IMG/VR virus record: IMGVR_UViG_3300017971_000099 | Coordinates: 1 to 45,075 of that record | Strand: one strand, 5' to 3' | Length of the DNA: 45,075 bases | Source of the DNA: a virus | In this document: piece by piece, positions 1 to 45,075 of the stretch | How the letters are laid out: the number at the start of each line of letters is the position of its first letter | Numbering within the stretch: position 1 is the stretch's first letter | Translations under genes and position numbers: made by a program | The notes under the pieces: model-generated | What the model was told of the DNA's origin: nothing | Databases searched by the model: none | The model's input: the letters and a program-made list of their open reading frames with translations, nothing else

Positions 1-123
1 ATCAGGGTGAAAATGGGATCACCAACATAGCTTTTATACACACGGACTTTCTCGACACGGTAAGGGCCGGTGTCGTATGTCGTCTTCACGATATCGCCGG
101 GCTTGACAATATCGCTTACGGTC
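1..123. repeat. Terminal direct repeat marking a circular genome
   Basis: Bases 1-123 are identical to 44953-45075. A leftward reading frame continues from one copy into unique sequence on the other side and gives one normal gene with its own ribosome binding site, so the repeat is the overlap left when a circular or circularly permuted genome is cut open during assembly. It is most likely not a physical terminal repeat. The unique genome length is therefore about 44,952 bp. Confidence 0.9.
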
Positions 124-266
124 GGCTGGCCGGGCGGTGTGCGTCGCTTCGGAAACCTGCGCTCTTCTTCCTCAAGGTCAAGCGTTCCGTCGTTCAACGC
201 CCAATGTTCTTCGGGCGTCATATTCAAGGTACGTAGATACTCGTTACAGTCCCCCATGTTGTCCAT
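1..266 (-). CDS. Conserved small phage protein, N-terminal part (gene crosses the contig joint)
   Basis: This is the first 88 or so codons of a 148-residue protein whose remainder lies at 44772-44952. I chose the ATG at 264-266 because AGGAG lies 8 nt upstream; a shorter version from an internal GTG at position 89 would drop 59 residues. The N-terminal half is acidic, then basic and proline-rich (KRRTPPGQPTV). It is followed by a small beta-rich domain that reads like an SH3/KOW-type barrel (DIVKPGDIVKTTYDTGPYRV, then the GDPIFTLIV strand). I do not recognise a family. It is a late member of the leftward operon that starts at 4254, 33 nt after the small zinc protein gene. Confidence 0.75.
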   Translation of the reverse strand, partial: MDNMGDCNEYLRTLNMTPEEHWALNDGTLDLEEEERRFPKRRTPPGQPTVSDIVKPGDIVKTTYDTGPYRVEKVRVYKSYVGDPIFTL

Positions 267-299
267 ATTGTCTGCTCCTGTCAACTGGCTGTCGTGTGT

Positions 300-494
300 C
301 TACATATGCCTGACGGAGATCCAGGCGTCGGCTTCGCAGGCTTCGTCATAGCAGGCTTCCGAACAACAGCGTTCACCAAACGGGGCAATAAACGGGCGCT
401 TGGGCAAGTCTCCGCCGCATACTTCGCAGAGGTGACAGCGCTGTGCTGTTGCCTGCCATGCGGGTACGTGCCTGTAGTGCAAGGGCTCTTGCAT
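300..494 (-). CDS. Small zinc-finger protein (64 aa)
   Basis: The 64-residue product carries CHLCEVCGGDL and, about 15 residues on, ERCCSEACYDEAC. This spacing of Cys pairs fits a single treble-clef or zinc-ribbon finger. AGGAG lies 9 nt before the ATG. It sits in the leftward operon between the VWA protein gene (stop at 590) and the joint-crossing gene. No enzymatic residues are visible; small proteins of this kind usually bind DNA, RNA or a partner protein. The function is unknown. Confidence 0.7.
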   Translation of the reverse strand: MQEPLHYRHVPAWQATAQRCHLCEVCGGDLPKRPFIAPFGERCCSEACYDEACEADAWISVRHM

Positions 495-589
495 GGCGGT
501 ATTCTCCTATTGTCCTATGTCTGCCTGTCTCGGGCTCGTGTCGTGCTCTGCGATAGCATCACCACCTTTCCACCTAAACGAACGGTTAA

Positions 590-1882
590 TCAATATTCTT
601 GCATCTTGACTACTTCTCCGAAGGGGGCGTCGGTCTTGTCTGATGTCGTCACCCAAAGAACGGGGTACTCGGGCTCTTCATCCGGGAAGGTTCCGTATAG
701 GTCGGTGAAATAGATCAGACAAGCGGGTTCGATTTCGTCTTGCTCTTCCACCCATTGGAAGACTGGCCGGAAGTCAGTTCCGCCGCCGCCTTTCGGATCA
801 AGCTGCAAGGGGAGGTCTTCTCGTGTGAGTGTTTGCACGGTCTGTACTGCTGCGTCTGTGTAAAGCACGTGCAGAATGCTGTCGAATGCTTCAAGAACTC
901 GGGTCATAATGCCGCCGAAGTTGGCAATCATTTGATCTGTTACGCTTCCTGATGTGTCCACACCTAGAATGACTGGTGGGAGTTCCTGGCTTCTCAGGCT
1001 CGGGAGGTATAACCCCATGTGGATAAATCGCCTGTTGGGTGGAAGGGTGCTGTAGTCGTTCCGGGCGTGTGTCTCGACAAAGCGCCTGAGATACTCTTCG
1101 ATCGGCAAGTCGGGGTCAATGAGGTCTTCGACTATTCGCTTTAAACCGGCTGGCGCGTCTCCCATTGTTTGGGTTGCCTGGGTGACTGCAAGTTTCAAGT
1201 CGGCTTCTTCCTGCTTCCAGTCGCCTAAGCTGCCTGGGGCGTCTCTGACTTCTCCGAAGTCTCCGTCATAACTGATGCCTGATGGCTGCTGCTGGCCGTT
1301 CGTGCCTTCGCCTGTGCTTTGCTCTGGCTGGCCGTCTCCGTCTCCTTCCTGGCCGTCTCCGTCGCTGCTGTCGCCTTCGCCTTCGGGGTCGGGCTGCTCG
1401 TCGTCGCCTTCGGGGTCGGGCTGCTGGCTGTCGTCGGGCTCTTCCGTGTCGTCGGGTTCCGGCTGCTCTTGGGGCTCATCGCCTGGGAGCATGTTGTATA
1501 TTGCTTCCGGTGCTCTGCCTTCCATGTGGGGTTCGGGCATGAGCACACCTTGGGGGAGTGTAAACCCTTCTTGCTGCAGCATGGCGTTATTCCGATAGTC
1601 GCATGCTATATTCCAGCGTGTTGAGTCTCTCCCCTGTCTCCTGGTTGGGAGGTGGTCAAGTCCTAATATGTGGTTTATCTCGTGGCCCCAAAATGCTTTG
1701 ACTTCGGCAAGGGTGCAGTCGTCAATAAACTGTGGGTTGTATCCGATAGTCTGGCCGTCTGTCCAGCCCTTCTTGACGGTCGGGTCTGGCTTCGGAGTCA
1801 AGCGCAAGCTGATCGAACCATAGAATCGGTCGTCAAGGATAAGCGCCTTGCGCGCCTTGTCCATCTTCTGTGCTGCGTTCAT
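590..1882 (-). CDS. DUF2201-type metallopeptidase-like / VWA domain protein
   Basis: The 430-residue protein has two domains. Residues about 5-115 match the putative metallopeptidase domain found at the N terminus of DUF2201 proteins, with HEINH at 67-71 (an HExxH zinc site). After an acidic, Pro/Gln/Gly-rich linker (about 125-215) comes a C-terminal VWA-like domain, with the metal-binding DTSGS near residue 310 and a GGGGTDF motif further on. In this family the VWA protein works with a MoxR-type AAA ATPase as a metal-insertion or remodelling chaperone; here that partner is encoded at 2915-3925 in the same operon. The start is the ATG after GGGAG at 9 nt. The linker's low-complexity DNA produces long false frames on the other strand. 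The target is unknown. Confidence 0.85.
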   Translation of the reverse strand: MNAAQKMDKARKALILDDRFYGSISLRLTPKPDPTVKKGWTDGQTIGYNPQFIDDCTLAEVKAFWGHEINHILGLDHLPTRRQGRDSTRWNIACDYRNNAMLQQEGFTLPQGVLMPEPHMEGRAPEAIYNMLPGDEPQEQPEPDDTEEPDDSQQPDPEGDDEQPDPEGEGDSSDGDGQEGDGDGQPEQSTGEGTNGQQQPSGISYDGDFGEVRDAPGSLGDWKQEEADLKLAVTQATQTMGDAPAGLKRIVEDLIDPDLPIEEYLRRFVETHARNDYSTLPPNRRFIHMGLYLPSLRSQELPPVILGVDTSGSVTDQMIANFGGIMTRVLEAFDSILHVLYTDAAVQTVQTLTREDLPLQLDPKGGGGTDFRPVFQWVEEQDEIEPACLIYFTDLYGTFPDEEPEYPVLWVTTSDKTDAPFGEVVKMQEY

Positions 1883-1917
1883 GTCTGTATCACTCCCTTC
1901 TGTGCCTGGGTGGCTCG

Positions 1918-1985
1918 GTGCTCCTTGTCTCAATGGCCGTCGTGGTGACGGTCACTCAGGCAGGGAGCACGGGCTCGCCTGCCTG
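1918..1985 (-). promoter_or_regulatory. Intercistronic RNA element with two competing folds
   Basis: The 106-nt gap between the stop at 1989 and the ATG at 1882 can fold in two exclusive ways. Fold A pairs GTGCTCC (1918-1924) with GGAGCAC (1964-1970) around an 8-bp hairpin TGGCCGTC/GACGGTCA (1934-1941/1947-1954, one G-U pair). Fold B pairs CAGGCAGG-GAGC (1957-1968) with GCTC-G-CCTGCCTG (1973-1985), a 12-bp hairpin with one bulge and an ACGG loop. Both use 1964-1968. This is attenuator- or switch-like geometry, but there is no U-run, so it is not a simple terminator. It may tune expression of the VWA gene relative to the upstream genes. Confidence 0.4.
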
Positions 1986-1988
1986 CTG

Positions 1989-2891
1989 CTAGTTCCCGTT
2001 GTCGATGTAGGCTTCCATCTTCTTCAAGATGGCTTCGGCTTCTCTGGCCGTTCGCTTGCGCGCCTGGGGGCTCTTTCTCAGGGTGTCGGGTGCGTATGCG
2101 GTCAACTTGCTTCCGACTTCCTCAGTCAGGGCCGTTAGCTCGGGGTCGTCCATCACGTTCAAAGCCGGGAGGACTTGCAGAAGCTCTTTGATGTTCTCGA
2201 CCAGCGAGTCTCTGAAGATGCCGTTTCTCATGACTCCTTTCTTTTCGTCGTATGTCTGCTCGTGCATTTTCCACGTCATGGCGGCGACGACTTCATACAG
2301 GCGTTTCCAGATGTCTTTCATGGCTGCTGCCTGTGCGTCCTGCAGGCGATTGCTGACTTCCTGTTTGACTGCTCTTAGGTCTGTCTCTGGAAGTTCGAGG
2401 CGGAAGTCTTCACTGTCGGGCAAGGGCGATACCTTCGTTTCGAATTGGAAACGATTTCTGACTTGCTCGGTTGTTGGATAGTCCGTCTCCTTATAGAGTG
2501 AGTTCAAGCTCAATTTCGCCTGCTCTTTCAGGATTTCATAGTTGCGAATAAAGCGCTGGACTGCCTGCTCCCATTTCGCCTGCTGCTTCCTCACTCTCTC
2601 GCTGTACTGTGTAAAGTTCGGGCTCGGGAGCATTCTATACCCATCATCAGACCATGGAAGGGTCAACATATAGTGATACTTCCGTGACTCGTTCTCGATG
2701 CTAGACAGATATCTGATTTCTCTGTCGTCAATGAGTCTCTTAATCGCGTCAACTGCCGTGGGATCGGTTCCGTGCCTGTCTGCAATCTCCTTTGCAAGCT
2801 CCTTGTCTCGCTTCCTGGGGTTCCAGCCAGTGATACGGAGTCGCACAAGCATTACCCTTTGTGACAGTTGGCTGTGTGTTGTTGCGTTCAT
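1989..2891 (-). CDS. Middle protein of the MoxR/VWA cluster (possibly DUF3150-like)
   Basis: The 300-residue protein is largely helical and charged, with no catalytic motif, signal peptide or membrane segment. The start is the ATG at 2891, preceded by AAGGAAGG; the ATG at 2918 has no such site. The gene lies between those for the MoxR-type ATPase and the VWA protein. Three-gene cassettes of an AAA ATPase, a helical protein such as DUF3150, and a VWA protein occur on plasmids and integrative elements. I assign this one to that slot by position and general character, not by recognised residues. It could be an adaptor between the ATPase and the VWA protein or a substrate-binding subunit. Confidence 0.6.
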   Translation of the reverse strand: MNATTHSQLSQRVMLVRLRITGWNPRKRDKELAKEIADRHGTDPTAVDAIKRLIDDREIRYLSSIENESRKYHYMLTLPWSDDGYRMLPSPNFTQYSERVRKQQAKWEQAVQRFIRNYEILKEQAKLSLNSLYKETDYPTTEQVRNRFQFETKVSPLPDSEDFRLELPETDLRAVKQEVSNRLQDAQAAAMKDIWKRLYEVVAAMTWKMHEQTYDEKKGVMRNGIFRDSLVENIKELLQVLPALNVMDDPELTALTEEVGSKLTAYAPDTLRKSPQARKRTAREAEAILKKMEAYIDNGN

Positions 2892-2914
2892 TGGCTCTGC
2901 CTTCCTTCCTGTTC

Positions 2915-3925
2915 TCAAATGAGAACGTCTTGATGCTTCGATGTCCAGTCGATATACTCACGGGTGCTGCACAGTTCCGGGGTGCGTTCGGTGGCATCAC
3001 GGACTAACACAAGGTTGAATTCTTCGGGTAGTCTCTCCGCATATTTGAGGATGCGACCGAAGTTCGTTGCGGTTGCCTTCCGGGCAAGGGCGCCGGCAAT
3101 GGCGTAAAGGGGCGCCGGGCCGGTCGGGATGATGGCCGTCTCGGGATTCATTATCACGTGGTCAATATCGGGGAGTTGGTTTAACAGTGCCAAAAACCCA
3201 AGATATCGATTGGCTGCTTCCGGGCCGACTATGCCGCCGATTAGCTCGGGCTGTAGGTGCTTCGGTGGGTCGGTGTCCATCAATCGGCTGACAAACTCCC
3301 ATGTTCTGAGCGTCGGGAATGCTTTGTCATTCTTGCTCGGGTTGAAACGATACAGATAGTCAGGGACGGCACGGTGAAAAGCAATCACGTCGGTTCTGAT
3401 GCCGTTATTGAGTGCCCATGTCACCCAGTCGGCAAGGTCAATCTCAACTTCGATGTGAACAAAGCGGTTCGCAAGGGCTGACGGCATGCGGTGTACAACT
3501 GCCCGGTCAATCTCTCGGTTGCCTGCGGCAACAATAAACTGACCGGCTGGCTTCACGAATGAACCGATACGGCCGCCGAATATCAGCTGGTAAAAGACTG
3601 CCTGCACCATTGGTGGTGCTGACACAAGCTCGTCCAGTAGCCAAATACCGTATGGGGCCGTTGGGTAGTTGGCCGGGATCGCGCGCACGGTCTTGTATTG
3701 CCCGTTTTCCTTCACGGGTACGGGCAAACCTTCAGCGTCAACGGGGTCCATCAAAACGGGCCGCATGTCTGTGAAGGTGTACTCTTGGCCGGTGCGGTCG
3801 GTCATAACGTCTGCCAGTTGGTAGCAGATGCTCGACTTCGCACAGCCAGGGGGGCCGGTCAACATGACAGGCTGATCGGCTTCCGCGCAAAGTGTGAGGG
3901 TTTCAAGCACGTCGGACGGCTTCAT
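2915..3925 (-). CDS. MoxR-type AAA+ ATPase
   Basis: The 336-residue protein has Walker A GPPGCAKSS (24-32), Walker B GIWLLDE (93-99), a sensor-1 Asn in IVAAGN (about 136) and an arginine finger in ALANRF (about 154). This is the order of the MoxR/AAA_5 family. Such ATPases form rings and act as chaperones with VWA partners, which fits the gene at 590-1882. The start codon overlaps the stop of the upstream gene as TAATG, so translation is probably coupled; AAGGAG lies 11 nt before the ATG. MoxR proteins have been linked to metal-cofactor loading and stress functions; which applies here cannot be told. Confidence 0.9.
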   Translation of the reverse strand: MKPSDVLETLTLCAEADQPVMLTGPPGCAKSSICYQLADVMTDRTGQEYTFTDMRPVLMDPVDAEGLPVPVKENGQYKTVRAIPANYPTAPYGIWLLDELVSAPPMVQAVFYQLIFGGRIGSFVKPAGQFIVAAGNREIDRAVVHRMPSALANRFVHIEVEIDLADWVTWALNNGIRTDVIAFHRAVPDYLYRFNPSKNDKAFPTLRTWEFVSRLMDTDPPKHLQPELIGGIVGPEAANRYLGFLALLNQLPDIDHVIMNPETAIIPTGPAPLYAIAGALARKATATNFGRILKYAERLPEEFNLVLVRDATERTPELCSTREYIDWTSKHQDVLI

Positions 3926-4254
3926 TATTGCTCATTCTCCTTCCTGAGTGCTCGCTGCCTGGCAAGCTCTCCGTTGGCTCCTTCAAGCAAGAAAACGTCT
4001 CCTTTCAACGTGCGCTTGCTCATGTTCGCGCGTTCGGTCTTCCGGATCTTCTGCCGTATGTAGGCGTCCAGACAGTCGATGTATTCGCGCGTGATTCTCA
4101 AGCTCTCCTTTCCGGTGCGGGCCGTGTGGACTTCAAGCACGTACCTTTTGACTGCTGCCGTGTTGATTAGTTTCTCGGGGCCGCGCTGCCGTCGTTGCCG
4201 CTTGGCCGGGAGGACTTCTCGCTTCGGCTTCTGCCAAAGCTCGTAGGTTTGCAT
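3925..4254 (-). CDS. Small basic protein, possible histone fold
   Basis: This is the first gene of the leftward operon (109 aa), starting 8 nt after AAGGAG and about 57 nt after the predicted transcription start. Residues 1-28 are very basic. Residues about 33-90 resemble a single histone fold of archaeal or bacterial type: a short helix with VKRYV, a loop with RIT (53-55), a long amphipathic helix containing IDCLDAYI, and a loop and helix with KRTLKGDV (80-87), comparable with the R-K-T-x-x-x-x-D signature. The middle helix is a few residues shorter than in archaeal histones. If correct, it is a phage DNA-packaging or nucleoid protein. A plain helical regulator remains possible. Confidence 0.45.
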   Translation of the reverse strand: MQTYELWQKPKREVLPAKRQRRQRGPEKLINTAAVKRYVLEVHTARTGKESLRITREYIDCLDAYIRQKIRKTERANMSKRTLKGDVFLLEGANGELARQRALRKENEQ

Positions 4255-4317
4255 GGGCTCTGCTCCTTCCTCGGGCTGCCGTTGCCTGTGGGTCTGTGCC
4301 TATGTGCTTCAGTGTCT

Positions 4318-4346
4318 ATTGTACCATGCCCTATAGCGATTGTCAA
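4318..4346 (-). promoter_or_regulatory. Sigma-70-type promoter of the leftward operon
   Basis: On the minus strand TTGACA (4341-4346) and TACAAT (4318-4323) are separated by 17 nt. This is a perfect -35 box and a five-of-six -10 box at ideal spacing. Predicted transcription starts near 4311, leaving a leader of about 57 nt before the first ATG at 4254. It would drive the whole operon to 590, then through the joint to about 44267. Confidence 0.85.
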
Positions 4347-4434
4347 TAGATTTTGCGCTGGCAAGCATAATTACCGCAAATAAGGTGCAGATTACTGTTT
4401 CGTAGGCTGTATGCAATCTTTTTCCTGCAGGCTG

Positions 4435-4527
4435 AGTGTCTCATATTAACCGTTGCATAAGTGCAATCAACTTGAGACACTTGCTCGATTCTGGCGGTGG
4501 CCAAAAAGGGCCGGGCAAAAAGGGCCG
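4435..4527. repeat. Nested palindrome and tandem repeats between divergent promoters
   Basis: The stretch 4347-4569 holds no credible gene. It contains a perfect 9-bp inverted repeat, AGTGTCTCA (4435-4443) and TGAGACACT (4473-4481). Inside it is a second palindrome, TTGCA-taag-TGCAA (4453-4466). TGCAATC also occurs at about 4412. Downstream, CAAAAAGGGCCG is repeated at 4502-4513 and 4516-4527. Its position between two strong divergent promoters suggests an operator or replication-control region. An RNA hairpin is less likely because no promoter is seen that would transcribe it. Confidence 0.6.
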
Positions 4528-4569
4528 CTGGAAGTGTACTGCTCGCCCACGTTACACTCTCGCTTCCAC

Positions 4570-4599
4570 TTGACCGACCGTTTAATGTCGTGGTATAAT
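4570..4599 (+). promoter_or_regulatory. Sigma-70-type rightward promoter
   Basis: TTGACC (4570-4575) and a perfect TATAAT (4594-4599) are 18 nt apart. Transcription would start near 4606, at or next to the GTG at 4607. GTTAC half-sites lie on both sides: GTTACAC near 4549, and the inverted repeat GTAAC-acttt-GTTAC at 4613-4627 just after the start site. These could bind a repressor. The transcript would enter the low-GC region and then the terminase gene. Confidence 0.75.
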
Positions 4600-4924
4600 G
4601 TCTGCGGTGAGCGTAACACTTTGTTACACAGCGTCTCGGTCTGCTTCGGCACCATTCGGGGACTGCCTGTTGTGTGGTGGCTCGGATCGGTGGCGGCTGC
4701 CCGTGCGTGGCTCCTGCTGCATTCCCCTGGCGGCTGGCTGGCGTGAGTCTCGCGCGCGCTGTCCATCATGTGGCCGGGTGTGGCTGTGCCAGCTGCCGCA
4801 AGTGACAGCTGCCTGTGGTGCGGGGGCGCAGCGGGTCGGGGTCGGGTCGGTCGGTCGAGATTCGCCCGTGCCCGAAAATTCGGGGGGGTGCCCTTCCTCA
4901 CGGATAGCGAGCCCCTTACTATGA
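4598..4924 (+). CDS. Possible small zinc-ribbon protein resembling a primase zinc finger
   Basis: The frame contains CLLCGGSDRWRL and, about 30 residues later, CPSCGRVWLC. The first motif closely resembles the zinc finger of P4-type phage primases (CPxCGGxDRF). The catalytic primase domain is absent, and the rest is low-complexity Gly/Ala/Val/Arg. The predicted transcript starts near 4606, so translation would more likely begin leaderless at the in-frame GTG at 4607. There is no Shine-Dalgarno site. It may be a remnant, a very small standalone finger, or a chance frame. Confidence 0.3.
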   Translation: MSAVSVTLCYTASRSASAPFGDCLLCGGSDRWRLPVRGSCCIPLAAGWRESRARCPSCGRVWLCQLPQVTAACGAGAQRVGVGSVGRDSPVPENSGGCPSSRIASPLL

Positions 4925-5361
4925 TAACTGTTCTCACAATTCCCGAAAAAATTCCACAACAAATTCACTATAAGTATATGCGATTATGGTGTTTATGGCA
5001 TATCCTATCACATTTCCTTGATTTCCTCTTGTTTTATGGGCCTTTTCGTGTCCTATCCTTCCATATTCTGTGTAAGTCATGGGTTTTAAGGGGTTTCTCC
5101 TATGAAATAGGAAATCATCGGTTTTTCTTGAGGAATGTGGATAACTCAGATCGAGACGTCCTCGTGACAACTGGCCTTTTCTCTGAGAAGAGGGAGACCC
5201 CACGCGCGCCTGCGCGCACGCGGTGTAGTATTACTATAAGATTCTTTTATCTCTTCTCTTCTTCTCTGGCGAAAATTTTTGTTGTAAGTCTATGTTTTCT
5301 AGTGGTTTTCGCTATGAAATTAACAATTTTGTAACCGAGAAAAGCGGCTGATTGTGGATAA
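4925..5361. other. Low-GC candidate replication origin with two exact DnaA boxes
   Basis: No supported gene lies between about 4925 and 5353, and the composition is visibly poorer in GC than the rest. TGTGGATAA, the complement of the DnaA box TTATCCACA, occurs exactly at 5136-5144 and 5353-5361, and TGTGGAAAA follows at about 5365. The TGTGGATAAC-TTGTGGAAAA arrangement is typical of bacterial origins. A GC-rich hairpin lies near 5200-5222, and CCTAT-gaa-ATAGG is near 5098-5110. The second box overlaps the likely GTG start of the terminase gene. Since the phage encodes no recognised replicative polymerase or helicase, recruitment of host DnaA is a reasonable reading. Confidence 0.5.
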
Positions 5362-7291
5362 CTTGTGGAAAACTCAATGGGGGTTCGAGCCTGACCCTAA
5401 AGAAATCGAAGCCCCGATACTCGAGCCCGAAGAGCCAGAGGAAGAGCCGCCTCAAACGATCGTTCAGGATGAAGACGACGAAGAGGTACAGCTGTGCCCG
5501 TTGTGTATCCAGGCGAAGAAGAAGAATCCGCAAAAGGTGTTCTGCGCGGGCCTGTGCCAGTCGCATTACAAGCATCTACGCGAACGCGAGAAGCAGAATT
5601 GGGACGGTGAGCGGATACCGCGGGCGCGGGATTTTCATGTGTGGCCGATCAAGAAGATCGGATACGGGCATCAGTTTGAATGGCTCGATATCATGCAGGA
5701 TCAGCCATGGTGCCTGATGATGGCGCCATGCGACCACGGCAAGACGGATACGGTGGCGATATCGTATGCACTATTCCGGGTCGCAGAGAACCCGGACATT
5801 CGCATCGCGATTATCGGCGCGACGGCTCCCCTGGCGAAGATCACGCTGAACGCGATTAAGACGCATCTGGAGTTCAACTATGACTACATTCGGTACTTCG
5901 AGAAGCTGCACGGGTTCAAGCCGAAACCTGATCGGCCGCGCATGTGGACGAAAGAGGCGGCATGTATCAACCGGCACTCGGAAGACAGCGCGATAAAAGA
6001 TCCGACGCTTATAGCGGTAGGTAAGGGTTGCGAGATTGAGAATCGGCGGATCGATCTCATAATTGGCGACGACATGATAACGAAGAACGCCGCGGCCAGC
6101 GATGTGCAGCGAGAGACAGACAAGCAATGGTTCCTCGATGTGGTCATGACGCGCGGTGAGGAAGACTGTGAGGTCAAGCTGATCGGGACTCCGGAGCATC
6201 CGGATGATCTGTATGAATGGATTGCTACCGGCGAGACGGAGACGGGCGAGAAGGTGAATGAGTTCTTCTACGTTGTGAGAGTTCGGGCCGTGGCGCCAAA
6301 AGGTGAGAGCCACTACTACACGGATACCGAGAATATTGTTACGGAGACCGAGCATAAGGACGAAGAGCTTCATGCGCTGTGCCCGGAGATGATGTCGTTG
6401 CCGGGGTTGCTGAAACGCAGCAAGCTGTCATTCAGCACGTTCATGCGTAAATACCAATGCAGGCACTCGGCGGAGACAGAGAGAATGTTTCCACCTGGAA
6501 AGGTGAACGCATGCAAGGATATCGACGTGATCGTGCCGGCCTCGTATGATCGGTATGATCGCGACTTTCGCATGACCGTGATGGGAATCGATATCGCGAC
6601 GGGCCACGGGATCAGCTTTTTCGCGATGGCGCTGCTCGGCATAGATATGGACTTCCGGCACGTGCTGTTGAACGTGTTCCGGGCGCGGCTCAGGTTCGCG
6701 AAGCAGCTTGAACAGATCATGAAATGGTATCGCGCCTATGTGCCGTCATATGTCGGAGTCGAATCGAATGGGCAGCAGAACGCTATCATCGATGCGTATA
6801 AGAACGTGCGTGTCGTTGAGGGAGTCGATGTGACCGGAATCGAGCGGGTGCCGTTCGAGGCGGTCTTCACAAGTAAGGACTTGATCCTCGGGACGACCAC
6901 GGGCCTGAGCGCGATGGTGGACAATGGGAATCTGATTATACCGGATGGCAATATCGAAAGCACAAACACGTTTTTGGCACTCGTGCAGGAAATGAAGGGG
7001 TATCCGAGCAAGCAGCTGAAGGACTGCCTGATGGCGTTACTGATCGCTGAAGGCTTGTATGTGCGGAAATGTACCGTGGGCGATAACGTGGGCTCAGTGC
7101 CCAACGTGCCGATCGTGCGCGGCGCGTTTCGCCGGCGTGTGAAAGGGGCGCGTGCCACGAGGTTTCGAAAGGCCTACCATGCGCCTGAAGGCCCGAAGCG
7201 AGACGAATTCGGGTTACCGAAAGGTGGCGGCGTGAAGGTATCGTTGCTGGATGAGATTCGGAAGCGCTCGTTTAATGGCCGGATGAACTGA
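5354..7291 (+). CDS. terL: Terminase large subunit with N-terminal zinc finger
   Basis: The protein (645 aa) packages DNA into the prohead. The ATPase has a variant Walker A, APCDHGKT (about 123-131), Walker B IDLIIGDD (about 234-241) and a coupling motif with LIGTP (about 277). The RNase H-like nuclease shows GIDIATG (about 411), GVESNG (about 468) and KDCLMAL (about 556), supplying the acidic triad. The first 90 residues are an acidic tail followed by CPLC...CAGLCQSH, a zinc finger not usual in terminases. The GTG at 5354 is the only early start and overlaps a DnaA box. No small subunit gene was recognised; the N-terminal finger might supply part of its DNA-recognition role. Confidence 0.92.
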   Translation: MDNLWKTQWGFEPDPKEIEAPILEPEEPEEEPPQTIVQDEDDEEVQLCPLCIQAKKKNPQKVFCAGLCQSHYKHLREREKQNWDGERIPRARDFHVWPIKKIGYGHQFEWLDIMQDQPWCLMMAPCDHGKTDTVAISYALFRVAENPDIRIAIIGATAPLAKITLNAIKTHLEFNYDYIRYFEKLHGFKPKPDRPRMWTKEAACINRHSEDSAIKDPTLIAVGKGCEIENRRIDLIIGDDMITKNAAASDVQRETDKQWFLDVVMTRGEEDCEVKLIGTPEHPDDLYEWIATGETETGEKVNEFFYVVRVRAVAPKGESHYYTDTENIVTETEHKDEELHALCPEMMSLPGLLKRSKLSFSTFMRKYQCRHSAETERMFPPGKVNACKDIDVIVPASYDRYDRDFRMTVMGIDIATGHGISFFAMALLGIDMDFRHVLLNVFRARLRFAKQLEQIMKWYRAYVPSYVGVESNGQQNAIIDAYKNVRVVEGVDVTGIERVPFEAVFTSKDLILGTTTGLSAMVDNGNLIIPDGNIESTNTFLALVQEMKGYPSKQLKDCLMALLIAEGLYVRKCTVGDNVGSVPNVPIVRGAFRRRVKGARATRFRKAYHAPEGPKRDEFGLPKGGGVKVSLLDEIRKRSFNGRMN

Positions 7292-7301
7292 ACGACTGGT
7301 A

Positions 7302-7317
7302 CGTTCCACGTGGAACA
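7302..7317. promoter_or_regulatory. parS: parS-like centromere palindrome
   Basis: GTTCCACGTGGAAC (7303-7316) is a perfect 14-bp palindrome. The 16-mer at 7302-7317 differs at the first base from TGTTCCACGTGGAACA. This matches the chromosomal parS family (consensus TGTTnCACGTGnAACA) bound by ParB/Spo0J. I saw no ParB gene in the phage and no second copy of the site, so host ParB would be the reader. It lies 11 nt after the terminase stop and 35 nt before the structural promoter. Confidence 0.65.
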
Positions 7318-7351
7318 AGTGTAGTAGAATGAGCATGTTAGAGTGTGCATA

Positions 7352-7380
7352 TTGACACAGTGTGAGACATATGCTACAAT
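7352..7380 (+). promoter_or_regulatory. Promoter of the structural operon
   Basis: TTGACA (7352-7357) and TACAAT (7375-7380) are exactly 17 nt apart, giving a near-consensus host-type promoter. It fires about 50 nt before the portal start at 7440. Its position suggests that the virion genes can be transcribed separately from the terminase gene. The parS-like site immediately upstream could affect it. Confidence 0.85.
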
Positions 7381-7439
7381 TCTAGTGACAGACGCAATAA
7401 AAAGACTGCACCCGCTATCTTGTGTAAAGGAGATCGTAT

Positions 7440-9386
7440 GTGACGACCATCACACAAGACCCGCCGATTGAGCAAACCAAGTACATGACTCAGGCGTCGT
7501 CTCCGAAGAACGCGCGCGAGAAGCCCTCGGTTGACGTGCTGCTGCGTCGTCTCTTCGTGCTGAAGCGAAAGCACGAGCGGCGAAACAGCATGATCCTGCA
7601 TCTCCATCGGCTGTATGAAAGTGATCCAGTGGCTCATGGCATGAGCCCCGGCGCAGATCAGATGGAGATAGTGGTCAACCGATTCTTCGACACGGTGAAC
7701 ACGTTCGTCGATTTCAAGGGTATCCCGCCGAATATTCATTTCTTCCCGCCCGACATGACAGCGGAAGGCCGCAAGTACGCGGACGACATGGAGAAGTATC
7801 TGTACGCGCTCTATGACTACAATGCGTTCGATATGCTCTGGCCTCGCGTGGCGTTCGATATGTCTCTGCTCGGGACGGGCTACATGGGCCTGATGCCGAC
7901 CACGAGCCTCGACGGATTCATCAAGTATCGCCGGTTTACGCCGGTCAATTTCTACCCTCACTGTTACGCCGGAACCAATGACGTGAAGTATTACTTCTAC
8001 GAATCCAGGTACTCGCGTGAGCAGGTTGTGGAGCAATGGGGAAAAGACGTCCTTGAGGGTTCGGGCCAGTCGGAAGCCTGGCGCATGGCGTATCCAGAGC
8101 ATGACGTGGACTCGGACGAAATCATCGTGCTCGAATACTGCGACGAAGACGTTCTCTGTTTCTTGGTGCTCGATAAACTCGTGCAGCTGATCCCGCATGG
8201 CTTCGGCTTCTGTCCTGGCGAGGTCTTCGCGAACATCGTCAAGCCTGACATCGTTGGCGGCGTGTCGGACGTGTCGACGTATGAGTGCATTCAGAAGTAT
8301 GAGAGCGAGCTTTACAGCATGATCGCAGACATCATCTCGTATTGGGCCGATCCGATGTTGCTGCTGAAAAGCGATAAGCTCAGTGCGGGGGAAGTTAACC
8401 TCGGCGGGATCACGATAGTCGAGATGGGAGGAGACGGAAAGTTCTTGGAGCCGAACGTCAAACTTGAGGCGCTTCAGGACCAAATGAAGAAGACGGCTCA
8501 AATATTCCATGACGGCACTATTCCTGAGACGCTGTACGGCAGAGTCGAGACAAAGGGAGCGTTGGGCTCGGCGCCTGTGCTTACCGGGTTGCAGACGAAG
8601 TTCATGGTGCGCTTGAACAGCCTGTACCGGCGCACTGGCCGGAGCTTGGTCGATCTAAACACGATGGCGCTCAAGATGGCGAAGCAGCTGTACTCGAAGA
8701 AGCGCATTCAGACAATCGGCTGGCGTAAGAACAGATACTTCGAGTTGGATATGTACGGCAGCCGAATTGGTGAGCACTTGAGACACCGCGTGTTTTGGGA
8801 TATGTCGGTGACTGACCCGGATCGTCATCTTGTGATGGAACTACAGAAGAACGGAAACAAGCTGCAATCGAAATATCGCACGATCGAGAACCTCGGCATG
8901 TGCGCGGGCGACGAATTGGAGTTGATCCGACAGGAAGACATCTACGAGATCCGCAAGAAAGCGGCTGAAGCGTTTGAGACGCAGCGGTTGCAGCAAGAAT
9001 TCATGCCGCAAGGCATCGAGGGAGTCAACCGCAACGTGGTTTCGCAGATGAAAGGGCGTGTCGGGCCGGCTGAGCGGCCTGGGCCGGGCAGACCTCGCGG
9101 CGTTTTACCCTCCGCGCCACGCGGTGAGGGGCGGGCTCCGGCTGCTCGCGGCTTTGATCCCAAGCGCGTAATCGCTGATCTGCAGGCCGTGAAGAAACTG
9201 AAAGGGGCTGTGTTCTTGGTCGCCGTGGACGATACCGTGGACGTGGCTGTCACGAAGAAGAGCGATAAGGGAATCATAATCAACGCTCCGACGATGCAGG
9301 CGTACCGCGGAAAGATAGTCTTTATCTCGATCCAGCCGGGTGAGGAACAAGAAGGCTGGTATCCGATCAAAGGTGGGGGTGGCTGA
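7440..9386 (+). CDS. Portal protein
   Basis: The 648-residue product follows the terminase gene and has the length and character of a portal protein of a podovirus-like phage. It has an N-terminal helical part, an alpha/beta central part with many aromatic residues, a long helical stem region (about 290-500), and a Gly/Pro-rich linker before a small C-terminal beta domain (about 580-648). It would form the dodecameric ring at the capsid vertex. The start is the GTG at 7440, seven nt after AGGAG; the ATG at 7438 is followed at once by a stop codon. Its stop overlaps the next start as TGATG. Confidence 0.8.
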   Translation: MTTITQDPPIEQTKYMTQASSPKNAREKPSVDVLLRRLFVLKRKHERRNSMILHLHRLYESDPVAHGMSPGADQMEIVVNRFFDTVNTFVDFKGIPPNIHFFPPDMTAEGRKYADDMEKYLYALYDYNAFDMLWPRVAFDMSLLGTGYMGLMPTTSLDGFIKYRRFTPVNFYPHCYAGTNDVKYYFYESRYSREQVVEQWGKDVLEGSGQSEAWRMAYPEHDVDSDEIIVLEYCDEDVLCFLVLDKLVQLIPHGFGFCPGEVFANIVKPDIVGGVSDVSTYECIQKYESELYSMIADIISYWADPMLLLKSDKLSAGEVNLGGITIVEMGGDGKFLEPNVKLEALQDQMKKTAQIFHDGTIPETLYGRVETKGALGSAPVLTGLQTKFMVRLNSLYRRTGRSLVDLNTMALKMAKQLYSKKRIQTIGWRKNRYFELDMYGSRIGEHLRHRVFWDMSVTDPDRHLVMELQKNGNKLQSKYRTIENLGMCAGDELELIRQEDIYEIRKKAAEAFETQRLQQEFMPQGIEGVNRNVVSQMKGRVGPAERPGPGRPRGVLPSAPRGEGRAPAARGFDPKRVIADLQAVKKLKGAVFLVAVDDTVDVAVTKKSDKGIIINAPTMQAYRGKIVFISIQPGEEQEGWYPIKGGGG

Positions 9387-9568
9387 TGCCGAAAGTGAAG
9401 AAGAAAGGGCGCGGGAAGACGCTGAGGACGCGCACGATTCACCCGAAAGGCAGACCGGATAAGGTTATTCGGGTTGATGTGATGTCAAAGCCAGGGCCAC
9501 GCGGGGGGAAAACAATCGCCGGGCCGGTACGCACGGTGAAGAAGGCGAAAAAGAGGCGAAAGCGATGA
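9386..9568 (+). CDS. Very basic 60-residue protein
   Basis: The product is rich in Lys and Arg at both ends (PKVKKKGRGK and VKKAKKRRKR) with a short beta-like middle (DKVIRVDVMSKPG). The charge suggests binding to DNA or to the acidic surface of another virion protein. It overlaps the portal stop and, through ATGA, the next gene. It shows no recognised family. A minor virion protein or a DNA-condensing peptide is plausible. Confidence 0.6.
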   Translation: MPKVKKKGRGKTLRTRTIHPKGRPDKVIRVDVMSKPGPRGGKTIAGPVRTVKKAKKRRKR

Positions 9569-9729
9569 TTTATAAATGCACGTGCCTGGACTGCAAGCAT
9601 GAGTTTGCCACTCGGAAATCGCCGGCGAATTGGGGGATCGTGTGTTGCCCGATGCCTGTGTGTCGCAGTCCTAACATCGCGTTCAGTGAGTACGACTATC
9701 ACAGGGATTTCGAACTCGTAACCGTATGA
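9565..9729 (+). CDS. Zinc-ribbon protein (54 aa)
   Basis: Translation from the ATG at 9565 gives 54 residues beginning MIYKCTCLDCKHEF and continuing with IVCCPMPVCRSP. The Cys pairs CTCxxC and CCPxxxC can form one zinc ribbon. The gene is linked on both sides by ATGA overlaps, with the basic protein upstream and the glycosylase-like protein downstream, which strongly supports that it is real despite its size. Its role is unknown. Confidence 0.65.
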   Translation: MIYKCTCLDCKHEFATRKSPANWGIVCCPMPVCRSPNIAFSEYDYHRDFELVTV

Positions 9730-10199
9730 TTCGCTTCGGGGACATACTCGCGTCCGTCAACCGCGAGATTGATATGTACCAACTGCGGAATCAGGTTCGC
9801 AGCGGCCTGAACCTTCCGGGCGTTCCAGGTGAAGGCAAATGGCGGAGTCCTAAGCTGATGATAATTCATGAGAGGCCGGGCGGTGGCTATATGCAGGGAA
9901 TCTTCCGCAAGAGGGCCGCTGCCGTTTACAGGGAAATACTCGAGCGCGAGAAGATCGGGCTAAGTGAAATCTATGTGACGGCCTGCGTGAAGACAAGGCC
10001 GGGAACCAAAAGGCCGTCGCTGCGATATGAAATGAATTTGTGGGGGCCGGTACTCGACAGAGAGATCGGGCTTGTCAAGCCACAGGCGGTTGTGCTGCTC
10101 GGGCATCTCGCGCGGCGCATGGCGAAGCATTCGAAGGAACTGAACAAGTATGGGTCTACGGGTATATCCACCGCGAAGGAAGAAGCCGGGCGAATTTAG
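9726..10199 (+). CDS. Uracil-DNA glycosylase superfamily-like protein
   Basis: The 157-residue protein follows the outline of family 4/5 uracil-DNA glycosylases: GVPGEGKW near 30-40, LMIIHERPGGG where the family has the GExPG water-activating loop, YVTACVKTRPGTKRP like the NxVKCRPPxNR segment, and VVLLGHLARRM near the end. The usual Cys ligands of the iron-sulfur cluster and the C-terminal H-P-S/A loop are not seen, so it may be inactive or divergent. It may act as a DNA-binding remnant rather than an active repair enzyme. Its 3' end overlaps the start of the giant virion gene by 50 nt. Confidence 0.55.
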   Translation: MIRFGDILASVNREIDMYQLRNQVRSGLNLPGVPGEGKWRSPKLMIIHERPGGGYMQGIFRKRAAAVYREILEREKIGLSEIYVTACVKTRPGTKRPSLRYEMNLWGPVLDREIGLVKPQAVVLLGHLARRMAKHSKELNKYGSTGISTAKEEAGRI

Positions 10200-13100
10200 C
10201 TTTGACCTTGCTCCGGAGCGCGCGGAGACGGAAGAAATCGTCGAGGCTGAAGGCGGCGGCAACGTCTTTTTAGATGCTCGCGCCGGTGGCGATATACGAG
10301 CATTTGATCTTGAGACATATCTTCCACGCTTGGGCCAGCAAGAGACGACACCGGCTGCAACTGAAACGAAAGAGGCATCTGCTGAAACGAAAGGGGTGTC
10401 CGCTGAAACGGTCGCATATGAAGAGAAATACGGGGCGCTCCCCGATTTCGCGGATCTCAATGAATACACGGAATGGAAAGAATCGCAGCGTCCACCCGAT
10501 GCGCCTGCCCGCGATGTCTATGTATGGCCGGGGCCGTCCGGCTGGAAAGGGCCGCGTTCGAAACGCGCTCAAGAATATCACGAGCGAGTCGAGAGGGCCG
10601 GAGAGCCGTCGTATCAGCCGACAGGCAAGCTCTACAGTTGGTATGACGAGGCGGGTACGCTTCAGGTCACAGGCAACGCCGAAGAGATTCCCGAGAATGT
10701 GGATGTTCGCGTGTTTCAGGGGCCGACGAGACGCGGGGTCGCTCAACCCGCCGCTGCACCTGTTGAAGAGCCGCCGACTGGCTTGCCTACCGTACCCGTG
10801 AGAGAACGTGTAGCAGCGATTACACCTGGGCCAAGTGGCGAGAAGATGTTGGCGCAAGTGGAAAAAGAGGTTCCGGTGATTGATGCTGTGACATCACCTG
10901 CCCGCGCCGTCACGCCGGAAGATCAGAAACGGCGCGAGGCTGTCCGTAAGAACGAAGAGAAAGCCGTGAGCGATTGGCGCATAGCAGCTGCCGGCATGGG
11001 CGGCACACGCATGATTGCGGATATGCCGGGCAGACCTAAAGCGAAGAGCGCGGTGCTCGGGACAACGATTCAGCCGGCGCGCACACCCGACCTTGAAACA
11101 ACGCTCAGCCAGCTACCACGTACCAGCTTTGTCGAGACGATGCAAGATGCATACGCCCGGCGAGAAGCGAAAGAGCCGGGGTTTTGGAGCAACCTCGCGG
11201 CCAAAGCCGATATGTTCGCTGATGTGTACTCGATGGGGGGCACCCAACAGATCGAGTTGGATTATGCGCGCAAGCTCGTGATGGCCGATCCAGAAGTGCA
11301 GGCACTCGCTCAGAAACAAGGGGCTGATCTTCAGGCGCTCGTCTTTCCAGATCAGCAAGACTTTGACCTTTGGTATGCCTGGCTCACGAATAAACATCGT
11401 GGGGGGATGCCGTTCACACGGCGTACCCGATACGGTGCGCTGCAGGAGTTTTGGCGCGAACAGGCGAAGTCACAGCCGGAGCTTGTGAATCTGATCGCTC
11501 AAAAGACGCTCGGCGCCATAAACAGCGGCGTTGCAATGGAGCACTTTCAAGAACAGGGGATTCTGAAGGGAGTATATGAGGGGCTTATAACTGATCCCCT
11601 GTTTGTGGGGTCGCTGATTATCGGCGGTGTGACCAGTGGAATGAAGCTCGGTGCCACCGGCCTTGCCGCTACTGGAAGAGTCGGAGCCGCCGCGAAAGTC
11701 GCACGGGCCGCGAAAGCCGTTGAGACGGCGCGGATCACCGTTGAGCCTGTCGAGATGGCCGTAGGCGCAACGGCAAAGGGCGTGGCTAAAGGAGTCAGCG
11801 CTGTCGCAAAGCCAGCTGCACGAAGAGCAGCTGCAAAGGTTCTGCCTGAAGCCGAGTACGGAATTAGGCGCGCTTTGTGGACGTGGGCCGGAGAGAAGCC
11901 GGAGAGCGTAGCGCGGCGCGGGATCGCGCGCGCTTTTAGCATCTTGGATGATGCGGATACGGTCTATGCACACAAAAACAGAGTAGTGCAGAGCATCCGG
12001 GAAGGTCTGCGTAAAGCCGGCGTTCCAGACGAAGAACTCGTTCGTGAGGGTCAGCGGATCGAGCGCGGTGCTACGCTCGTACAGAAGATGCAGAAGAAGA
12101 AGCCTTACCTGTACCGCAAGGGGCTACGCGATGCCGAAGAACTGCTGAAGCGCGTTAAGGGCAAGACGCTGGTTGACCCGAAGACAAAGCAACTAACACC
12201 GCTTGGCCGCGTCGTTCATTATCTCGATACCGGCAAAGGACTGGACAAACTCAGCGACACCGAAAAAGAGGTCGCTCAAACGATACGCGGCATTCTTGAT
12301 GAACTGAAAGAGAAGCTGCCGGAAGATGTGGGCAAAGTCGAGCATTACTTTCCTCGGTTCGAGCCTGTGCCACGCAAACGTAGGCCCGTGCAGGAAGCGA
12401 AGAAGGCGCTCGGCAAGGAAGCAAAGAAGTTTTGGGAGGAAGTCCGCGAGGCGAACCGGCCAGCGATTCGCATATACAAGACACGCGACGATGCACTGAG
12501 CGGGCTTGGGCGCCGTCTGGCCGGCCAGGACGTGACGGAACTGAATGAGCAAATTAACACGACACTCATCAAGCTGGCTGAGAGCTTCGGCGCAGCCGAA
12601 AAGAAAATAAAGAAGCCTGCCGGCTTCAAGGTTTCAGCGCAAGTCGAAATAAGCGGCAAGCCACACACCATCGAGGAAGCTCAGAAGATCGCGCGCATTC
12701 AGCGTGCCCGTGGCACTGACGCGAGCATCGCCGCCGCCGAACGTATAGAGGCTCGGGTTGCTGAAGCAGAAGCGAAGGCCGGCAAAATCATCTCGGCACA
12801 GCAAAAAGCGTTAGCGAAACGGAAAGTGAAGGAGCTACCCGCCGAAGTCCAGCAAGTTCAAAAAGAGCTTGCCGCCGCCGAAGAGCAAGTGCGCGGGCTA
12901 GAGGTTCCTGTCCGTCGTGCTGAGAAGATGAAGGTCCGTATGGAGGCGCTGAGAGAAGAAGCAAAAGAGCTTCGACAAGGCTTCATGGATCTTGCCGGCT
13001 CGACGGAAAAAGAAGAGAGGATGCGACAGTTCCGAGGTGTCCAGCAAAAAATCGAGAAGACACAGGCGGAGCTAAAGGCATTGGAGCCACAGCCCGACGA

Positions 13101-16100
13101 AGTGAAACGGCTTGCGCGCACACTCTACCGTGACGCCAAGAAACGCCAACGACAAGAGGGCGGCACGCTATTGCAGGCTGTGAGGCGCGAATTCACAACG
13201 GGCGGAATCAAAATAAAAAAGCCGACAAGGCCCGGCGCAGAACTGGACGCATGGAAACGGTTGGCGCCTGCGTGGAAATCTACCCGGCAAGGACTCAGGC
13301 TCGACGATCTGATAGAAACCGTGCTGGAGCAAAACCCGCAGTTGCGGAGCAAGTACGGGAAGATCCCCGATCCTATGCACGTCGTCGAAGACCTGAAAGC
13401 TGAAGCGCGAGGCGGAGCGAAAATTCGTGTTGTCGACTTCGAAGAGGAAGCATATCAGAAGCTCTTGTTCGAGAGCCAGGGATACGAAGAAGAGCTTGCG
13501 CGGAAACTATACGATTACGAGCTTGAGCGTGAGCGCTTGGTGTACGAGGCAATGCAAAACCAGGTGGACGACACGCTTGAAGAGGCCGAACGCACGAGAT
13601 GGGGCGATGCGATACAGGCCAAAATCGAGAAGCTCGACCAGGAGTTTTGCGAGTTGGAAGAAGCGCTCGGCCCCGAAGACGCGCTGAAGCAGATGGCACG
13701 GCGCTTGGATCGGAGCTATCGGAATCGCACCAAACTGGAGCGACACCTGAAGGCGAAGCGCGAGAAGCTGGATCGCTATCGTGACTTTACAAAGGCCAAG
13801 CCGGTTTATAAAGAAGAGCCGATTGACCTCAGTAAAGATTTCGTGGACTTTGTAAGGAACTATCCGGTGGAACAGACCGAACTGGATATTCTGGAGAAAT
13901 GGCACCAGAAATTTCTTTTAAGGCCGTTCAAGACAACGATGCTCGGCTATCGGCCATCGTATGCGTTGCGGAATATCAGCACGGCCTCGCTACGAACAAT
14001 GAATGAGATGCTGAATGGAATCCTTGAGGGCAAGCCCTGGGCGCCGTCATGGAGCAAGGCCGCGCGCGATTTCATGCACATGGACAAAGAGTTTCTTTTC
14101 GAGTCGATGTACGCGCGACATATACCTGTGACGACACGCAAGACGATGGGGCGCATACCGCATTTTGTGTACGGCTTGGAGGGCTCGGCTGACAGGTACT
14201 TCAAGACCGGCGCCACTATCGGCAAAGTGCGCGCGCATGTGACCGACCTTGCGCGCCTGAACGAAGTAGCGACACATGGCCGGCCGCTGAGCGAAATCGT
14301 GGGAGAGCTTCGGAACAAGGGAATCATTACGGATTTTGCCGATTTGGTGCATAAGTACGGGCGCCAGGAAGCAAACCGGATATTCTTCAACTTTCAGGAA
14401 CGGATTGGCTTGATGATCGGAGCGCCAGGGCAAATGTTCCCGTTTGCGGAGTGGGGTTATAAGAACTGGAATTACGTCGTCAAGGATCTGGTCAAGCATC
14501 CGTGGAAGCTTCGGGCGTGGAAAGTTGCCTATGACCAATGGGCGCATCAATACCAGGATCATCCCGACTATCAGCGGCACGTCGTCAGACTCACGAGGGA
14601 CGGGCCGCTTCGGTATTTCAATAACTTCTTCTCTCAACCGCTGTGGAATGTCGGCGGCTATCAACCGCTGATGCCGTTCTTGGAGGGAACAAGCGAGTAC
14701 GATCAGCTGAGGATTGAGACCTTCGAACCCGAGCTTCAGGCGATTCTCAGGCGCGCACAGCAAGAGGGGCTTACCTGGGATGAACGCGAGAAGCTGATCG
14801 ACAGGGCAGATACACGGATGGGCTTTAAAGGTGCAGGCAGCTTCCGGCACTATTTGGAGGACAGCTACATTGCAGGCGCACAGACCGGCTATCGTTATTC
14901 GAAACATGCCTTAAAAGAACTCGTGGATTACATGGGGCAGAACCTCAGCCTTGGGCCGACAGCACAACTGGCTGTGGCATCCATCGGGCTTGCGAAGTTT
15001 CCCGAGTATCGTAACTATTTCGGCTGGCAGAATGTCCTTGAAGATATGGGCTTGATAGTAGACAAGCGGTTCCTTGACTTCTTCATTCCAGAGGGGAAGG
15101 AGCGCTATTACGAGCGCAAGATACATCAGGAAATGGAGAAACAGGAGCTTCGAGGCGAGATACCGAATCGTAAACGCGCTGAGCGAGCGGTTGGAATTGA
15201 GAGGGCGATTGCTCATATCGTGAACAACTTCCTTCCCTTGAGTGGCCGCTTTATAACGCCGGAGGACGTGGAGCGTATCAGCATGATCGAGACGCGCAGA
15301 CGCGCGATGGCCGGGCTCTCCCCTACTCCTGAAACCTCGATGATCGACGTGATGAAGAATCAGCTTGAGACGGGCCGCGACTACTCGATAGCGAAGTTTC
15401 ATGTCGAGGCTGAACGCGCACAGAACAAGGGCGATTACGCGCGCGTTGTCGAGAGGCGGAGCCCTGGCGGGGCGGTCGTGGCTCTTGGGCCTGCACGTCT
15501 GAGCACACGTAGCGAAGAGATAGAGGCGCTGAAGCTGGCTGCTGCGCTGGCCGTATTGGAAGCGGTTCCAGAGGCAGAACAAAAGAAGTATGCACAGGCA
15601 TACGATGTCGATGGTCTTGTGCTTGCAGATTCCGGCGCCATCGCCAGAAAGAACGTGGCAGCTGGCTACTACGAAAAGACCGCCGCGTTTCTGTTGGCTG
15701 ATGCGAAAGACCGCAACAAGATGGTCAAAGACGATCAGGACTTGCAGATGTTCGAGTTGGGCGTAAAGGAAGTCGGCGGCGTGCGCGCTCGGCCACACTA
15801 CGCCAAGCAATGGATCCAACGGCTGGCCGATGATTCTATAGCGATGGGAGATCCCCGCGTGTTCCGGGACAAGCTGGCTGAGCATCCCGAAATGATAGAG
15901 CTCGTGCGCGACCTTCCAGACGGGCAGACGTTCATCAACACGATCCAGGCGAAAGTGTTGAAAGGCGCACAGACCGCGCCTGCGAATGTGGCAGCCGACA
16001 TCAAGCGGATCAATGAGCTTCGCTATCAGGGGCAGACGGAACAACTGACCTCGTACCTCGATAAGCTGAGCAATGAGCGCGTTGGCGCCATCAAGGATCA

Positions 16101-16887
16101 TATCGGTGAGGGCGAGTATAAGCGCATGGTGGACGAAGCAAAAGACATCGGCGCGTTTAACGAGGCAAGCGAATTGCTGCAGGGCGTCATGCAGGCCGAC
16201 GACTATGTGAGAGCGTGGGAGGATCTGAACACAAAGGACAAGGGAAAGATCGAGTCGCATTTTCCAGAGTGGGACATTCCCGAACGAATGAAAGCCGAAA
16301 AGAAACGGCGTGAAGAGCACGCCGAAAATGAAGAGTGGAAGCAGCGCATAGCCGAATCGAATTATGACGTTCGACTGCGGAAGACGGTGCCGGCAGAAGT
16401 CAAGAGGCGCCTTGCAAATGAAAATCAATTTTGGTTCGACTTCTTTTATCCGTCTGCTCAGATGCTCGCCCAGGCTGAGCTACGGAAAGAGAAGTTGAAG
16501 GAACAAAAGAAACGGGAGAAAGAACAGGCTGAACGAAAAGAGTTCTTGGCGGAGGTGAAGAAATGGGAAGAGCAGATTCTAGCGTCGGATTTCGATAGCT
16601 CATTTAAGGGCAGTCGCGTACCAATCGACGTGCGGCGCCACCTTGCCGATAAGGACAAACGCTTCGAGCAGTTCTTCTTCGGGAAGGCAACGGGCACAGG
16701 CGGCAAAATTGCCGGTGGACGTCGGAAGAAAGGGCGAGGCTCCGCGCATGCAGGCTTCGGTGTAACCTCGGGGCGTCTGCGCGGCAAGGGACAACGGGAA
16801 CGGAAACAGCTGGCATTCACGGCCAGAGGGCAAGGGAAAAGCAGCGTGTTTGCCCAAGCCGCTGAAGCTGCCGGGAAAAAACAGTAG
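10150..16887 (+). CDS. Giant virion protein (2245 aa), probable internal/ejection protein
   Basis: This gene takes up about 15 percent of the genome. The start at 10150 is supported by AAGGA upstream and by overlap with the previous gene. The first 300 residues are Pro/Glu-rich and probably disordered. A Gly/Ala hydrophobic stretch near 480-520 (DPLFVGSLIIGG) could insert in a membrane. Charged coiled coils occupy about 840-1250. A globular region around 1270-1600 contains RPSYALRNIS and FFSQPLWNVGGYQPL. The C terminus has a duplicated motif: AESNYDV...PAEVKRRLA (about 2065) and LASDFDS...PIDVRRHLA (about 2142), each followed by an FF. Lacking a tape measure, the phage probably uses it as an internal core protein that leads DNA into the cell. 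Enzymatic domains cannot be excluded. Confidence 0.65.
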   Translation: MGLRVYPPRRKKPGEFSFDLAPERAETEEIVEAEGGGNVFLDARAGGDIRAFDLETYLPRLGQQETTPAATETKEASAETKGVSAETVAYEEKYGALPDFADLNEYTEWKESQRPPDAPARDVYVWPGPSGWKGPRSKRAQEYHERVERAGEPSYQPTGKLYSWYDEAGTLQVTGNAEEIPENVDVRVFQGPTRRGVAQPAAAPVEEPPTGLPTVPVRERVAAITPGPSGEKMLAQVEKEVPVIDAVTSPARAVTPEDQKRREAVRKNEEKAVSDWRIAAAGMGGTRMIADMPGRPKAKSAVLGTTIQPARTPDLETTLSQLPRTSFVETMQDAYARREAKEPGFWSNLAAKADMFADVYSMGGTQQIELDYARKLVMADPEVQALAQKQGADLQALVFPDQQDFDLWYAWLTNKHRGGMPFTRRTRYGALQEFWREQAKSQPELVNLIAQKTLGAINSGVAMEHFQEQGILKGVYEGLITDPLFVGSLIIGGVTSGMKLGATGLAATGRVGAAAKVARAAKAVETARITVEPVEMAVGATAKGVAKGVSAVAKPAARRAAAKVLPEAEYGIRRALWTWAGEKPESVARRGIARAFSILDDADTVYAHKNRVVQSIREGLRKAGVPDEELVREGQRIERGATLVQKMQKKKPYLYRKGLRDAEELLKRVKGKTLVDPKTKQLTPLGRVVHYLDTGKGLDKLSDTEKEVAQTIRGILDELKEKLPEDVGKVEHYFPRFEPVPRKRRPVQEAKKALGKEAKKFWEEVREANRPAIRIYKTRDDALSGLGRRLAGQDVTELNEQINTTLIKLAESFGAAEKKIKKPAGFKVSAQVEISGKPHTIEEAQKIARIQRARGTDASIAAAERIEARVAEAEAKAGKIISAQQKALAKRKVKELPAEVQQVQKELAAAEEQVRGLEVPVRRAEKMKVRMEALREEAKELRQGFMDLAGSTEKEERMRQFRGVQQKIEKTQAELKALEPQPDEVKRLARTLYRDAKKRQRQEGGTLLQAVRREFTTGGIKIKKPTRPGAELDAWKRLAPAWKSTRQGLRLDDLIETVLEQNPQLRSKYGKIPDPMHVVEDLKAEARGGAKIRVVDFEEEAYQKLLFESQGYEEELARKLYDYELERERLVYEAMQNQVDDTLEEAERTRWGDAIQAKIEKLDQEFCELEEALGPEDALKQMARRLDRSYRNRTKLERHLKAKREKLDRYRDFTKAKPVYKEEPIDLSKDFVDFVRNYPVEQTELDILEKWHQKFLLRPFKTTMLGYRPSYALRNISTASLRTMNEMLNGILEGKPWAPSWSKAARDFMHMDKEFLFESMYARHIPVTTRKTMGRIPHFVYGLEGSADRYFKTGATIGKVRAHVTDLARLNEVATHGRPLSEIVGELRNKGIITDFADLVHKYGRQEANRIFFNFQERIGLMIGAPGQMFPFAEWGYKNWNYVVKDLVKHPWKLRAWKVAYDQWAHQYQDHPDYQRHVVRLTRDGPLRYFNNFFSQPLWNVGGYQPLMPFLEGTSEYDQLRIETFEPELQAILRRAQQEGLTWDEREKLIDRADTRMGFKGAGSFRHYLEDSYIAGAQTGYRYSKHALKELVDYMGQNLSLGPTAQLAVASIGLAKFPEYRNYFGWQNVLEDMGLIVDKRFLDFFIPEGKERYYERKIHQEMEKQELRGEIPNRKRAERAVGIERAIAHIVNNFLPLSGRFITPEDVERISMIETRRRAMAGLSPTPETSMIDVMKNQLETGRDYSIAKFHVEAERAQNKGDYARVVERRSPGGAVVALGPARLSTRSEEIEALKLAAALAVLEAVPEAEQKKYAQAYDVDGLVLADSGAIARKNVAAGYYEKTAAFLLADAKDRNKMVKDDQDLQMFELGVKEVGGVRARPHYAKQWIQRLADDSIAMGDPRVFRDKLAEHPEMIELVRDLPDGQTFINTIQAKVLKGAQTAPANVAADIKRINELRYQGQTEQLTSYLDKLSNERVGAIKDHIGEGEYKRMVDEAKDIGAFNEASELLQGVMQADDYVRAWEDLNTKDKGKIESHFPEWDIPERMKAEKKRREEHAENEEWKQRIAESNYDVRLRKTVPAEVKRRLANENQFWFDFFYPSAQMLAQAELRKEKLKEQKKREKEQAERKEFLAEVKKWEEQILASDFDSSFKGSRVPIDVRRHLADKDKRFEQFFFGKATGTGGKIAGGRRKKGRGSAHAGFGVTSGRLRGKGQRERKQLAFTARGQGKSSVFAQAAEAAGKKQ

Positions 16888-16898
16888 GAGCGTGTTTT

Positions 16899-17522
16899 AT
16901 GGCGACGGAAGAAGAACTGCAGGCACAGATTGACCAGCTGATTCAGGACAAGGAAGAATTGGAACAACAGCTGAATGATGCTGGCTTCGATCAGGAAGAA
17001 TTTGACAAGATCAAGGGCGAGAAGAAGACGGCGGAAGAGCAGTTGACCGCCGTACAGAAAAAGCTGGACGAACAGCAAAAGACGAATGCACTGCATGTGT
17101 ACGAGCGCAACCGTGACAAGGCCATCAAGGAGTCGGGGCTGCCCGAGGATCATCCCGTTATCGAGGTTATGTTTCCGAAAGACGAGCCGATCACGGGCGA
17201 TGCGTTCACGCAAAAAGCCGAGAAGCTGAAGGAGATCGCAGCCACGATGTCACCGAATCCGCAGCCGCCGAAAGAGGAAAACGATCCAGAGGCCGCAAAG
17301 TGGAAGGGGTTCAAGGGCGGCGTACAGACCGAAACCGAAATGACGGGTAAAGAGGGGCAAACGGAAAAGCAGCGCCGATGGCAGGGCGCGAAAGATCAGT
17401 TCAAGAATGACCGTGATCCCGTCAATCTTGCCAAGCATGTGATCGGCAGGCTCAAGCGTGTTGTGCCTCGCCGGACCCGCGGCGGCACGTCGTTTTATGA
17501 GATCGAGGAGGTGAACCGCTGA
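16899..17522 (+). CDS. Capsid scaffolding protein
   Basis: The 207-residue product is a charged coiled coil (heptads through residue 65), followed by a helical middle, a Pro/Glu-rich linker and a basic C terminus (GRLKRVVPRRTRGG). Scaffolds of this size and design lie just before the major capsid gene and bind the capsid protein through a basic C-terminal helix; here one zinc-protein gene intervenes. AGGAG lies 8 nt before the ATG, and the stop overlaps the next start by one base. No protease was recognised, so the scaffold probably leaves the prohead intact. Confidence 0.75.
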   Translation: MATEEELQAQIDQLIQDKEELEQQLNDAGFDQEEFDKIKGEKKTAEEQLTAVQKKLDEQQKTNALHVYERNRDKAIKESGLPEDHPVIEVMFPKDEPITGDAFTQKAEKLKEIAATMSPNPQPPKEENDPEAAKWKGFKGGVQTETEMTGKEGQTEKQRRWQGAKDQFKNDRDPVNLAKHVIGRLKRVVPRRTRGGTSFYEIEEVNR

Positions 17523-18049
17523 TGCCATTCTGGAAATGTCAGACATGCGGGTTCGAGTTTCGACAGGCGAAAGAGCCCGAGAACTGCATTGCCTGTGATC
17601 GCCAGGACAGGAAGACGAAAGGGTTTGAGCAGTTGCCTGATGCAGTACCCGAGCCGACAGAACTGCCAGCGGATTACCACTGGCGTTGTAAGACGTGTGG
17701 ATACCGCAGCGTCACAAAGGCGATTCTGAAGAAGTGCCCGAACTGCGAGCGTCAAGAGCGGCTCAGTGAGGGCTTCGAGCCTCTGAGCGCGGCCGCTCGG
17801 CTGCTGCTGGCGGACGCAAGGATGAAGGCAAAGCAGGCTGAAGAACGCGCGAGTATTCCGAAGCCTACTGCCTATGCTCCGAAGGCGGACATGATCGCGT
17901 GGCTGCTCTCGCGTGGAGTCGAGACAATCGAGGTAGACGGCACGGTGCTTCGCCTTGACGAATGCGAGAACAAGTACCCGCCGACAAAGGCAGACCTCAT
18001 GAACATTATCGAGAAGCTGCTTGCAAAGGAGCACGCGGAAGACGGCTGA
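17522..18049 (+). CDS. Double zinc-ribbon protein in the capsid cluster
   Basis: The 175-residue protein begins with two rubredoxin-like ribbons, CQTCGFEF...CIACDRQDRKTKGFE and CKTCGYRS...CPNCERQERLSEGFE. Their repeated ending (xxxGFExL) shows an internal duplication. The C-terminal 60 residues form a small helical domain, KADMIAWLLSRGVETIEVDG, resembling SAP- or LEM-like fragments. Its position between scaffold and capsid genes suggests a minor head protein or assembly factor. The function is unknown. Confidence 0.65.
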   Translation: MPFWKCQTCGFEFRQAKEPENCIACDRQDRKTKGFEQLPDAVPEPTELPADYHWRCKTCGYRSVTKAILKKCPNCERQERLSEGFEPLSAAARLLLADARMKAKQAEERASIPKPTAYAPKADMIAWLLSRGVETIEVDGTVLRLDECENKYPPTKADLMNIIEKLLAKEHAEDG

Positions 18050-18125
18050 TATATTTTTTCGCCCGTGATTATAGCGACAGTCCATAGGCTTTCCTGAATC
18101 GCAGGAAGAAGGGAGGTGAGAACGA

Positions 18126-19295
18126 ATGGCGGATACTGACGGCATCACCTGGTTTGAGCGAGCCGTATCGGAAGAGTTTATCGACATTTCCGAATACCTC
18201 GCTTCAATCGTTAATGTCTCAACCGAATTTCTGGCAGACATTCAGGAAGGCGCGCCTGCGGACAACTTCGAGTTTATCCGCGAAGAGGACGGGCTGAATG
18301 CTCAGCAAGTCACGCTGAATGGCGGAATCAACGATTCCGTCACGACCATTGCGGTCGCAACGGGCCACAGCGCCCGGCTGCGTGTCGGCACGATTCTCCA
18401 AAATACGGAGAACATAGCGGCCGACGCAACTGCAGGCTCTTCGGCAGAGCGGTTGGTTGTCACCGTAATTACGTCTGACGCTGACATCACTGTCGCCACG
18501 CGCGGGGCTCTCTCGAGCACGGCGAAGGCGCACACAGACGCGGCGGTGTTTGAGATTGTCGGTCACGCCGACTCTGAGTATGGCGGCGTTCCGCCCGATG
18601 AATCGACGGACAGGGCGAAACAGACCGAGAATTGCCAGATATTCAAGAAAGCCGTTCGCACGTCCTGGATTCGCAAGTTCAGTTCGAGCGTGACGGTGCC
18701 TGACGAAGAGGCATATCAGCTTGCACAGCGCACGATGGAGATAAGCGAACTGATGGATCGCGCATGCCTCAACGGCATGAAGGGATACGTCACGATCACG
18801 GATCGCTATTACGCGATGAATGGGATGCTTCCCATGATTAACACCGCGAACGGCAACCGTGTCACCACGGCCGACGCGCTCGGCCCAACGGTTATCAATG
18901 ACCTGAATGCGCTGATCTTTGCCAAAGCGAGACAGCACGAGCTACCGACCAGACTGATTGCAAGGGATAACATCATCCGTTACATCAGCCGGTTCGGTGA
19001 GCAATACGTCCGCAGAACGGCGAGCGACAGACGACGGGGAGAGTATGTGACCGAGTTCCTGACCGACCTGGGCAATGTCCTGCAGCTGGTCAGCGACAAG
19101 AACATGCCGCGGGGTCAAATGGCCCTGTATAACCCGATGAACATAAAGAAGCGGACACTGATCCCGTTCGGGATTTTCCGTATGCCGGAAGCAAAAACTT
19201 CCGATTTGTGTCTGCTCATGACGGTCTTCGGGCTTGACCTGATGAACCGCAACGAGCTTTTCGCAATTCACACAAACATCTCCGTTCCGTCGTAA
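18126..19295 (+). CDS. Major capsid protein, SU10 type
   Basis: The 389-residue protein has the features of the SU10 major capsid family (HK97 fold): an N-terminal arm, a beta-rich insertion with AVATGHSARLRVGTIL and VVTVITSDADITVATRG, the FKKAVRTSWIRKF segment, a spine helix with EISELMDRACLNG, and the C-terminal TLIPFGIFRMPEAKTSDLCL strand-turn-strand. GGGAGGTGAG precedes the ATG. It forms the icosahedral shell around the packaged genome. SU10-type capsids occur in many podoviruses and some siphoviruses, mostly of Gram-negative hosts. Confidence 0.85.
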   Translation: MADTDGITWFERAVSEEFIDISEYLASIVNVSTEFLADIQEGAPADNFEFIREEDGLNAQQVTLNGGINDSVTTIAVATGHSARLRVGTILQNTENIAADATAGSSAERLVVTVITSDADITVATRGALSSTAKAHTDAAVFEIVGHADSEYGGVPPDESTDRAKQTENCQIFKKAVRTSWIRKFSSSVTVPDEEAYQLAQRTMEISELMDRACLNGMKGYVTITDRYYAMNGMLPMINTANGNRVTTADALGPTVINDLNALIFAKARQHELPTRLIARDNIIRYISRFGEQYVRRTASDRRRGEYVTEFLTDLGNVLQLVSDKNMPRGQMALYNPMNIKKRTLIPFGIFRMPEAKTSDLCLLMTVFGLDLMNRNELFAIHTNISVPS

Positions 19296-19379
19296 TGGAG
19301 ATAAGCGGGTGGGGCTGGACTTCCGGGCTGTTGCATGGGCGTCTGGCCCTTACCCGACATTACCGAAAGGAGCAAGTCT

Positions 19380-19856
19380 ATGAATCGCGTTAAAAGCGCG
19401 GTCGTCGTTGGTGTTCTGGCGGTGGCGCTTGTGGCTGCGTTTCTGATCGGGAGGGCATTAGAACCCGACACGGCGTATGCTGCCACGGACGTTTATAACG
19501 TGGCGCGTGGTGTCGAGACGGATGCTACGCACTGGCTTGGCGGCGTCCCGAGTCGTGGCATCGGTGGCCTCAAGATACAGGTCGGCACAGTCACATTTGA
19601 TAATTCGTATGCGCGCGGTGGGGAAACGGTGGATCTGTCGGGCACGTTCCCGAATCACGTGCTTGCGTGTATCCTCGCTGCGAAAAAGGCGTATTCCGTT
19701 GACGATACAGATTACTGTCACGTCTTCGAGTATGTGCATGCGAGTTCGAGCGCGCCGGCGACTGGCAAGGTAAAGGTATACATCGACGGCCTTGAAGTTG
19801 CAAACGCCGCGAATCTGCAGCATCTCGTGGTGGACTTCATCGCCATTGGCGATTAA
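19380..19856 (+). CDS. Signal-peptide protein after the capsid gene (158 aa)
   Basis: The ATG at 19380 follows GAAAGGAG. The first 35 residues are a Sec-type signal or anchor: MNRVKSAVVVGVLAVALVAA, then a likely AYA-A cleavage site. The remainder, about 120 residues, is a beta-rich domain (VDLSGTFPNHVLACIL, KVKVYIDGLEVANAANLQHLVVDFIAIGD). The position immediately after the capsid gene is typical for a decoration protein, but a signal peptide is out of place in a protein meant to join the head in the cytoplasm. It could instead be displayed in the periplasm during infection, or the hydrophobic N terminus could serve assembly. Confidence 0.65.
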   Translation: MNRVKSAVVVGVLAVALVAAFLIGRALEPDTAYAATDVYNVARGVETDATHWLGGVPSRGIGGLKIQVGTVTFDNSYARGGETVDLSGTFPNHVLACILAAKKAYSVDDTDYCHVFEYVHASSSAPATGKVKVYIDGLEVANAANLQHLVVDFIAIGD

Positions 19857-19875
19857 CTGAAAGGGGGTGTGTCGA

Positions 19876-19998
19876 GTGTCCAACAAGATCGAACAGAAGA
19901 CGGCCAGTCAGGGCGGCAAAATGCCCAAGAGTCACGGGCCGAATGCGTCTCAGATGTTGTCAAAGGTGAAGTCGGGCCAGTCCGGGAAAAAGAAGTAG
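19876..19998 (+). CDS. Lys/Ser-rich 40-residue peptide
   Basis: Translation from the GTG at 19876, after AAGGGGGTG, gives MSNKIEQKTASQGGKM and ends in GQSGKKK. It is polar, basic and without hydrophobic core, so probably disordered. It lies in the head gene cluster, 20 nt after the previous gene. It could be a small head-completion or DNA-binding peptide. Support rests on the start signal and position. Confidence 0.45.
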   Translation: MSNKIEQKTASQGGKMPKSHGPNASQMLSKVKSGQSGKKK

Positions 19999-20049
19999 GC
20001 TGGCCGCGATGGGTCGGAGTGGTGGGGGTGCCTTTGGGGGTGATTTGTT

Positions 20050-20355
20050 TTGGCAGTCATTGTTAGACACAAGAAACTGACGGCCAGCGGGAAGCTCGGA
20101 ACTGGCGGCGGCGATTCGGCGGACGCTCATGTCGAGCTCGCCGGTGTTCAGCTTGTTGGCGGGAGCGATGCCGCAACCGTTATCGGCTATAAGGCTGGCG
20201 CGGCGACGGCTGGTAAGGAGTTCATGAAGCTGAGCGCGAGCGCGAACACGGAGGGGGCATGGAAGCCAGGCAACGCGCACGGGCTACAGTCACAAGAGGG
20301 CTGGTACTTCGCGATTACCGGCACCGAGCCTGCCGTGCATGTGTACCACACGTGA
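20050..20355 (+). CDS. Small beta-rich head-region protein (101 aa)
   Basis: The likely start is the TTG at 20050, seven nt after GGGGGTG; no ATG or GTG is available near it in frame. The product is Gly/Ala-rich with alternating short strands (VELAGVQLVGG, WYFAITGTEPAVHVYHT), like small capsid decoration or head fibre domains. It lies between the head genes and the adaptor pair. I do not recognise a family. Confidence 0.55.
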   Translation: MAVIVRHKKLTASGKLGTGGGDSADAHVELAGVQLVGGSDAATVIGYKAGAATAGKEFMKLSASANTEGAWKPGNAHGLQSQEGWYFAITGTEPAVHVYHT

Positions 20356-20366
20356 GGGAATGAGCT

Positions 20367-21086
20367 ATGAGCACAAGAGCGGTTTTGAGGCCGCGCGTTC
20401 GCTCCATGTTGGCGGATACGGACGAAGCTGATAATTTCTGGACGGACAGCGAGATCAACTCCGCCATCAATGACGCGATAGCGGCTCTCTGGCCGGAAAT
20501 ATACAAGCGCAGCTATTCCGTAATCGGCCAAACGAATGTTTCCAATTATGCGTATGATCTGCCGATCGGCGTGGAGCGCATCGGGCGCGTCGATGTCGAG
20601 GACTCAGACGGCAACTTTCAAGAGGTCATGGCCTGGGAGGAATCACAGGTTGACTTCGGCGCAACAGGCAGCGCAAACCACCTGCTTTTACGAAAGCTGC
20701 CCCGTACTGCCGGAATGGACATCATCGTGATTTACAGGGGGAAGTTCAGTCCGTTTTCCGCCGATGATGTCGAGGCCGATTATCCGAGCTACATGGATTT
20801 GGCTGTCATTATCGAGGCAAGCGCGATCTGCCTTGAGAAGAGTCTGTCACGTCGGCTTGAATACAACAAGTTCGCGGCGAATCTGAACAAGCAGGCTGCG
20901 AGTATCGAGGGTCTGATTTCCACGATCCGATATCGGCATGATCGCTTCAACGCGCTATTGGATCACCACAGGATGCCACCCATCGAGAGCGCCAGACAGC
21001 GGCAGATCGGTATGACAGAGGGAGTACAACCGGCGCACAGTGGGCGTAGCCGTTTGGGGGTAACACCAACTGAGGAACAAGAGTAA
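20367..21086 (+). CDS. Head-tail adaptor protein 1
   Basis: The 239-residue protein begins with a helical segment around RSMLADTDEADNFWTDSEINSAINDAIAALW. This pattern is characteristic of adaptor (connector) proteins that dock beneath the portal in short-tailed phages. A beta part (YAYDLPIGVERIGRVDV) and a long C-terminal helix region follow. It overlaps the next gene as TAATG, and that gene encodes a paralogue with the same W-T-D-(S/T)-(E/Q)-I layout. The pair probably form consecutive rings or one mixed ring of the connector. Confidence 0.65.
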   Translation: MSTRAVLRPRVRSMLADTDEADNFWTDSEINSAINDAIAALWPEIYKRSYSVIGQTNVSNYAYDLPIGVERIGRVDVEDSDGNFQEVMAWEESQVDFGATGSANHLLLRKLPRTAGMDIIVIYRGKFSPFSADDVEADYPSYMDLAVIIEASAICLEKSLSRRLEYNKFAANLNKQAASIEGLISTIRYRHDRFNALLDHHRMPPIESARQRQIGMTEGVQPAHSGRSRLGVTPTEEQE

Positions 21087-21769
21087 TGTCGAGCCAGAGC
21101 GATTTGACTGAACTGTGTCGGAGCGTGTTGGCCGATGATGCACCAGTTGACTACGATTGGACGGACACGCAGATAGTCGAGTTTCTGAATCGGGCGCTCA
21201 GGTCGATTTATCCGGCCTTGTATCGCGTCGTCGTGAATGAGGAAATCTGGCTGCGGTACGATACGCTCACGTATGATCTCTCCGCGTTCTACCCGCCGAT
21301 CAAGGGGCTAATCGGCGTATGGCTCATCACGAGTGATGGCGATTACTTCATCCGTCGCCATTACACGTATGATCCGGGCCTCGTGAAGCTGACATTCAAC
21401 CCCGGCTTCTACTACTCGATCCTGCGTGATACCGCCTCCGCGAACCAAACGACTGAACATCTCGGCGTCGTATACCGGAGCTTCTTCAGTCCGTTCAGCG
21501 AGGCGAATCAAGAGTGTGAGCTTGATTCGCCCGACGAAGAACTGCTCGTGCTGAAGGTTGAAGAGTTAGCGCTCCGGAAGCTGCGGAATCAGATGATTAA
21601 AGGCCGTGTGCGGCGCTCGACGGAGACGTGGAACGAATTTGACCGGATCATTCTAAGCGCAACACGGAGCTTTAATGATCTTCTCGGTCAGAAACGAATG
21701 GTCGGGCATGGCGGGTATCCCTCGACGAACAGGCGCAAATTGCAGACGGCGAGAGTGAGGATGGGTTGA
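21086..21769 (+). CDS. Head-tail adaptor protein 2 (paralogue)
   Basis: The 227-residue protein shares its plan with the preceding product: CRSVLADDAPVDYDWTDTQIVEFLNRALRSIYPALY at the N terminus, then a beta region (LTYDLSAFYPPIKGLIGVWLI) and C-terminal helices including ETWNEFDRIILSATRSF. The duplication looks old, since outside the WTD motif the two differ widely. Start and stop are linked to both neighbours by 1-base overlaps. It probably completes the neck of the virion. Confidence 0.65.
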   Translation: MSSQSDLTELCRSVLADDAPVDYDWTDTQIVEFLNRALRSIYPALYRVVVNEEIWLRYDTLTYDLSAFYPPIKGLIGVWLITSDGDYFIRRHYTYDPGLVKLTFNPGFYYSILRDTASANQTTEHLGVVYRSFFSPFSEANQECELDSPDEELLVLKVEELALRKLRNQMIKGRVRRSTETWNEFDRIILSATRSFNDLLGQKRMVGHGGYPSTNRRKLQTARVRMG

Positions 21770-21963
21770 TGCAGCTTGAAGGGCTCCAACTTGTGAGGTG
21801 TAGCCTGTGCGGATCGGATTTCTACACCGACGATCCGGCGCATGGGATATGCCGGAAGTGTCTCAAGAAAGTGAAGTATGTACGCAACAATGAGTACGTG
21901 ATACCGGATACGGAACATGGCGGGAATAGCAGGCGTCACGCACCACATCGAACTCGACGGTAA
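21769..21963 (+). CDS. Zinc-ribbon protein (64 aa)
   Basis: The start ATG overlaps the previous stop as TGATG. Residues RCSLCGSDFYTDD...GICRKCLKKVKY form a CxxC...CxxC ribbon, and the tail is basic (RRHAPHRTRR). It overlaps the start of the next gene by 47 nt, which may mean the last residues are not essential or that the next gene starts further in. The function is unknown. Confidence 0.6.
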   Translation: MQLEGLQLVRCSLCGSDFYTDDPAHGICRKCLKKVKYVRNNEYVIPDTEHGGNSRRHAPHRTRR

Positions 21964-24175
21964 GGGCTACATCATCAAGGATGGCACGTACCGCAAGGCG
22001 AATCAGGCGCCACTGATTCAGCGAATCGGTATCGGTGAATCTGAACTCACCAGTGTTTCCGCCTTTCAATACGTGCGCCAGGACGATTTCACTGGCGGCA
22101 AGGATCAGCGCACACACGGTGATCCATACGACGATCGCTATTGGGATTCCAGGGGTTTCTACCCGAAAGACGTGGAAGAGCTTCGGCTGCAAAGGGCCAC
22201 TCAGGTTGCCTATTCGCTCGCGATAAATGAGAGTTGGCTGATTCCATTCTCCAACTGGCTGTGGCTTGCCGACAAGACGACACGCAGCCTGCGCTACTCA
22301 ACAAGCGGCACATCGTGGAGCACGTTTACCTTCCCGACCGGCTACCCTACAGGCTCAAGCGGCGCGATTGCAGGCATGGCCGTGGTACACAACAAGCTCG
22401 GTGAACCGCGGCTGCTGATTATGTCTGCAACCGGCGTGTTCTTCGCAATCAAGCCGACTGGCACTGTCGACACCGACGTCGGAGATGTCAACGGCGTCCG
22501 GGACTACAGCGCGTATGGCGGCACGTGGTCATGTCTGATCGAATGGGGTAACGCAATCTATTTCGGGCGCAACTCTGCGGTATTTCGTCGCACAGCTATG
22601 GAAGACAGCGAGGTCGTGGCGGACGGCGCTTGGATGACAACGTGGTGGTACACGAGAAAAGTGTTGCGCTCGGCGTATGTCGCGTTGATGGGTGACGACG
22701 CCTTTACGCCGCCAGAGGATTACTTCGACAGGTTTCCGGCTGGTACAGGCGTAGTTACGTGCATGATGCCGGCACTGTCGCCACAGGTGCTTTGCGTCGG
22801 TACATACGATTCGGACACAGAGAACAGCTATATCACGATCAGCAACGGCATCACGGAGTTTCCGACTGAGCACGGCGATTTCCTCGTGTTTCAGCCGGGC
22901 CTGGAATTGGCCGACTTCGAGATACGTTCGATGGCAGCATTTCAGAATGCGCTTATCTACGGCGGACGCAAGGAGATCAATGGGCGCGATGTCGGGCACG
23001 TGTACGGCTACCCACGGGAACTGCTTGCAGAAGTCGGAGACGATTTGACGGATTCGTTTGACTACACCGTCCGCGCGATGGCCTCGCACGATGATGTTCT
23101 TTTCGGGTTCAACAACAACGTGCAGACTGGCGGGAACCATGCTCCAGGAGTCATGAATCTTTCGGCGAAGGGACACGTACCGCGTCTGCAGGCGCCGTCG
23201 TTTGCGAGTGGATCGTCAACGATCGTGGATGCAATAGCCACGTTTAAGGGACAGGTCTATTGGGCTGTCCGTGGTGTCGGGCTGTATCGCACTCATACGA
23301 CAACGGATCTCATTACCTCGGCCAGATTGGAGACATCGGAATATGACGGCCATCTGAAGATGGTTGAGAAGAAATGGCTTGACTGCAAGATCGAGTTAGG
23401 CCAGCTGCTCAGTGGAGATCAACAGATTGTCGTGAAAGCCCGGAGTTCTGACGGTGAGCGATATATCACGCAGCCTGTCAGCATCAGCGGCGTAAGCGTA
23501 TCGAGTGTTGCGAATGCGACAGGCACGGGCAACAAGACGCTGACATACACGTATAGTGCCGATCCACTGACACAGACGTTGACGTTCGGCGCCGGCTCGC
23601 CTGTCGACGTGAGCGCTGGCGGCTACTTCACACTTGCTGATGGTGCCGGTGGGATCGTCGTATATGTGGACGCCTCCATTCTGCCGGCTGAGACAATCAA
23701 CGAAACGCTGGTGGTCGGATCGCTGCCGATTACGCTTCTGACCATGACGGCCGCCGATGGATACGAGAAGAAAGGGTATCTTCCGGACAATGTGGTGTGC
23801 CCGTGGCTGAAGGTCACAGTCGAGTTTTCGCAGAGTTCAGCCGATGCGGACATCGTAATCAAGTCGCTGTTGCTGCGGTTCCTGCCGATGGGCGACACAA
23901 AGAAAACGTGGGGCTTCGTGATTCGTGCGTATGACGATATCGAGTTACTGGACTCGACGCCGGAATCTGAGAATATGGAGACGCGCACGGGCTTTGAAAT
24001 CTTCCAGGAGATACTGACGGTTTACAACAAGCGTCAACCGATTGTGCTTGAGGACATAGAAAATGAGCTTCACAAGGTGATACTCAGCAACATACAGGCG
24101 GAAGCTCCGCAGATCCAGCAACCGAGTCCGCAGACGTTGGAATATGAGATTGCCGTGGAACTGACAGAGGTATGA
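21917..24175 (+). CDS. Tail nozzle / hub-like protein (752 aa)
   Basis: The protein is beta-rich throughout, with repeated W/Y-G-containing strands (NAIYFGRNSAVFRRT, NALIYGGRKEINGRD, GQVYWAVRGVGLYRTH) like the blades of a beta-propeller. A Thr/Ser-rich insertion near 540-610 has an Ig-like look. In podoviruses the adaptors are followed by a large propeller-containing nozzle protein that closes the tail tube, and both position and size fit. The start at ATG 21917 overlaps the zinc-ribbon gene. The C terminus ends in a Gln/Pro-rich stretch and a short strand. Confidence 0.6.
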   Translation: MAGIAGVTHHIELDGKGYIIKDGTYRKANQAPLIQRIGIGESELTSVSAFQYVRQDDFTGGKDQRTHGDPYDDRYWDSRGFYPKDVEELRLQRATQVAYSLAINESWLIPFSNWLWLADKTTRSLRYSTSGTSWSTFTFPTGYPTGSSGAIAGMAVVHNKLGEPRLLIMSATGVFFAIKPTGTVDTDVGDVNGVRDYSAYGGTWSCLIEWGNAIYFGRNSAVFRRTAMEDSEVVADGAWMTTWWYTRKVLRSAYVALMGDDAFTPPEDYFDRFPAGTGVVTCMMPALSPQVLCVGTYDSDTENSYITISNGITEFPTEHGDFLVFQPGLELADFEIRSMAAFQNALIYGGRKEINGRDVGHVYGYPRELLAEVGDDLTDSFDYTVRAMASHDDVLFGFNNNVQTGGNHAPGVMNLSAKGHVPRLQAPSFASGSSTIVDAIATFKGQVYWAVRGVGLYRTHTTTDLITSARLETSEYDGHLKMVEKKWLDCKIELGQLLSGDQQIVVKARSSDGERYITQPVSISGVSVSSVANATGTGNKTLTYTYSADPLTQTLTFGAGSPVDVSAGGYFTLADGAGGIVVYVDASILPAETINETLVVGSLPITLLTMTAADGYEKKGYLPDNVVCPWLKVTVEFSQSSADADIVIKSLLLRFLPMGDTKKTWGFVIRAYDDIELLDSTPESENMETRTGFEIFQEILTVYNKRQPIVLEDIENELHKVILSNIQAEAPQIQQPSPQTLEYEIAVELTEV

Positions 24176-24176
24176 G

Positions 24177-24365
24177 ATGCGATGGCCCAAGGGAACAGAG
24201 CGCGTTGTTGGGAATAAGGTCGAACCATTGCCGCGCATTGCCGTAAACAGGAAACAGGTCGGGCCTGTGAGGTTGGGAAATAGAAACGTCGGCATTGCGT
24301 CTCCGTTGCGCGCGCTTGCGCGGAAGGATCTCTCATGGTATTTCGTCCTGCTAAACCAGGGCTGA
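24177..24365 (+). CDS. Small basic tail-region protein (62 aa)
   Basis: The ATG lies 1 nt after the nozzle gene stop, with AGAGG upstream. The product is basic and proline-containing (MRWPKGTERVVGNKVEPLPR) with no recognisable domain. It overlaps the next gene by 31 nt. It probably is a minor tail protein. The start of the following protein (KPGLKRAFGEIIEPVPRN) resembles this one (WPKGTERVVGNKVEPLPRI), so the two may be related by a short duplication. Confidence 0.5.
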   Translation: MRWPKGTERVVGNKVEPLPRIAVNRKQVGPVRLGNRNVGIASPLRALARKDLSWYFVLLNQG

Positions 24366-25186
24366 AACGGGCGTTCGGCGAAATCATCGAGCCGGTTCCT
24401 CGTAACGAGTTTGCTGTAGAGCAACGCCCGAGTCCTGTCATGGTCGGCGGGAAACTGCTCGACATAGAGTATCCGTGGGAAACCGAGGATGATTTCTTTC
24501 TGAATCCGACCGCTCCAGCCGTCGCCGACTTCATAGACATCGTTCCAGAGCATGATGCTATGGGCATCTTTGAATCTCATTTTCCTGGGGGCATACCCAT
24601 AACTGGCGATTGGCCAATCATTTATGCCGTATGTTCTGGTGAACCTTGGGCAAAAGCTCTTATACGCCTCAGCCCAAGCCAAATCCCATCATGGACTCCA
24701 CAGCGAGTTGTCTTCAATTATCGTGTTACAAACGCGACAACCTGGCCGGACTTTTTATATATTCAAGCTCATCACATTCCTTACAGGTTGTATGATCCAA
24801 TAAGGGAGCGCCCTGAGATCTGGTCTGAAAACGACGTTAATATAAGCGGGTGGTGTCCTCCAATCTGGTCAGGGATTTTCCTCATCCTAACGGCTGCCCT
24901 TCAAATGCCAATCAATAGGACAAGTGGATGGCACTGGTTTGATCTAGTTTGTTGGCAAGGACTTGAATGGCAATGGATTAAAGAGACAGGAATATGCATC
25001 GCAATAGTCTGGAAGCTTGGCGATCAGAAGGCAATCTATTTCAAAACGTCGGAATATCCGGGGGTTCCACCATACATCGACCAGCCGTACTTCCGGTTCT
25101 ATAGAACATGCTCGGACTGGAGTGATTATCCCAGCGGGCCAGAGCCGCCGCATCCGGGCTATATGCTAAACCCATACATGCCCTAG
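24335..25186 (+). CDS. Tail-region protein with unusual composition (283 aa)
   Basis: The ATG follows GAAGGATCTCTC. The protein is rich in Trp, Pro and Tyr (SGWHWFDLVCWQGLEWQWIKE), with short strands and no signal peptide, consistent with a lectin-like or receptor-binding accessory domain. Base composition from about 24600 to 25080 is visibly richer in A and T than the flanking genes, which suggests recent replacement of a host-range part. Its place between nozzle and fibre genes supports a role at the tail tip. No family was recognised. Confidence 0.5.
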   Translation: MVFRPAKPGLKRAFGEIIEPVPRNEFAVEQRPSPVMVGGKLLDIEYPWETEDDFFLNPTAPAVADFIDIVPEHDAMGIFESHFPGGIPITGDWPIIYAVCSGEPWAKALIRLSPSQIPSWTPQRVVFNYRVTNATTWPDFLYIQAHHIPYRLYDPIRERPEIWSENDVNISGWCPPIWSGIFLILTAALQMPINRTSGWHWFDLVCWQGLEWQWIKETGICIAIVWKLGDQKAIYFKTSEYPGVPPYIDQPYFRFYRTCSDWSDYPSGPEPPHPGYMLNPYMP

Positions 25187-25200
25187 GGGGGTGAATCCGA

Positions 25201-25407
25201 ATGATAACACAGCCAGTGATTCCGACACTGACCGATCACGGGGAATTGGATGGGCGCGATGATGACGATCACTCGGGTTATCCGTTACTAAACAGTAACC
25301 GGGGGCTGTTCGGCAATCGATTCTACGTCTCGCACAGCGCGTATTTCACTGAAATCGACGGCGCGCTTGTGTTGATGAAAAACGAGCAGGAAGAAGACCG
25401 ATGGTAA
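25201..25407 (+). CDS. Small acidic tail-region protein (68 aa)
   Basis: GGGGGTG lies 7 nt before the ATG. The product is acidic (DHGELDGRDDDDHSGYPLL), with an aromatic middle (GNRFYVSHSAYFTEIDGALVLM). It overlaps the fibre gene by 7 nt and may be a fibre assembly factor or an adaptor. Residues 13-30 resemble the D-D-D-H segments found before fibre shafts in other phages, but this is weak evidence. Confidence 0.5.
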   Translation: MITQPVIPTLTDHGELDGRDDDDHSGYPLLNSNRGLFGNRFYVSHSAYFTEIDGALVLMKNEQEEDRW

Positions 25408-27806
25408 CAAAACAGGAAAAGCAGAAGTATATCTGTGTTGGCGTGCTCTTCGCGCTGGCACTCCTAATGATTGTCATTGCTCTTGCCGCGCCGGTGGAGG
25501 GAACACTGCGGAGCGTGCTTGCCGTTCGCAATTCCTACGTCGTTATCAATGCGGACTTGGCGAATCAGGCCGTAACCCTATATTTTTACAAAGAGGGCAC
25601 ACCCATCGAGTGGGCCGCGATTCGATTCAATCAGGAAGAGAGCAAGTTTCAGTATTCGACGAACACGGGCTCATCGTGGTCGGACTTTGGGGCCGGTGGC
25701 GGCGCGTCTCAGCTGTCTGATTTAAGCGATGTTGGAACAGTCGCCTATGACCAGTACAAGCTGCTGATCGCTGATGGCGTCAATTACGACTCCGGCTATT
25801 TCTATCTCAATTACCTGTACGACGTATATAACAATTCGCCGGCCGACAAGCATGTGCTGATCTATGACGGCGTGACCGACAACCGCTATGAGAATGTGCT
25901 GCTCGTTTTGGGCCTGCTCTCAGATGTCAGCCTTTCGAGTCCTGCAAATGGTGAATCTCTTGTCTATAACGGGGCGTCGTGGATCAATCAGATGTTGCTA
26001 ATGAACGCGTGGATGATTGCGGATATGTACTGTGAGCCAGGGACGCATCCGCAAGACAAGGAGCTGATGATCTTCGACTACACTTCGAAGAACTGGCAAT
26101 TCGGAAAACCTGATCTTGGTGATCTTGACGACGTGAATATATCCGGCCCATCGGCTGACCAGTTTCTCGGCTACTCAGGCGGCAACTGGATCAACCGGGC
26201 GCTGACACAGGCGATGATTGCGGATCTGCTTCACGATGCCGTCAAGATACAGGGCGTCGATATCGACTCAACGGCTCCGGCAGAAGGAGAATTCTACAGG
26301 TACAGCGCAGCACAAATGAAATTCATTCTCTCGACCCTAATCAATGCATGGATGATCGGAGATAAATATCTGCCGGAAGGTGTCTACCCGGATAATGGCG
26401 ATATCATGCGGTTCGACTATGCCTTGGACTCATGGAAGTATGAGGGACTGCCGGGAGACTCCGACAACACCATGCTCAAGGAAACTCAGGGCAGCAATGT
26501 CGGCTACGACCTCAACGCAGACCAGGCAGTCGATCTTGACAAGGGCGGCACCGGCGTTTCCCTGACAGATCCGGGAATGAACAAGCTCTTCGGGTGGAAC
26601 GACACCACAAACGCAATGGCCTGGGTGGTCCTCGGAACCAATCTCGCCTGGGACGGATTTCAGCTTGATGCTGAGATTACGCCGGCAGGCGACGATAAGG
26701 AGATTCAGCTAAACATCAGTGACGCAATCGGGACGGATGCCGACTTTTACTATGACTACCTGACCGACACGCTCTATGGGGGATACATATTTAAGCTGAG
26801 TGATGGGACGTACACAGTCGGCCTTCAGCCGCACGGCTCCATGACCGGCAATCTGATGTTCACTCTCCCGAGCGGATACGGCACATCGGGACAAGGGCTC
26901 AAGACTGATGGTAGCGGTGGCCTGAATTGGGGAACCATTGGCGACATGATGGCCTCCGAATGGGACACGGACAGCAACAGCGCGATTGACTCTGCAGACG
27001 GTGGCACCAACAAGACCTCATGGACTGCAAAGGTCATTCCCTGGCTATCAGGGACAAACACCTGGGGCGAAATAGTGATGGGCGCAGCCAAGGCATATCT
27101 CCGGGTGAAGAGCGACCTCAGCGGGTACGAATGGGATCTGCTGCATATCTTTAAGACGATTGAGTGCCAGAACGGAAACTACTTCCCCGCCGCCGACGAG
27201 GACAGCGACGTTCACTTCAACGACAGCGACAACATCAAAGTTACCGGCTTCTCGGATACGCGAACGGTAACGTGGGAGATCCCGACAGATGCAGACGTGA
27301 ACCTGGGGGAGGGAACCCTTGAGATCCCGAACGTGTCCAGCGGCGATGTCACCGTGACAGAAGGCCAGATCAAGCAGAAGTCTCATGAGTACGGCTTTGC
27401 GATGCACGATGGAAACGACGAAGTCTTTCAGACATTCCTGCGAAAATACTCGGCCAACTTCGTCAATCCGAACGGGCTATATGACATAGACCAGGAATTT
27501 CTGATTGACATAATTGGCGACGAAGCTCCGAATGGGATCACGGTAAAACGGATTGACCTGAGACTCGATGGTTCCGCGAACGAAGTCACGGCCTCTCTTT
27601 GTTATTGCACCGACTTTCAGACGCAGGGTGACGAAGTGGTGATCGACGTTGTGACGACGTCCTCCGGGAAGACAACGATTACCAGCGGATTCGATAATGC
27701 GCTCATTCCGAATGGCAAGGAACTATACCTCAAGATTACCGCCGATCCGAGTGCGGCTATAACACAATGTCTTGTCAAGGTTTTGGGTACGGCAAATGAA
27801 GATTAA
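25401..27806 (+). CDS. Tail fibre protein with N-terminal hydrophobic segment
   Basis: The 801-residue protein has repeated fibre modules: LSDLSDVGTVAYDQYKLLIAD, LLSDVSLSSPANGESLVYNG, LGDLDDVNISGPSADQFLGY and a DLDKGGTG motif near 380. These are typical of the shaft of phage fibres that bind cell-surface sugars or proteins. The C-terminal 200 residues are probably the receptor-binding tip. Residues 8-36 are a strongly hydrophobic stretch (ICVGVLFALALLMIVIALAA), unusual for a fibre because it looks like a membrane anchor. It could be an assembly feature, or part of the protein may be membrane-displayed. Confidence 0.75.
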   Translation: MVTKQEKQKYICVGVLFALALLMIVIALAAPVEGTLRSVLAVRNSYVVINADLANQAVTLYFYKEGTPIEWAAIRFNQEESKFQYSTNTGSSWSDFGAGGGASQLSDLSDVGTVAYDQYKLLIADGVNYDSGYFYLNYLYDVYNNSPADKHVLIYDGVTDNRYENVLLVLGLLSDVSLSSPANGESLVYNGASWINQMLLMNAWMIADMYCEPGTHPQDKELMIFDYTSKNWQFGKPDLGDLDDVNISGPSADQFLGYSGGNWINRALTQAMIADLLHDAVKIQGVDIDSTAPAEGEFYRYSAAQMKFILSTLINAWMIGDKYLPEGVYPDNGDIMRFDYALDSWKYEGLPGDSDNTMLKETQGSNVGYDLNADQAVDLDKGGTGVSLTDPGMNKLFGWNDTTNAMAWVVLGTNLAWDGFQLDAEITPAGDDKEIQLNISDAIGTDADFYYDYLTDTLYGGYIFKLSDGTYTVGLQPHGSMTGNLMFTLPSGYGTSGQGLKTDGSGGLNWGTIGDMMASEWDTDSNSAIDSADGGTNKTSWTAKVIPWLSGTNTWGEIVMGAAKAYLRVKSDLSGYEWDLLHIFKTIECQNGNYFPAADEDSDVHFNDSDNIKVTGFSDTRTVTWEIPTDADVNLGEGTLEIPNVSSGDVTVTEGQIKQKSHEYGFAMHDGNDEVFQTFLRKYSANFVNPNGLYDIDQEFLIDIIGDEAPNGITVKRIDLRLDGSANEVTASLCYCTDFQTQGDEVVIDVVTTSSGKTTITSGFDNALIPNGKELYLKITADPSAAITQCLVKVLGTANED

Positions 27807-28455
27807 GACACTGCTACTCAGCTTCTTGCTGCTCTCGCTGGCAAGCTCATCATATGCCGCCACGTTCGAGCTATCCGCCGACCAAGACGACACATGTGGC
27901 TGGAGTGTTTTTAATGACTGGCAGGGCGCAGTACTATACATGGGGTACAACGCGAACCTGCCTGACTGCTATATCAGGTGGACAATCAACGTACCTGCGG
28001 AGTCAACTATAAATACCGCGTATGTTACATTCACGGCGAATGGCAATAGAAGCGGCGACATGGAACCAATTACCATCTATGCTCTTGATCTCGCCGGCTC
28101 TCCGGCCTGGCAAGGGGGCGGGGGATTCAACGGGACGAACTATACCAACAAGACGGCGCTGGATGGCATCGCCGTGGAAACAGGCACAAGTGTATCCTGG
28201 GAGCCCGATGAAGCATGGACAAGCGGCAATGAGTATGATACCCCATCTTTGGTGAGCCTGTTTCAGAACATCGTGGACGATCCAGATTACAGCACAAGCA
28301 ATCCGATTGGTCTCAAATTCTATCGTTCGGCCTCCGGTGACACGCGCAACGCTGAAACATATGACCACGACCCATCAGAGGATGCAGTACTGACACTGGA
28401 ATGGACTCCGCCAGGAGCGGCTGAAATGGCCCAGGTAATAATTATTGGAGGGTAA
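27796..28455 (+). CDS. Exported beta-rich protein after the tail fibre gene
   Basis: The 219-residue protein begins with a clear Sec signal peptide (MKIKTLLLSFLLLSLASS, then SYA-A). The mature part resembles a jelly-roll, carbohydrate-binding-module-like domain (TINTAYVTFTANGNRSG, NPIGLKFYRSASGDTRNAETYDHD, VLTLEWTPPG) of the type that decorates surface enzymes. It overlaps the fibre stop by 11 nt. It might be a periplasmic or outer-membrane protein acting in superinfection exclusion, or a virion protein assembled at the membrane. Confidence 0.65.
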   Translation: MKIKTLLLSFLLLSLASSSYAATFELSADQDDTCGWSVFNDWQGAVLYMGYNANLPDCYIRWTINVPAESTINTAYVTFTANGNRSGDMEPITIYALDLAGSPAWQGGGGFNGTNYTNKTALDGIAVETGTSVSWEPDEAWTSGNEYDTPSLVSLFQNIVDDPDYSTSNPIGLKFYRSASGDTRNAETYDHDPSEDAVLTLEWTPPGAAEMAQVIIIGG

Positions 28456-29020
28456 GAGAAAGAAAGTGGGGATCGAAAAGCAGACGCTCGTAACCGGCAC
28501 TGTTCAGATGTGCGCCATCAGAACGATTCGACTGGTCGGCAAGGAGTACGAGCATATGCGCCGGATCGTAGGCAAGGATCGTCTTTGGGTTGCACCACTC
28601 GCGTACAAATATTGCAAAGCCACGGACTTCCTCTCGCGTCTCCGCGACGGTTGCATGTGTCTTTTGCATGTGGGCTATGCCAACCATGATTAGAGCGATG
28701 TCATATTGTTTCTGTGGCTTTGGCCGGGCAAGAATGGCGTCTTTGATCTTTGGGATGGGCTTACCTGGAAATGCCAACGTGTCGGCGCAAAGGGGGCATC
28801 TATCAGCCCACGAATCTCCGATTAGGAGTATCGTTGTTCCATCCTCGCGGAGTAAGCGCCGTGCAAGCGCCTGCTGTTCAGCGCCAAACGGAATGCGCGG
28901 CTGCCTGGCTGGATACATTTCGGCAATCTCCGCGGCGAGGTCCGGGCCTGGGTCTGTTCGAATGGAGAACGATATTGCAAAAAAAAGCAATGAAGCTGTA
29001 ATCAACAATATTTTCCTCAT
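28442..29020 (-). CDS. SGNH/GDSL hydrolase, reversed moron gene
   Basis: The 192-residue product has an N-terminal hydrophobic segment (MRKILLITASLLFFAISFSI), so it is probably exported or membrane-anchored. It has the SGNH signature: LIGDSWAD with nucleophile Ser70, Gly114 in VGIAH, and DGAH at 168-171 for the catalytic Asp/His pair. Such enzymes remove acyl groups from sugars, lipids or peptidoglycan. It is the only leftward gene inside the rightward virion block and overlaps the stop of the previous gene. A promoter at 29027-29055 places the transcript start at its ATG, and it has no ribosome binding site, so it is probably leaderless. It may alter the lysogen's surface. Confidence 0.8.
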   Translation of the reverse strand: MRKILLITASLLFFAISFSIRTDPGPDLAAEIAEMYPARQPRIPFGAEQQALARRLLREDGTTILLIGDSWADRCPLCADTLAFPGKPIPKIKDAILARPKPQKQYDIALIMVGIAHMQKTHATVAETREEVRGFAIFVREWCNPKTILAYDPAHMLVLLADQSNRSDGAHLNSAGYERLLFDPHFLSLTLQ

Positions 29021-29026
29021 AAGGAA

Positions 29027-29055
29027 AGTGTACCACAGAAACGGAGACCTGACAA
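29027..29055 (-). promoter_or_regulatory. Promoter of the SGNH hydrolase gene (leaderless mRNA)
   Basis: On the minus strand TTGTCA (29050-29055) and TACACT (29027-29032) are 17 nt apart. The expected start is 6 to 7 nt downstream, at the A of the ATG at 29018-29020. No Shine-Dalgarno sequence precedes that ATG. The promoter overlaps the ribosome-binding region of the holin gene on the other strand. Confidence 0.55.
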
Positions 29056-29289
29056 GTGGCTGAGCATCCATGCAAGCAGGAAGGTACTATTGCTCAAATC
29101 ACGCTAAGACTCAATGAGGGCCATGAGAACTTCAGGGAGCTGCGTCAAGATGTAAAAAACATCTCCGACGAGATAGGGGAAATTAAGCACAAGCTTGGTT
29201 TTATCAATGGCCGCGTTACAGCCTGGGGAGGCATTGCGGGAGCGATTGCCGGGCTGATCGGCAGCGTCCTCATTACCCTGCTGACGTGA
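29056..29289 (+). CDS. Holin-like membrane protein (77 aa)
   Basis: The protein has an N-terminal helical, charged coiled coil (residues 12-50) and one C-terminal hydrophobic helix (TAWGGIAGAIAGLIGSVLITLLT). This is the arrangement of XhlA-type holins or holin accessories. It would make lesions in the inner membrane at the end of infection. The start is a GTG, 9 nt after CGGAG. It is directly followed by the endolysin gene with a GTGA overlap. Confidence 0.7.
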   Translation: MAEHPCKQEGTIAQITLRLNEGHENFRELRQDVKNISDEIGEIKHKLGFINGRVTAWGGIAGAIAGLIGSVLITLLT

Positions 29290-29735
29290 ATGTGGGAGAG
29301 CACAAAGCAATGAGAATAATTATAGGCACACCATCGCTCGCATTCAAAAACGAGCGTATCCGTGACGAATGGTTCTCGGGCAGGCTGGATCCCCGGCTCA
29401 AAGCTGTGATACTCGCCCAGGCCGCGCATGTGAATCACAGTTGGGGATACGTGCTCGAGATTACAGAGATCCACAGGCTGCGAGAAGAGCAACGGCTGAT
29501 TTACCCGAATGACCCTAGAAAGGTGTCCGTACATGAGCTATGGCGCGGCGTGGATGATCTTGTCCGGGAGTTTGACTCGAATCAGCATCACGAGCTTGCG
29601 GCGTGGACGAATAAGTATTTTCCATACGCGAAGCCACAGTACAAGACTTGTAAGCATCACAATGTCGGCTTTGGCTGGCATCTGCATAATCAAGTGGCAG
29701 ACCTCGGCGTGATGAACGCGCTTTATTCGCCATGA
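29286..29735 (+). CDS. M15-type peptidase endolysin
   Basis: The product (149 aa from GTG 29286, or 141 from ATG 29310) has the signatures of M15 (VanY-like) L-alanyl-D-glutamate or D,D-peptidases: ITEIHRLREEQRLIY; SVHELWRGVDD with the His and Asp ligands six residues apart; and GWHLHNQV with the third zinc His. These enzymes cut peptidoglycan stems. There is no wall-binding domain or signal peptide, so it depends on the preceding holin and suits a thin Gram-negative wall. The GTG overlaps the holin stop; the ATG has a more distant purine-rich site. Confidence 0.75.
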   Translation: MNVGEHKAMRIIIGTPSLAFKNERIRDEWFSGRLDPRLKAVILAQAAHVNHSWGYVLEITEIHRLREEQRLIYPNDPRKVSVHELWRGVDDLVREFDSNQHHELAAWTNKYFPYAKPQYKTCKHHNVGFGWHLHNQVADLGVMNALYSP

Positions 29736-29750
29736 TTGGAGGCTGATCGT

Positions 29751-30749
29751 ATGGCCGTAAAGATACAGAACGGCGGAAGTGAGCCGATCTACACGGCGGC
29801 GCTGATGGATGCAAGCCGAACGCTCCTGACCGGCTTGTCGAATGTATACGTGCGTGTGCGCCGTGAGAGCGACGGCTACTATCTCGACTTCGGTGATATG
29901 ACGTTCAAGGCTTCGCCGGGAAGCATCCAGACGGCCATGTCCGAGGTCAGCGCTGCGAACATGCCGGGCGTATACCTCTACGATTTTGACTTGTCGAACG
30001 TCACGAATGAGACGCAGAACGACGTGTACCTGTTCGTCGTCAACTGCGCGTCGGCCATCAACGCACCACAGCAGGGTGAGCTAATCACTGATGATCTGGA
30101 AGCGCGCTCCGGGTGGGGCACGTACACATTCACAGCGACCGTGCAGGACTCCGCCGACTCTTCCCCGATACCGGCCGCGACGGTGCAGATTCGCAACGCT
30201 GCCGGCACGATCGTTGTAGGCCAGAATACCACGAACGTCAACGGCCAATGCACGTTCCTGCTCGATACCGGCACGTACTCGGTCTATGTGTATGCGACGG
30301 GCTACACGTTTTCGAATCCGTATGTGCTCGGGATCTCGGGCAACGGATCGGCCACGTATCAGGGTACGGCGTTCAGCGTCGGGGCCCCAGGCTCGGCTGA
30401 TGTGTGTCGCGTCTATGGGTTTGTCAAAGATATAGAGGGCGCCGCGATTCAGGGGGTGCGGGTGAGAGCCGAACTCAACTCGCGCTCGGCGTACATCACT
30501 GCTGCAAGCTCGGGAACCTTAATAACGAACACGACCGCGCATGCCGTGACGAACGCGGACGGCTACTGGTATATCGACTTGATCCCGAATGCAGACTTGG
30601 AAGTTGAGCCGACTGGTACGATAGGCCAGCCTTCAGGCAGCACAGACACGAGCTATACGTTCCATTTCGACGGAGCCAACTACAAGCGGAAATACTCGCC
30701 GGTGATCGTGCCGGACGAAACGACGGCGGACTTTAAGACGTTGGTTTAA
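29751..30749 (+). CDS. Virion-associated protein with two carboxypeptidase-regulatory-like domains
   Basis: The start is the ATG after GGAGG at 7 nt. The first 115 residues (AVKIQNGGSEPIYTAALMDASR) resemble a phage baseplate or fibre attachment domain. Two Ig-like carboxypeptidase-regulatory-like beta-sandwiches follow: TFTATVQDSADSSPIPAATV...TGTYSVYVYATGYTF (about 120-210) and YGFVKDIEGAAIQGVRVRA...ADGYWYIDLIPN (about 225-320). Such domains bind polysaccharides on virion surfaces. It is the last rightward gene and its stop overlaps that of the convergent Tnp20-like gene, with no terminator between them. Confidence 0.65.
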   Translation: MAVKIQNGGSEPIYTAALMDASRTLLTGLSNVYVRVRRESDGYYLDFGDMTFKASPGSIQTAMSEVSAANMPGVYLYDFDLSNVTNETQNDVYLFVVNCASAINAPQQGELITDDLEARSGWGTYTFTATVQDSADSSPIPAATVQIRNAAGTIVVGQNTTNVNGQCTFLLDTGTYSVYVYATGYTFSNPYVLGISGNGSATYQGTAFSVGAPGSADVCRVYGFVKDIEGAAIQGVRVRAELNSRSAYITAASSGTLITNTTAHAVTNADGYWYIDLIPNADLEVEPTGTIGQPSGSTDTSYTFHFDGANYKRKYSPVIVPDETTADFKTLV

Positions 30750-31594
30750 ACCGTAACCGGCTCTTTTTCGTGGCCGAGGTATTCTTGCTGATATGAGGGT
30801 CTGACCGGCAAGTTCTCACGCACTCTCCATTCCAGGTAGAGGTCTTTCAAGAACATCTTTATCATGTATCGCTTCGCTGCCATGTCTCTATGACCCTTCG
30901 ATACATCCTTCCACGCCTTGCCGTCGCCTTTGACTGCATTCCGTTCGTGCTCAAGGCGTTCCTTGTAAGGATAATAGAAGTTGAGCGCATATGGCGACTG
31001 CGCCTTCAGGAAGCCGCTGGCCAAGACACCGACAAGAGCGGTTCGCAGGCGCTTGTTGTAGGGAAGCACGAATTCTGGCGTGGCCTTGTCTGCGCGTACC
31101 ATGTCGTCTGTCTGCACGATATACGCTTCCGGCTGATCTTCCTTATTCATAAGCGTCCTGACTATCTGCCCCATGTCTTTCGTATAGTCCTCGATTTTGA
31201 CCCGCTTCTTACCGCGCACTTCGCCTGGATTGAGTCCGGCGTATTGCCACATCTTAGATACAGTTACGGCCTTCTTGATGTCGAACTCGGCCAACAGCCA
31301 GCCGGCAGCTATCGGGCCGACGCCCTTGACCGTTGAGAGCCACTCATTGTAAACCGGGAAACGCTTCAGGACACTTGCAAGCTTGCCCGCAATTATGGCC
31401 TCCATCTGGCGCGCCTCATCGGAGATGGAGGCAAGAATGAGAACGTCGTCGACGCGCAGAAAACGGCGGCGCACGTCTTGTGCAGAGCCATCGGCCTTCC
31501 GTCCAAGTCGGTTGTCGATAGCCTTACGCAACGCCTGAAAATCTTCCCTCACTCGTGTGAGAAACTTCAGCATTTCCTGATCTTGTGATTTCAT
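30746..31594 (-). CDS. IS110 C-terminal-domain (Transposase_20) protein without the DEDD domain
   Basis: The 282-residue protein starts 8 nt after AAAGGAG, which directly follows the repeat array. Residues 1-85 are helical and coiled-coil-like. Residues about 88-145 match the Transposase_20 domain of IS110/IS116/IS902 transposases, with helix-hairpin-helix KGVGPIAAGWLLAEFD and SKMWQYAGLNPG. The later YNKRLRTALVGVLASGF and MAAKRYMIKMFLKDLY helices also follow the family. The N-terminal RuvC-like DEDD nuclease domain is missing. Where active members have the catalytic Ser-Gly after the GLxP motif, I read Arg-Gly (EVRGKK), so the recombinase serine is probably absent. A nearby gene supplies a separate RuvC-like nuclease. 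It is the last gene of the leftward early operon. Confidence 0.75.
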   Translation of the reverse strand: MKSQDQEMLKFLTRVREDFQALRKAIDNRLGRKADGSAQDVRRRFLRVDDVLILASISDEARQMEAIIAGKLASVLKRFPVYNEWLSTVKGVGPIAAGWLLAEFDIKKAVTVSKMWQYAGLNPGEVRGKKRVKIEDYTKDMGQIVRTLMNKEDQPEAYIVQTDDMVRADKATPEFVLPYNKRLRTALVGVLASGFLKAQSPYALNFYYPYKERLEHERNAVKGDGKAWKDVSKGHRDMAAKRYMIKMFLKDLYLEWRVRENLPVRPSYQQEYLGHEKEPVTV

Positions 31595-31613
31595 AGTAAA
31601 CGCTCCTTTAGGA

Positions 31614-31929
31614 TGGTTGACTTAACTACCCTGGCACGCTCCTTTTTTATGGTTGACTTAACCAGCATGGCACGCTTGTCTTTTTTGGGTTTCTTACAAA
31701 GCTTGGCGCGCTTTAACCTTGTGGGTTTCTTTAGCTTCTTGGCTCGCTTTCACCCCCTGGGTTCCTTCTTGATGGTGGCTCGCTTCTATACTGTGGGTTT
31801 CTTGAACACGATGGCGCGCTTACCTTATTTGGTTTGCTTGAGACCGATGGCTCGCTTCAGCTTGTTGGTTTTCTTCAATACTGTGGCTCGCTTGCTCAAG
31901 AAGGGTTTCTTTTTTACCATGGCTATTTC
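31614..31929 (-). repeat. 18-nt-period array: alternating 10-nt blocks with 8-nt variable spacers
   Basis: Eighteen units start at 31614, 31632 and every 18 nt to 31920, without a single insertion or deletion. On the minus strand two block types alternate strictly: A, AAGCGnGCCA, and B, AAGAAACCCA (B varies slightly, for example AAGTCAACCA at 31614 and 31650). Each is followed by 8 unrelated bases, such as TCTTGAGC, ACAAGCTG, TCGTGTTC, AGCTTTGT or TGCTGGTT. Two spacers are near-identical (CAGTATTG, CAGTATAG). A degraded A block at 31596-31605 reaches the ribosome binding site of the Tnp20-like gene; the other end meets the stop of the HExxH gene. The minus frame giving KRAxxxKKPxxx is broken by TAA, TAG and TGA. 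The plus strand is open but has no ribosome binding site. Confidence 0.9.
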
Positions 31930-32309
31930 TTCAAAATCCTTTCCATCAGGAATTCTATCAGGTAGGCATACGTTTCAGATGATTCGAGAGTCAGAGGCAC
32001 CTTGTTTTCGAGTGCGAAATGGACAGCATGAAAGCATTCGTGTGCAAGCCAGTACACCTTACGTCGTTTGGTCCATATCCAAATAACCTCGCTCCCGTTC
32101 TCGCTTTCAAAGTGCTTACAGGTTCCGCCGATACGTTCATTCGGTGGCAATTTATAACCGAGAGTGCGTTGCACAGCCTCGCGCCAGCGGGAATAGGAGA
32201 TCCCGTAGCTCACCCAATAGTTTGTTCCGAAGATCTCATCATAGATGTGCTGCGGAACGTGCTTTTTGGGTTTCTTGGCTTTAGGCTTCGACTTCTTGGT
32301 CTTTTTCAT
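31923..32309 (-). CDS. HExxH metallopeptidase-like protein (128 aa)
   Basis: The N terminus is Lys/Pro-rich (MKKTKKSKPKAKKPKKHV), a probable DNA- or RNA-binding tail. Residues about 88-97 carry AHECFHAVHF, an HExxH zinc site, followed about 18 residues later by ESSETYAYLIEF, which can supply the third ligand as in gluzincin- or IrrE-like peptidases. The gene overlaps the RuvC-like gene upstream by ATGA, and its stop codon lies at the edge of the array. The codons for KAKKPKK contain AAGAAACCCA, the exact B block of the array, so the array may have grown from such a tail-coding sequence. Its substrate is unknown. Confidence 0.65.
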   Translation of the reverse strand: MKKTKKSKPKAKKPKKHVPQHIYDEIFGTNYWVSYGISYSRWREAVQRTLGYKLPPNERIGGTCKHFESENGSEVIWIWTKRRKVYWLAHECFHAVHFALENKVPLTLESSETYAYLIEFLMERILKK

Positions 32310-32941
32310 TTGACACCGACTATCCTTCCCTTGTCGTCATACACGGCCCGATTGGTGCGTATCGCCTCGGCTATCTGCTCGTCGGTCATGTCACGAAGTT
32401 TCGGTTTCCGCTTGGAGGGCTGCGGCTTCTGAAAATCCAACGGCTGCTGCGTCGGCATCGTGGGCCATGCCGCCCGGAACTCGCGCATCGCACAGCAGCA
32501 GGCTGTGGCAATCGCGTCAACGGCATGGAGATCGTGAATCTTGGGCAAATTGAGGAACCGCATCAACGTTTTTCGGACTTGTTGCTTCTTCGCGGTGCCG
32601 CCACAGATTGCACCACGTACACTGGAAGCGGTGTAGCTGTCGACGTAAATGCCCAATTCTTCACCTATAAGCTCGATGATTCCCTGCACCTGAACCGTGA
32701 TTATCTTTTCCTTTGGTGTTGCCTGATACTTCGAGAAGACATACATCTCGTAGCACATCACATCAATCAGATGCTTTTTGCAATAGACCGTGATCCATTC
32801 GTAGGTGTCTTGAAAATGATGGCCGATAACAGGGATCGTGCCGTAGTTGGCTACTGTGATTTCGCGGGTGTCATGCGACACTTTGATCTCGGCGAAGCCG
32901 GTACTCACGGCGCCGGGATCGAACCCGAGGATGGTGGTCAT
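32306..32941 (-). CDS. RuvC-like Holliday junction nuclease
   Basis: The 211-residue protein shows the RuvC order: GFDPGAVSTGFA with Asp8, MCYEMYVF with Glu65, and DLHAVDAIATA with His139 and Asp142 three residues apart, as in RuvC enzymes that use a His at that site. The Lys-rich stretch KKQQVRKTLMRFL precedes it. After residue 155 comes a basic tail, KPQPSKRKPKLRD. Phage RuvC-like enzymes resolve branched DNA before packaging. I chose ATG 32941 (AGGA 6 nt upstream); a GTG at 32977 would add 12 residues. It is separated from the Tnp20-like gene only by the HExxH gene and the array. Confidence 0.85.
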   Translation of the reverse strand: MTTILGFDPGAVSTGFAEIKVSHDTREITVANYGTIPVIGHHFQDTYEWITVYCKKHLIDVMCYEMYVFSKYQATPKEKIITVQVQGIIELIGEELGIYVDSYTASSVRGAICGGTAKKQQVRKTLMRFLNLPKIHDLHAVDAIATACCCAMREFRAAWPTMPTQQPLDFQKPQPSKRKPKLRDMTDEQIAEAIRTNRAVYDDKGRIVGVK

Positions 32942-32973
32942 GGGGCTTCCTAATGCAACTTCTTCCTTTGATA

Positions 32974-33264
32974 TCACTCACTCACCCTCACTTCCTCGCA
33001 CTCCGCGAGTCCGCCGATGGTGACGGTCACAGGGCCGTCCTGTGTCACTGTATAGACCGAGTACGCCCCGCCGTCGTTCATAGGGATTAGGGTCAGGGGC
33101 TCTCCATTTGCGGAGTACGACAGCGAGGCGTCAAGGTCTAAGATGTGCACGACCTCACCGACTGGCCGTTGGAAGGTGAAAGGCCAATCAGTGTGAGCAA
33201 GCAGTCTTGACATGATTACGGTGATGCCAAGAGCGATGATGGTACTATTCTTCCAGTGATTCAC
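32974..33264 (-). CDS. Membrane-anchored or exported small protein (96 aa)
   Basis: The likely start is the GTG at 33264, which overlaps the end of the upstream small gene. Residues 7-22 are hydrophobic (STIIALGITVIMSRLL), a signal anchor or uncleaved signal. The remaining 70 residues are beta-rich (VVHILDLDASLSYSANG, GPVTVTIGGLAECEEVRVSE), suggesting a small periplasmic beta domain. The stop overlaps the longer possible start of the RuvC-like gene. Function unknown; a role in superinfection exclusion is a guess. Confidence 0.55.
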   Translation of the reverse strand: MNHWKNSTIIALGITVIMSRLLAHTDWPFTFQRPVGEVVHILDLDASLSYSANGEPLTLIPMNDGGAYSVYTVTQDGPVTVTIGGLAECEEVRVSE

Positions 33265-33385
33265 GTCGAATCCGTTCTAAGAGCCTGTGACGACCCCCAT
33301 TAGCTATAAATTCCATCTCTTTATACCAAGCATCTATCTCGGCCCGTGCTTTATTCCGTATGCGGTTGTACTCTTCCCGAGTCAT
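33245..33385 (-). CDS. Small charged helical protein (46 aa)
   Basis: The frame from the ATG at 33385 reads MTREEYNRIRNKARAEID and ends RRESLEE. It is a strongly charged helix with no hydrophobic part. It fills the space between the Cys-rich gene (stop 33404) and the anchored protein gene, overlapping the latter by 20 nt, which supports that it is translated. The ribosome binding site is weak. Function unknown. Confidence 0.5.
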   Translation of the reverse strand: MTREEYNRIRNKARAEIDAWYKEMEFIANGGRHRLLERIRRESLEE

Positions 33386-33403
33386 GCCTAACGCAAGCGC
33401 ACA

Positions 33404-33661
33404 CTACACGTCTACTCCCCTCTTGCGCAGTTCGGACTTGACCTTGCGCGTGATTTGGGCGTTGGTGTATGTTGGATAGTCACAATCATTCGGGCAGTTG
33501 TACCCTCTCTTCGGGAACCAATCACGACAGCGCTCAGTACAGTGTCGGTAATAATCTGCGCCTAGCCCACGATCAAATGGGCACTGTAACCATCGCTGCT
33601 TTGCGGGCAGTGCCAGCGCCAACTGTAAGCACAGGATTTCCCATTTTTCGAGCTTGCGCAT
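33404..33661 (-). CDS. Cysteine-rich protein (85 aa)
   Basis: AAGGAGG lies just before the ATG at 33661. The sequence has an N-terminal amphipathic helix (MRKLEKWEILCLQLALALP) and a middle with QCPFDRGLGADYYRHCTERCRDWFPKRGYNCPNDC. Its Cys residues could bind zinc, or form disulfides if the protein is exported. It follows the structured gap at 33675-33745. No family was recognised. Confidence 0.6.
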   Translation of the reverse strand: MRKLEKWEILCLQLALALPAKQRWLQCPFDRGLGADYYRHCTERCRDWFPKRGYNCPNDCDYPTYTNAQITRKVKSELRKRGVDV

Positions 33662-33674
33662 TTTCCCTCCTTTC

Positions 33675-33745
33675 TCCCACAAGGGGGCAGGGTGTGCGTT
33701 TCACCGTTAGGTGCCGCCCATCGGACCCCTACCCCGCGTGTGGGA
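33675..33745 (-). promoter_or_regulatory. Intercistronic folded RNA element (71 nt)
   Basis: TCCCACA (33675-33681) pairs with TGTGGGA (33739-33745), and the adjoining G-rich and C-rich runs can extend the stem with mismatches. A CACC-gtta-GGTG hairpin lies inside. The element starts 6 nt after the stop of the preceding gene on the minus strand and ends at the ribosome binding site of the Cys-rich gene. It resembles the larger elements at 40295-40391 and 41377-41474 in placement, with weaker pairing. Confidence 0.35.
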
Positions 33746-33751
33746 AGGCTG

Positions 33752-34090
33752 TTAATCCACCACTACAACTGCTTCACACGGCTGAGGCGGTGTACTGTGA
33801 GGCCCGCTGTAACACCACTTGGTCGTCCCGTCCATCTGGACACGAACCCACAGGTCGGCGATGTCCCACGGAAGCAAGACACGTACTTCTGCTTGACCTG
33901 CAGGCATGACTACCAGGGGTACATATGGGCCAGTTTCGCCATCACACGAAAGCTCAACTGTGTACCCCCGTTCTGCTGATATCGGCGACGGCTGAATACC
34001 AACTTCGTTGTCTTCGAAGTCAGTGCCGAACGCCATAGCCGGTGCGACCAACAGGGCCGCGAGTGCGAGTGCTACAACTATTCCCTTCAT
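33752..34090 (-). CDS. Exported protein with signal peptide (112 aa)
   Basis: AAGGAG precedes the ATG at 34090 by 9 nt. Residues 1-20 are a clear Sec signal peptide (MKGIVVALALAALLVAPAMA). The mature part has two likely disulfide-forming Cys pairs (LSCDGE and WCYSG...QPCEAV) and is beta-rich. It would be secreted to the periplasm during early infection or lysogeny. Function unknown; it belongs to a run of three small exported or anchored proteins. Confidence 0.65.
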   Translation of the reverse strand: MKGIVVALALAALLVAPAMAFGTDFEDNEVGIQPSPISAERGYTVELSCDGETGPYVPLVVMPAGQAEVRVLLPWDIADLWVRVQMDGTTKWCYSGPHSTPPQPCEAVVVVD

Positions 34091-34103
34091 TGATCTATTC
34101 TCC

Positions 34104-34310
34104 TTATGTAGCAACAAACTCACCTGTCTTTAGATCGCACCCGTAATAACCCTCAATCTCCGGCAATCCATGATTAAGGGCTATACGGTGTGCATCCTGT
34201 TGGGGATTACTCATGGGCTTACCACCAGACAAACACATGCCGCTGGTTTGCAATGACGTTTTGAGTCTTTCGATTTCCTCTTTTGTCGCGAACACGCCCG
34301 TTCTTTTCAT
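34104..34310 (-). CDS. Small protein of unknown function (68 aa)
   Basis: The start codon overlaps the previous stop as ATGA, and the preceding coding sequence provides AAAGGAG. The product has a helical N terminus (TKEEIERLKTSLQTS) and a C terminus ending HGLPEIEGYYGCDLKTGEF. No domain was recognised. Translational coupling supports that it is real. Confidence 0.55.
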   Translation of the reverse strand: MKRTGVFATKEEIERLKTSLQTSGMCLSGGKPMSNPQQDAHRIALNHGLPEIEGYYGCDLKTGEFVAT

Positions 34311-34645
34311 TCTGCCGCTCCTTTCTGTGCGTCTACCCTTTCTATCGTTACCACAATATACTCTGGCATTTCCATTTTGGTCGGATACATAAATATCCAG
34401 CGCGGTAGAAATAGTAAGTCGTTATCTACCATAGATGGTTCCCCTGGCACGGGTCTGTAAATGTAATCATTGACTACGTGCTGCTTGTCGTTTGCACGAA
34501 AGAGAAAGCGGTGAATCTCGGTGGATGAAAGGTTATCATTGAGTCCTGTGACAGATGTTGTGCGGCTATTTGGTACAAACAGCAACCATGCTACAAAGGC
34601 CGCTATCAACACGCCGATTATTTGATTTACTATCGTTTCTCTCAT
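34307..34645 (-). CDS. Small membrane protein (112 aa)
   Basis: AAGGAG lies before the ATG at 34645. Residues 6-25 form one transmembrane helix (VNQIIGVLIAAFVAWLLFVP), followed by about 85 polar residues with a Pro/Tyr-rich middle (YIYRPVPGEPSMVDND) and a C-terminal strand (EYIVVTIERVDAQ). The topology, with few positive charges before the helix, is unclear. It could block superinfecting phage at the membrane. It is preceded by a short gap containing a 6-bp stem at 34674-34718. Confidence 0.55.
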   Translation of the reverse strand: MRETIVNQIIGVLIAAFVAWLLFVPNSRTTSVTGLNDNLSSTEIHRFLFRANDKQHVVNDYIYRPVPGEPSMVDNDLLFLPRWIFMYPTKMEMPEYIVVTIERVDAQKGAAE

Positions 34646-34673
34646 TCTGCCGCTCCTTCCTGGTCTTCGCTGT

Positions 34674-34718
34674 CGTGAATCGAGTGATCAAAACGGCGCA
34701 TCCTGATGGGCTTTCACG
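34674..34718 (-). promoter_or_regulatory. Possible intercistronic stem (45 nt)
   Basis: CGTGAA (34674-34679) pairs with TTCACG (34713-34718), enclosing a CATC-ct-GATG palindrome. The stem includes the stop codon of the PolX-like gene and ends just before the ribosome binding site of the small membrane protein gene. A 6-bp stem in a gap of this size can occur by chance, so the evidence is weak and rests on its similarity in placement to the larger elements. Confidence 0.2.
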
Positions 34719-35229
34719 CTTCTCGCTCCCACGGCTCCTTATACGGCATTTTGAGCGCGTCGAAGATGTCAGCCTCAGTCATAACCTTGACCCGCCGCAC
34801 ATCGTGGCAGTCGGCGGGCTCTTCGAGGCCGTCTCCGTTGGCCTTCAGGCACAGATTCATTTCTCTGGCCCGTTTGCAGAGTATGATATTGTGCTCTTTT
34901 GAGCCGGTGCGGATCAACAGCAGCGTGGCCCACGTCTCAGCGGTAGCGACGTACAGATCGACCGGGATGCCTTCCCACCTGAACCGGATTATCTTGTCTC
35001 CGCCCTTTGGCGTAATCCGATGTTCTTGGAAAAAGAGTTGAAAGCCGGGGCCGGGTATCACTACGAGATCAATGTCATGCACGTAAGGCTTGTGCCGGCG
35101 AAGGCTGCCGGCAATCTCGATGCGCTCACAGTGGCGGCTCAGCGCTCGATAGAGGTCTAAGGCGGTAGCGCTGGCTTCCGCAGCCGGATACCGCTTAGGT
35201 TCGTCTTTTGGGAATAGGTCTTCTGTCAT
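34714..35229 (-). CDS. Family X polymerase-like nucleotidyltransferase
   Basis: The 171-residue protein contains the palm of the DNA polymerase beta superfamily: IAGSLRRHKPYVHDIDLVVIP, with the GS motif at 41-42 and Asp52 and Asp54, then the third Asp in VDLYVA (91). RTGSKEHNIILCKRARE and TEADIFDALKMPYKEPWERE match the C-terminal thumb of PolX. The N-terminal 8-kDa and helix-hairpin-helix domains are missing. It may fill gaps, add nucleotides at ends, or modify tRNA or other acceptors. It overlaps the ASCH gene by 4 nt. Confidence 0.8.
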   Translation of the reverse strand: MTEDLFPKDEPKRYPAAEASATALDLYRALSRHCERIEIAGSLRRHKPYVHDIDLVVIPGPGFQLFFQEHRITPKGGDKIIRFRWEGIPVDLYVATAETWATLLLIRTGSKEHNIILCKRAREMNLCLKANGDGLEEPADCHDVRRVKVMTEADIFDALKMPYKEPWEREA

Positions 35230-35615
35230 TGTTCAAACTCCCACAATCTCAGGGCGCCTTTGCATGGTACCGGGTCGGGCAACACTCGAATATCTTCCAG
35301 CATCCAAGCATACCGGCCAGGAGAATAATCGCCTAATCGCCGCTCCAAACCGGATATTTCATTTACTACTTCTTCTGTCTTTCTGATGTCTTTCAGGGTC
35401 GCCGTGGCGATGATGGCACCCAAAGGAAGGCGTTTCGGGAGCCTGTCAAGTCCTGCTTCTTCTATCGCAAATACCCGTGCGCTTGGCGGGAATCTCTTGG
35501 AAGCATGAATAGCAAGCGGGCCGCGATACCTCGTAGTCCAAGAGCGTGTCTCGATCTTTTTGTGCCCGAGTGCGACCAACGATGCCCACGGTTGAGTGAG
35601 TGATATGGCCTTCAT
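35226..35615 (-). CDS. ASCH-domain protein
   Basis: The 129-residue protein begins KAISLTQPWASLVALGHKKIETRSW and continues TRYRGPLAIHASKR and LPLGAIIATATL. These are the hallmarks of the ASCH fold, a PUA-like RNA-binding or nucleoside-acting domain. Related phage proteins bind RNA or act on modified nucleosides. It overlaps the genes on both sides by 4 nt (ATGA). Its closeness to a PolX-like gene may indicate a shared nucleic-acid task. Confidence 0.8.
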   Translation of the reverse strand: MKAISLTQPWASLVALGHKKIETRSWTTRYRGPLAIHASKRFPPSARVFAIEEAGLDRLPKRLPLGAIIATATLKDIRKTEEVVNEISGLERRLGDYSPGRYAWMLEDIRVLPDPVPCKGALRLWEFEQ

Positions 35616-36001
35616 GAGCCTTGTTCCTCCCGTAGCAGTTGCCGCGCATCCCTCACAGCGCCTTCATACCCTAGTTCGTAGGCGATGCATTTATCGTCGG
35701 GAATGGCTTCGTCAGATTTACTCTGATACGGCATGAAATGAACCTTCTGAATCCGTTCCCGCAACTCCGCGATTTCAGCCTTAAGGCGTATAACATTTTC
35801 CTTGTAAACATCTCGCGCTTCACAAATATCCTCTGTTCCCCTGGCTAGTGTTATTTGTAAATTCTCATTCTCCTTCTGCGCCTCTTCGAGAGCGGTGAGA
35901 AGATATTTCGCATCCTGACGCAGCGCTCTTACTAGCTCTGATTGGTCATATACGCCCATTTGACAGCCGAGTCGTGCCTTTATCTCTTCAATCTTCTCCA
36001 T
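35612..36001 (-). CDS. Coiled-coil protein (129 aa)
   Basis: The start is the ATG at 36001, with GAAAGGA 9 nt upstream; longer starts lack a binding site. The middle 60 residues form a coiled coil (YLLTALEEAQKENENLQITL, NVIRLKAEIAELRERIQKV). The C-terminal part (CIAYELGYEGAVRDARQLL) is short and helical. It overlaps the preceding gene by 14 nt. Function unknown; a structural or adaptor role is likely. Confidence 0.55.
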   Translation of the reverse strand: MEKIEEIKARLGCQMGVYDQSELVRALRQDAKYLLTALEEAQKENENLQITLARGTEDICEARDVYKENVIRLKAEIAELRERIQKVHFMPYQSKSDEAIPDDKCIAYELGYEGAVRDARQLLREEQGS

Positions 36002-36191
36002 CGCTGGCTTTCCTTTCAATCGCCTGCAGAAGCCTCTGCACGTCGTCCCAAATGTGGCGCCCGATGAATCTGATGGAGCCATCGGGCATACGGTAGGTGT
36101 AGGCGCCGTGGTCTATCCGGAAACGGTTCTTGATTCGCTCGATCTCGTCGTCTGTGATAGCCGGTCGTGATTCTCTATCCCTCTTTTTCAT
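35988..36191 (-). CDS. Small protein (67 aa)
   Basis: The ATG at 36191 lies inside the end of the previous gene (17 nt overlap), after AAAGGA. The product has a basic helical N terminus and GAYTYRMPDGSIRFIGRHIWDDVQRLL, which reads as two strands and a helix. No family was recognised. Overlaps on both sides support translation. Confidence 0.55.
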   Translation of the reverse strand: MKKRDRESRPAITDDEIERIKNRFRIDHGAYTYRMPDGSIRFIGRHIWDDVQRLLQAIERKASDGED

Positions 36192-36981
36192 TTGCCATTC
36201 CTTTCAGGACATCGCGCACCGTGACAGGCGCCTGTTTTTCTCGTTTCCGTGGGCGCTTCGGTTGTTGCTCGCGTCGTTCTTGTTCATCCTGCAGGAGTAC
36301 CTTCTGCATGTAGACAGGAAACGATTTCACGCCTTCCTGTTTACTCGTTTTCCGGGCCGCGTATCGAACAGCGCTCTTGCATTCGTCAACCGCGGCTTCA
36401 TCGCAACGGCCCTCGGATTGCCTGTATCGACAGAAGGGTCTAAGGATCGTCGGCGCATCGTCGGTTGAGAAGCGGTCGCATTCCTCGGCCAGTAATTGCA
36501 GAAACGCGCCATCATCGAGCAGGCAGCTGTGGAGTGCTTGTTTCTTTGGTGTTGCTGGCGGCGAGTTGATGGGTGCGGGCTGTGACGTAGCCGGCTGCTG
36601 CATCCAGGAGGGAGTCCATCGCTTTGTGGCAAAGCCAGCCTCGGGATCGGGGAAATCCGGCTGTGCCTTTGCCACTTTCTTTTCTCGTTTCGCTAACTTC
36701 AAGTAGTAATGATCCTGATCGTCGGGCTCTTTCGCTCGATAGAAATTAAGATACTTTTTCTGCCACAGCCGGCTGAGGGCAAACCGGATCTCGTCAATCG
36801 GTGGCCGTCCCTGCTGTGAGGGAAACGCCATCTGCTGAATCATTTCGGGTTCGCCATACCAGCGGTAGTCATTGTCAGACAATGCAAGTATTCTGAGATA
36901 TAATCCATGAGCGAGGACGCCCTGACTGTCAAGCGTATAGTCGAGGACGTCCCGCTTTGATAGCTTCGTCCAGGATGGCAA
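36175..36981 (-). CDS. Replication-organiser-like winged-helix protein (268 aa)
   Basis: The first 100 residues (SKRDVLDYTLDSQGVLAHGLYLRILALSDN, ending DHYYLKLAKREKKV) look like the N-terminal winged helix of phage replisome organisers. A Pro/Gln-rich linker (110-145) follows, then a helical C-terminal domain rich in charged residues (YRQSEGRCDEAAVDECKSAVRYAARKTSKQ). The likely start is TTG 36981, as a stop codon lies just upstream in frame. With the origin-like DnaA boxes and no polymerase, it may load the host helicase. This is an inference from layout. Confidence 0.5.
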   Translation of the reverse strand: MPSWTKLSKRDVLDYTLDSQGVLAHGLYLRILALSDNDYRWYGEPEMIQQMAFPSQQGRPPIDEIRFALSRLWQKKYLNFYRAKEPDDQDHYYLKLAKREKKVAKAQPDFPDPEAGFATKRWTPSWMQQPATSQPAPINSPPATPKKQALHSCLLDDGAFLQLLAEECDRFSTDDAPTILRPFCRYRQSEGRCDEAAVDECKSAVRYAARKTSKQEGVKSFPVYMQKVLLQDEQERREQQPKRPRKREKQAPVTVRDVLKGMANEKEG

Positions 36982-37019
36982 CTGTCACCTATGATCTCCG
37001 CGCCGATAATATGATAGGG

Positions 37020-37520
37020 CTATGCTGTTGCCGATGCCGATGCTTCTGCTGCTTGCGGTTCTTCCTCAATCGGCAACTCCCCCTGCGCCGATTCAGGCTC
37101 ACCGTCCTCTTTTTCGAAAAGGGTTCCTTGTGCCGGCAGCACGAGCACATTCTTGTCCCGCTTCATCTGATGGAGCAACAGGTTATTCTCCGCCGTGTCG
37201 TCGACGCTGACCTTGAGCGTGAAGTCGTCGCCGAGCTTGTATTCCTTCAGCTGCCCGTGCACATGGCCGTCGTTGTCGGGCTCGTAGAATGTGCTGTGCT
37301 CTTCCAACAGCTTGTCGAAGATTTCCTCGACCTGAATTATGAAGCGGTCGGCCTGCGCGTCGGGGTGGATGGAGGGGATCACGATAGTCATTCCATCCGG
37401 GGCTACGTTGGCAGCATATTCCTCGATGCTTTGCCTGTCGAGCCCTTGCACGTGTAGGTACTGATCCTTCAGTGCGGGGATCAGCGCCTTTCGGAACTCG
37501 CTCATGTGAAGGTTTCGCAT
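37020..37520 (-). CDS. Early protein with acidic tail (166 aa)
   Basis: GAAAGGAGG lies 8 nt before the ATG at 37520. The N-terminal 110 residues are mixed alpha/beta (ALIPALKDQYLHVQGLDRQ, GMTIVIPSIHPDAQADRFIIQVEEIFD) and the last 40 are acidic (EDGEPESAQGELPIEEEPQA). Acidic tails are usual in single-stranded DNA-binding proteins, but an OB fold cannot be claimed from the sequence. It lies directly after the Gp3-like gene and probably works with it. Confidence 0.55.
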   Translation of the reverse strand: MRNLHMSEFRKALIPALKDQYLHVQGLDRQSIEEYAANVAPDGMTIVIPSIHPDAQADRFIIQVEEIFDKLLEEHSTFYEPDNDGHVHGQLKEYKLGDDFTLKVSVDDTAENNLLLHQMKRDKNVLVLPAQGTLFEKEDGEPESAQGELPIEEEPQAAEASASATA

Positions 37521-37539
37521 AGGTGGTGCCTCCTTTCTG

Positions 37540-39114
37540 TTAGAACATTTCGCGTTGTGTTGCCTGCGCTGCCAGCTTGTCGAGCACCTGGGCCTGCAGC
37601 ACTGAATCACTGAGTTGTTTCCACGTTTTGTTCTTCTCCCAATCATCTTTGGACAGGCCAAATTTGGGGAGCAGGCCGGTGATGAAAAAGTACACCTTGT
37701 TGCGCGTGGCCTTATCGTTCAAGAGCCGTTCGATTTCGGCGTGGATCCGCTGCGTCTCAGATTCCGAATCAGGCGACGGGGGCACAGGATTTCCGGAGTT
37801 GCTGTTGTCCTGCCAATCGGCCCCGTCACCTTCACCCGCCGCCTGTTCGGTAGGCGCGGGGGCAGAGCCGGTGTCACCCGCGCCTGACTGTTTGTGTTCC
37901 TCTTCCTGTAATCGGTCCCACAGCTTACGCGCCTTTGGCATCGTTAAGAGGTTCGGATCATTTTTGCCGAATCCGATATTTTTGAACTCATCTCCGAGGT
38001 GCAGGGCAAATATCCGGATGAACTTCTTCAGTGCATCGTCGGTTGTGATGTTGGGCCGGAGTCGTCGGGCTGTGGCGAATATGCCGTTCCGCTGCTCGTT
38101 GCTCATGGGTTTTGTCTCGGGCGGCTTGTACGGGCCGGGCTCACCGTTGGCAAACGGGCACTCATCGCCAATGTCGGGCGGTTCCTCGGGTGGCGGCGGC
38201 TCTTCCGGCTCGGACTTCGGGAAATCGACGGACGGCGTGGCTGCCTCGGCGTCGGTGACTACCTCGCCGTCAATGATGTCTCCATTGCCTTCAGGATAGA
38301 ATTCTTCCTGTATGTCGGCCTCGGTTTCGGCCTCGGGGTCAGCCTCAAGCAGCTTGTCAATCTGGCCCCGGAGCGCGAGTGTTTCCCTGTAGCCGACTGC
38401 TCTGCGTTGGCCGATCTCTTTTGCGCGTTCGAGCAAGGAGAATACATCGCCGGGGTAGCCCAACGATACGATATAGATAGTGGTAACGGTATCCGCGACG
38501 GCGATGGTCTTGCCCTGCACCTTGAGCTTGAGCGGGATGCCGGCCAGGATGCCGTTGGTGATCGCCGTTATCTCTTCCATTGCCGCCAGAATGTTGTTCA
38601 GCGAATTCCATGACGTCGTTCGGAACTTGTATACGCCGCCGACCTGAGCCGATTGCGGAAGCATGACCGACAGGATCGCGTGGGGCTTGCACTGAAATTT
38701 CTTTGTCCCGCCGTTCTCTTTTTCTAGGTACTCGCAGGGGCATGCGCGCTCTTCAAACTTGTCCGTTTCTTTGTTGCGGCGTTGGGCCTGTTCGCCGTCA
38801 CCCTGACACCAGAGCTTGCGGCCAGCATAGAGCCCGTAGAAGTTGGGCATGTTCTTGGCCGGCTCATCGTGCAAGAGGATGATGTCAAGCTCGGTCGGGT
38901 GCTCTCCGTAGTGCTGCATGACAGCCGGATCGGCTTTGAAGTTGCCGGAATCGTCACGTTCGAGCGTGGTCACGGTGAACCATCCATGCTTGACGGGGAG
39001 TTGGTACTCACGCCCGCTGCTCTTTGCGGTGCGCTTCTCGCCTTTGCCGCCGATTTTGATCTTGCCGACTTCGGCAAGCCGAATGTTTAAGTCTTTGATC
39101 CGTGTGAATTGCAT
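37540..39114 (-). CDS. Gp3-like / recombination directionality factor-like protein (524 aa)
   Basis: Residues 1-230 resemble the phiC31 Gp3-like family: [16 protein letters not shown] near the start, then [28 protein letters not shown], a CxxxxxxxxRRNK...CPCEYLE...FQC zinc cluster, [10 protein letters not shown] and [14 protein letters not shown]. Some members steer serine integrases toward excision; others are only annotated as metal-binding. Residues 245-340 are acidic and proline-rich linkers. Residues about 345-405 form a helical part ([20 protein letters not shown]), and the end is another helical domain. This phage has a tyrosine integrase, so direct control of it by this protein is uncertain; a role in recombination or as a DNA-binding early protein is as likely. 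Confidence 0.5.
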
Positions 39115-39422
39115 GGCTCTGCCCCTCCGTGGTGTTGCTGTATTTGTAGTCGTAGCTCACGCACGTCTTTTTCACATTCAACAACTCTTTCGATTAGCGT
39201 TTGACCATGTTCCGCATTTACAAGACCTTCCGAAAATAATTTCAGCCGTCGCATGGCTTTGCTTTCAATCTGCCTGACTCGTTCCCTTGTGACGCCTATA
39301 ATCGCGCCAACATCTTTCAGGCTATGGCCCTCCAACCAGCGCAACCGCAAAATCCGAATTTCCCTATCTGTCAACTTAAAAAACAGGTGCCAGTTCCACA
39401 ATTCAGGGTGTTCAATCGCCAT
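39087..39422 (-). CDS. Sigma-70 region 4 type regulator (111 aa)
   Basis: The start ATG at 39422 overlaps the nuclease gene stop as TAATG. Residues about 17-60, [45 protein letters not shown], match region 4 of sigma-70 closely, including the recognition helix with TRERVRQIE. Regions 1 to 3 are absent. It could act as a small sigma-like or anti-terminating factor for late genes, or as a regulator of host-type promoters, which it resembles in -35 binding. The C-terminal half is coiled-coil-like. Confidence 0.8.
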
Positions 39423-40243
39423 TACTTCTTCCCCCCAAACTCGCAGATGTGCCAGTAGCCACACCAGCTTTCGGAGCATCCCCACCACTGAGGATCTGCT
39501 GGTACGAATGCGCCTGTCTGTTTCGCGTGTTCGATGTTCAGGACGACGCGCCCGATCAGGTTCAACGCCGTCTTCAGCTGTGCGTCGGTGCGCTGCGTCT
39601 CCTGCTGCACGATCTTCGGTGTCTTCGTCTTCACAACATGATCGAGACGCAGACCCGTTTCCACCTGTTTCTTACTGACCCGGTACATCAGGCTGTAGAG
39701 TGTCAGCTGCAGGCTGCGCTCGGCTTGACTGGCCGGTGGCGATTTGCCCGCGGTCTTCGAGTCTACGATCCATGCAGGCTCGGCAATCAGGTCAATGCCC
39801 TCGGTCATGAGGTCATACGGATAGTCACCGTCAAACGCAATCCGGATCGGCTCTTCGCTGCTGACTGGCTGCACGGTGGGCGCCACGATCTGCTGGTACA
39901 CAGCAACACAGTCCTTGCCTTTGTCGATCAGTTGGCCGCGCACGTGCTTGATCTTCTGCGCCTGTTCCTCGGGTGTCCATTCGACTTCTTCTGCGCGTTC
40001 GGAAAAGTTGGAGGCGAAGTAATCCTGTAGCTCTTTCGTCGGCCGGTCTTCGTGCGTCTCTCGTTTCTGTGCGTAGTTATAGTCAGCTGTCTTGTGGAAC
40101 GAAGAGCCGAAAGCAAGTGCAGAGTTCGGGGGCCGCTTGATTCCTTCGATCCATCGGAAGTAATACCGCACCTGACAGTCAAGGAATGTGAGGATGCTCG
40201 ACTGTCGGAGTGCTGGTTTTTCGACTGTCTCAACTGTCGTCAT
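39422..40243 (-). CDS. Cas4/RecB-like PD-(D/E)XK nuclease with iron-sulfur cysteines
   Basis: The start is the ATG at 40243, seven nt after AGGAG. The 273-residue protein has Cys23 near the N terminus, GSSFH (about 46-50), EGIDLI with Asp141, DSK at 151-153 and a QLTLYSL helix: the RecB-family nuclease core. The C-terminal [12 protein letters not shown], with Cys23, would hold a 4Fe-4S cluster as in Cas4 and AddB. Phage enzymes of this kind digest DNA ends for recombination. No single-strand annealing protein of the Beta, RecT or Erf type was recognised. Confidence 0.8.
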
Positions 40244-40294
40244 GTTCATTCTCCTTTCTCCCGCCGCCCACCACACAGACACATACGAATTATG

Positions 40295-40391
40295 TGGAGG
40301 GTGAGAAGCAATTATCTCGTGGCGACCGGCATCCTAACCGCTCGAAAGGATGTCTCCCGTGTGGTCGCTCTCACAACCTCTCACCCCTCCA
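40295..40391 (-). ncRNA. Structured intercistronic RNA element, 97 nt (E2)
   Basis: TGGAGGG-TGAGA (40295-40306) pairs with TCTCACCCCTCCA (40379-40391) with one bulged base. Inside, GCGACC (40322-40327) pairs with GGTCGC (40363-40368), enclosing CATCCT (40330-40335) and AGGATG (40347-40352) around an 11-nt loop. The outer stem begins 3 nt after the stop codon of the zinc-ribbon gene and ends about 45 nt before the nuclease start. It is almost the same length as, and has the same placement as, the element at 41377-41474, though their sequences differ. It could control nuclease translation, mark an RNA processing site, or be a released small RNA. Confidence 0.55.
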
Positions 40392-40393
40392 AT

Positions 40394-40663
40394 TCATTGG
40401 CCCGCGTCTGCCTTTCGCTGTCTTCTGAATACCACTGTTAGAGCTTGGCTGACACTATCCTCAATAGCCATCTTGCCATCCAATGTTTCCTTGAATTGCT
40501 CAAGTGCCGATGTGCAAAGACGGCAGAGCGGCGCGTAGGTCATGCCTGCGACGCGCACTGACCCTCTGCAAGCCTCACAAACATCAGCATCGCAGACAGG
40601 GCAACGGCGCTCCGCTTTTCGCTCCTTGCACGTGTCGCAGATTCTCACGGTTTCTTTGCTCAT
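40394..40663 (-). CDS. Zinc-binding protein (89 aa)
   Basis: The ATG at 40663 overlaps the previous stop as ATGA and follows AAAGG. The N-terminal half is full of Cys pairs, ICDTCKERKAERRCPVCDADVCEACRG, then LCRLC, arranged like a B-box or double zinc ribbon. The C-terminal half is helical (ALEQFKETLDGKMAIEDSVSQAL). It probably binds a protein or nucleic acid. Its stop is 3 nt before element E2. Confidence 0.65.
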   Translation of the reverse strand: MSKETVRICDTCKERKAERRCPVCDADVCEACRGSVRVAGMTYAPLCRLCTSALEQFKETLDGKMAIEDSVSQALTVVFRRQRKADAGQ

Positions 40664-40908
40664 GCGCCGTACCTTTCTCTTAGATACATCTCCCACAAGT
40701 CGTCTCGTGTCACTTCCGCGTCAATCGCTTGCGCCAGTTCCTTTGACGGCATATCTGACAGCCAGCTGATGAATGCTTGTCGATCTTTGAACCTCTGCTC
40801 TCTGATATGCACGGCCCAGGCCGCAAGCTGCTGGCGGAACTCCTTCAGCGTCGGGATCGTGTCGGTTGTCGGTGTGGTCATGGGTTCCCTTGCCGGGGGA
40901 AGAGTCAC
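40660..40908 (-). CDS. Small helical protein (82 aa)
   Basis: Two starts are possible: GTG 40908, overlapping the previous stop as GTGA and placed after GGAGAGG, or ATG 40881 nine codons in. The body is helical, TLKEFRQQLAAWAVHIREQR and MPSKELAQAIDAEVTRDDLWEMYLRERYG, and resembles small DNA-binding or host-takeover proteins. No family was recognised. Confidence 0.6.
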   Translation of the reverse strand: MTLPPAREPMTTPTTDTIPTLKEFRQQLAAWAVHIREQRFKDRQAFISWLSDMPSKELAQAIDAEVTRDDLWEMYLRERYGA

Positions 40909-41354
40909 GCTACCTCTCCCCCGTTCACTTGTGCGGCCATCGTTTCATGTTTGTAATCATCAACGCTCGGCTCTCGTTTCTCATGGCATAACCTGAGCGC
41001 CGGTATCCGTCGCTGTAATGCTGCTGGACAGTCAGCTGTGACGATCATCTCCACGAGGGTTGCCGCTGGCCGTAGCATGAGCCATTGCCAGTCGGCTTCG
41101 ATCTCCCGATTCTTCCTGCCGGCGACGGAAAACCACGACTGCCATTCCCGTGATTCCTTCAGCCACTCGCACACGCACTTATTGGTCAGCCGGTCGGGGT
41201 GCCCGTGTCCATCGAGGATCAGCGCAACGAGGTCTTGCTTCGGCAGCTGGCCTAACATATCCTTTAACGGCAGCGGGTTGTTGTATGGTTCCCACGGCCA
41301 GTGATACACCGGCTCACCGTTGACGCTGCGTTTCCTGGCGTAGCCGTTAAGCAT
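40905..41354 (-). CDS. Early protein of unknown function (149 aa)
   Basis: GAAAGGAG lies 8 nt before the ATG at 41354. The sequence has a basic start (MLNGYARKRSVNGEPVYHWP), a DHGHP-like segment (LILDGHGHPDRL), several Trp residues and a Cys-containing helix. The frame opens upstream but that part covers element E1 and is probably untranslated. No motif was recognised. The structured RNA immediately upstream suggests regulated translation. Confidence 0.55.
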   Translation of the reverse strand: MLNGYARKRSVNGEPVYHWPWEPYNNPLPLKDMLGQLPKQDLVALILDGHGHPDRLTNKCVCEWLKESREWQSWFSVAGRKNREIEADWQWLMLRPAATLVEMIVTADCPAALQRRIPALRLCHEKREPSVDDYKHETMAAQVNGGEVA

Positions 41355-41376
41355 GGGTGTGTCTCCTTTCAACATC

Positions 41377-41474
41377 TGAGCGGCCCCGCATGAGGAAGGT
41401 TCTCCATGCGCGGCACATGGAGAGGTTTGGAATGGGGACTCCAACCGTACTGACTTGACCTACGGGGCCGCTCA
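41377..41474 (-). ncRNA. Structured intercistronic RNA element, 98 nt (E1)
   Basis: A perfect 12-bp inverted repeat, TGAGCGGCCCCG (41377-41388) and CGGGGCCGCTCA (41463-41474), closes the element. Two hairpins lie inside: TCTCCATG/CATGGAGA (41401-41408/41416-41423, 7-nt loop), and GGTT(T)GGA/TCCAACC (41424-41431/41440-41446, 8-nt loop), making a three-way junction. The minus strand can also form a CCGTA/TACGG hairpin, which competes with the closing stem. It fills the gap from the stop codon at 41475 to about 10 nt before the next ribosome binding site. It is not a tRNA: there is no T-loop consensus and the stem lengths are wrong. Confidence 0.65.
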
Positions 41475-41894
41475 TTACTCTCTTGCCTTTCGTTTCACGG
41501 TCGCTCCGAAGCGTTCGGCTTCGTTGGCTATCGCCCTGGCCGTGTCGTCGTCGATCTCTCCGCGCTCAAGTGCTCCGAGTGTTTGATATGCGAGTGAACA
41601 CAGCTTGTCTCTGATGATGTCGTCGGCTCCGGGGATGGTGATCTCGTCGTCGTCAAAGAGCGCCTGCAGGAATCGTTTCGTCATAAGCCGATCAGTCGCT
41701 TTCATGTGGTGGTACAGCTTGTAGAGCACCGGCCATTTCCACTGCTGCCGGGCTTCGAGCATGTTGTACAGCGGGTCTGACCTCACCCGCATGTCCTGAG
41801 CGATGGCTGCGCGGCTCGTGGAATGCCGGGAACAGTAACGGTCAATGACTTTTCTCACGGCGTCTGTATGTGGGTCGAATCGCTGAGCGCTCAT
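41475..41894 (-). CDS. CII-like (CP76-type) regulator
   Basis: The 139-residue protein begins MSAQRFDPHTDAVRKVIDRYCSRHSTSRAAIAQDMRV. It is helical with DPLYNMLEARQQWKWPVLYKLYHHMKATDRLMTKRFLQAL, similar in outline to the phage regulator CII/CP76 family, which decides between lysis and lysogeny. GAAGGA precedes the start, 3 nt after the previous stop. The match is one of outline, so the family is tentative. Confidence 0.5.
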   Translation of the reverse strand: MSAQRFDPHTDAVRKVIDRYCSRHSTSRAAIAQDMRVRSDPLYNMLEARQQWKWPVLYKLYHHMKATDRLMTKRFLQALFDDDEITIPGADDIIRDKLCSLAYQTLGALERGEIDDDTARAIANEAERFGATVKRKARE

Positions 41895-41897
41895 GTT

Positions 41898-42239
41898 CTA
41901 TCCTTCCGAAACTTTTCGCGAATTCGCATGCGAAACCGTAGTTTTTTTCGCATTGCCCGCCCGTGCTTTCCGTGATATCGTTCGTATGCGGCCCACTTTC
42001 TCGGTCAGTGCCTCGGCGCTCTGCGCCTCGATGTAGTTGTCGAGGTCGTGCTGTCGAAAGAGGGTAAGCCGATAATGCAGGCGGCGGGGATTCAAGAGCG
42101 CGCGCTTGTTCGGGTTCTTCAGCCAAATGACAAGCAGCTGTAGGGAGATGCCCAGGTACTTGGCTGCCTGATGTTGACACAAATGGTCGGACGGGTGAAC
42201 TTTTTTGTGAAAGTAACAATAATTGTCAGGCTGTTGCAT
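41898..42239 (-). CDS. Excisionase-like HTH protein (113 aa)
   Basis: The start is the ATG at 42239 after GGAG at 9 nt. HLCQHQAAKYLGISLQLLVIWLK and LTLFRQHDLDNYIEAQ form a MerR/Xis-type winged helix (helix-turn-helix and wing, ending with the D-L-D-x-Y-I helix). The C-terminal 45 residues are basic. Its neighbours are a Cro-like regulator and a CII-like protein, and the integrase lies nearby, so it may assist prophage excision or regulate early genes. Confidence 0.6.
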   Translation of the reverse strand: MQQPDNYCYFHKKVHPSDHLCQHQAAKYLGISLQLLVIWLKNPNKRALLNPRRLHYRLTLFRQHDLDNYIEAQSAEALTEKVGRIRTISRKARAGNAKKTTVSHANSRKVSEG

Positions 42240-42288
42240 GGCTGTGGGCTCCATATTTGGATTCTAAGCGACGATCTCCGGGGTATCG

Positions 42289-42567
42289 CTATAGACCCCC
42301 GGCGCTACTGGTGATCTCCCTGCCTGCGCCAGCGTCGGGCTCAGGCTCTTGTGTATGGAGAGTGTCACTATCGTTTTCAAAGAAAAAAGAGAAGTGCTTG
42401 TCCAGCACGAAAGCGAGGTTCGGGATTAGGTCGGCCTTCGGGGTGCTGTCGCCAAGTTCGTATGAGCTGATGGATTGGTAGTTGATTCCAAGCTTCCGGG
42501 CCAGCTCCCGCTGACTGAGGCCGGCCGCTTCTCTTGCATCCTTCAGTTTTCGACCGCAGAATTTCAT
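42289..42567 (-). CDS. Cro-like XRE-family regulator (92 aa)
   Basis: The ATG at 42567 follows AAAGGA. MKFCGRKLKDAREAAGLSQRELARKLGINYQSISSYELGDSTPKADLI is a canonical XRE helix-turn-helix. The C-terminal tail (FFFENDSDTLHTQEPEPDAG) is short and acidic, without a peptidase-type dimerisation domain. As the first gene of the leftward early operon it probably acts like Cro, repressing the divergent repressor gene and itself. It could also be the repressor if its partner plays Cro. Confidence 0.75.
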   Translation of the reverse strand: MKFCGRKLKDAREAAGLSQRELARKLGINYQSISSYELGDSTPKADLIPNLAFVLDKHFSFFFENDSDTLHTQEPEPDAGAGREITSSAGGL

Positions 42568-42607
42568 ACGCTTATATCCTTTGTAGGTATCGCGACTGTC
42601 ACTAGAC

Positions 42608-42636
42608 ATCATAGCACATGCACTGCTGCTTGTCAA
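42608..42636 (-). promoter_or_regulatory. Early leftward promoter
   Basis: TTGACA (42631-42636) and TATGAT (42608-42613) on the minus strand are 17 nt apart. The start is about 42601, 34 nt before the Cro-like gene. The inverted repeat TGTC-acta-GACA (42597-42608) overlaps the start region and could be an operator. It drives the early operon to 30746. Confidence 0.8.
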
Positions 42637-42655
42637 GTATTTTTTGCGATAGCGG

Positions 42656-42685
42656 TTGACAATATATTGTGGATCGTGGTAAAGT
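42656..42685 (+). promoter_or_regulatory. Lysogeny promoter and operator
   Basis: TTGACA (42656-42661) and a weaker TAAAGT (42680-42685) are 18 nt apart. The perfect 12-bp palindrome ACAATATATTGT (42659-42670) overlaps the -35 box and is a good operator candidate for either HTH protein. Transcription would start near 42692 and cover the HTH gene, attP region and integrase gene. The two divergent promoters are only about 20 nt apart. Confidence 0.65.
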
Positions 42686-42714
42686 TCTACATCTCAGCAA
42701 GTTGGAGTAGGGGA

Positions 42715-42987
42715 ATGTTTGGAGATTATCTAAAGGCACGCAGAGAAAACTTGTCATTGTCACGGCGCCAGGTGGCAAAGCAGGTCGGTTGCCATCCGTC
42801 GCACATCGCAAATCTGGAAAAGGAAGAGGAATGCGGCTCGTATGATTTGCTCGTGCGGTTGGCTGGGGTCTATGGAGATGATGCCTGCAAATATCTCATG
42901 GCTCGGGCGAGCGCCAAGGGCGACCATGACTTCCTCGACTGGCTGCGATCACACGCGGCCTGCCCTGCTGCGACAGGGCAACCGTGA
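42715..42987 (+). CDS. Repressor-like XRE-family regulator (90 aa)
   Basis: GGAG with a second purine run lies before the ATG at 42715. MFGDYLKARRENLSLSRRQVAKQVGCHPSHIANLEKEEECGSYDLL is an XRE helix-turn-helix, with a short helical tail after it. It is small for a classical repressor, and lacks a cleavable C-terminal domain, so any induction would work differently from lambda CI. Orientation with the integrase gene favours the repressor role. A TGCCCTG/CAGGGCA hairpin lies in its last codons. Confidence 0.7.
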   Translation: MFGDYLKARRENLSLSRRQVAKQVGCHPSHIANLEKEEECGSYDLLVRLAGVYGDDACKYLMARASAKGDHDFLDWLRSHAACPAATGQP

Positions 42988-43005
42988 CAGTTTCTCGGCA
43001 GCTGC

Positions 43006-43261
43006 TTGTGACCGATTTGTGACTATAAATGGGATGGTTCAGCGCTTTTTATAGTGACTAATACTATTATATAGCTCCTCGTAAGTGTTTGTAGTGTAGC
43101 GTGTTACCTATTATTCCCCACCGTTTAGGGTTCTCCTGATATGCGGCACAGTGATTTTGTCCATTTGTATGTCGATAAGGTAGGCCGTTGTAAAGTGACT
43201 GTTAGCAGTATGTTGCGGCCTCTTCCCTGTTCGCTTGGATATTTTGTGACCGGATTGTGAC
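43006..43261. other. attP: attP-like region with paired integrase arm-type sites
   Basis: TTGTGAC occurs four times in two pairs with 11-nt internal spacing: 43006-43012 and 43017-43023, then 43244-43250 and 43255-43261. The two 18-bp pairs differ at only two positions. GTGACT also occurs near 43055 and 43195. Paired direct repeats on both sides of a non-coding core next to an integrase gene are typical of arm-type binding sites for tyrosine integrases. The inner 220 nt have no gene; ACTATAAA and TTTATAGT form an inverted repeat near 43022-43055. The core cannot be placed without a host junction. Confidence 0.55.
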
Positions 43262-43264
43262 GAC

Positions 43265-44275
43265 ATGAGCATCTATCTGAGGGGCAATGTGTGGTATTCG
43301 GACATCTATGTTAATGGCCGGCGCGTGAGGCGGCGGCTGTCGGATGATGCGGAAGAGGCACGGGCGATGCTGCGGGAAATGAAGCAGCAACGGGATTGGC
43401 AGCGCTGGCATTTAATCACTCCACAGCTGGCTGTGCGGGAGGTTATACAAGTCTATCTGAGGCGCGCAAAGGCCACGTGTCGAGCGTCAACGCTGAATCG
43501 ATACGAGTACCAACTGAATCACTTCGAAGGATTCTGCAAAGCGGTCGGTGTTACGCACGTCTCGGGGCTCACGCTGCAGCTGGCTGATGATTACGTGCTC
43601 TGGCGCAAGGAGCAAGGCGCTGCCCCGAACACGATCAACCAAGAACTGATTATGGTGCGCGCTGCGCTGGCCTATGCCGTGCGGCTCGGCCGCCTGGAAT
43701 CGAATCCATGGGAGCGGATCGAAAAGCTGAAGGTGTCTGACAAATCGCCACGGGTTTTCACTCGGGAAGAGATACGGGCGATTACTGACACGATGCCAAC
43801 ATGGGCTGCGGACGCGGTGACGTTGCTCACGTATACCGGGATGCGTGTCGGTGAGCTACAGCATTTGACATGGCGTGATGTGGATCTGCAGCGTGAGACG
43901 ATCACGATCACATCTCGGGCGGTACAAACGAAAACAGGCCACAGCTGGCTGGTGCCACTGGCCGGGCCTGCGCTCGAGATTTTGCGGCGGCGGTCGGAGG
44001 CACGGGATCGGCGCGCGTGCATCATCTGGACAGAGCGCGGCCCGTTTCACAGAAACTCGCTGCGCGAAATGTTTCAGCGTCGACTACGGGGGCTCGGGCT
44101 TGAGCATGGCACGATACATGATCTCCGGCACACGTTCGCAAGCTGGATGATCGAGGCGGGTGCGTCACTCGATACGGTACAGGCCATTCTAGGGCATCGG
44201 ACGTACAAGACTACCGAGCGCTATAAACACCTCTCCCCTGGGTTTCTCAAGGGAGAAGTGGACAGACTAACTTAA
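43265..44275 (+). CDS. int: Tyrosine integrase
   Basis: The 336-residue protein has an N-terminal beta-hairpin arm-binding domain (about 1-50), a core-binding helical domain (about 55-150) and a catalytic domain with Arg194 (TGMRVGE), Lys223 (TKTGHSW), His285 and Arg288 (HDLRH), His311 (LGH) and the nucleophile Tyr320 (TERYKHLS). All six residues are present, so it should be active. It inserts the genome into the host chromosome. The last arm-type site ends 3 nt before its ATG, so integrase binding could repress its own gene. The 3' end overlaps a leftward gene by 9 nt. Confidence 0.95.
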   Translation: MSIYLRGNVWYSDIYVNGRRVRRRLSDDAEEARAMLREMKQQRDWQRWHLITPQLAVREVIQVYLRRAKATCRASTLNRYEYQLNHFEGFCKAVGVTHVSGLTLQLADDYVLWRKEQGAAPNTINQELIMVRAALAYAVRLGRLESNPWERIEKLKVSDKSPRVFTREEIRAITDTMPTWAADAVTLLTYTGMRVGELQHLTWRDVDLQRETITITSRAVQTKTGHSWLVPLAGPALEILRRRSEARDRRACIIWTERGPFHRNSLREMFQRRLRGLGLEHGTIHDLRHTFASWMIEAGASLDTVQAILGHRTYKTTERYKHLSPGFLKGEVDRLT

Positions 44276-44467
44276 CTGCTCAACTGAGCGCTGGTACTTG
44301 GTGAGCAGTCCAAGGATCACGGACGTTTCAGTCGTGCGCTTGCGGGGCGGGGTTCCGTTGTCTCGCTCATTGGCTCGTATCTGTTCGACATGCTTTTCGA
44401 GCCACAAGGCGAGGTCTTCCGGGAGGTCATAGGTCTTCCGGGTTTTTCCTTTGGGTGGTGGCGTCAT
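44267..44467 (-). CDS. Ribbon-helix-helix-like protein (66 aa)
   Basis: AAAGGAG precedes the ATG at 44467, which overlaps the previous stop as ATGA. The sequence KTRKTYDLPEDLALWLEKHVEQIRANERDNGTPPRKRTTETSVILGLL fits the RHH (CopG/Arc) plan: a short basic strand followed by two helices. It is the last gene of the leftward operon through the joint and converges with the integrase gene. It may regulate that operon or the integrase. Confidence 0.6.
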   Translation of the reverse strand: MTPPPKGKTRKTYDLPEDLALWLEKHVEQIRANERDNGTPPRKRTTETSVILGLLTKYQRSVEQLS

Positions 44468-44730
44468 GGCGTCTCCTTTCTGCAGTCATGCGGCAACCAA
44501 GGTGCAAATAAATGGTGCGCGTCGATCGTGTCGGTTTCGATGTGGGGCTGCTCGTACCAGTTCGGGACGATGCCTTCGGTTTCGTTGGATATCTCTCGCA
44601 CAGCGTGACGGTCGGCTGCCGTGAGCACGTGAGCCGTACATTCCCATATCACGCCATATCCGCGGCTTGCTAATTCCTGAGCCATCTTACAGGCTCGGGC
44701 GACTTCAACAAAATGGAGTATACTCCCCAT
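44464..44730 (-). CDS. Small protein of unknown function (88 aa)
   Basis: AAAGGAG lies before the ATG at 44730. The sequence is helical at the N terminus (ILHFVEVARACKMAQELASRG) with a strand (YGVIWECTAHVLTAADRHAV) and a polar end with several His residues (HHLFAPWLPHDCRKE). It links by ATGA to the RHH-like gene. No family was recognised; with an RHH partner it could form a toxin-antitoxin-like pair, but nothing in the sequence shows a toxin fold. Confidence 0.55.
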   Translation of the reverse strand: MGSILHFVEVARACKMAQELASRGYGVIWECTAHVLTAADRHAVREISNETEGIVPNWYEQPHIETDTIDAHHLFAPWLPHDCRKETP

Positions 44731-44771
44731 GGGGGGGCTCCTTTCTGCCGATTATATCACACAGTCGGCTG

Positions 44772-45075
44772 TCAGATAAGATCAAGCTGTTTCCCTGTGG
44801 CTTGGCTCGAATCGACTACGATTACTTCGTCGTCGTTGTTCACGAAATACGCCAACAGTCGGCCATCGACAGCGACCAACTCATTCAGCCAGCATAGATT
44901 CTCCTTTGTGGCTCTGCCATCTTTCTTGTATCTTCCGTTCGGGTTAGAAACGATCAGGGTGAAAATGGGATCACCAACATAGCTTTTATACACACGGACT
45001 TTCTCGACACGGTAAGGGCCGGTGTCGTATGTCGTCTTCACGATATCGCCGGGCTTGACAATATCGCTTACGGTC
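44772..45075 (-). CDS. Conserved small phage protein, C-terminal part (gene crosses the contig joint)
   Basis: This is the continuation of the gene that starts at 266; the last 123 bases shown repeat 1-123. The C-terminal part reads TLIVSNPNGRYKKDGRATKE, then NELVAVDGRLLAYFVNNDDEVIVVDSSQ. It is beta-rich and reinforces the idea of a small barrel domain. A 41-nt gap with a GCCGA/TCGGC stem follows before the next gene. The whole product is 148 residues. Confidence 0.75.
   Translation of the reverse strand, partial: TVSDIVKPGDIVKTTYDTGPYRVEKVRVYKSYVGDPIFTLIVSNPNGRYKKDGRATKENLCWLNELVAVDGRLLAYFVNNDDEVIVVDSSQATGKQLDLI

What the first reader, a model, noticed from the sequence alone, without database searches (positions are those of the whole stretch)
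30746..32941. Split IS110-like locus: separate RuvC-like nuclease, HExxH protein, array and Transposase_20 protein
IS110 transposases fuse a RuvC-like DEDD nuclease to a Transposase_20 domain and are guided by a bridge RNA from flanking non-coding DNA. Here the two domain types are separate genes on one strand, with a repetitive non-coding array between them, next to the Transposase_20 gene. The Transposase_20 protein seems to lack the catalytic serine (Arg-Gly where Ser-Gly is expected), so it might be an RNA- or DNA-binding partner of the nuclease instead of a transposase. No transposon ends were seen.
Basis: partly seen in the sequence, partly recalled or inferred. Interest (0 to 1): 0.75.

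Follow-up and report, generated by a model that had tools for sequence, protein, structure and literature searches.

The report
Phage TIGR-TasA guide-RNA locus
This phage carries a small RNA-guided DNA-binding system of a kind first described in 2025 (TIGR-Tas): a protein usually mislabelled as a transposase, next to a repeat array that should be cut into 36-base guide RNAs; it is a new example of that known kind, and the nearby nuclease gene is probably unrelated to it.

Summary
The array and the Transposase_20-like protein are real, but this is not a split IS110. The array (31923-31601, minus strand) has nine exact 36-nt units: edge repeat AGCGAGCCA, 9-nt spacer A, loop repeat AGAAACCCA, 9-nt spacer B, with truncated edges at both ends. 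All three stop codons fall in spacers. This is the published anatomy of a TIGR array. The 282-aa protein matches solved TasH and TasR by sequence and fold (VIA Z 20.9 and 19.1; IS621 15.1; Nop5 8.2) and has no nuclease domain, so it is TasA, the solo Nop-domain Tas protein. A 36-nt array lies beside tasA in 15 of 15 first relatives and in 73 of 81 distinct loci of the wider set. The repeat pairs seen in the published TasR structure covary here. The neighbouring RuvC is an ordinary Holliday-junction RuvC by sequence; Pfam RuvC is over its cut-off in 1 of 61 relatives' virus records. Most likely a TasA dimer loads 36-nt guides and binds, without cutting, DNA matching both spacers on opposite strands. 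I found no target above controls in the phages' own contigs or 1.4 Mb of relatives. New member of a known kind; the novel residue is RuvC acting in trans (about 4%).

The parts
30746..31594 (-). tasA: solo Nop-domain Tas protein, 282 aa (annotated as Transposase_20 / phrog_4285 'transposase')
   Evidence: PDB sequence hits TasH 21kl_A E=5.4e-11 and 9mty_A E=4.9e-9; profile E=4.6e-21 and 6.2e-23; AF2 model pLDDT 89.3; Foldseek and VIA top matches are TasH and TasR
31601..31923 (-). dual-repeat TIGR array, 9 units of 36 nt, read on the minus strand, between the HExxH gene and tasA
   Evidence: chance test
31920..31923 (-). 5'-truncated first edge repeat (GCCA), abutting the TAG stop (31925-31923) of the upstream gene
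   Evidence: sequence
31614..31910 (-). nine loop repeats (consensus AGAAACCCA) at 31910, 31874, 31838, 31802, 31766, 31730, 31694, 31658, 31622 (5' ends), alternating with eight full edge repeats (consensus AGCGAGCCA) at 31892, 31856, 31820, 31784, 31748, 31712, 31676, 31640
31601..31604 (-). 3'-truncated last edge repeat (AGCG); with the end of the last spacer B it forms the likely Shine-Dalgarno (AAGGAG) of tasA
   Evidence: sequence; ribosome-binding role inferred
31923..32309 (-). HExxH protein, 128 aa, function unknown; upstream neighbour, not part of the TIGR module
   Evidence: phrog_1365 E=3.9e-10; family absent from 15 of 15 relatives' records
32306..32941 (-). RuvC-type Holliday-junction resolvase gene; neighbour, probably not part of the TIGR module
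   Evidence: PF02075 E=4.9e-16; PDB hits are RuvC proteins, not TasR; rare in relatives

Best explanation
A TIGR-TasA system of the dual-repeat kind in a tailed phage with an integrase gene. Shown here: tasA encodes a solo Nop-domain protein; the array beside it has edge and loop repeats, two 9-nt spacers per 36-nt unit, and truncated edges at both ends. Inferred from the characterised members: the array is transcribed on the minus strand, perhaps with the genes upstream; with TasA's help a host RNase cuts it in the middle of each edge repeat into 36-nt tigRNAs; a TasA dimer holds one tigRNA through its two box C/box D pairs; and the RNP binds, unwinds and bends double-stranded DNA where spacer A pairs with one strand and spacer B with the adjacent stretch of the other. 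With no nuclease domain, it most likely acts by occupying DNA and so blocks transcription or replication of foreign DNA, for example of rival phages or plasmids. The neighbouring RuvC most likely serves the phage's own DNA metabolism.
For: Array anatomy matches the published description point by point (against PMC12045711). Sequence and fold matches to TasH and TasR. The experimentally studied SpTIGR of Salicola phage CGphi29 has the same edge consensus AGCGAGCCA and a near-identical loop AGACAACCA. tasA and a 36-nt array go together: 15 of 15 loci; 73 of 81 distinct loci over the highest of 40 shuffles each. Covariation in 70 parsed loci: edge positions 2-7 pair in 96.9% of 1179 edges (87.9% expected if independent; G-C, G-U and A-U types), edge 3-6 in 95.4% (88.3%; C-G and U-A), loop 2-7 in 95.1% of 1173 loops (89.3%; G-C and U-A); eight of the other positions tested show no such excess. 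No self-target above control, as expected of guides against foreign DNA.
Against: No expression, processing or DNA binding was tested. No target was found, so the blocking of foreign DNA is unproved; regulation or help to an integrase stay open. Box D reads AG, not the UG of TasR arrays (SpTIGR also has AG). No terminator-like site was found at the end of the array, unlike the typical case. 8 of 81 distinct loci show no array over shuffles; at least four of these have tasA within about 230 nt of a contig end. The counts for covariation take repeats of one array as separate, so they overstate independence.
Confidence: 0.93

Rival explanations
1. Split TasR: TasA is guided by tigRNAs and recruits the separately encoded RuvC next door, so the pair works in trans as an RNA-guided nuclease.
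For: The RuvC gene lies on the same strand about 0.7 kb upstream of tasA, in one possible operon. TasR is a natural fusion of RuvC and Nop domains (PMC12045711). Two relatives have a Pfam RuvC on the same contig as tasA: L066's contig, about 5.3 kb away, and, by matching contig length of 18008 bases, L142's, about 3.4 kb away.
Against: Pfam RuvC in 0 of 15 and over the cut-off in 1 of 46 relatives' virus records; by tblastn the window's RuvC has no match in the relatives searched. Its PDB matches are canonical RuvC proteins and not TasR. RuvC-type resolvases are common phage genes (established knowledge; phrog_159 and phrog_1770). Pfam and tblastn could miss very diverged RuvC-like genes.
Confidence: 0.04
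2. A decayed or split IS110 transposon with its bridge RNA.
For: PF02371 Transposase_20 match just over its cut-off; PHROG label 'transposase'; fold match to IS621 (VIA Z 15.1).
Against: No DEDD domain: the model begins with the coiled coil and the match to IS621 begins at its residue 123. TasH and TasR match better (Z 19-21). The array has the TIGR anatomy and is kept with tasA in dozens of loci; the gene is intact in relatives at 32-58% identity.
Confidence: 0.01
3. The same TIGR-TasA system, but its job is regulation of phage genes or help to DNA integration, not interference with foreign DNA.
For: TasA has no nuclease; the window has a tyrosine-recombinase integrase (43265-44275) and a Gp3-like recombination directionality factor (37540-39114); PMC12045711 raises the integrase idea in its discussion. 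Spacers of array 1 to 9 match nothing that I could identify.
Against: No spacer pair matches the phage's own contig above the mispaired control in 15 arrays tested, so regulation of its own genes by exact pairing is unlikely. Host chromosome not known, so host sites could not be tested.
Confidence: 0.2
4. The array is a decayed repeat region of a lysine-rich protein gene, or a set of iterons.
For: Read in one minus-strand frame the units give K/R-rich 12-aa repeats.
Against: In-frame TAA, TAG and TGA in variable segments only; paired positions covary at RNA level across loci; same array in relatives with unrelated flanks.
Confidence: 0.01

Closest known systems
TIGR-TasA, dual-repeat type (Faure et al. 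2025, PMC12045711; FpTIGR is its characterised example)
   Same: Solo Nop-domain protein; adjacent array of alternating edge and loop repeats with 9-nt spacers and a 36-nt unit; truncated edges at the ends; 9 units, within the usual 5-15
   Different: Box D reads AG; array ends directly in the ribosome-binding site of tasA with no terminator found; upstream RuvC and HExxH genes are not part of the published module
SpTIGR / TasH of Salicola phage CGphi29 (PDB 21kl, 9w04 and others)
   Same: Same edge consensus AGCGAGCCA, loop AGACAACCA against AGAAACCCA; closest solved structure by sequence and fold
   Different: TasH carries an N-terminal HNH nuclease; the window's protein does not
TasR (PDB 9mty)
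   Same: Nop-domain fold (VIA Z 19.1), array logic
   Different: RuvC is fused in TasR; here RuvC is a separate, canonical gene
IS110 family (IS621 recombinase, PDB 8wt6 and 8wt9)
   Same: Related RNA-binding domain fold (VIA Z 15.1)
   Different: No DEDD domain, no single bridge RNA, no transposon
Box C/D snoRNP Nop5
   Same: Distant fold match (1nt2_B, VIA Z 8.2)
   Different: No fibrillarin or L7Ae partner seen; DNA, not RNA, is the expected target

Membership tests
TIGR-Tas (TasA, dual-repeat) | Nop-domain protein of the Tas family | tested here: met
   phmmer and profile hits to TasH and TasR; fold VIA Z 20.9 and 19.1 over 213 and 191 residues
TIGR-Tas (TasA, dual-repeat) | Adjacent array of two alternating 8-12-nt repeats with about 9-nt spacers, 36-nt unit | tested here: met
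   Nine exact 36-nt units
TIGR-Tas (TasA, dual-repeat) | 5'-truncated first edge and 3'-truncated last edge | tested here: met
   GCCA at 31923-31920; AGCG at 31604-31601
TIGR-Tas (TasA, dual-repeat) | Box C (CCA) and box D pair in both repeats, covarying | tested here: met
   CCA ends 8 of 9 loops and 8 of 8 full edges; pairs covary across 70 loci. Box D is AG, not UG; SpTIGR has AG too
TIGR-Tas (TasA, dual-repeat) | No nuclease domain in the Tas protein (TasA) | tested here: met
   Pfam finds Transposase_20 only over cut-off; model covers the Nop part of TasH and TasR only
TIGR-Tas (TasA, dual-repeat) | Array followed by a rho-independent terminator (typical, not defining) | tested here: not met
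   None on the minus strand at the array end; tasA follows at once
TIGR-Tas (TasA, dual-repeat) | Processing into 36-nt tigRNAs; RNA-guided DNA binding | not testable with these tools
   Needs small-RNA sequencing and binding assays
TasR | RuvC fused to the Nop domain | tested here: not met
   Separate genes; no linkage in relatives
IS110 transposon | N-terminal DEDD RuvC-like domain fused to Transposase_20 | tested here: not met
   IS621 match starts at its residue 123; no such domain in Pfam
IS110 transposon | Catalytic serine | tested here: inconclusive
   No conserved Ser before Gly124 in 15 proteins; the IS110 motif is recalled, not aligned

The most novel reading that the evidence does not exclude
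A naturally split RNA-guided nuclease: TasA with its tigRNAs directs the separately encoded phage RuvC to guide-matched DNA, where the two guide-opened strands or the bent DNA offer a substrate like a branched DNA junction.
Probability: 0.04. Interest if true: 0.75.

Novelty: new member of a known kind. Interest (0 to 1): 0.36.

Why it matters
Genes of this kind are annotated as transposases (Pfam Transposase_20, phrog_4285), so TIGR-TasA loci in phages are overlooked. The 70 loci parsed here give 2226 spacers and show the predicted RNA pairs by covariation, which supports the published structure for TasA arrays too. Array content changes faster than tasA, so the guides are under turnover. What TasA arrays aim at remains open; the sets collected here make that testable when host and neighbour genomes are known.

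Tried and rejected
Protein-coding reading of the array: rejected, all three stops in variable segments. Split IS110 and split TasR: see rivals. Self-targeting: units of 15 arrays (237 units parsed, those with both spacers 9 nt long used) against their own contigs, up to 2 mismatches, gaps 0-2: 5 hits in the two opposite-strand geometries and 6 in the same-strand controls; mispaired control about 3.3 and 5.0; nothing above chance. Targets among relatives: 1053 units against 1.40 Mb with arrays masked, up to 1 mismatch: 0 exact hits; 22 and 17 one-mismatch hits in the two geometries against 7-10 and 8-12 in mispaired sets and 14 and 6 in wrong-phase sets; the excess comes mostly from A/T-rich spacers hitting the near-duplicate contigs G009 and G012, so I do not claim it. 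One IMG/VR scan with unit 5 of the window (8+8 bases, gap 0-4): 67 stretches; 33 with gap 1 and 15 with gap 4, which share a codon phase; no common gene family beyond small groups of near-identical or related contigs; read as chance.

Idea that guides are stored as synonymous variants of coding targets: suggested by array L121 (TTTCTACAA/TGTGATTAG, TTCCTACAA/TGTGATTAG, TTCCTGCAA/TGTGATTAA), but by eye the other related guide pairs do not keep a three-base spacing more than about one in three, and the scrambled control gave 34 pairs against 52 at the same loose cut; not supported in general.

A tally of 0 shared spacers for L104 with L103 and L106 is a phase artefact of my parser: one search shows shared units shifted by one base.

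Rfam: no match in 29000-35000. No tRNA in the window. Two parsed loci (L075, L137) were dropped before the counts as false or badly phased arrays; L075 is one of the 73 and 72 counted, although its true array is the short one found as L009.
Full report
What is there. On the minus strand of the window lie, in order, a RuvC-type gene (32306-32941, or 32977 with a GTG start), a 128-aa HExxH protein (31923-32309, overlapping the RuvC gene by four bases), a repeat array (31923-31601) and a 282-aa protein (30746-31594). The window is a 45,075-base virus record with terminase large subunit, portal or adaptor, major head protein, PD-(D/E)XK exonuclease, Gp3-like recombination directionality factor and a tyrosine integrase: a tailed phage.

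The array. Read on the minus strand it is nine units of exactly 36 nt: 9-nt spacer A, loop repeat (consensus AGAAACCCA), 9-nt spacer B, edge repeat (consensus AGCGAGCCA). It starts with a truncated edge GCCA that touches the stop codon of the HExxH gene and ends with a truncated edge AGCG, seven bases before the ATG of tasA; the last unit also supplies a likely ribosome-binding site. In-frame TAA, TAG and TGA all lie in the variable segments, so it is not a protein repeat. In this locus 16 of 18 spacers end in A, so the effective spacer may be 8 nt, as published for SpTIGR. The 36-nt periodicity (0.689 identity) exceeds every one of 500 Markov simulations (maximum 0.422). There is no second array in the window by the same motif search (longest other chain 3 elements).

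The protein. Pfam gives Transposase_20 just over its cut-off and PHROGs gives phrog_4285 'transposase', E=2.3e-35. Against solved structures the only two sequence hits are TasH of the SpTIGR system (E=5.4e-11) and 9mty_A, the TasR structure (E=4.9e-9); a profile of 15 relatives gives 4.6e-21 and 6.2e-23. The AlphaFold2 model (mean pLDDT 89.3, pTM 0.83) matches TasH best (Foldseek E=3e-11; VIA Z 20.9 over 213 residues), then TasR (Z 19.1), then IS110-type recombinases ISCro4 and IS621 (Z 15.1), then archaeal Nop5 (Z 8.2). It begins at the coiled coil, without a nuclease domain. It is therefore TasA in the sense of PMC12045711 (read).

Relatives. A search of IMG/VR gave 15 loci (14 distinct tasA) at 32-58% identity; all 15 have dual-repeat arrays beside tasA with the same kind of repeats. 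A profile search gave 80 viral loci and 7 loci in bacterial assemblies, among them Spirochaetaceae and Dehalococcoidia MAGs. Of 81 distinct loci, 73 have a 35-37-nt periodic array within 3 kb of tasA above the highest of 40 shuffles each, 72 with z over 5. Parsed arrays from 70 loci hold 2226 spacers, 2095 of them 9 nt. The Salicola phage CGphi29 locus, whose TasH was studied in PMC12045711, has the same edge AGCGAGCCA.

RNA-level evidence. PMC12045711 reports a box C/box D pair in both repeats and a second pair in the edge. In my set these are positions 2-7 and 3-6 of the 9-nt repeats. They pair in 96.9% and 95.4% of 1179 edges (87.9% and 88.3% expected if independent) and 2-7 in 95.1% of 1173 loops (89.3%), with changes between G-C, A-U, G-U and U-A types between loci (edges AGCGAGCCA, AACGAGTCA, AATGTATCA, AGTGAACCA; loops AGAAACCCA and ATAAACACA), while loop 3-6 and the other register controls show no excess. 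Repeats of one array are not independent, so this is a description and not a probability.

The RuvC gene. It is a RuvC family member (PF02075 E=4.9e-16) and its solved relatives are canonical RuvC proteins, not TasR. Pfam RuvC is found in 0 of 15 and over the cut-off in 1 of 46 of the relatives' virus records; in one MAG it lies on a contig whose length equals that of the tasA contig. The HExxH family phrog_1365 is in 0 of 15. So what is conserved is tasA plus array, and the two upstream genes are local neighbours.

Function. By analogy with characterised TIGR systems, TasA should bind 36-nt tigRNAs and use the two spacers to bind opposite strands of a DNA site. I looked for sites: none above control in own contigs, none exact in 1.40 Mb of relatives, and no coherent target in one IMG/VR scan. 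This argues against regulation of the phage's own genes by exact pairing and leaves foreign or host DNA as the likely target. Blocking of foreign DNA is my best guess for the role (about 0.6 given the identity), with regulation or help to integration as the main other role (about 0.2).

Turnover. Loci with close tasA genes can have different arrays: L078/L079 (94.8% tasA DNA identity) share 0 of 23 and 13 spacers; L088/L096 (94.7%) share 0 of 46 and 18; L090/L091 (95.5%) share 9 of 43 and 17; L097/L098 (97.5%) share 7 of 24 and 40; others with 99.6-100% identity share all or nearly all. Arrays thus change faster than the effector, although no adaptation gene is known.

Verdict. A clear, intact TIGR-TasA locus: a new member of a known kind.

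Noticed in passing
L013 4683-4817 (same as L102 5683-5817): Eight TIGR repeat elements lie in frame inside the tasA reading frame, as a roughly 45-aa insertion that the other 14 aligned proteins lack: an array that is also coding sequence.
   Followed up: partly
L121 array, 6771-8507: One array holds several near-copies of the same guide pair that differ at a few positions, as if one target site were stored in variants. Cause not known.
   Followed up: partly
L067 and L074 arrays (L003, L008): Loop repeats with box D AT and box C ACA beside normal edges: a G-C to U-A swap of the box pair in one repeat only.
   Followed up: yes
L130 3194-8520: Very long TIGR content: 218 parsed repeat elements around one tasA, with repeats ending in CCG instead of CCA.
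   Followed up: no
L078/L079, L088/L096, L090/L091, L097/L098: Arrays of loci with 94.7-97.5% identical tasA share few or no spacers: fast array turnover without known adaptation genes.
   Followed up: partly
window 590-3925: Gene pair DUF2201 metallopeptidase/VWA-like protein and MoxR-like AAA ATPase (phrog_1297) at the left end of the window.
   Followed up: no
window 31923-32309: HExxH protein of phrog_1365, function unknown, at the 5' end of the array.
   Followed up: partly

What the first reader, a model, noticed from the sequence alone, without database searches (positions are those of the whole stretch)
31614..31929. Regular 18-nt array with two alternating repeat blocks and 8-nt variable spacers
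Eighteen units in perfect 18-nt register, with no indel across about 310 bp, each made of a 10-nt block (strictly alternating AAGCGnGCCA and AAGAAACCCA on the minus strand) and an 8-nt sequence that differs from unit to unit. It abuts the ribosome binding site of an IS110-C-terminal-domain protein gene and the stop of an HExxH protein gene. It is neither a CRISPR nor a normal tandem repeat. One reading is a non-coding array of very short guides or protein sites serving the adjacent proteins. The rival reading is a decayed Lys/Arg-rich repeat: the only varying base of the A block falls at a wobble position in both the minus (Arg) and plus (Ala) frames, and AAGAAACCCA also encodes part of the HExxH protein's Lys tail.
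Basis: partly seen in the sequence, partly recalled or inferred. Interest (0 to 1): 0.9.

Follow-up and report, generated by a model that had tools for sequence, protein, structure and literature searches.

The report
Phage TIGR-Tas guide-RNA array
This is a phage-borne TIGR-Tas system, a recently described CRISPR-like array of very short paired guides next to the RNA-guided DNA-binding protein (TasA) that uses them; relatives show that the guides are inherited and reshuffled as two-spacer cassettes.

Summary
The array is real, non-coding and identifiable. It is a dual-repeat TIGR array, and the adjacent "IS110 C-terminal-domain" gene encodes its partner, a solo-Nop Tas protein (TasA). The protein passes NCBI's TIGR_Tas model (132 bits, cut-off 100). 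Its predicted fold matches the solved TasH and TasR tigRNA complexes (E 3e-11 and 8e-8). The same 36-nt edge-spacer-loop-spacer array, on the tas strand, lies beside tas genes in nearly all of about 50 related loci. One is Salicola phage CGphi29, whose TIGR system is experimentally characterised. The window array is nine tigRNA cassettes (edge AAGCGnGCCA, loop AAGAAACCCA, 8-nt spacers), wedged between the stop codon of an HExxH gene and the ribosome-binding site of tasA. The decayed-protein reading fails: the relevant frames are broken in the window or in most relatives. The HExxH gene and a nearby RuvC gene are bystanders. I found no targets: spacer pairs do not match their own or related phage DNA above controls. 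Beyond identification, comparison of related phages shows that the spacerA-loop-spacerB cassette is the unit of inheritance. Cassettes are shuffled, duplicated and replaced, while the two spacers stay linked. Overall: a new member of a known kind.

The parts
31601..31925 (-). TIGR array: 9 tigRNA cassettes, 36-nt unit (edge 10, spacer A 8, loop 10, spacer B 8)
   Evidence: direct reading; 36-nt periodicity against shuffles; same arrays in relatives
31920..31925 (-). 5'-truncated edge repeat TAGCCA; TAG is also the stop codon of the HExxH gene
   Evidence: sequence
31894..31919 (-). cassette 1: TGGTAAAA / AAGAAACCCT / TCTTGAGC
31858..31883 (-). cassette 2: CAGTATTG / AAGAAAACCA / ACAAGCTG
31822..31847 (-). 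cassette 3: TCGGTCTC / AAGCAAACCA / AATAAGGT
31786..31811 (-). cassette 4: TCGTGTTC / AAGAAACCCA / CAGTATAG
31750..31775 (-). cassette 5: CCATCAAG / AAGGAACCCA / GGGGGTGA
31714..31739 (-). cassette 6: AGAAGCTA / AAGAAACCCA / CAAGGTTA
31678..31703 (-). cassette 7: AGCTTTGT / AAGAAACCCA / AAAAAGAC
31642..31667 (-). cassette 8: TGCTGGTT / AAGTCAACCA / TAAAAAAG
31606..31631 (-). cassette 9: GGGTAGTT / AAGTCAACCA / TCCTAAAG; probably a diverged tandem duplicate of cassette 8
   Evidence: 36-bp tandem repeat with 85% matches at 31600-31676; the loop variant AAGTCAACCA occurs only in cassettes 8 and 9
31601..31605 (-). 3'-truncated edge GAGCG, overlapping the AAAGGAG ribosome-binding site of tasA
   Evidence: sequence; the same truncated GAGCG end is seen in L006, L007, L014 and L003
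30746..31594 (-). tasA: 282-aa solo-Nop Tas protein without a nuclease domain
   Evidence: NCBIfam NF052498.1 132.4 bits, cut-off 100; PDB TasH and TasR by sequence; AlphaFold2 pLDDT 88, Foldseek to TasH 2.9e-11, TasR 8.5e-8, IS621 2.3e-3

Best explanation
A phage TIGR-TasA locus. The array is transcribed on the minus strand, probably within the leftward operon that also carries the RuvC and HExxH genes and ends with tasA (inferred). It should be processed at the edge repeats into about nine 36-nt tigRNAs, each holding spacer A, the loop repeat and spacer B (inferred from the family). A TasA dimer should bind one tigRNA through the similar edge and loop motifs ending in CCA. The two 8-nt spacers would then pair with opposite strands of an adjoining 16-bp DNA site, bending and unwinding it without cutting, since no nuclease domain is present (inferred from the TasR and TasH structures). 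The likely outcome is RNA-guided blocking or bending of specific DNA, such as repression of competing mobile elements or control of gene expression. The guides are kept as cassettes that are shuffled and duplicated among related phages (shown in relatives; in the window itself one probable duplication is visible).
For: Protein family: NF052498.1 TIGR_Tas_endo, 132.4 bits over a cut-off of 100. Solved homologues by sequence: TasH 5e-11, TasR 9mty 5e-9. Fold: the ten best PDB matches are all TasH or TasR. Array form: 36-nt edge/loop arrays beside tas genes in all 15 first relatives and in nearly all of about 50 loci, same strand. Salicola phage CGphi29, a published TIGR system with 16-nt total spacer, has edge AGCGAGCCA and loop AGACAACCA, like the window's AGCGAGCCA and AGAAACCCA. 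Across 100 loci the edge is AGCGAGCCA in 83. Truncated edges at both ends match the published rule (PMC12045711). Cassette linkage: in a phage family with shuffled arrays, spacer pairs across a loop repeat are conserved together 36 times and singly 32, against 6 and 96 across an edge repeat, which makes edge-to-edge the functional unit.
Against: No transcript, processing or binding data. No target found: spacer pairs in the expected geometry match own or related phage DNA no more often than control geometries. No terminator-like or promoter-like site lies at the array, so co-transcription with neighbours is assumed. Box D of the published TasR arrays is UG; here the matching position reads AG.
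Confidence: 0.93

Rival explanations
1. A decayed or live Lys/Arg-rich repeat protein (KKPxxxKRAxxx on the minus strand), or the open frame on the plus strand (31613-32086).
For: 18 nt is a multiple of three, so blocks translate regularly; the plus-strand frame is open through the window array.
Against: The minus frame has three in-frame stops, TAA, TAG and TGA, all in spacers, so no single recoding saves it. In 83 relatives' arrays in perfect register, the register of the window's minus frame is open in 3 and that of its plus ORF in 12; 44 arrays have no open frame at all. Spacers turn over while blocks stay.
Confidence: 0.01
2. An array of protein-binding DNA sites (iteron-like or centromere-like) bound as double-stranded DNA.
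For: Regular pitch and conserved short blocks; the TIGR paper reports ParB-like genes operonised with some tasA genes (PMC12045711).
Against: Binding sites do not need linked, unit-specific variable spacers kept together through shuffling. The array keeps the strand of tas, and the adjacent protein is in a family shown to bind processed tigRNAs.
Confidence: 0.03
3. TasA acts with the separate RuvC gene (32306-32977) as a split nuclease, a two-gene TasR.
For: The RuvC gene is on the same strand, one gene away, and matches the Pfam RuvC model.
Against: No homologue of it is found near tas in other loci, and only 1 of 26 related viral records has a recognisable RuvC. It resembles ordinary Holliday-junction resolvases.
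Confidence: 0.04
4. A stand-alone IS110 element with its bridge RNA.
For: Pfam Transposase_20 match, barely over its cut-off; IS621 appears in the fold search.
Against: IS110 equivalog 23.5 bits against a cut-off of 140; no DEDD domain; TasH and TasR match far better than IS621 (2.9e-11 and 8.5e-8 against 2.3e-3).
Confidence: 0.01

Closest known systems
TIGR-TasH of Salicola phage CGphi29 (SpTIGR; PMC12045711)
   Same: Edge AGCGAGCCA and loop AGACAACCA with 8-nt spacers; Nop-domain partner; phage-encoded
   Different: SpTasH carries an N-terminal HNH nuclease, the window protein does not; Tas identity about 28%; its array is downstream of tas, here it is upstream
TIGR-TasA, e.g. Flavonifractor plautii FpTIGR (PMC12045711)
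   Same: Solo Nop domain; dual-repeat array; 36-nt unit
   Different: FpTIGR has 18 nt of variable sequence per tigRNA, here 16; not compared by sequence here
TIGR-TasR (PDB 9mty)
   Same: Same Nop fold; tandem-spacer architecture
   Different: TasR has a fused RuvC nuclease and UG...CCA repeats
IS110 RNA-guided recombinases (IS621, bridge RNA)
   Same: Related RNA-binding domain (weak fold match)
   Different: Single bridge RNA, DEDD domain and mobile element; none present here
CRISPR arrays
   Same: Repeats alternating with variable guides
   Different: Two alternating 10-nt repeats, 8-nt split guides, no Cas genes next to the array

Membership tests
TIGR-Tas | Partner protein with the Tas-type Nop domain | tested here: met
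   NF052498.1 over its cut-off; PDB and Foldseek matches to TasH and TasR
TIGR-Tas | Array of two alternating 8-12-nt repeats separated by short spacers (about 9 nt), next to tas | tested here: met
   10-nt repeats, 8-nt spacers, directly upstream of tasA; same in relatives
TIGR-Tas | Truncated edge repeat at each end | tested here: met
   TAGCCA at the 5' end, GAGCG at the 3' end
TIGR-Tas | Predicted rho-independent terminator after the array (typical, not universal) | tested here: not met
   Six nt between the array and the tasA start codon; no terminator-like site there
TIGR-Tas | Box C (CCA) shared by edge and loop | tested here: met
   Edges end in CCA, and so do all loops except cassette 1's (CCT). 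In L042 both repeats end in CTA. Box C does not covary everywhere: L022 has CCA and ACA
TIGR-Tas | Box D (UG in TasR arrays) | tested here: inconclusive
   Both repeats carry AG at the matching position; the published rule allows divergence if edge and loop covary
TIGR-Tas | Processing to 36-nt tigRNA bound by Tas | not testable with these tools
   Unit length is 36 nt, and cassette inheritance runs edge to edge
TIGR-Tas | Two spacers pair with opposite DNA strands at one site | not testable with these tools
   No target found
TasH or TasR subtype | Fused HNH or RuvC nuclease | tested here: not met
   282 aa; N-terminal part is coiled-coil helices in the model; no nuclease family matched
IS110 transposase | DEDD catalytic domain and full-length IS110 model | tested here: not met
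   23.5 bits against a cut-off of 140
CRISPR-Cas | Single repeat type of about 25-36 nt with similar-sized spacers, Cas proteins | tested here: not met
   Two 10-nt repeats and 8-nt spacers; the genes scanned by profile near the array matched no Cas family

The most novel reading that the evidence does not exclude
TIGR arrays evolve by recombination of whole tigRNA cassettes (spacer A, loop, spacer B) among related phages: shuffling, internal duplication and in-place copying, rather than by CRISPR-like addition of fresh spacers at one end. The nuclease-free TasA then serves as a programmable DNA blocker whose guide set is re-assorted from a shared pool.
Probability: 0.6. Interest if true: 0.65.

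Novelty: new member of a known kind. Interest (0 to 1): 0.48.

Why it matters
The locus adds a clear phage TIGR-TasA system to a family whose natural targets, spacer origin and role of nuclease-free members are open (PMC12045711). The relatives gathered here (1,729 parsed cassettes in 120 loci) bear on two of those questions. The guide unit is inherited edge to edge. Arrays differ sharply at about 90% flanking identity but hardly at 99%. Cassettes are duplicated or copied within arrays. The negative result matters too: guides do not point at the phage's own held DNA or at sister TIGR phages.

Tried and rejected
Targets: all nine window tigRNAs scanned against the window in four geometries, nothing credible. 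698 and then 1,566 cassettes against up to 1.26 Mb of related loci with arrays masked: the expected geometry is no more frequent than controls, and no exact self-match was found. Two conserved cassettes searched in all viral contigs: none for TTATAGTAG/GGTCGAGTA; four for AAAGGTAGG/TTGTCATCA (searched as AAAGGTAGG followed by TGATGACAA) at three unrelated places, judged chance. Functional link to RuvC or HExxH: rejected on synteny. CRISPR-like end-polarised spacer gain: L019/L020 share only tasA-proximal cassettes, but in the larger family both ends and the interior are shared or replaced (ends 18 of 96, interior 80 of 756), so no consistent polarity. Rfam: no match. Capsid-based search for close relatives of this phage: none found.

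Full report
Observation. On the minus strand the region reads as 18 spacers of 8 nt in unbroken 18-nt register, separated by two strictly alternating 10-nt blocks. Four consecutive 36-nt units share 18 identical columns; shuffles of the window reach 6 and shuffles of the region itself reach 7. Proper limits are 31601-31925. The 5' end is a truncated block, TAGCCA, whose TAG is the stop codon of the HExxH gene (31923-32309). The 3' end is a truncated block, GAGCG, inside the ribosome-binding site of the next gene (30746-31594).

Coding reading. The KKPxxxKRAxxx frame contains TAA, TAG and TGA, all within spacers. The plus-strand frame is open in the window. In 83 relatives' arrays of at least ten blocks in perfect register, the register of that plus-strand frame is open in 12 and that of the minus frame in 3; 44 arrays have no open frame. 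The array is not protein-coding.

Identity. The downstream protein barely passes Pfam's IS110 C-terminal domain model. It passes NCBIfam's TIGR-Tas model clearly (132.4 bits, cut-off 100) and fails the IS110 transposase model (23.5 bits, cut-off 140). By sequence its solved relatives are TasH and TasR. An AlphaFold2 model (pLDDT 88, pTM 0.82) matches TasH (2.9e-11) and TasR (8.5e-8) best and IS621 recombinase more weakly (2.3e-3). At 282 aa with helices at its N-terminus and no nuclease match, it is a solo-Nop Tas, that is TasA in the nomenclature of Faure et al. 2025 (PMC12045711).

Array in relatives. Searches by protein found 15 loci, then 43 viral and 7 genomic loci. All 15 of the first set carry a 36-nt periodic array, and nearly all of the wider set carry edge/loop arrays on the tas strand. 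Salicola phage CGphi29, whose TIGR-TasH system was characterised experimentally, has edge AGCGAGCCA and loop AGACAACCA. This is the same repeat class as the window, with the same 8-nt spacers. Across 100 loci the edge consensus is AGCGAGCCA in 83. The base before each repeat is fixed in half of the loci (8-nt spacers) and variable in a third (9-nt spacers).

Anatomy. In published terms the window has edge AAGCGnGCCA, loop AAGAAACCCA and nine tigRNA cassettes. Cassettes 8 and 9 share the loop variant AAGTCAACCA and form a 36-bp tandem repeat with 85% matches, so the array has probably grown by unit duplication. No promoter-like or terminator-like site lies at the array. It probably rides on the transcript of the leftward genes RuvC, HExxH and tasA (inference).

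Mechanism. Shown here: family membership, array architecture and cassette inheritance. Inferred from the published family: processing to 36-nt tigRNAs, binding by a TasA dimer, pairing of the two spacers with opposite strands of one 16-bp site, and sharp DNA bending. Without a nuclease, the expected effect is occlusion or bending of DNA rather than cutting. What it acts on is unknown.

Targets. No tigRNA matches the window convincingly. With 1,566 unique cassettes from the loci and 1.26 Mb of unmasked related DNA, the expected geometry (spacer A followed by the reverse complement of spacer B) is no commoner than three control geometries, and there is no exact self-match (earlier set). That geometry is my deduction from the published 3' overhangs and opposite-strand pairing. 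Two conserved cassettes searched in 2.9 million viral contigs gave nothing coherent. Many loci are partial, so self-targeting elsewhere in those genomes is not excluded.

Array evolution, beyond the window. A pattern scan for the array brought 91 more viral stretches. In one phage family (74-99% identical DNA) cassettes recur in different order. Neighbouring spacers across a loop repeat are conserved together in 36 comparisons and singly in 32; across an edge repeat the figures are 6 and 96. The cassette from edge to edge is therefore the unit of inheritance, matching the unit of processing. L094 and L152 (99.2% identical) both have 20 cassettes, yet number 18 (counting from 0) differs, and in L152 it is a copy of cassette 6. 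Within-array near-copies number 28 in 126 arrays, against a mean of 8.6 when second spacers are permuted. L010 and L038 (about 90% identical flanks) share no spacers, whereas pairs and groups above 99% identity other than L094/L152 have identical parsed cassettes wherever both are held. L019 and L020 keep only tasA-proximal cassettes, but the larger family shows no clear polarity. I read this as recombination among cassettes with an unknown source of new ones.

Neighbours. The HExxH and RuvC genes have no homologues near tas in the other loci, and RuvC is recognisable in only 1 of 26 related records. I treat both as ordinary phage genes.

Verdict. The system is known, so this is a new member rather than a new kind. 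Its main added value is the cassette-level view of how TIGR arrays evolve, and that rests on metagenomic relatives, not on the window alone.

Noticed in passing
L094:590-1300 and L152:6822-7532: Arrays in 99.2%-identical phages differ by one cassette, replaced in place by a copy of another cassette of the same array, with array length unchanged.
   Followed up: yes
L019:6251-9237: Two tandem copies of array plus tasA in one phage; the two arrays share only their tasA-proximal cassettes.
   Followed up: partly
L042:8831-9217: Both edge and loop repeats end in CTA instead of CCA, a coordinated change of box C.
   Followed up: no
window 590-3925 (-): A MoxR-like AAA gene and a VWA/DUF2201 metallopeptidase-like gene; homologues lie close to the TIGR arrays in L014 as well.
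   Followed up: partly
window 37540-39114 (-) and 43265-44275 (+): Gp3-like recombination directionality factor and an integrase: the phage is probably temperate.
   Followed up: no
window 34714-35229 (-): Protein of 171 aa whose C-terminal part matches the DNA polymerase beta thumb domain.
   Followed up: no
window 10150-16887 (+): 2245-aa open reading frame with no Pfam match.
   Followed up: no
L047:5844-5978: A stretch matching the edge/loop array pattern (8 blocks) seems to lie inside the N-terminal coding part of the tas gene, beside a separate array downstream.
   Followed up: no
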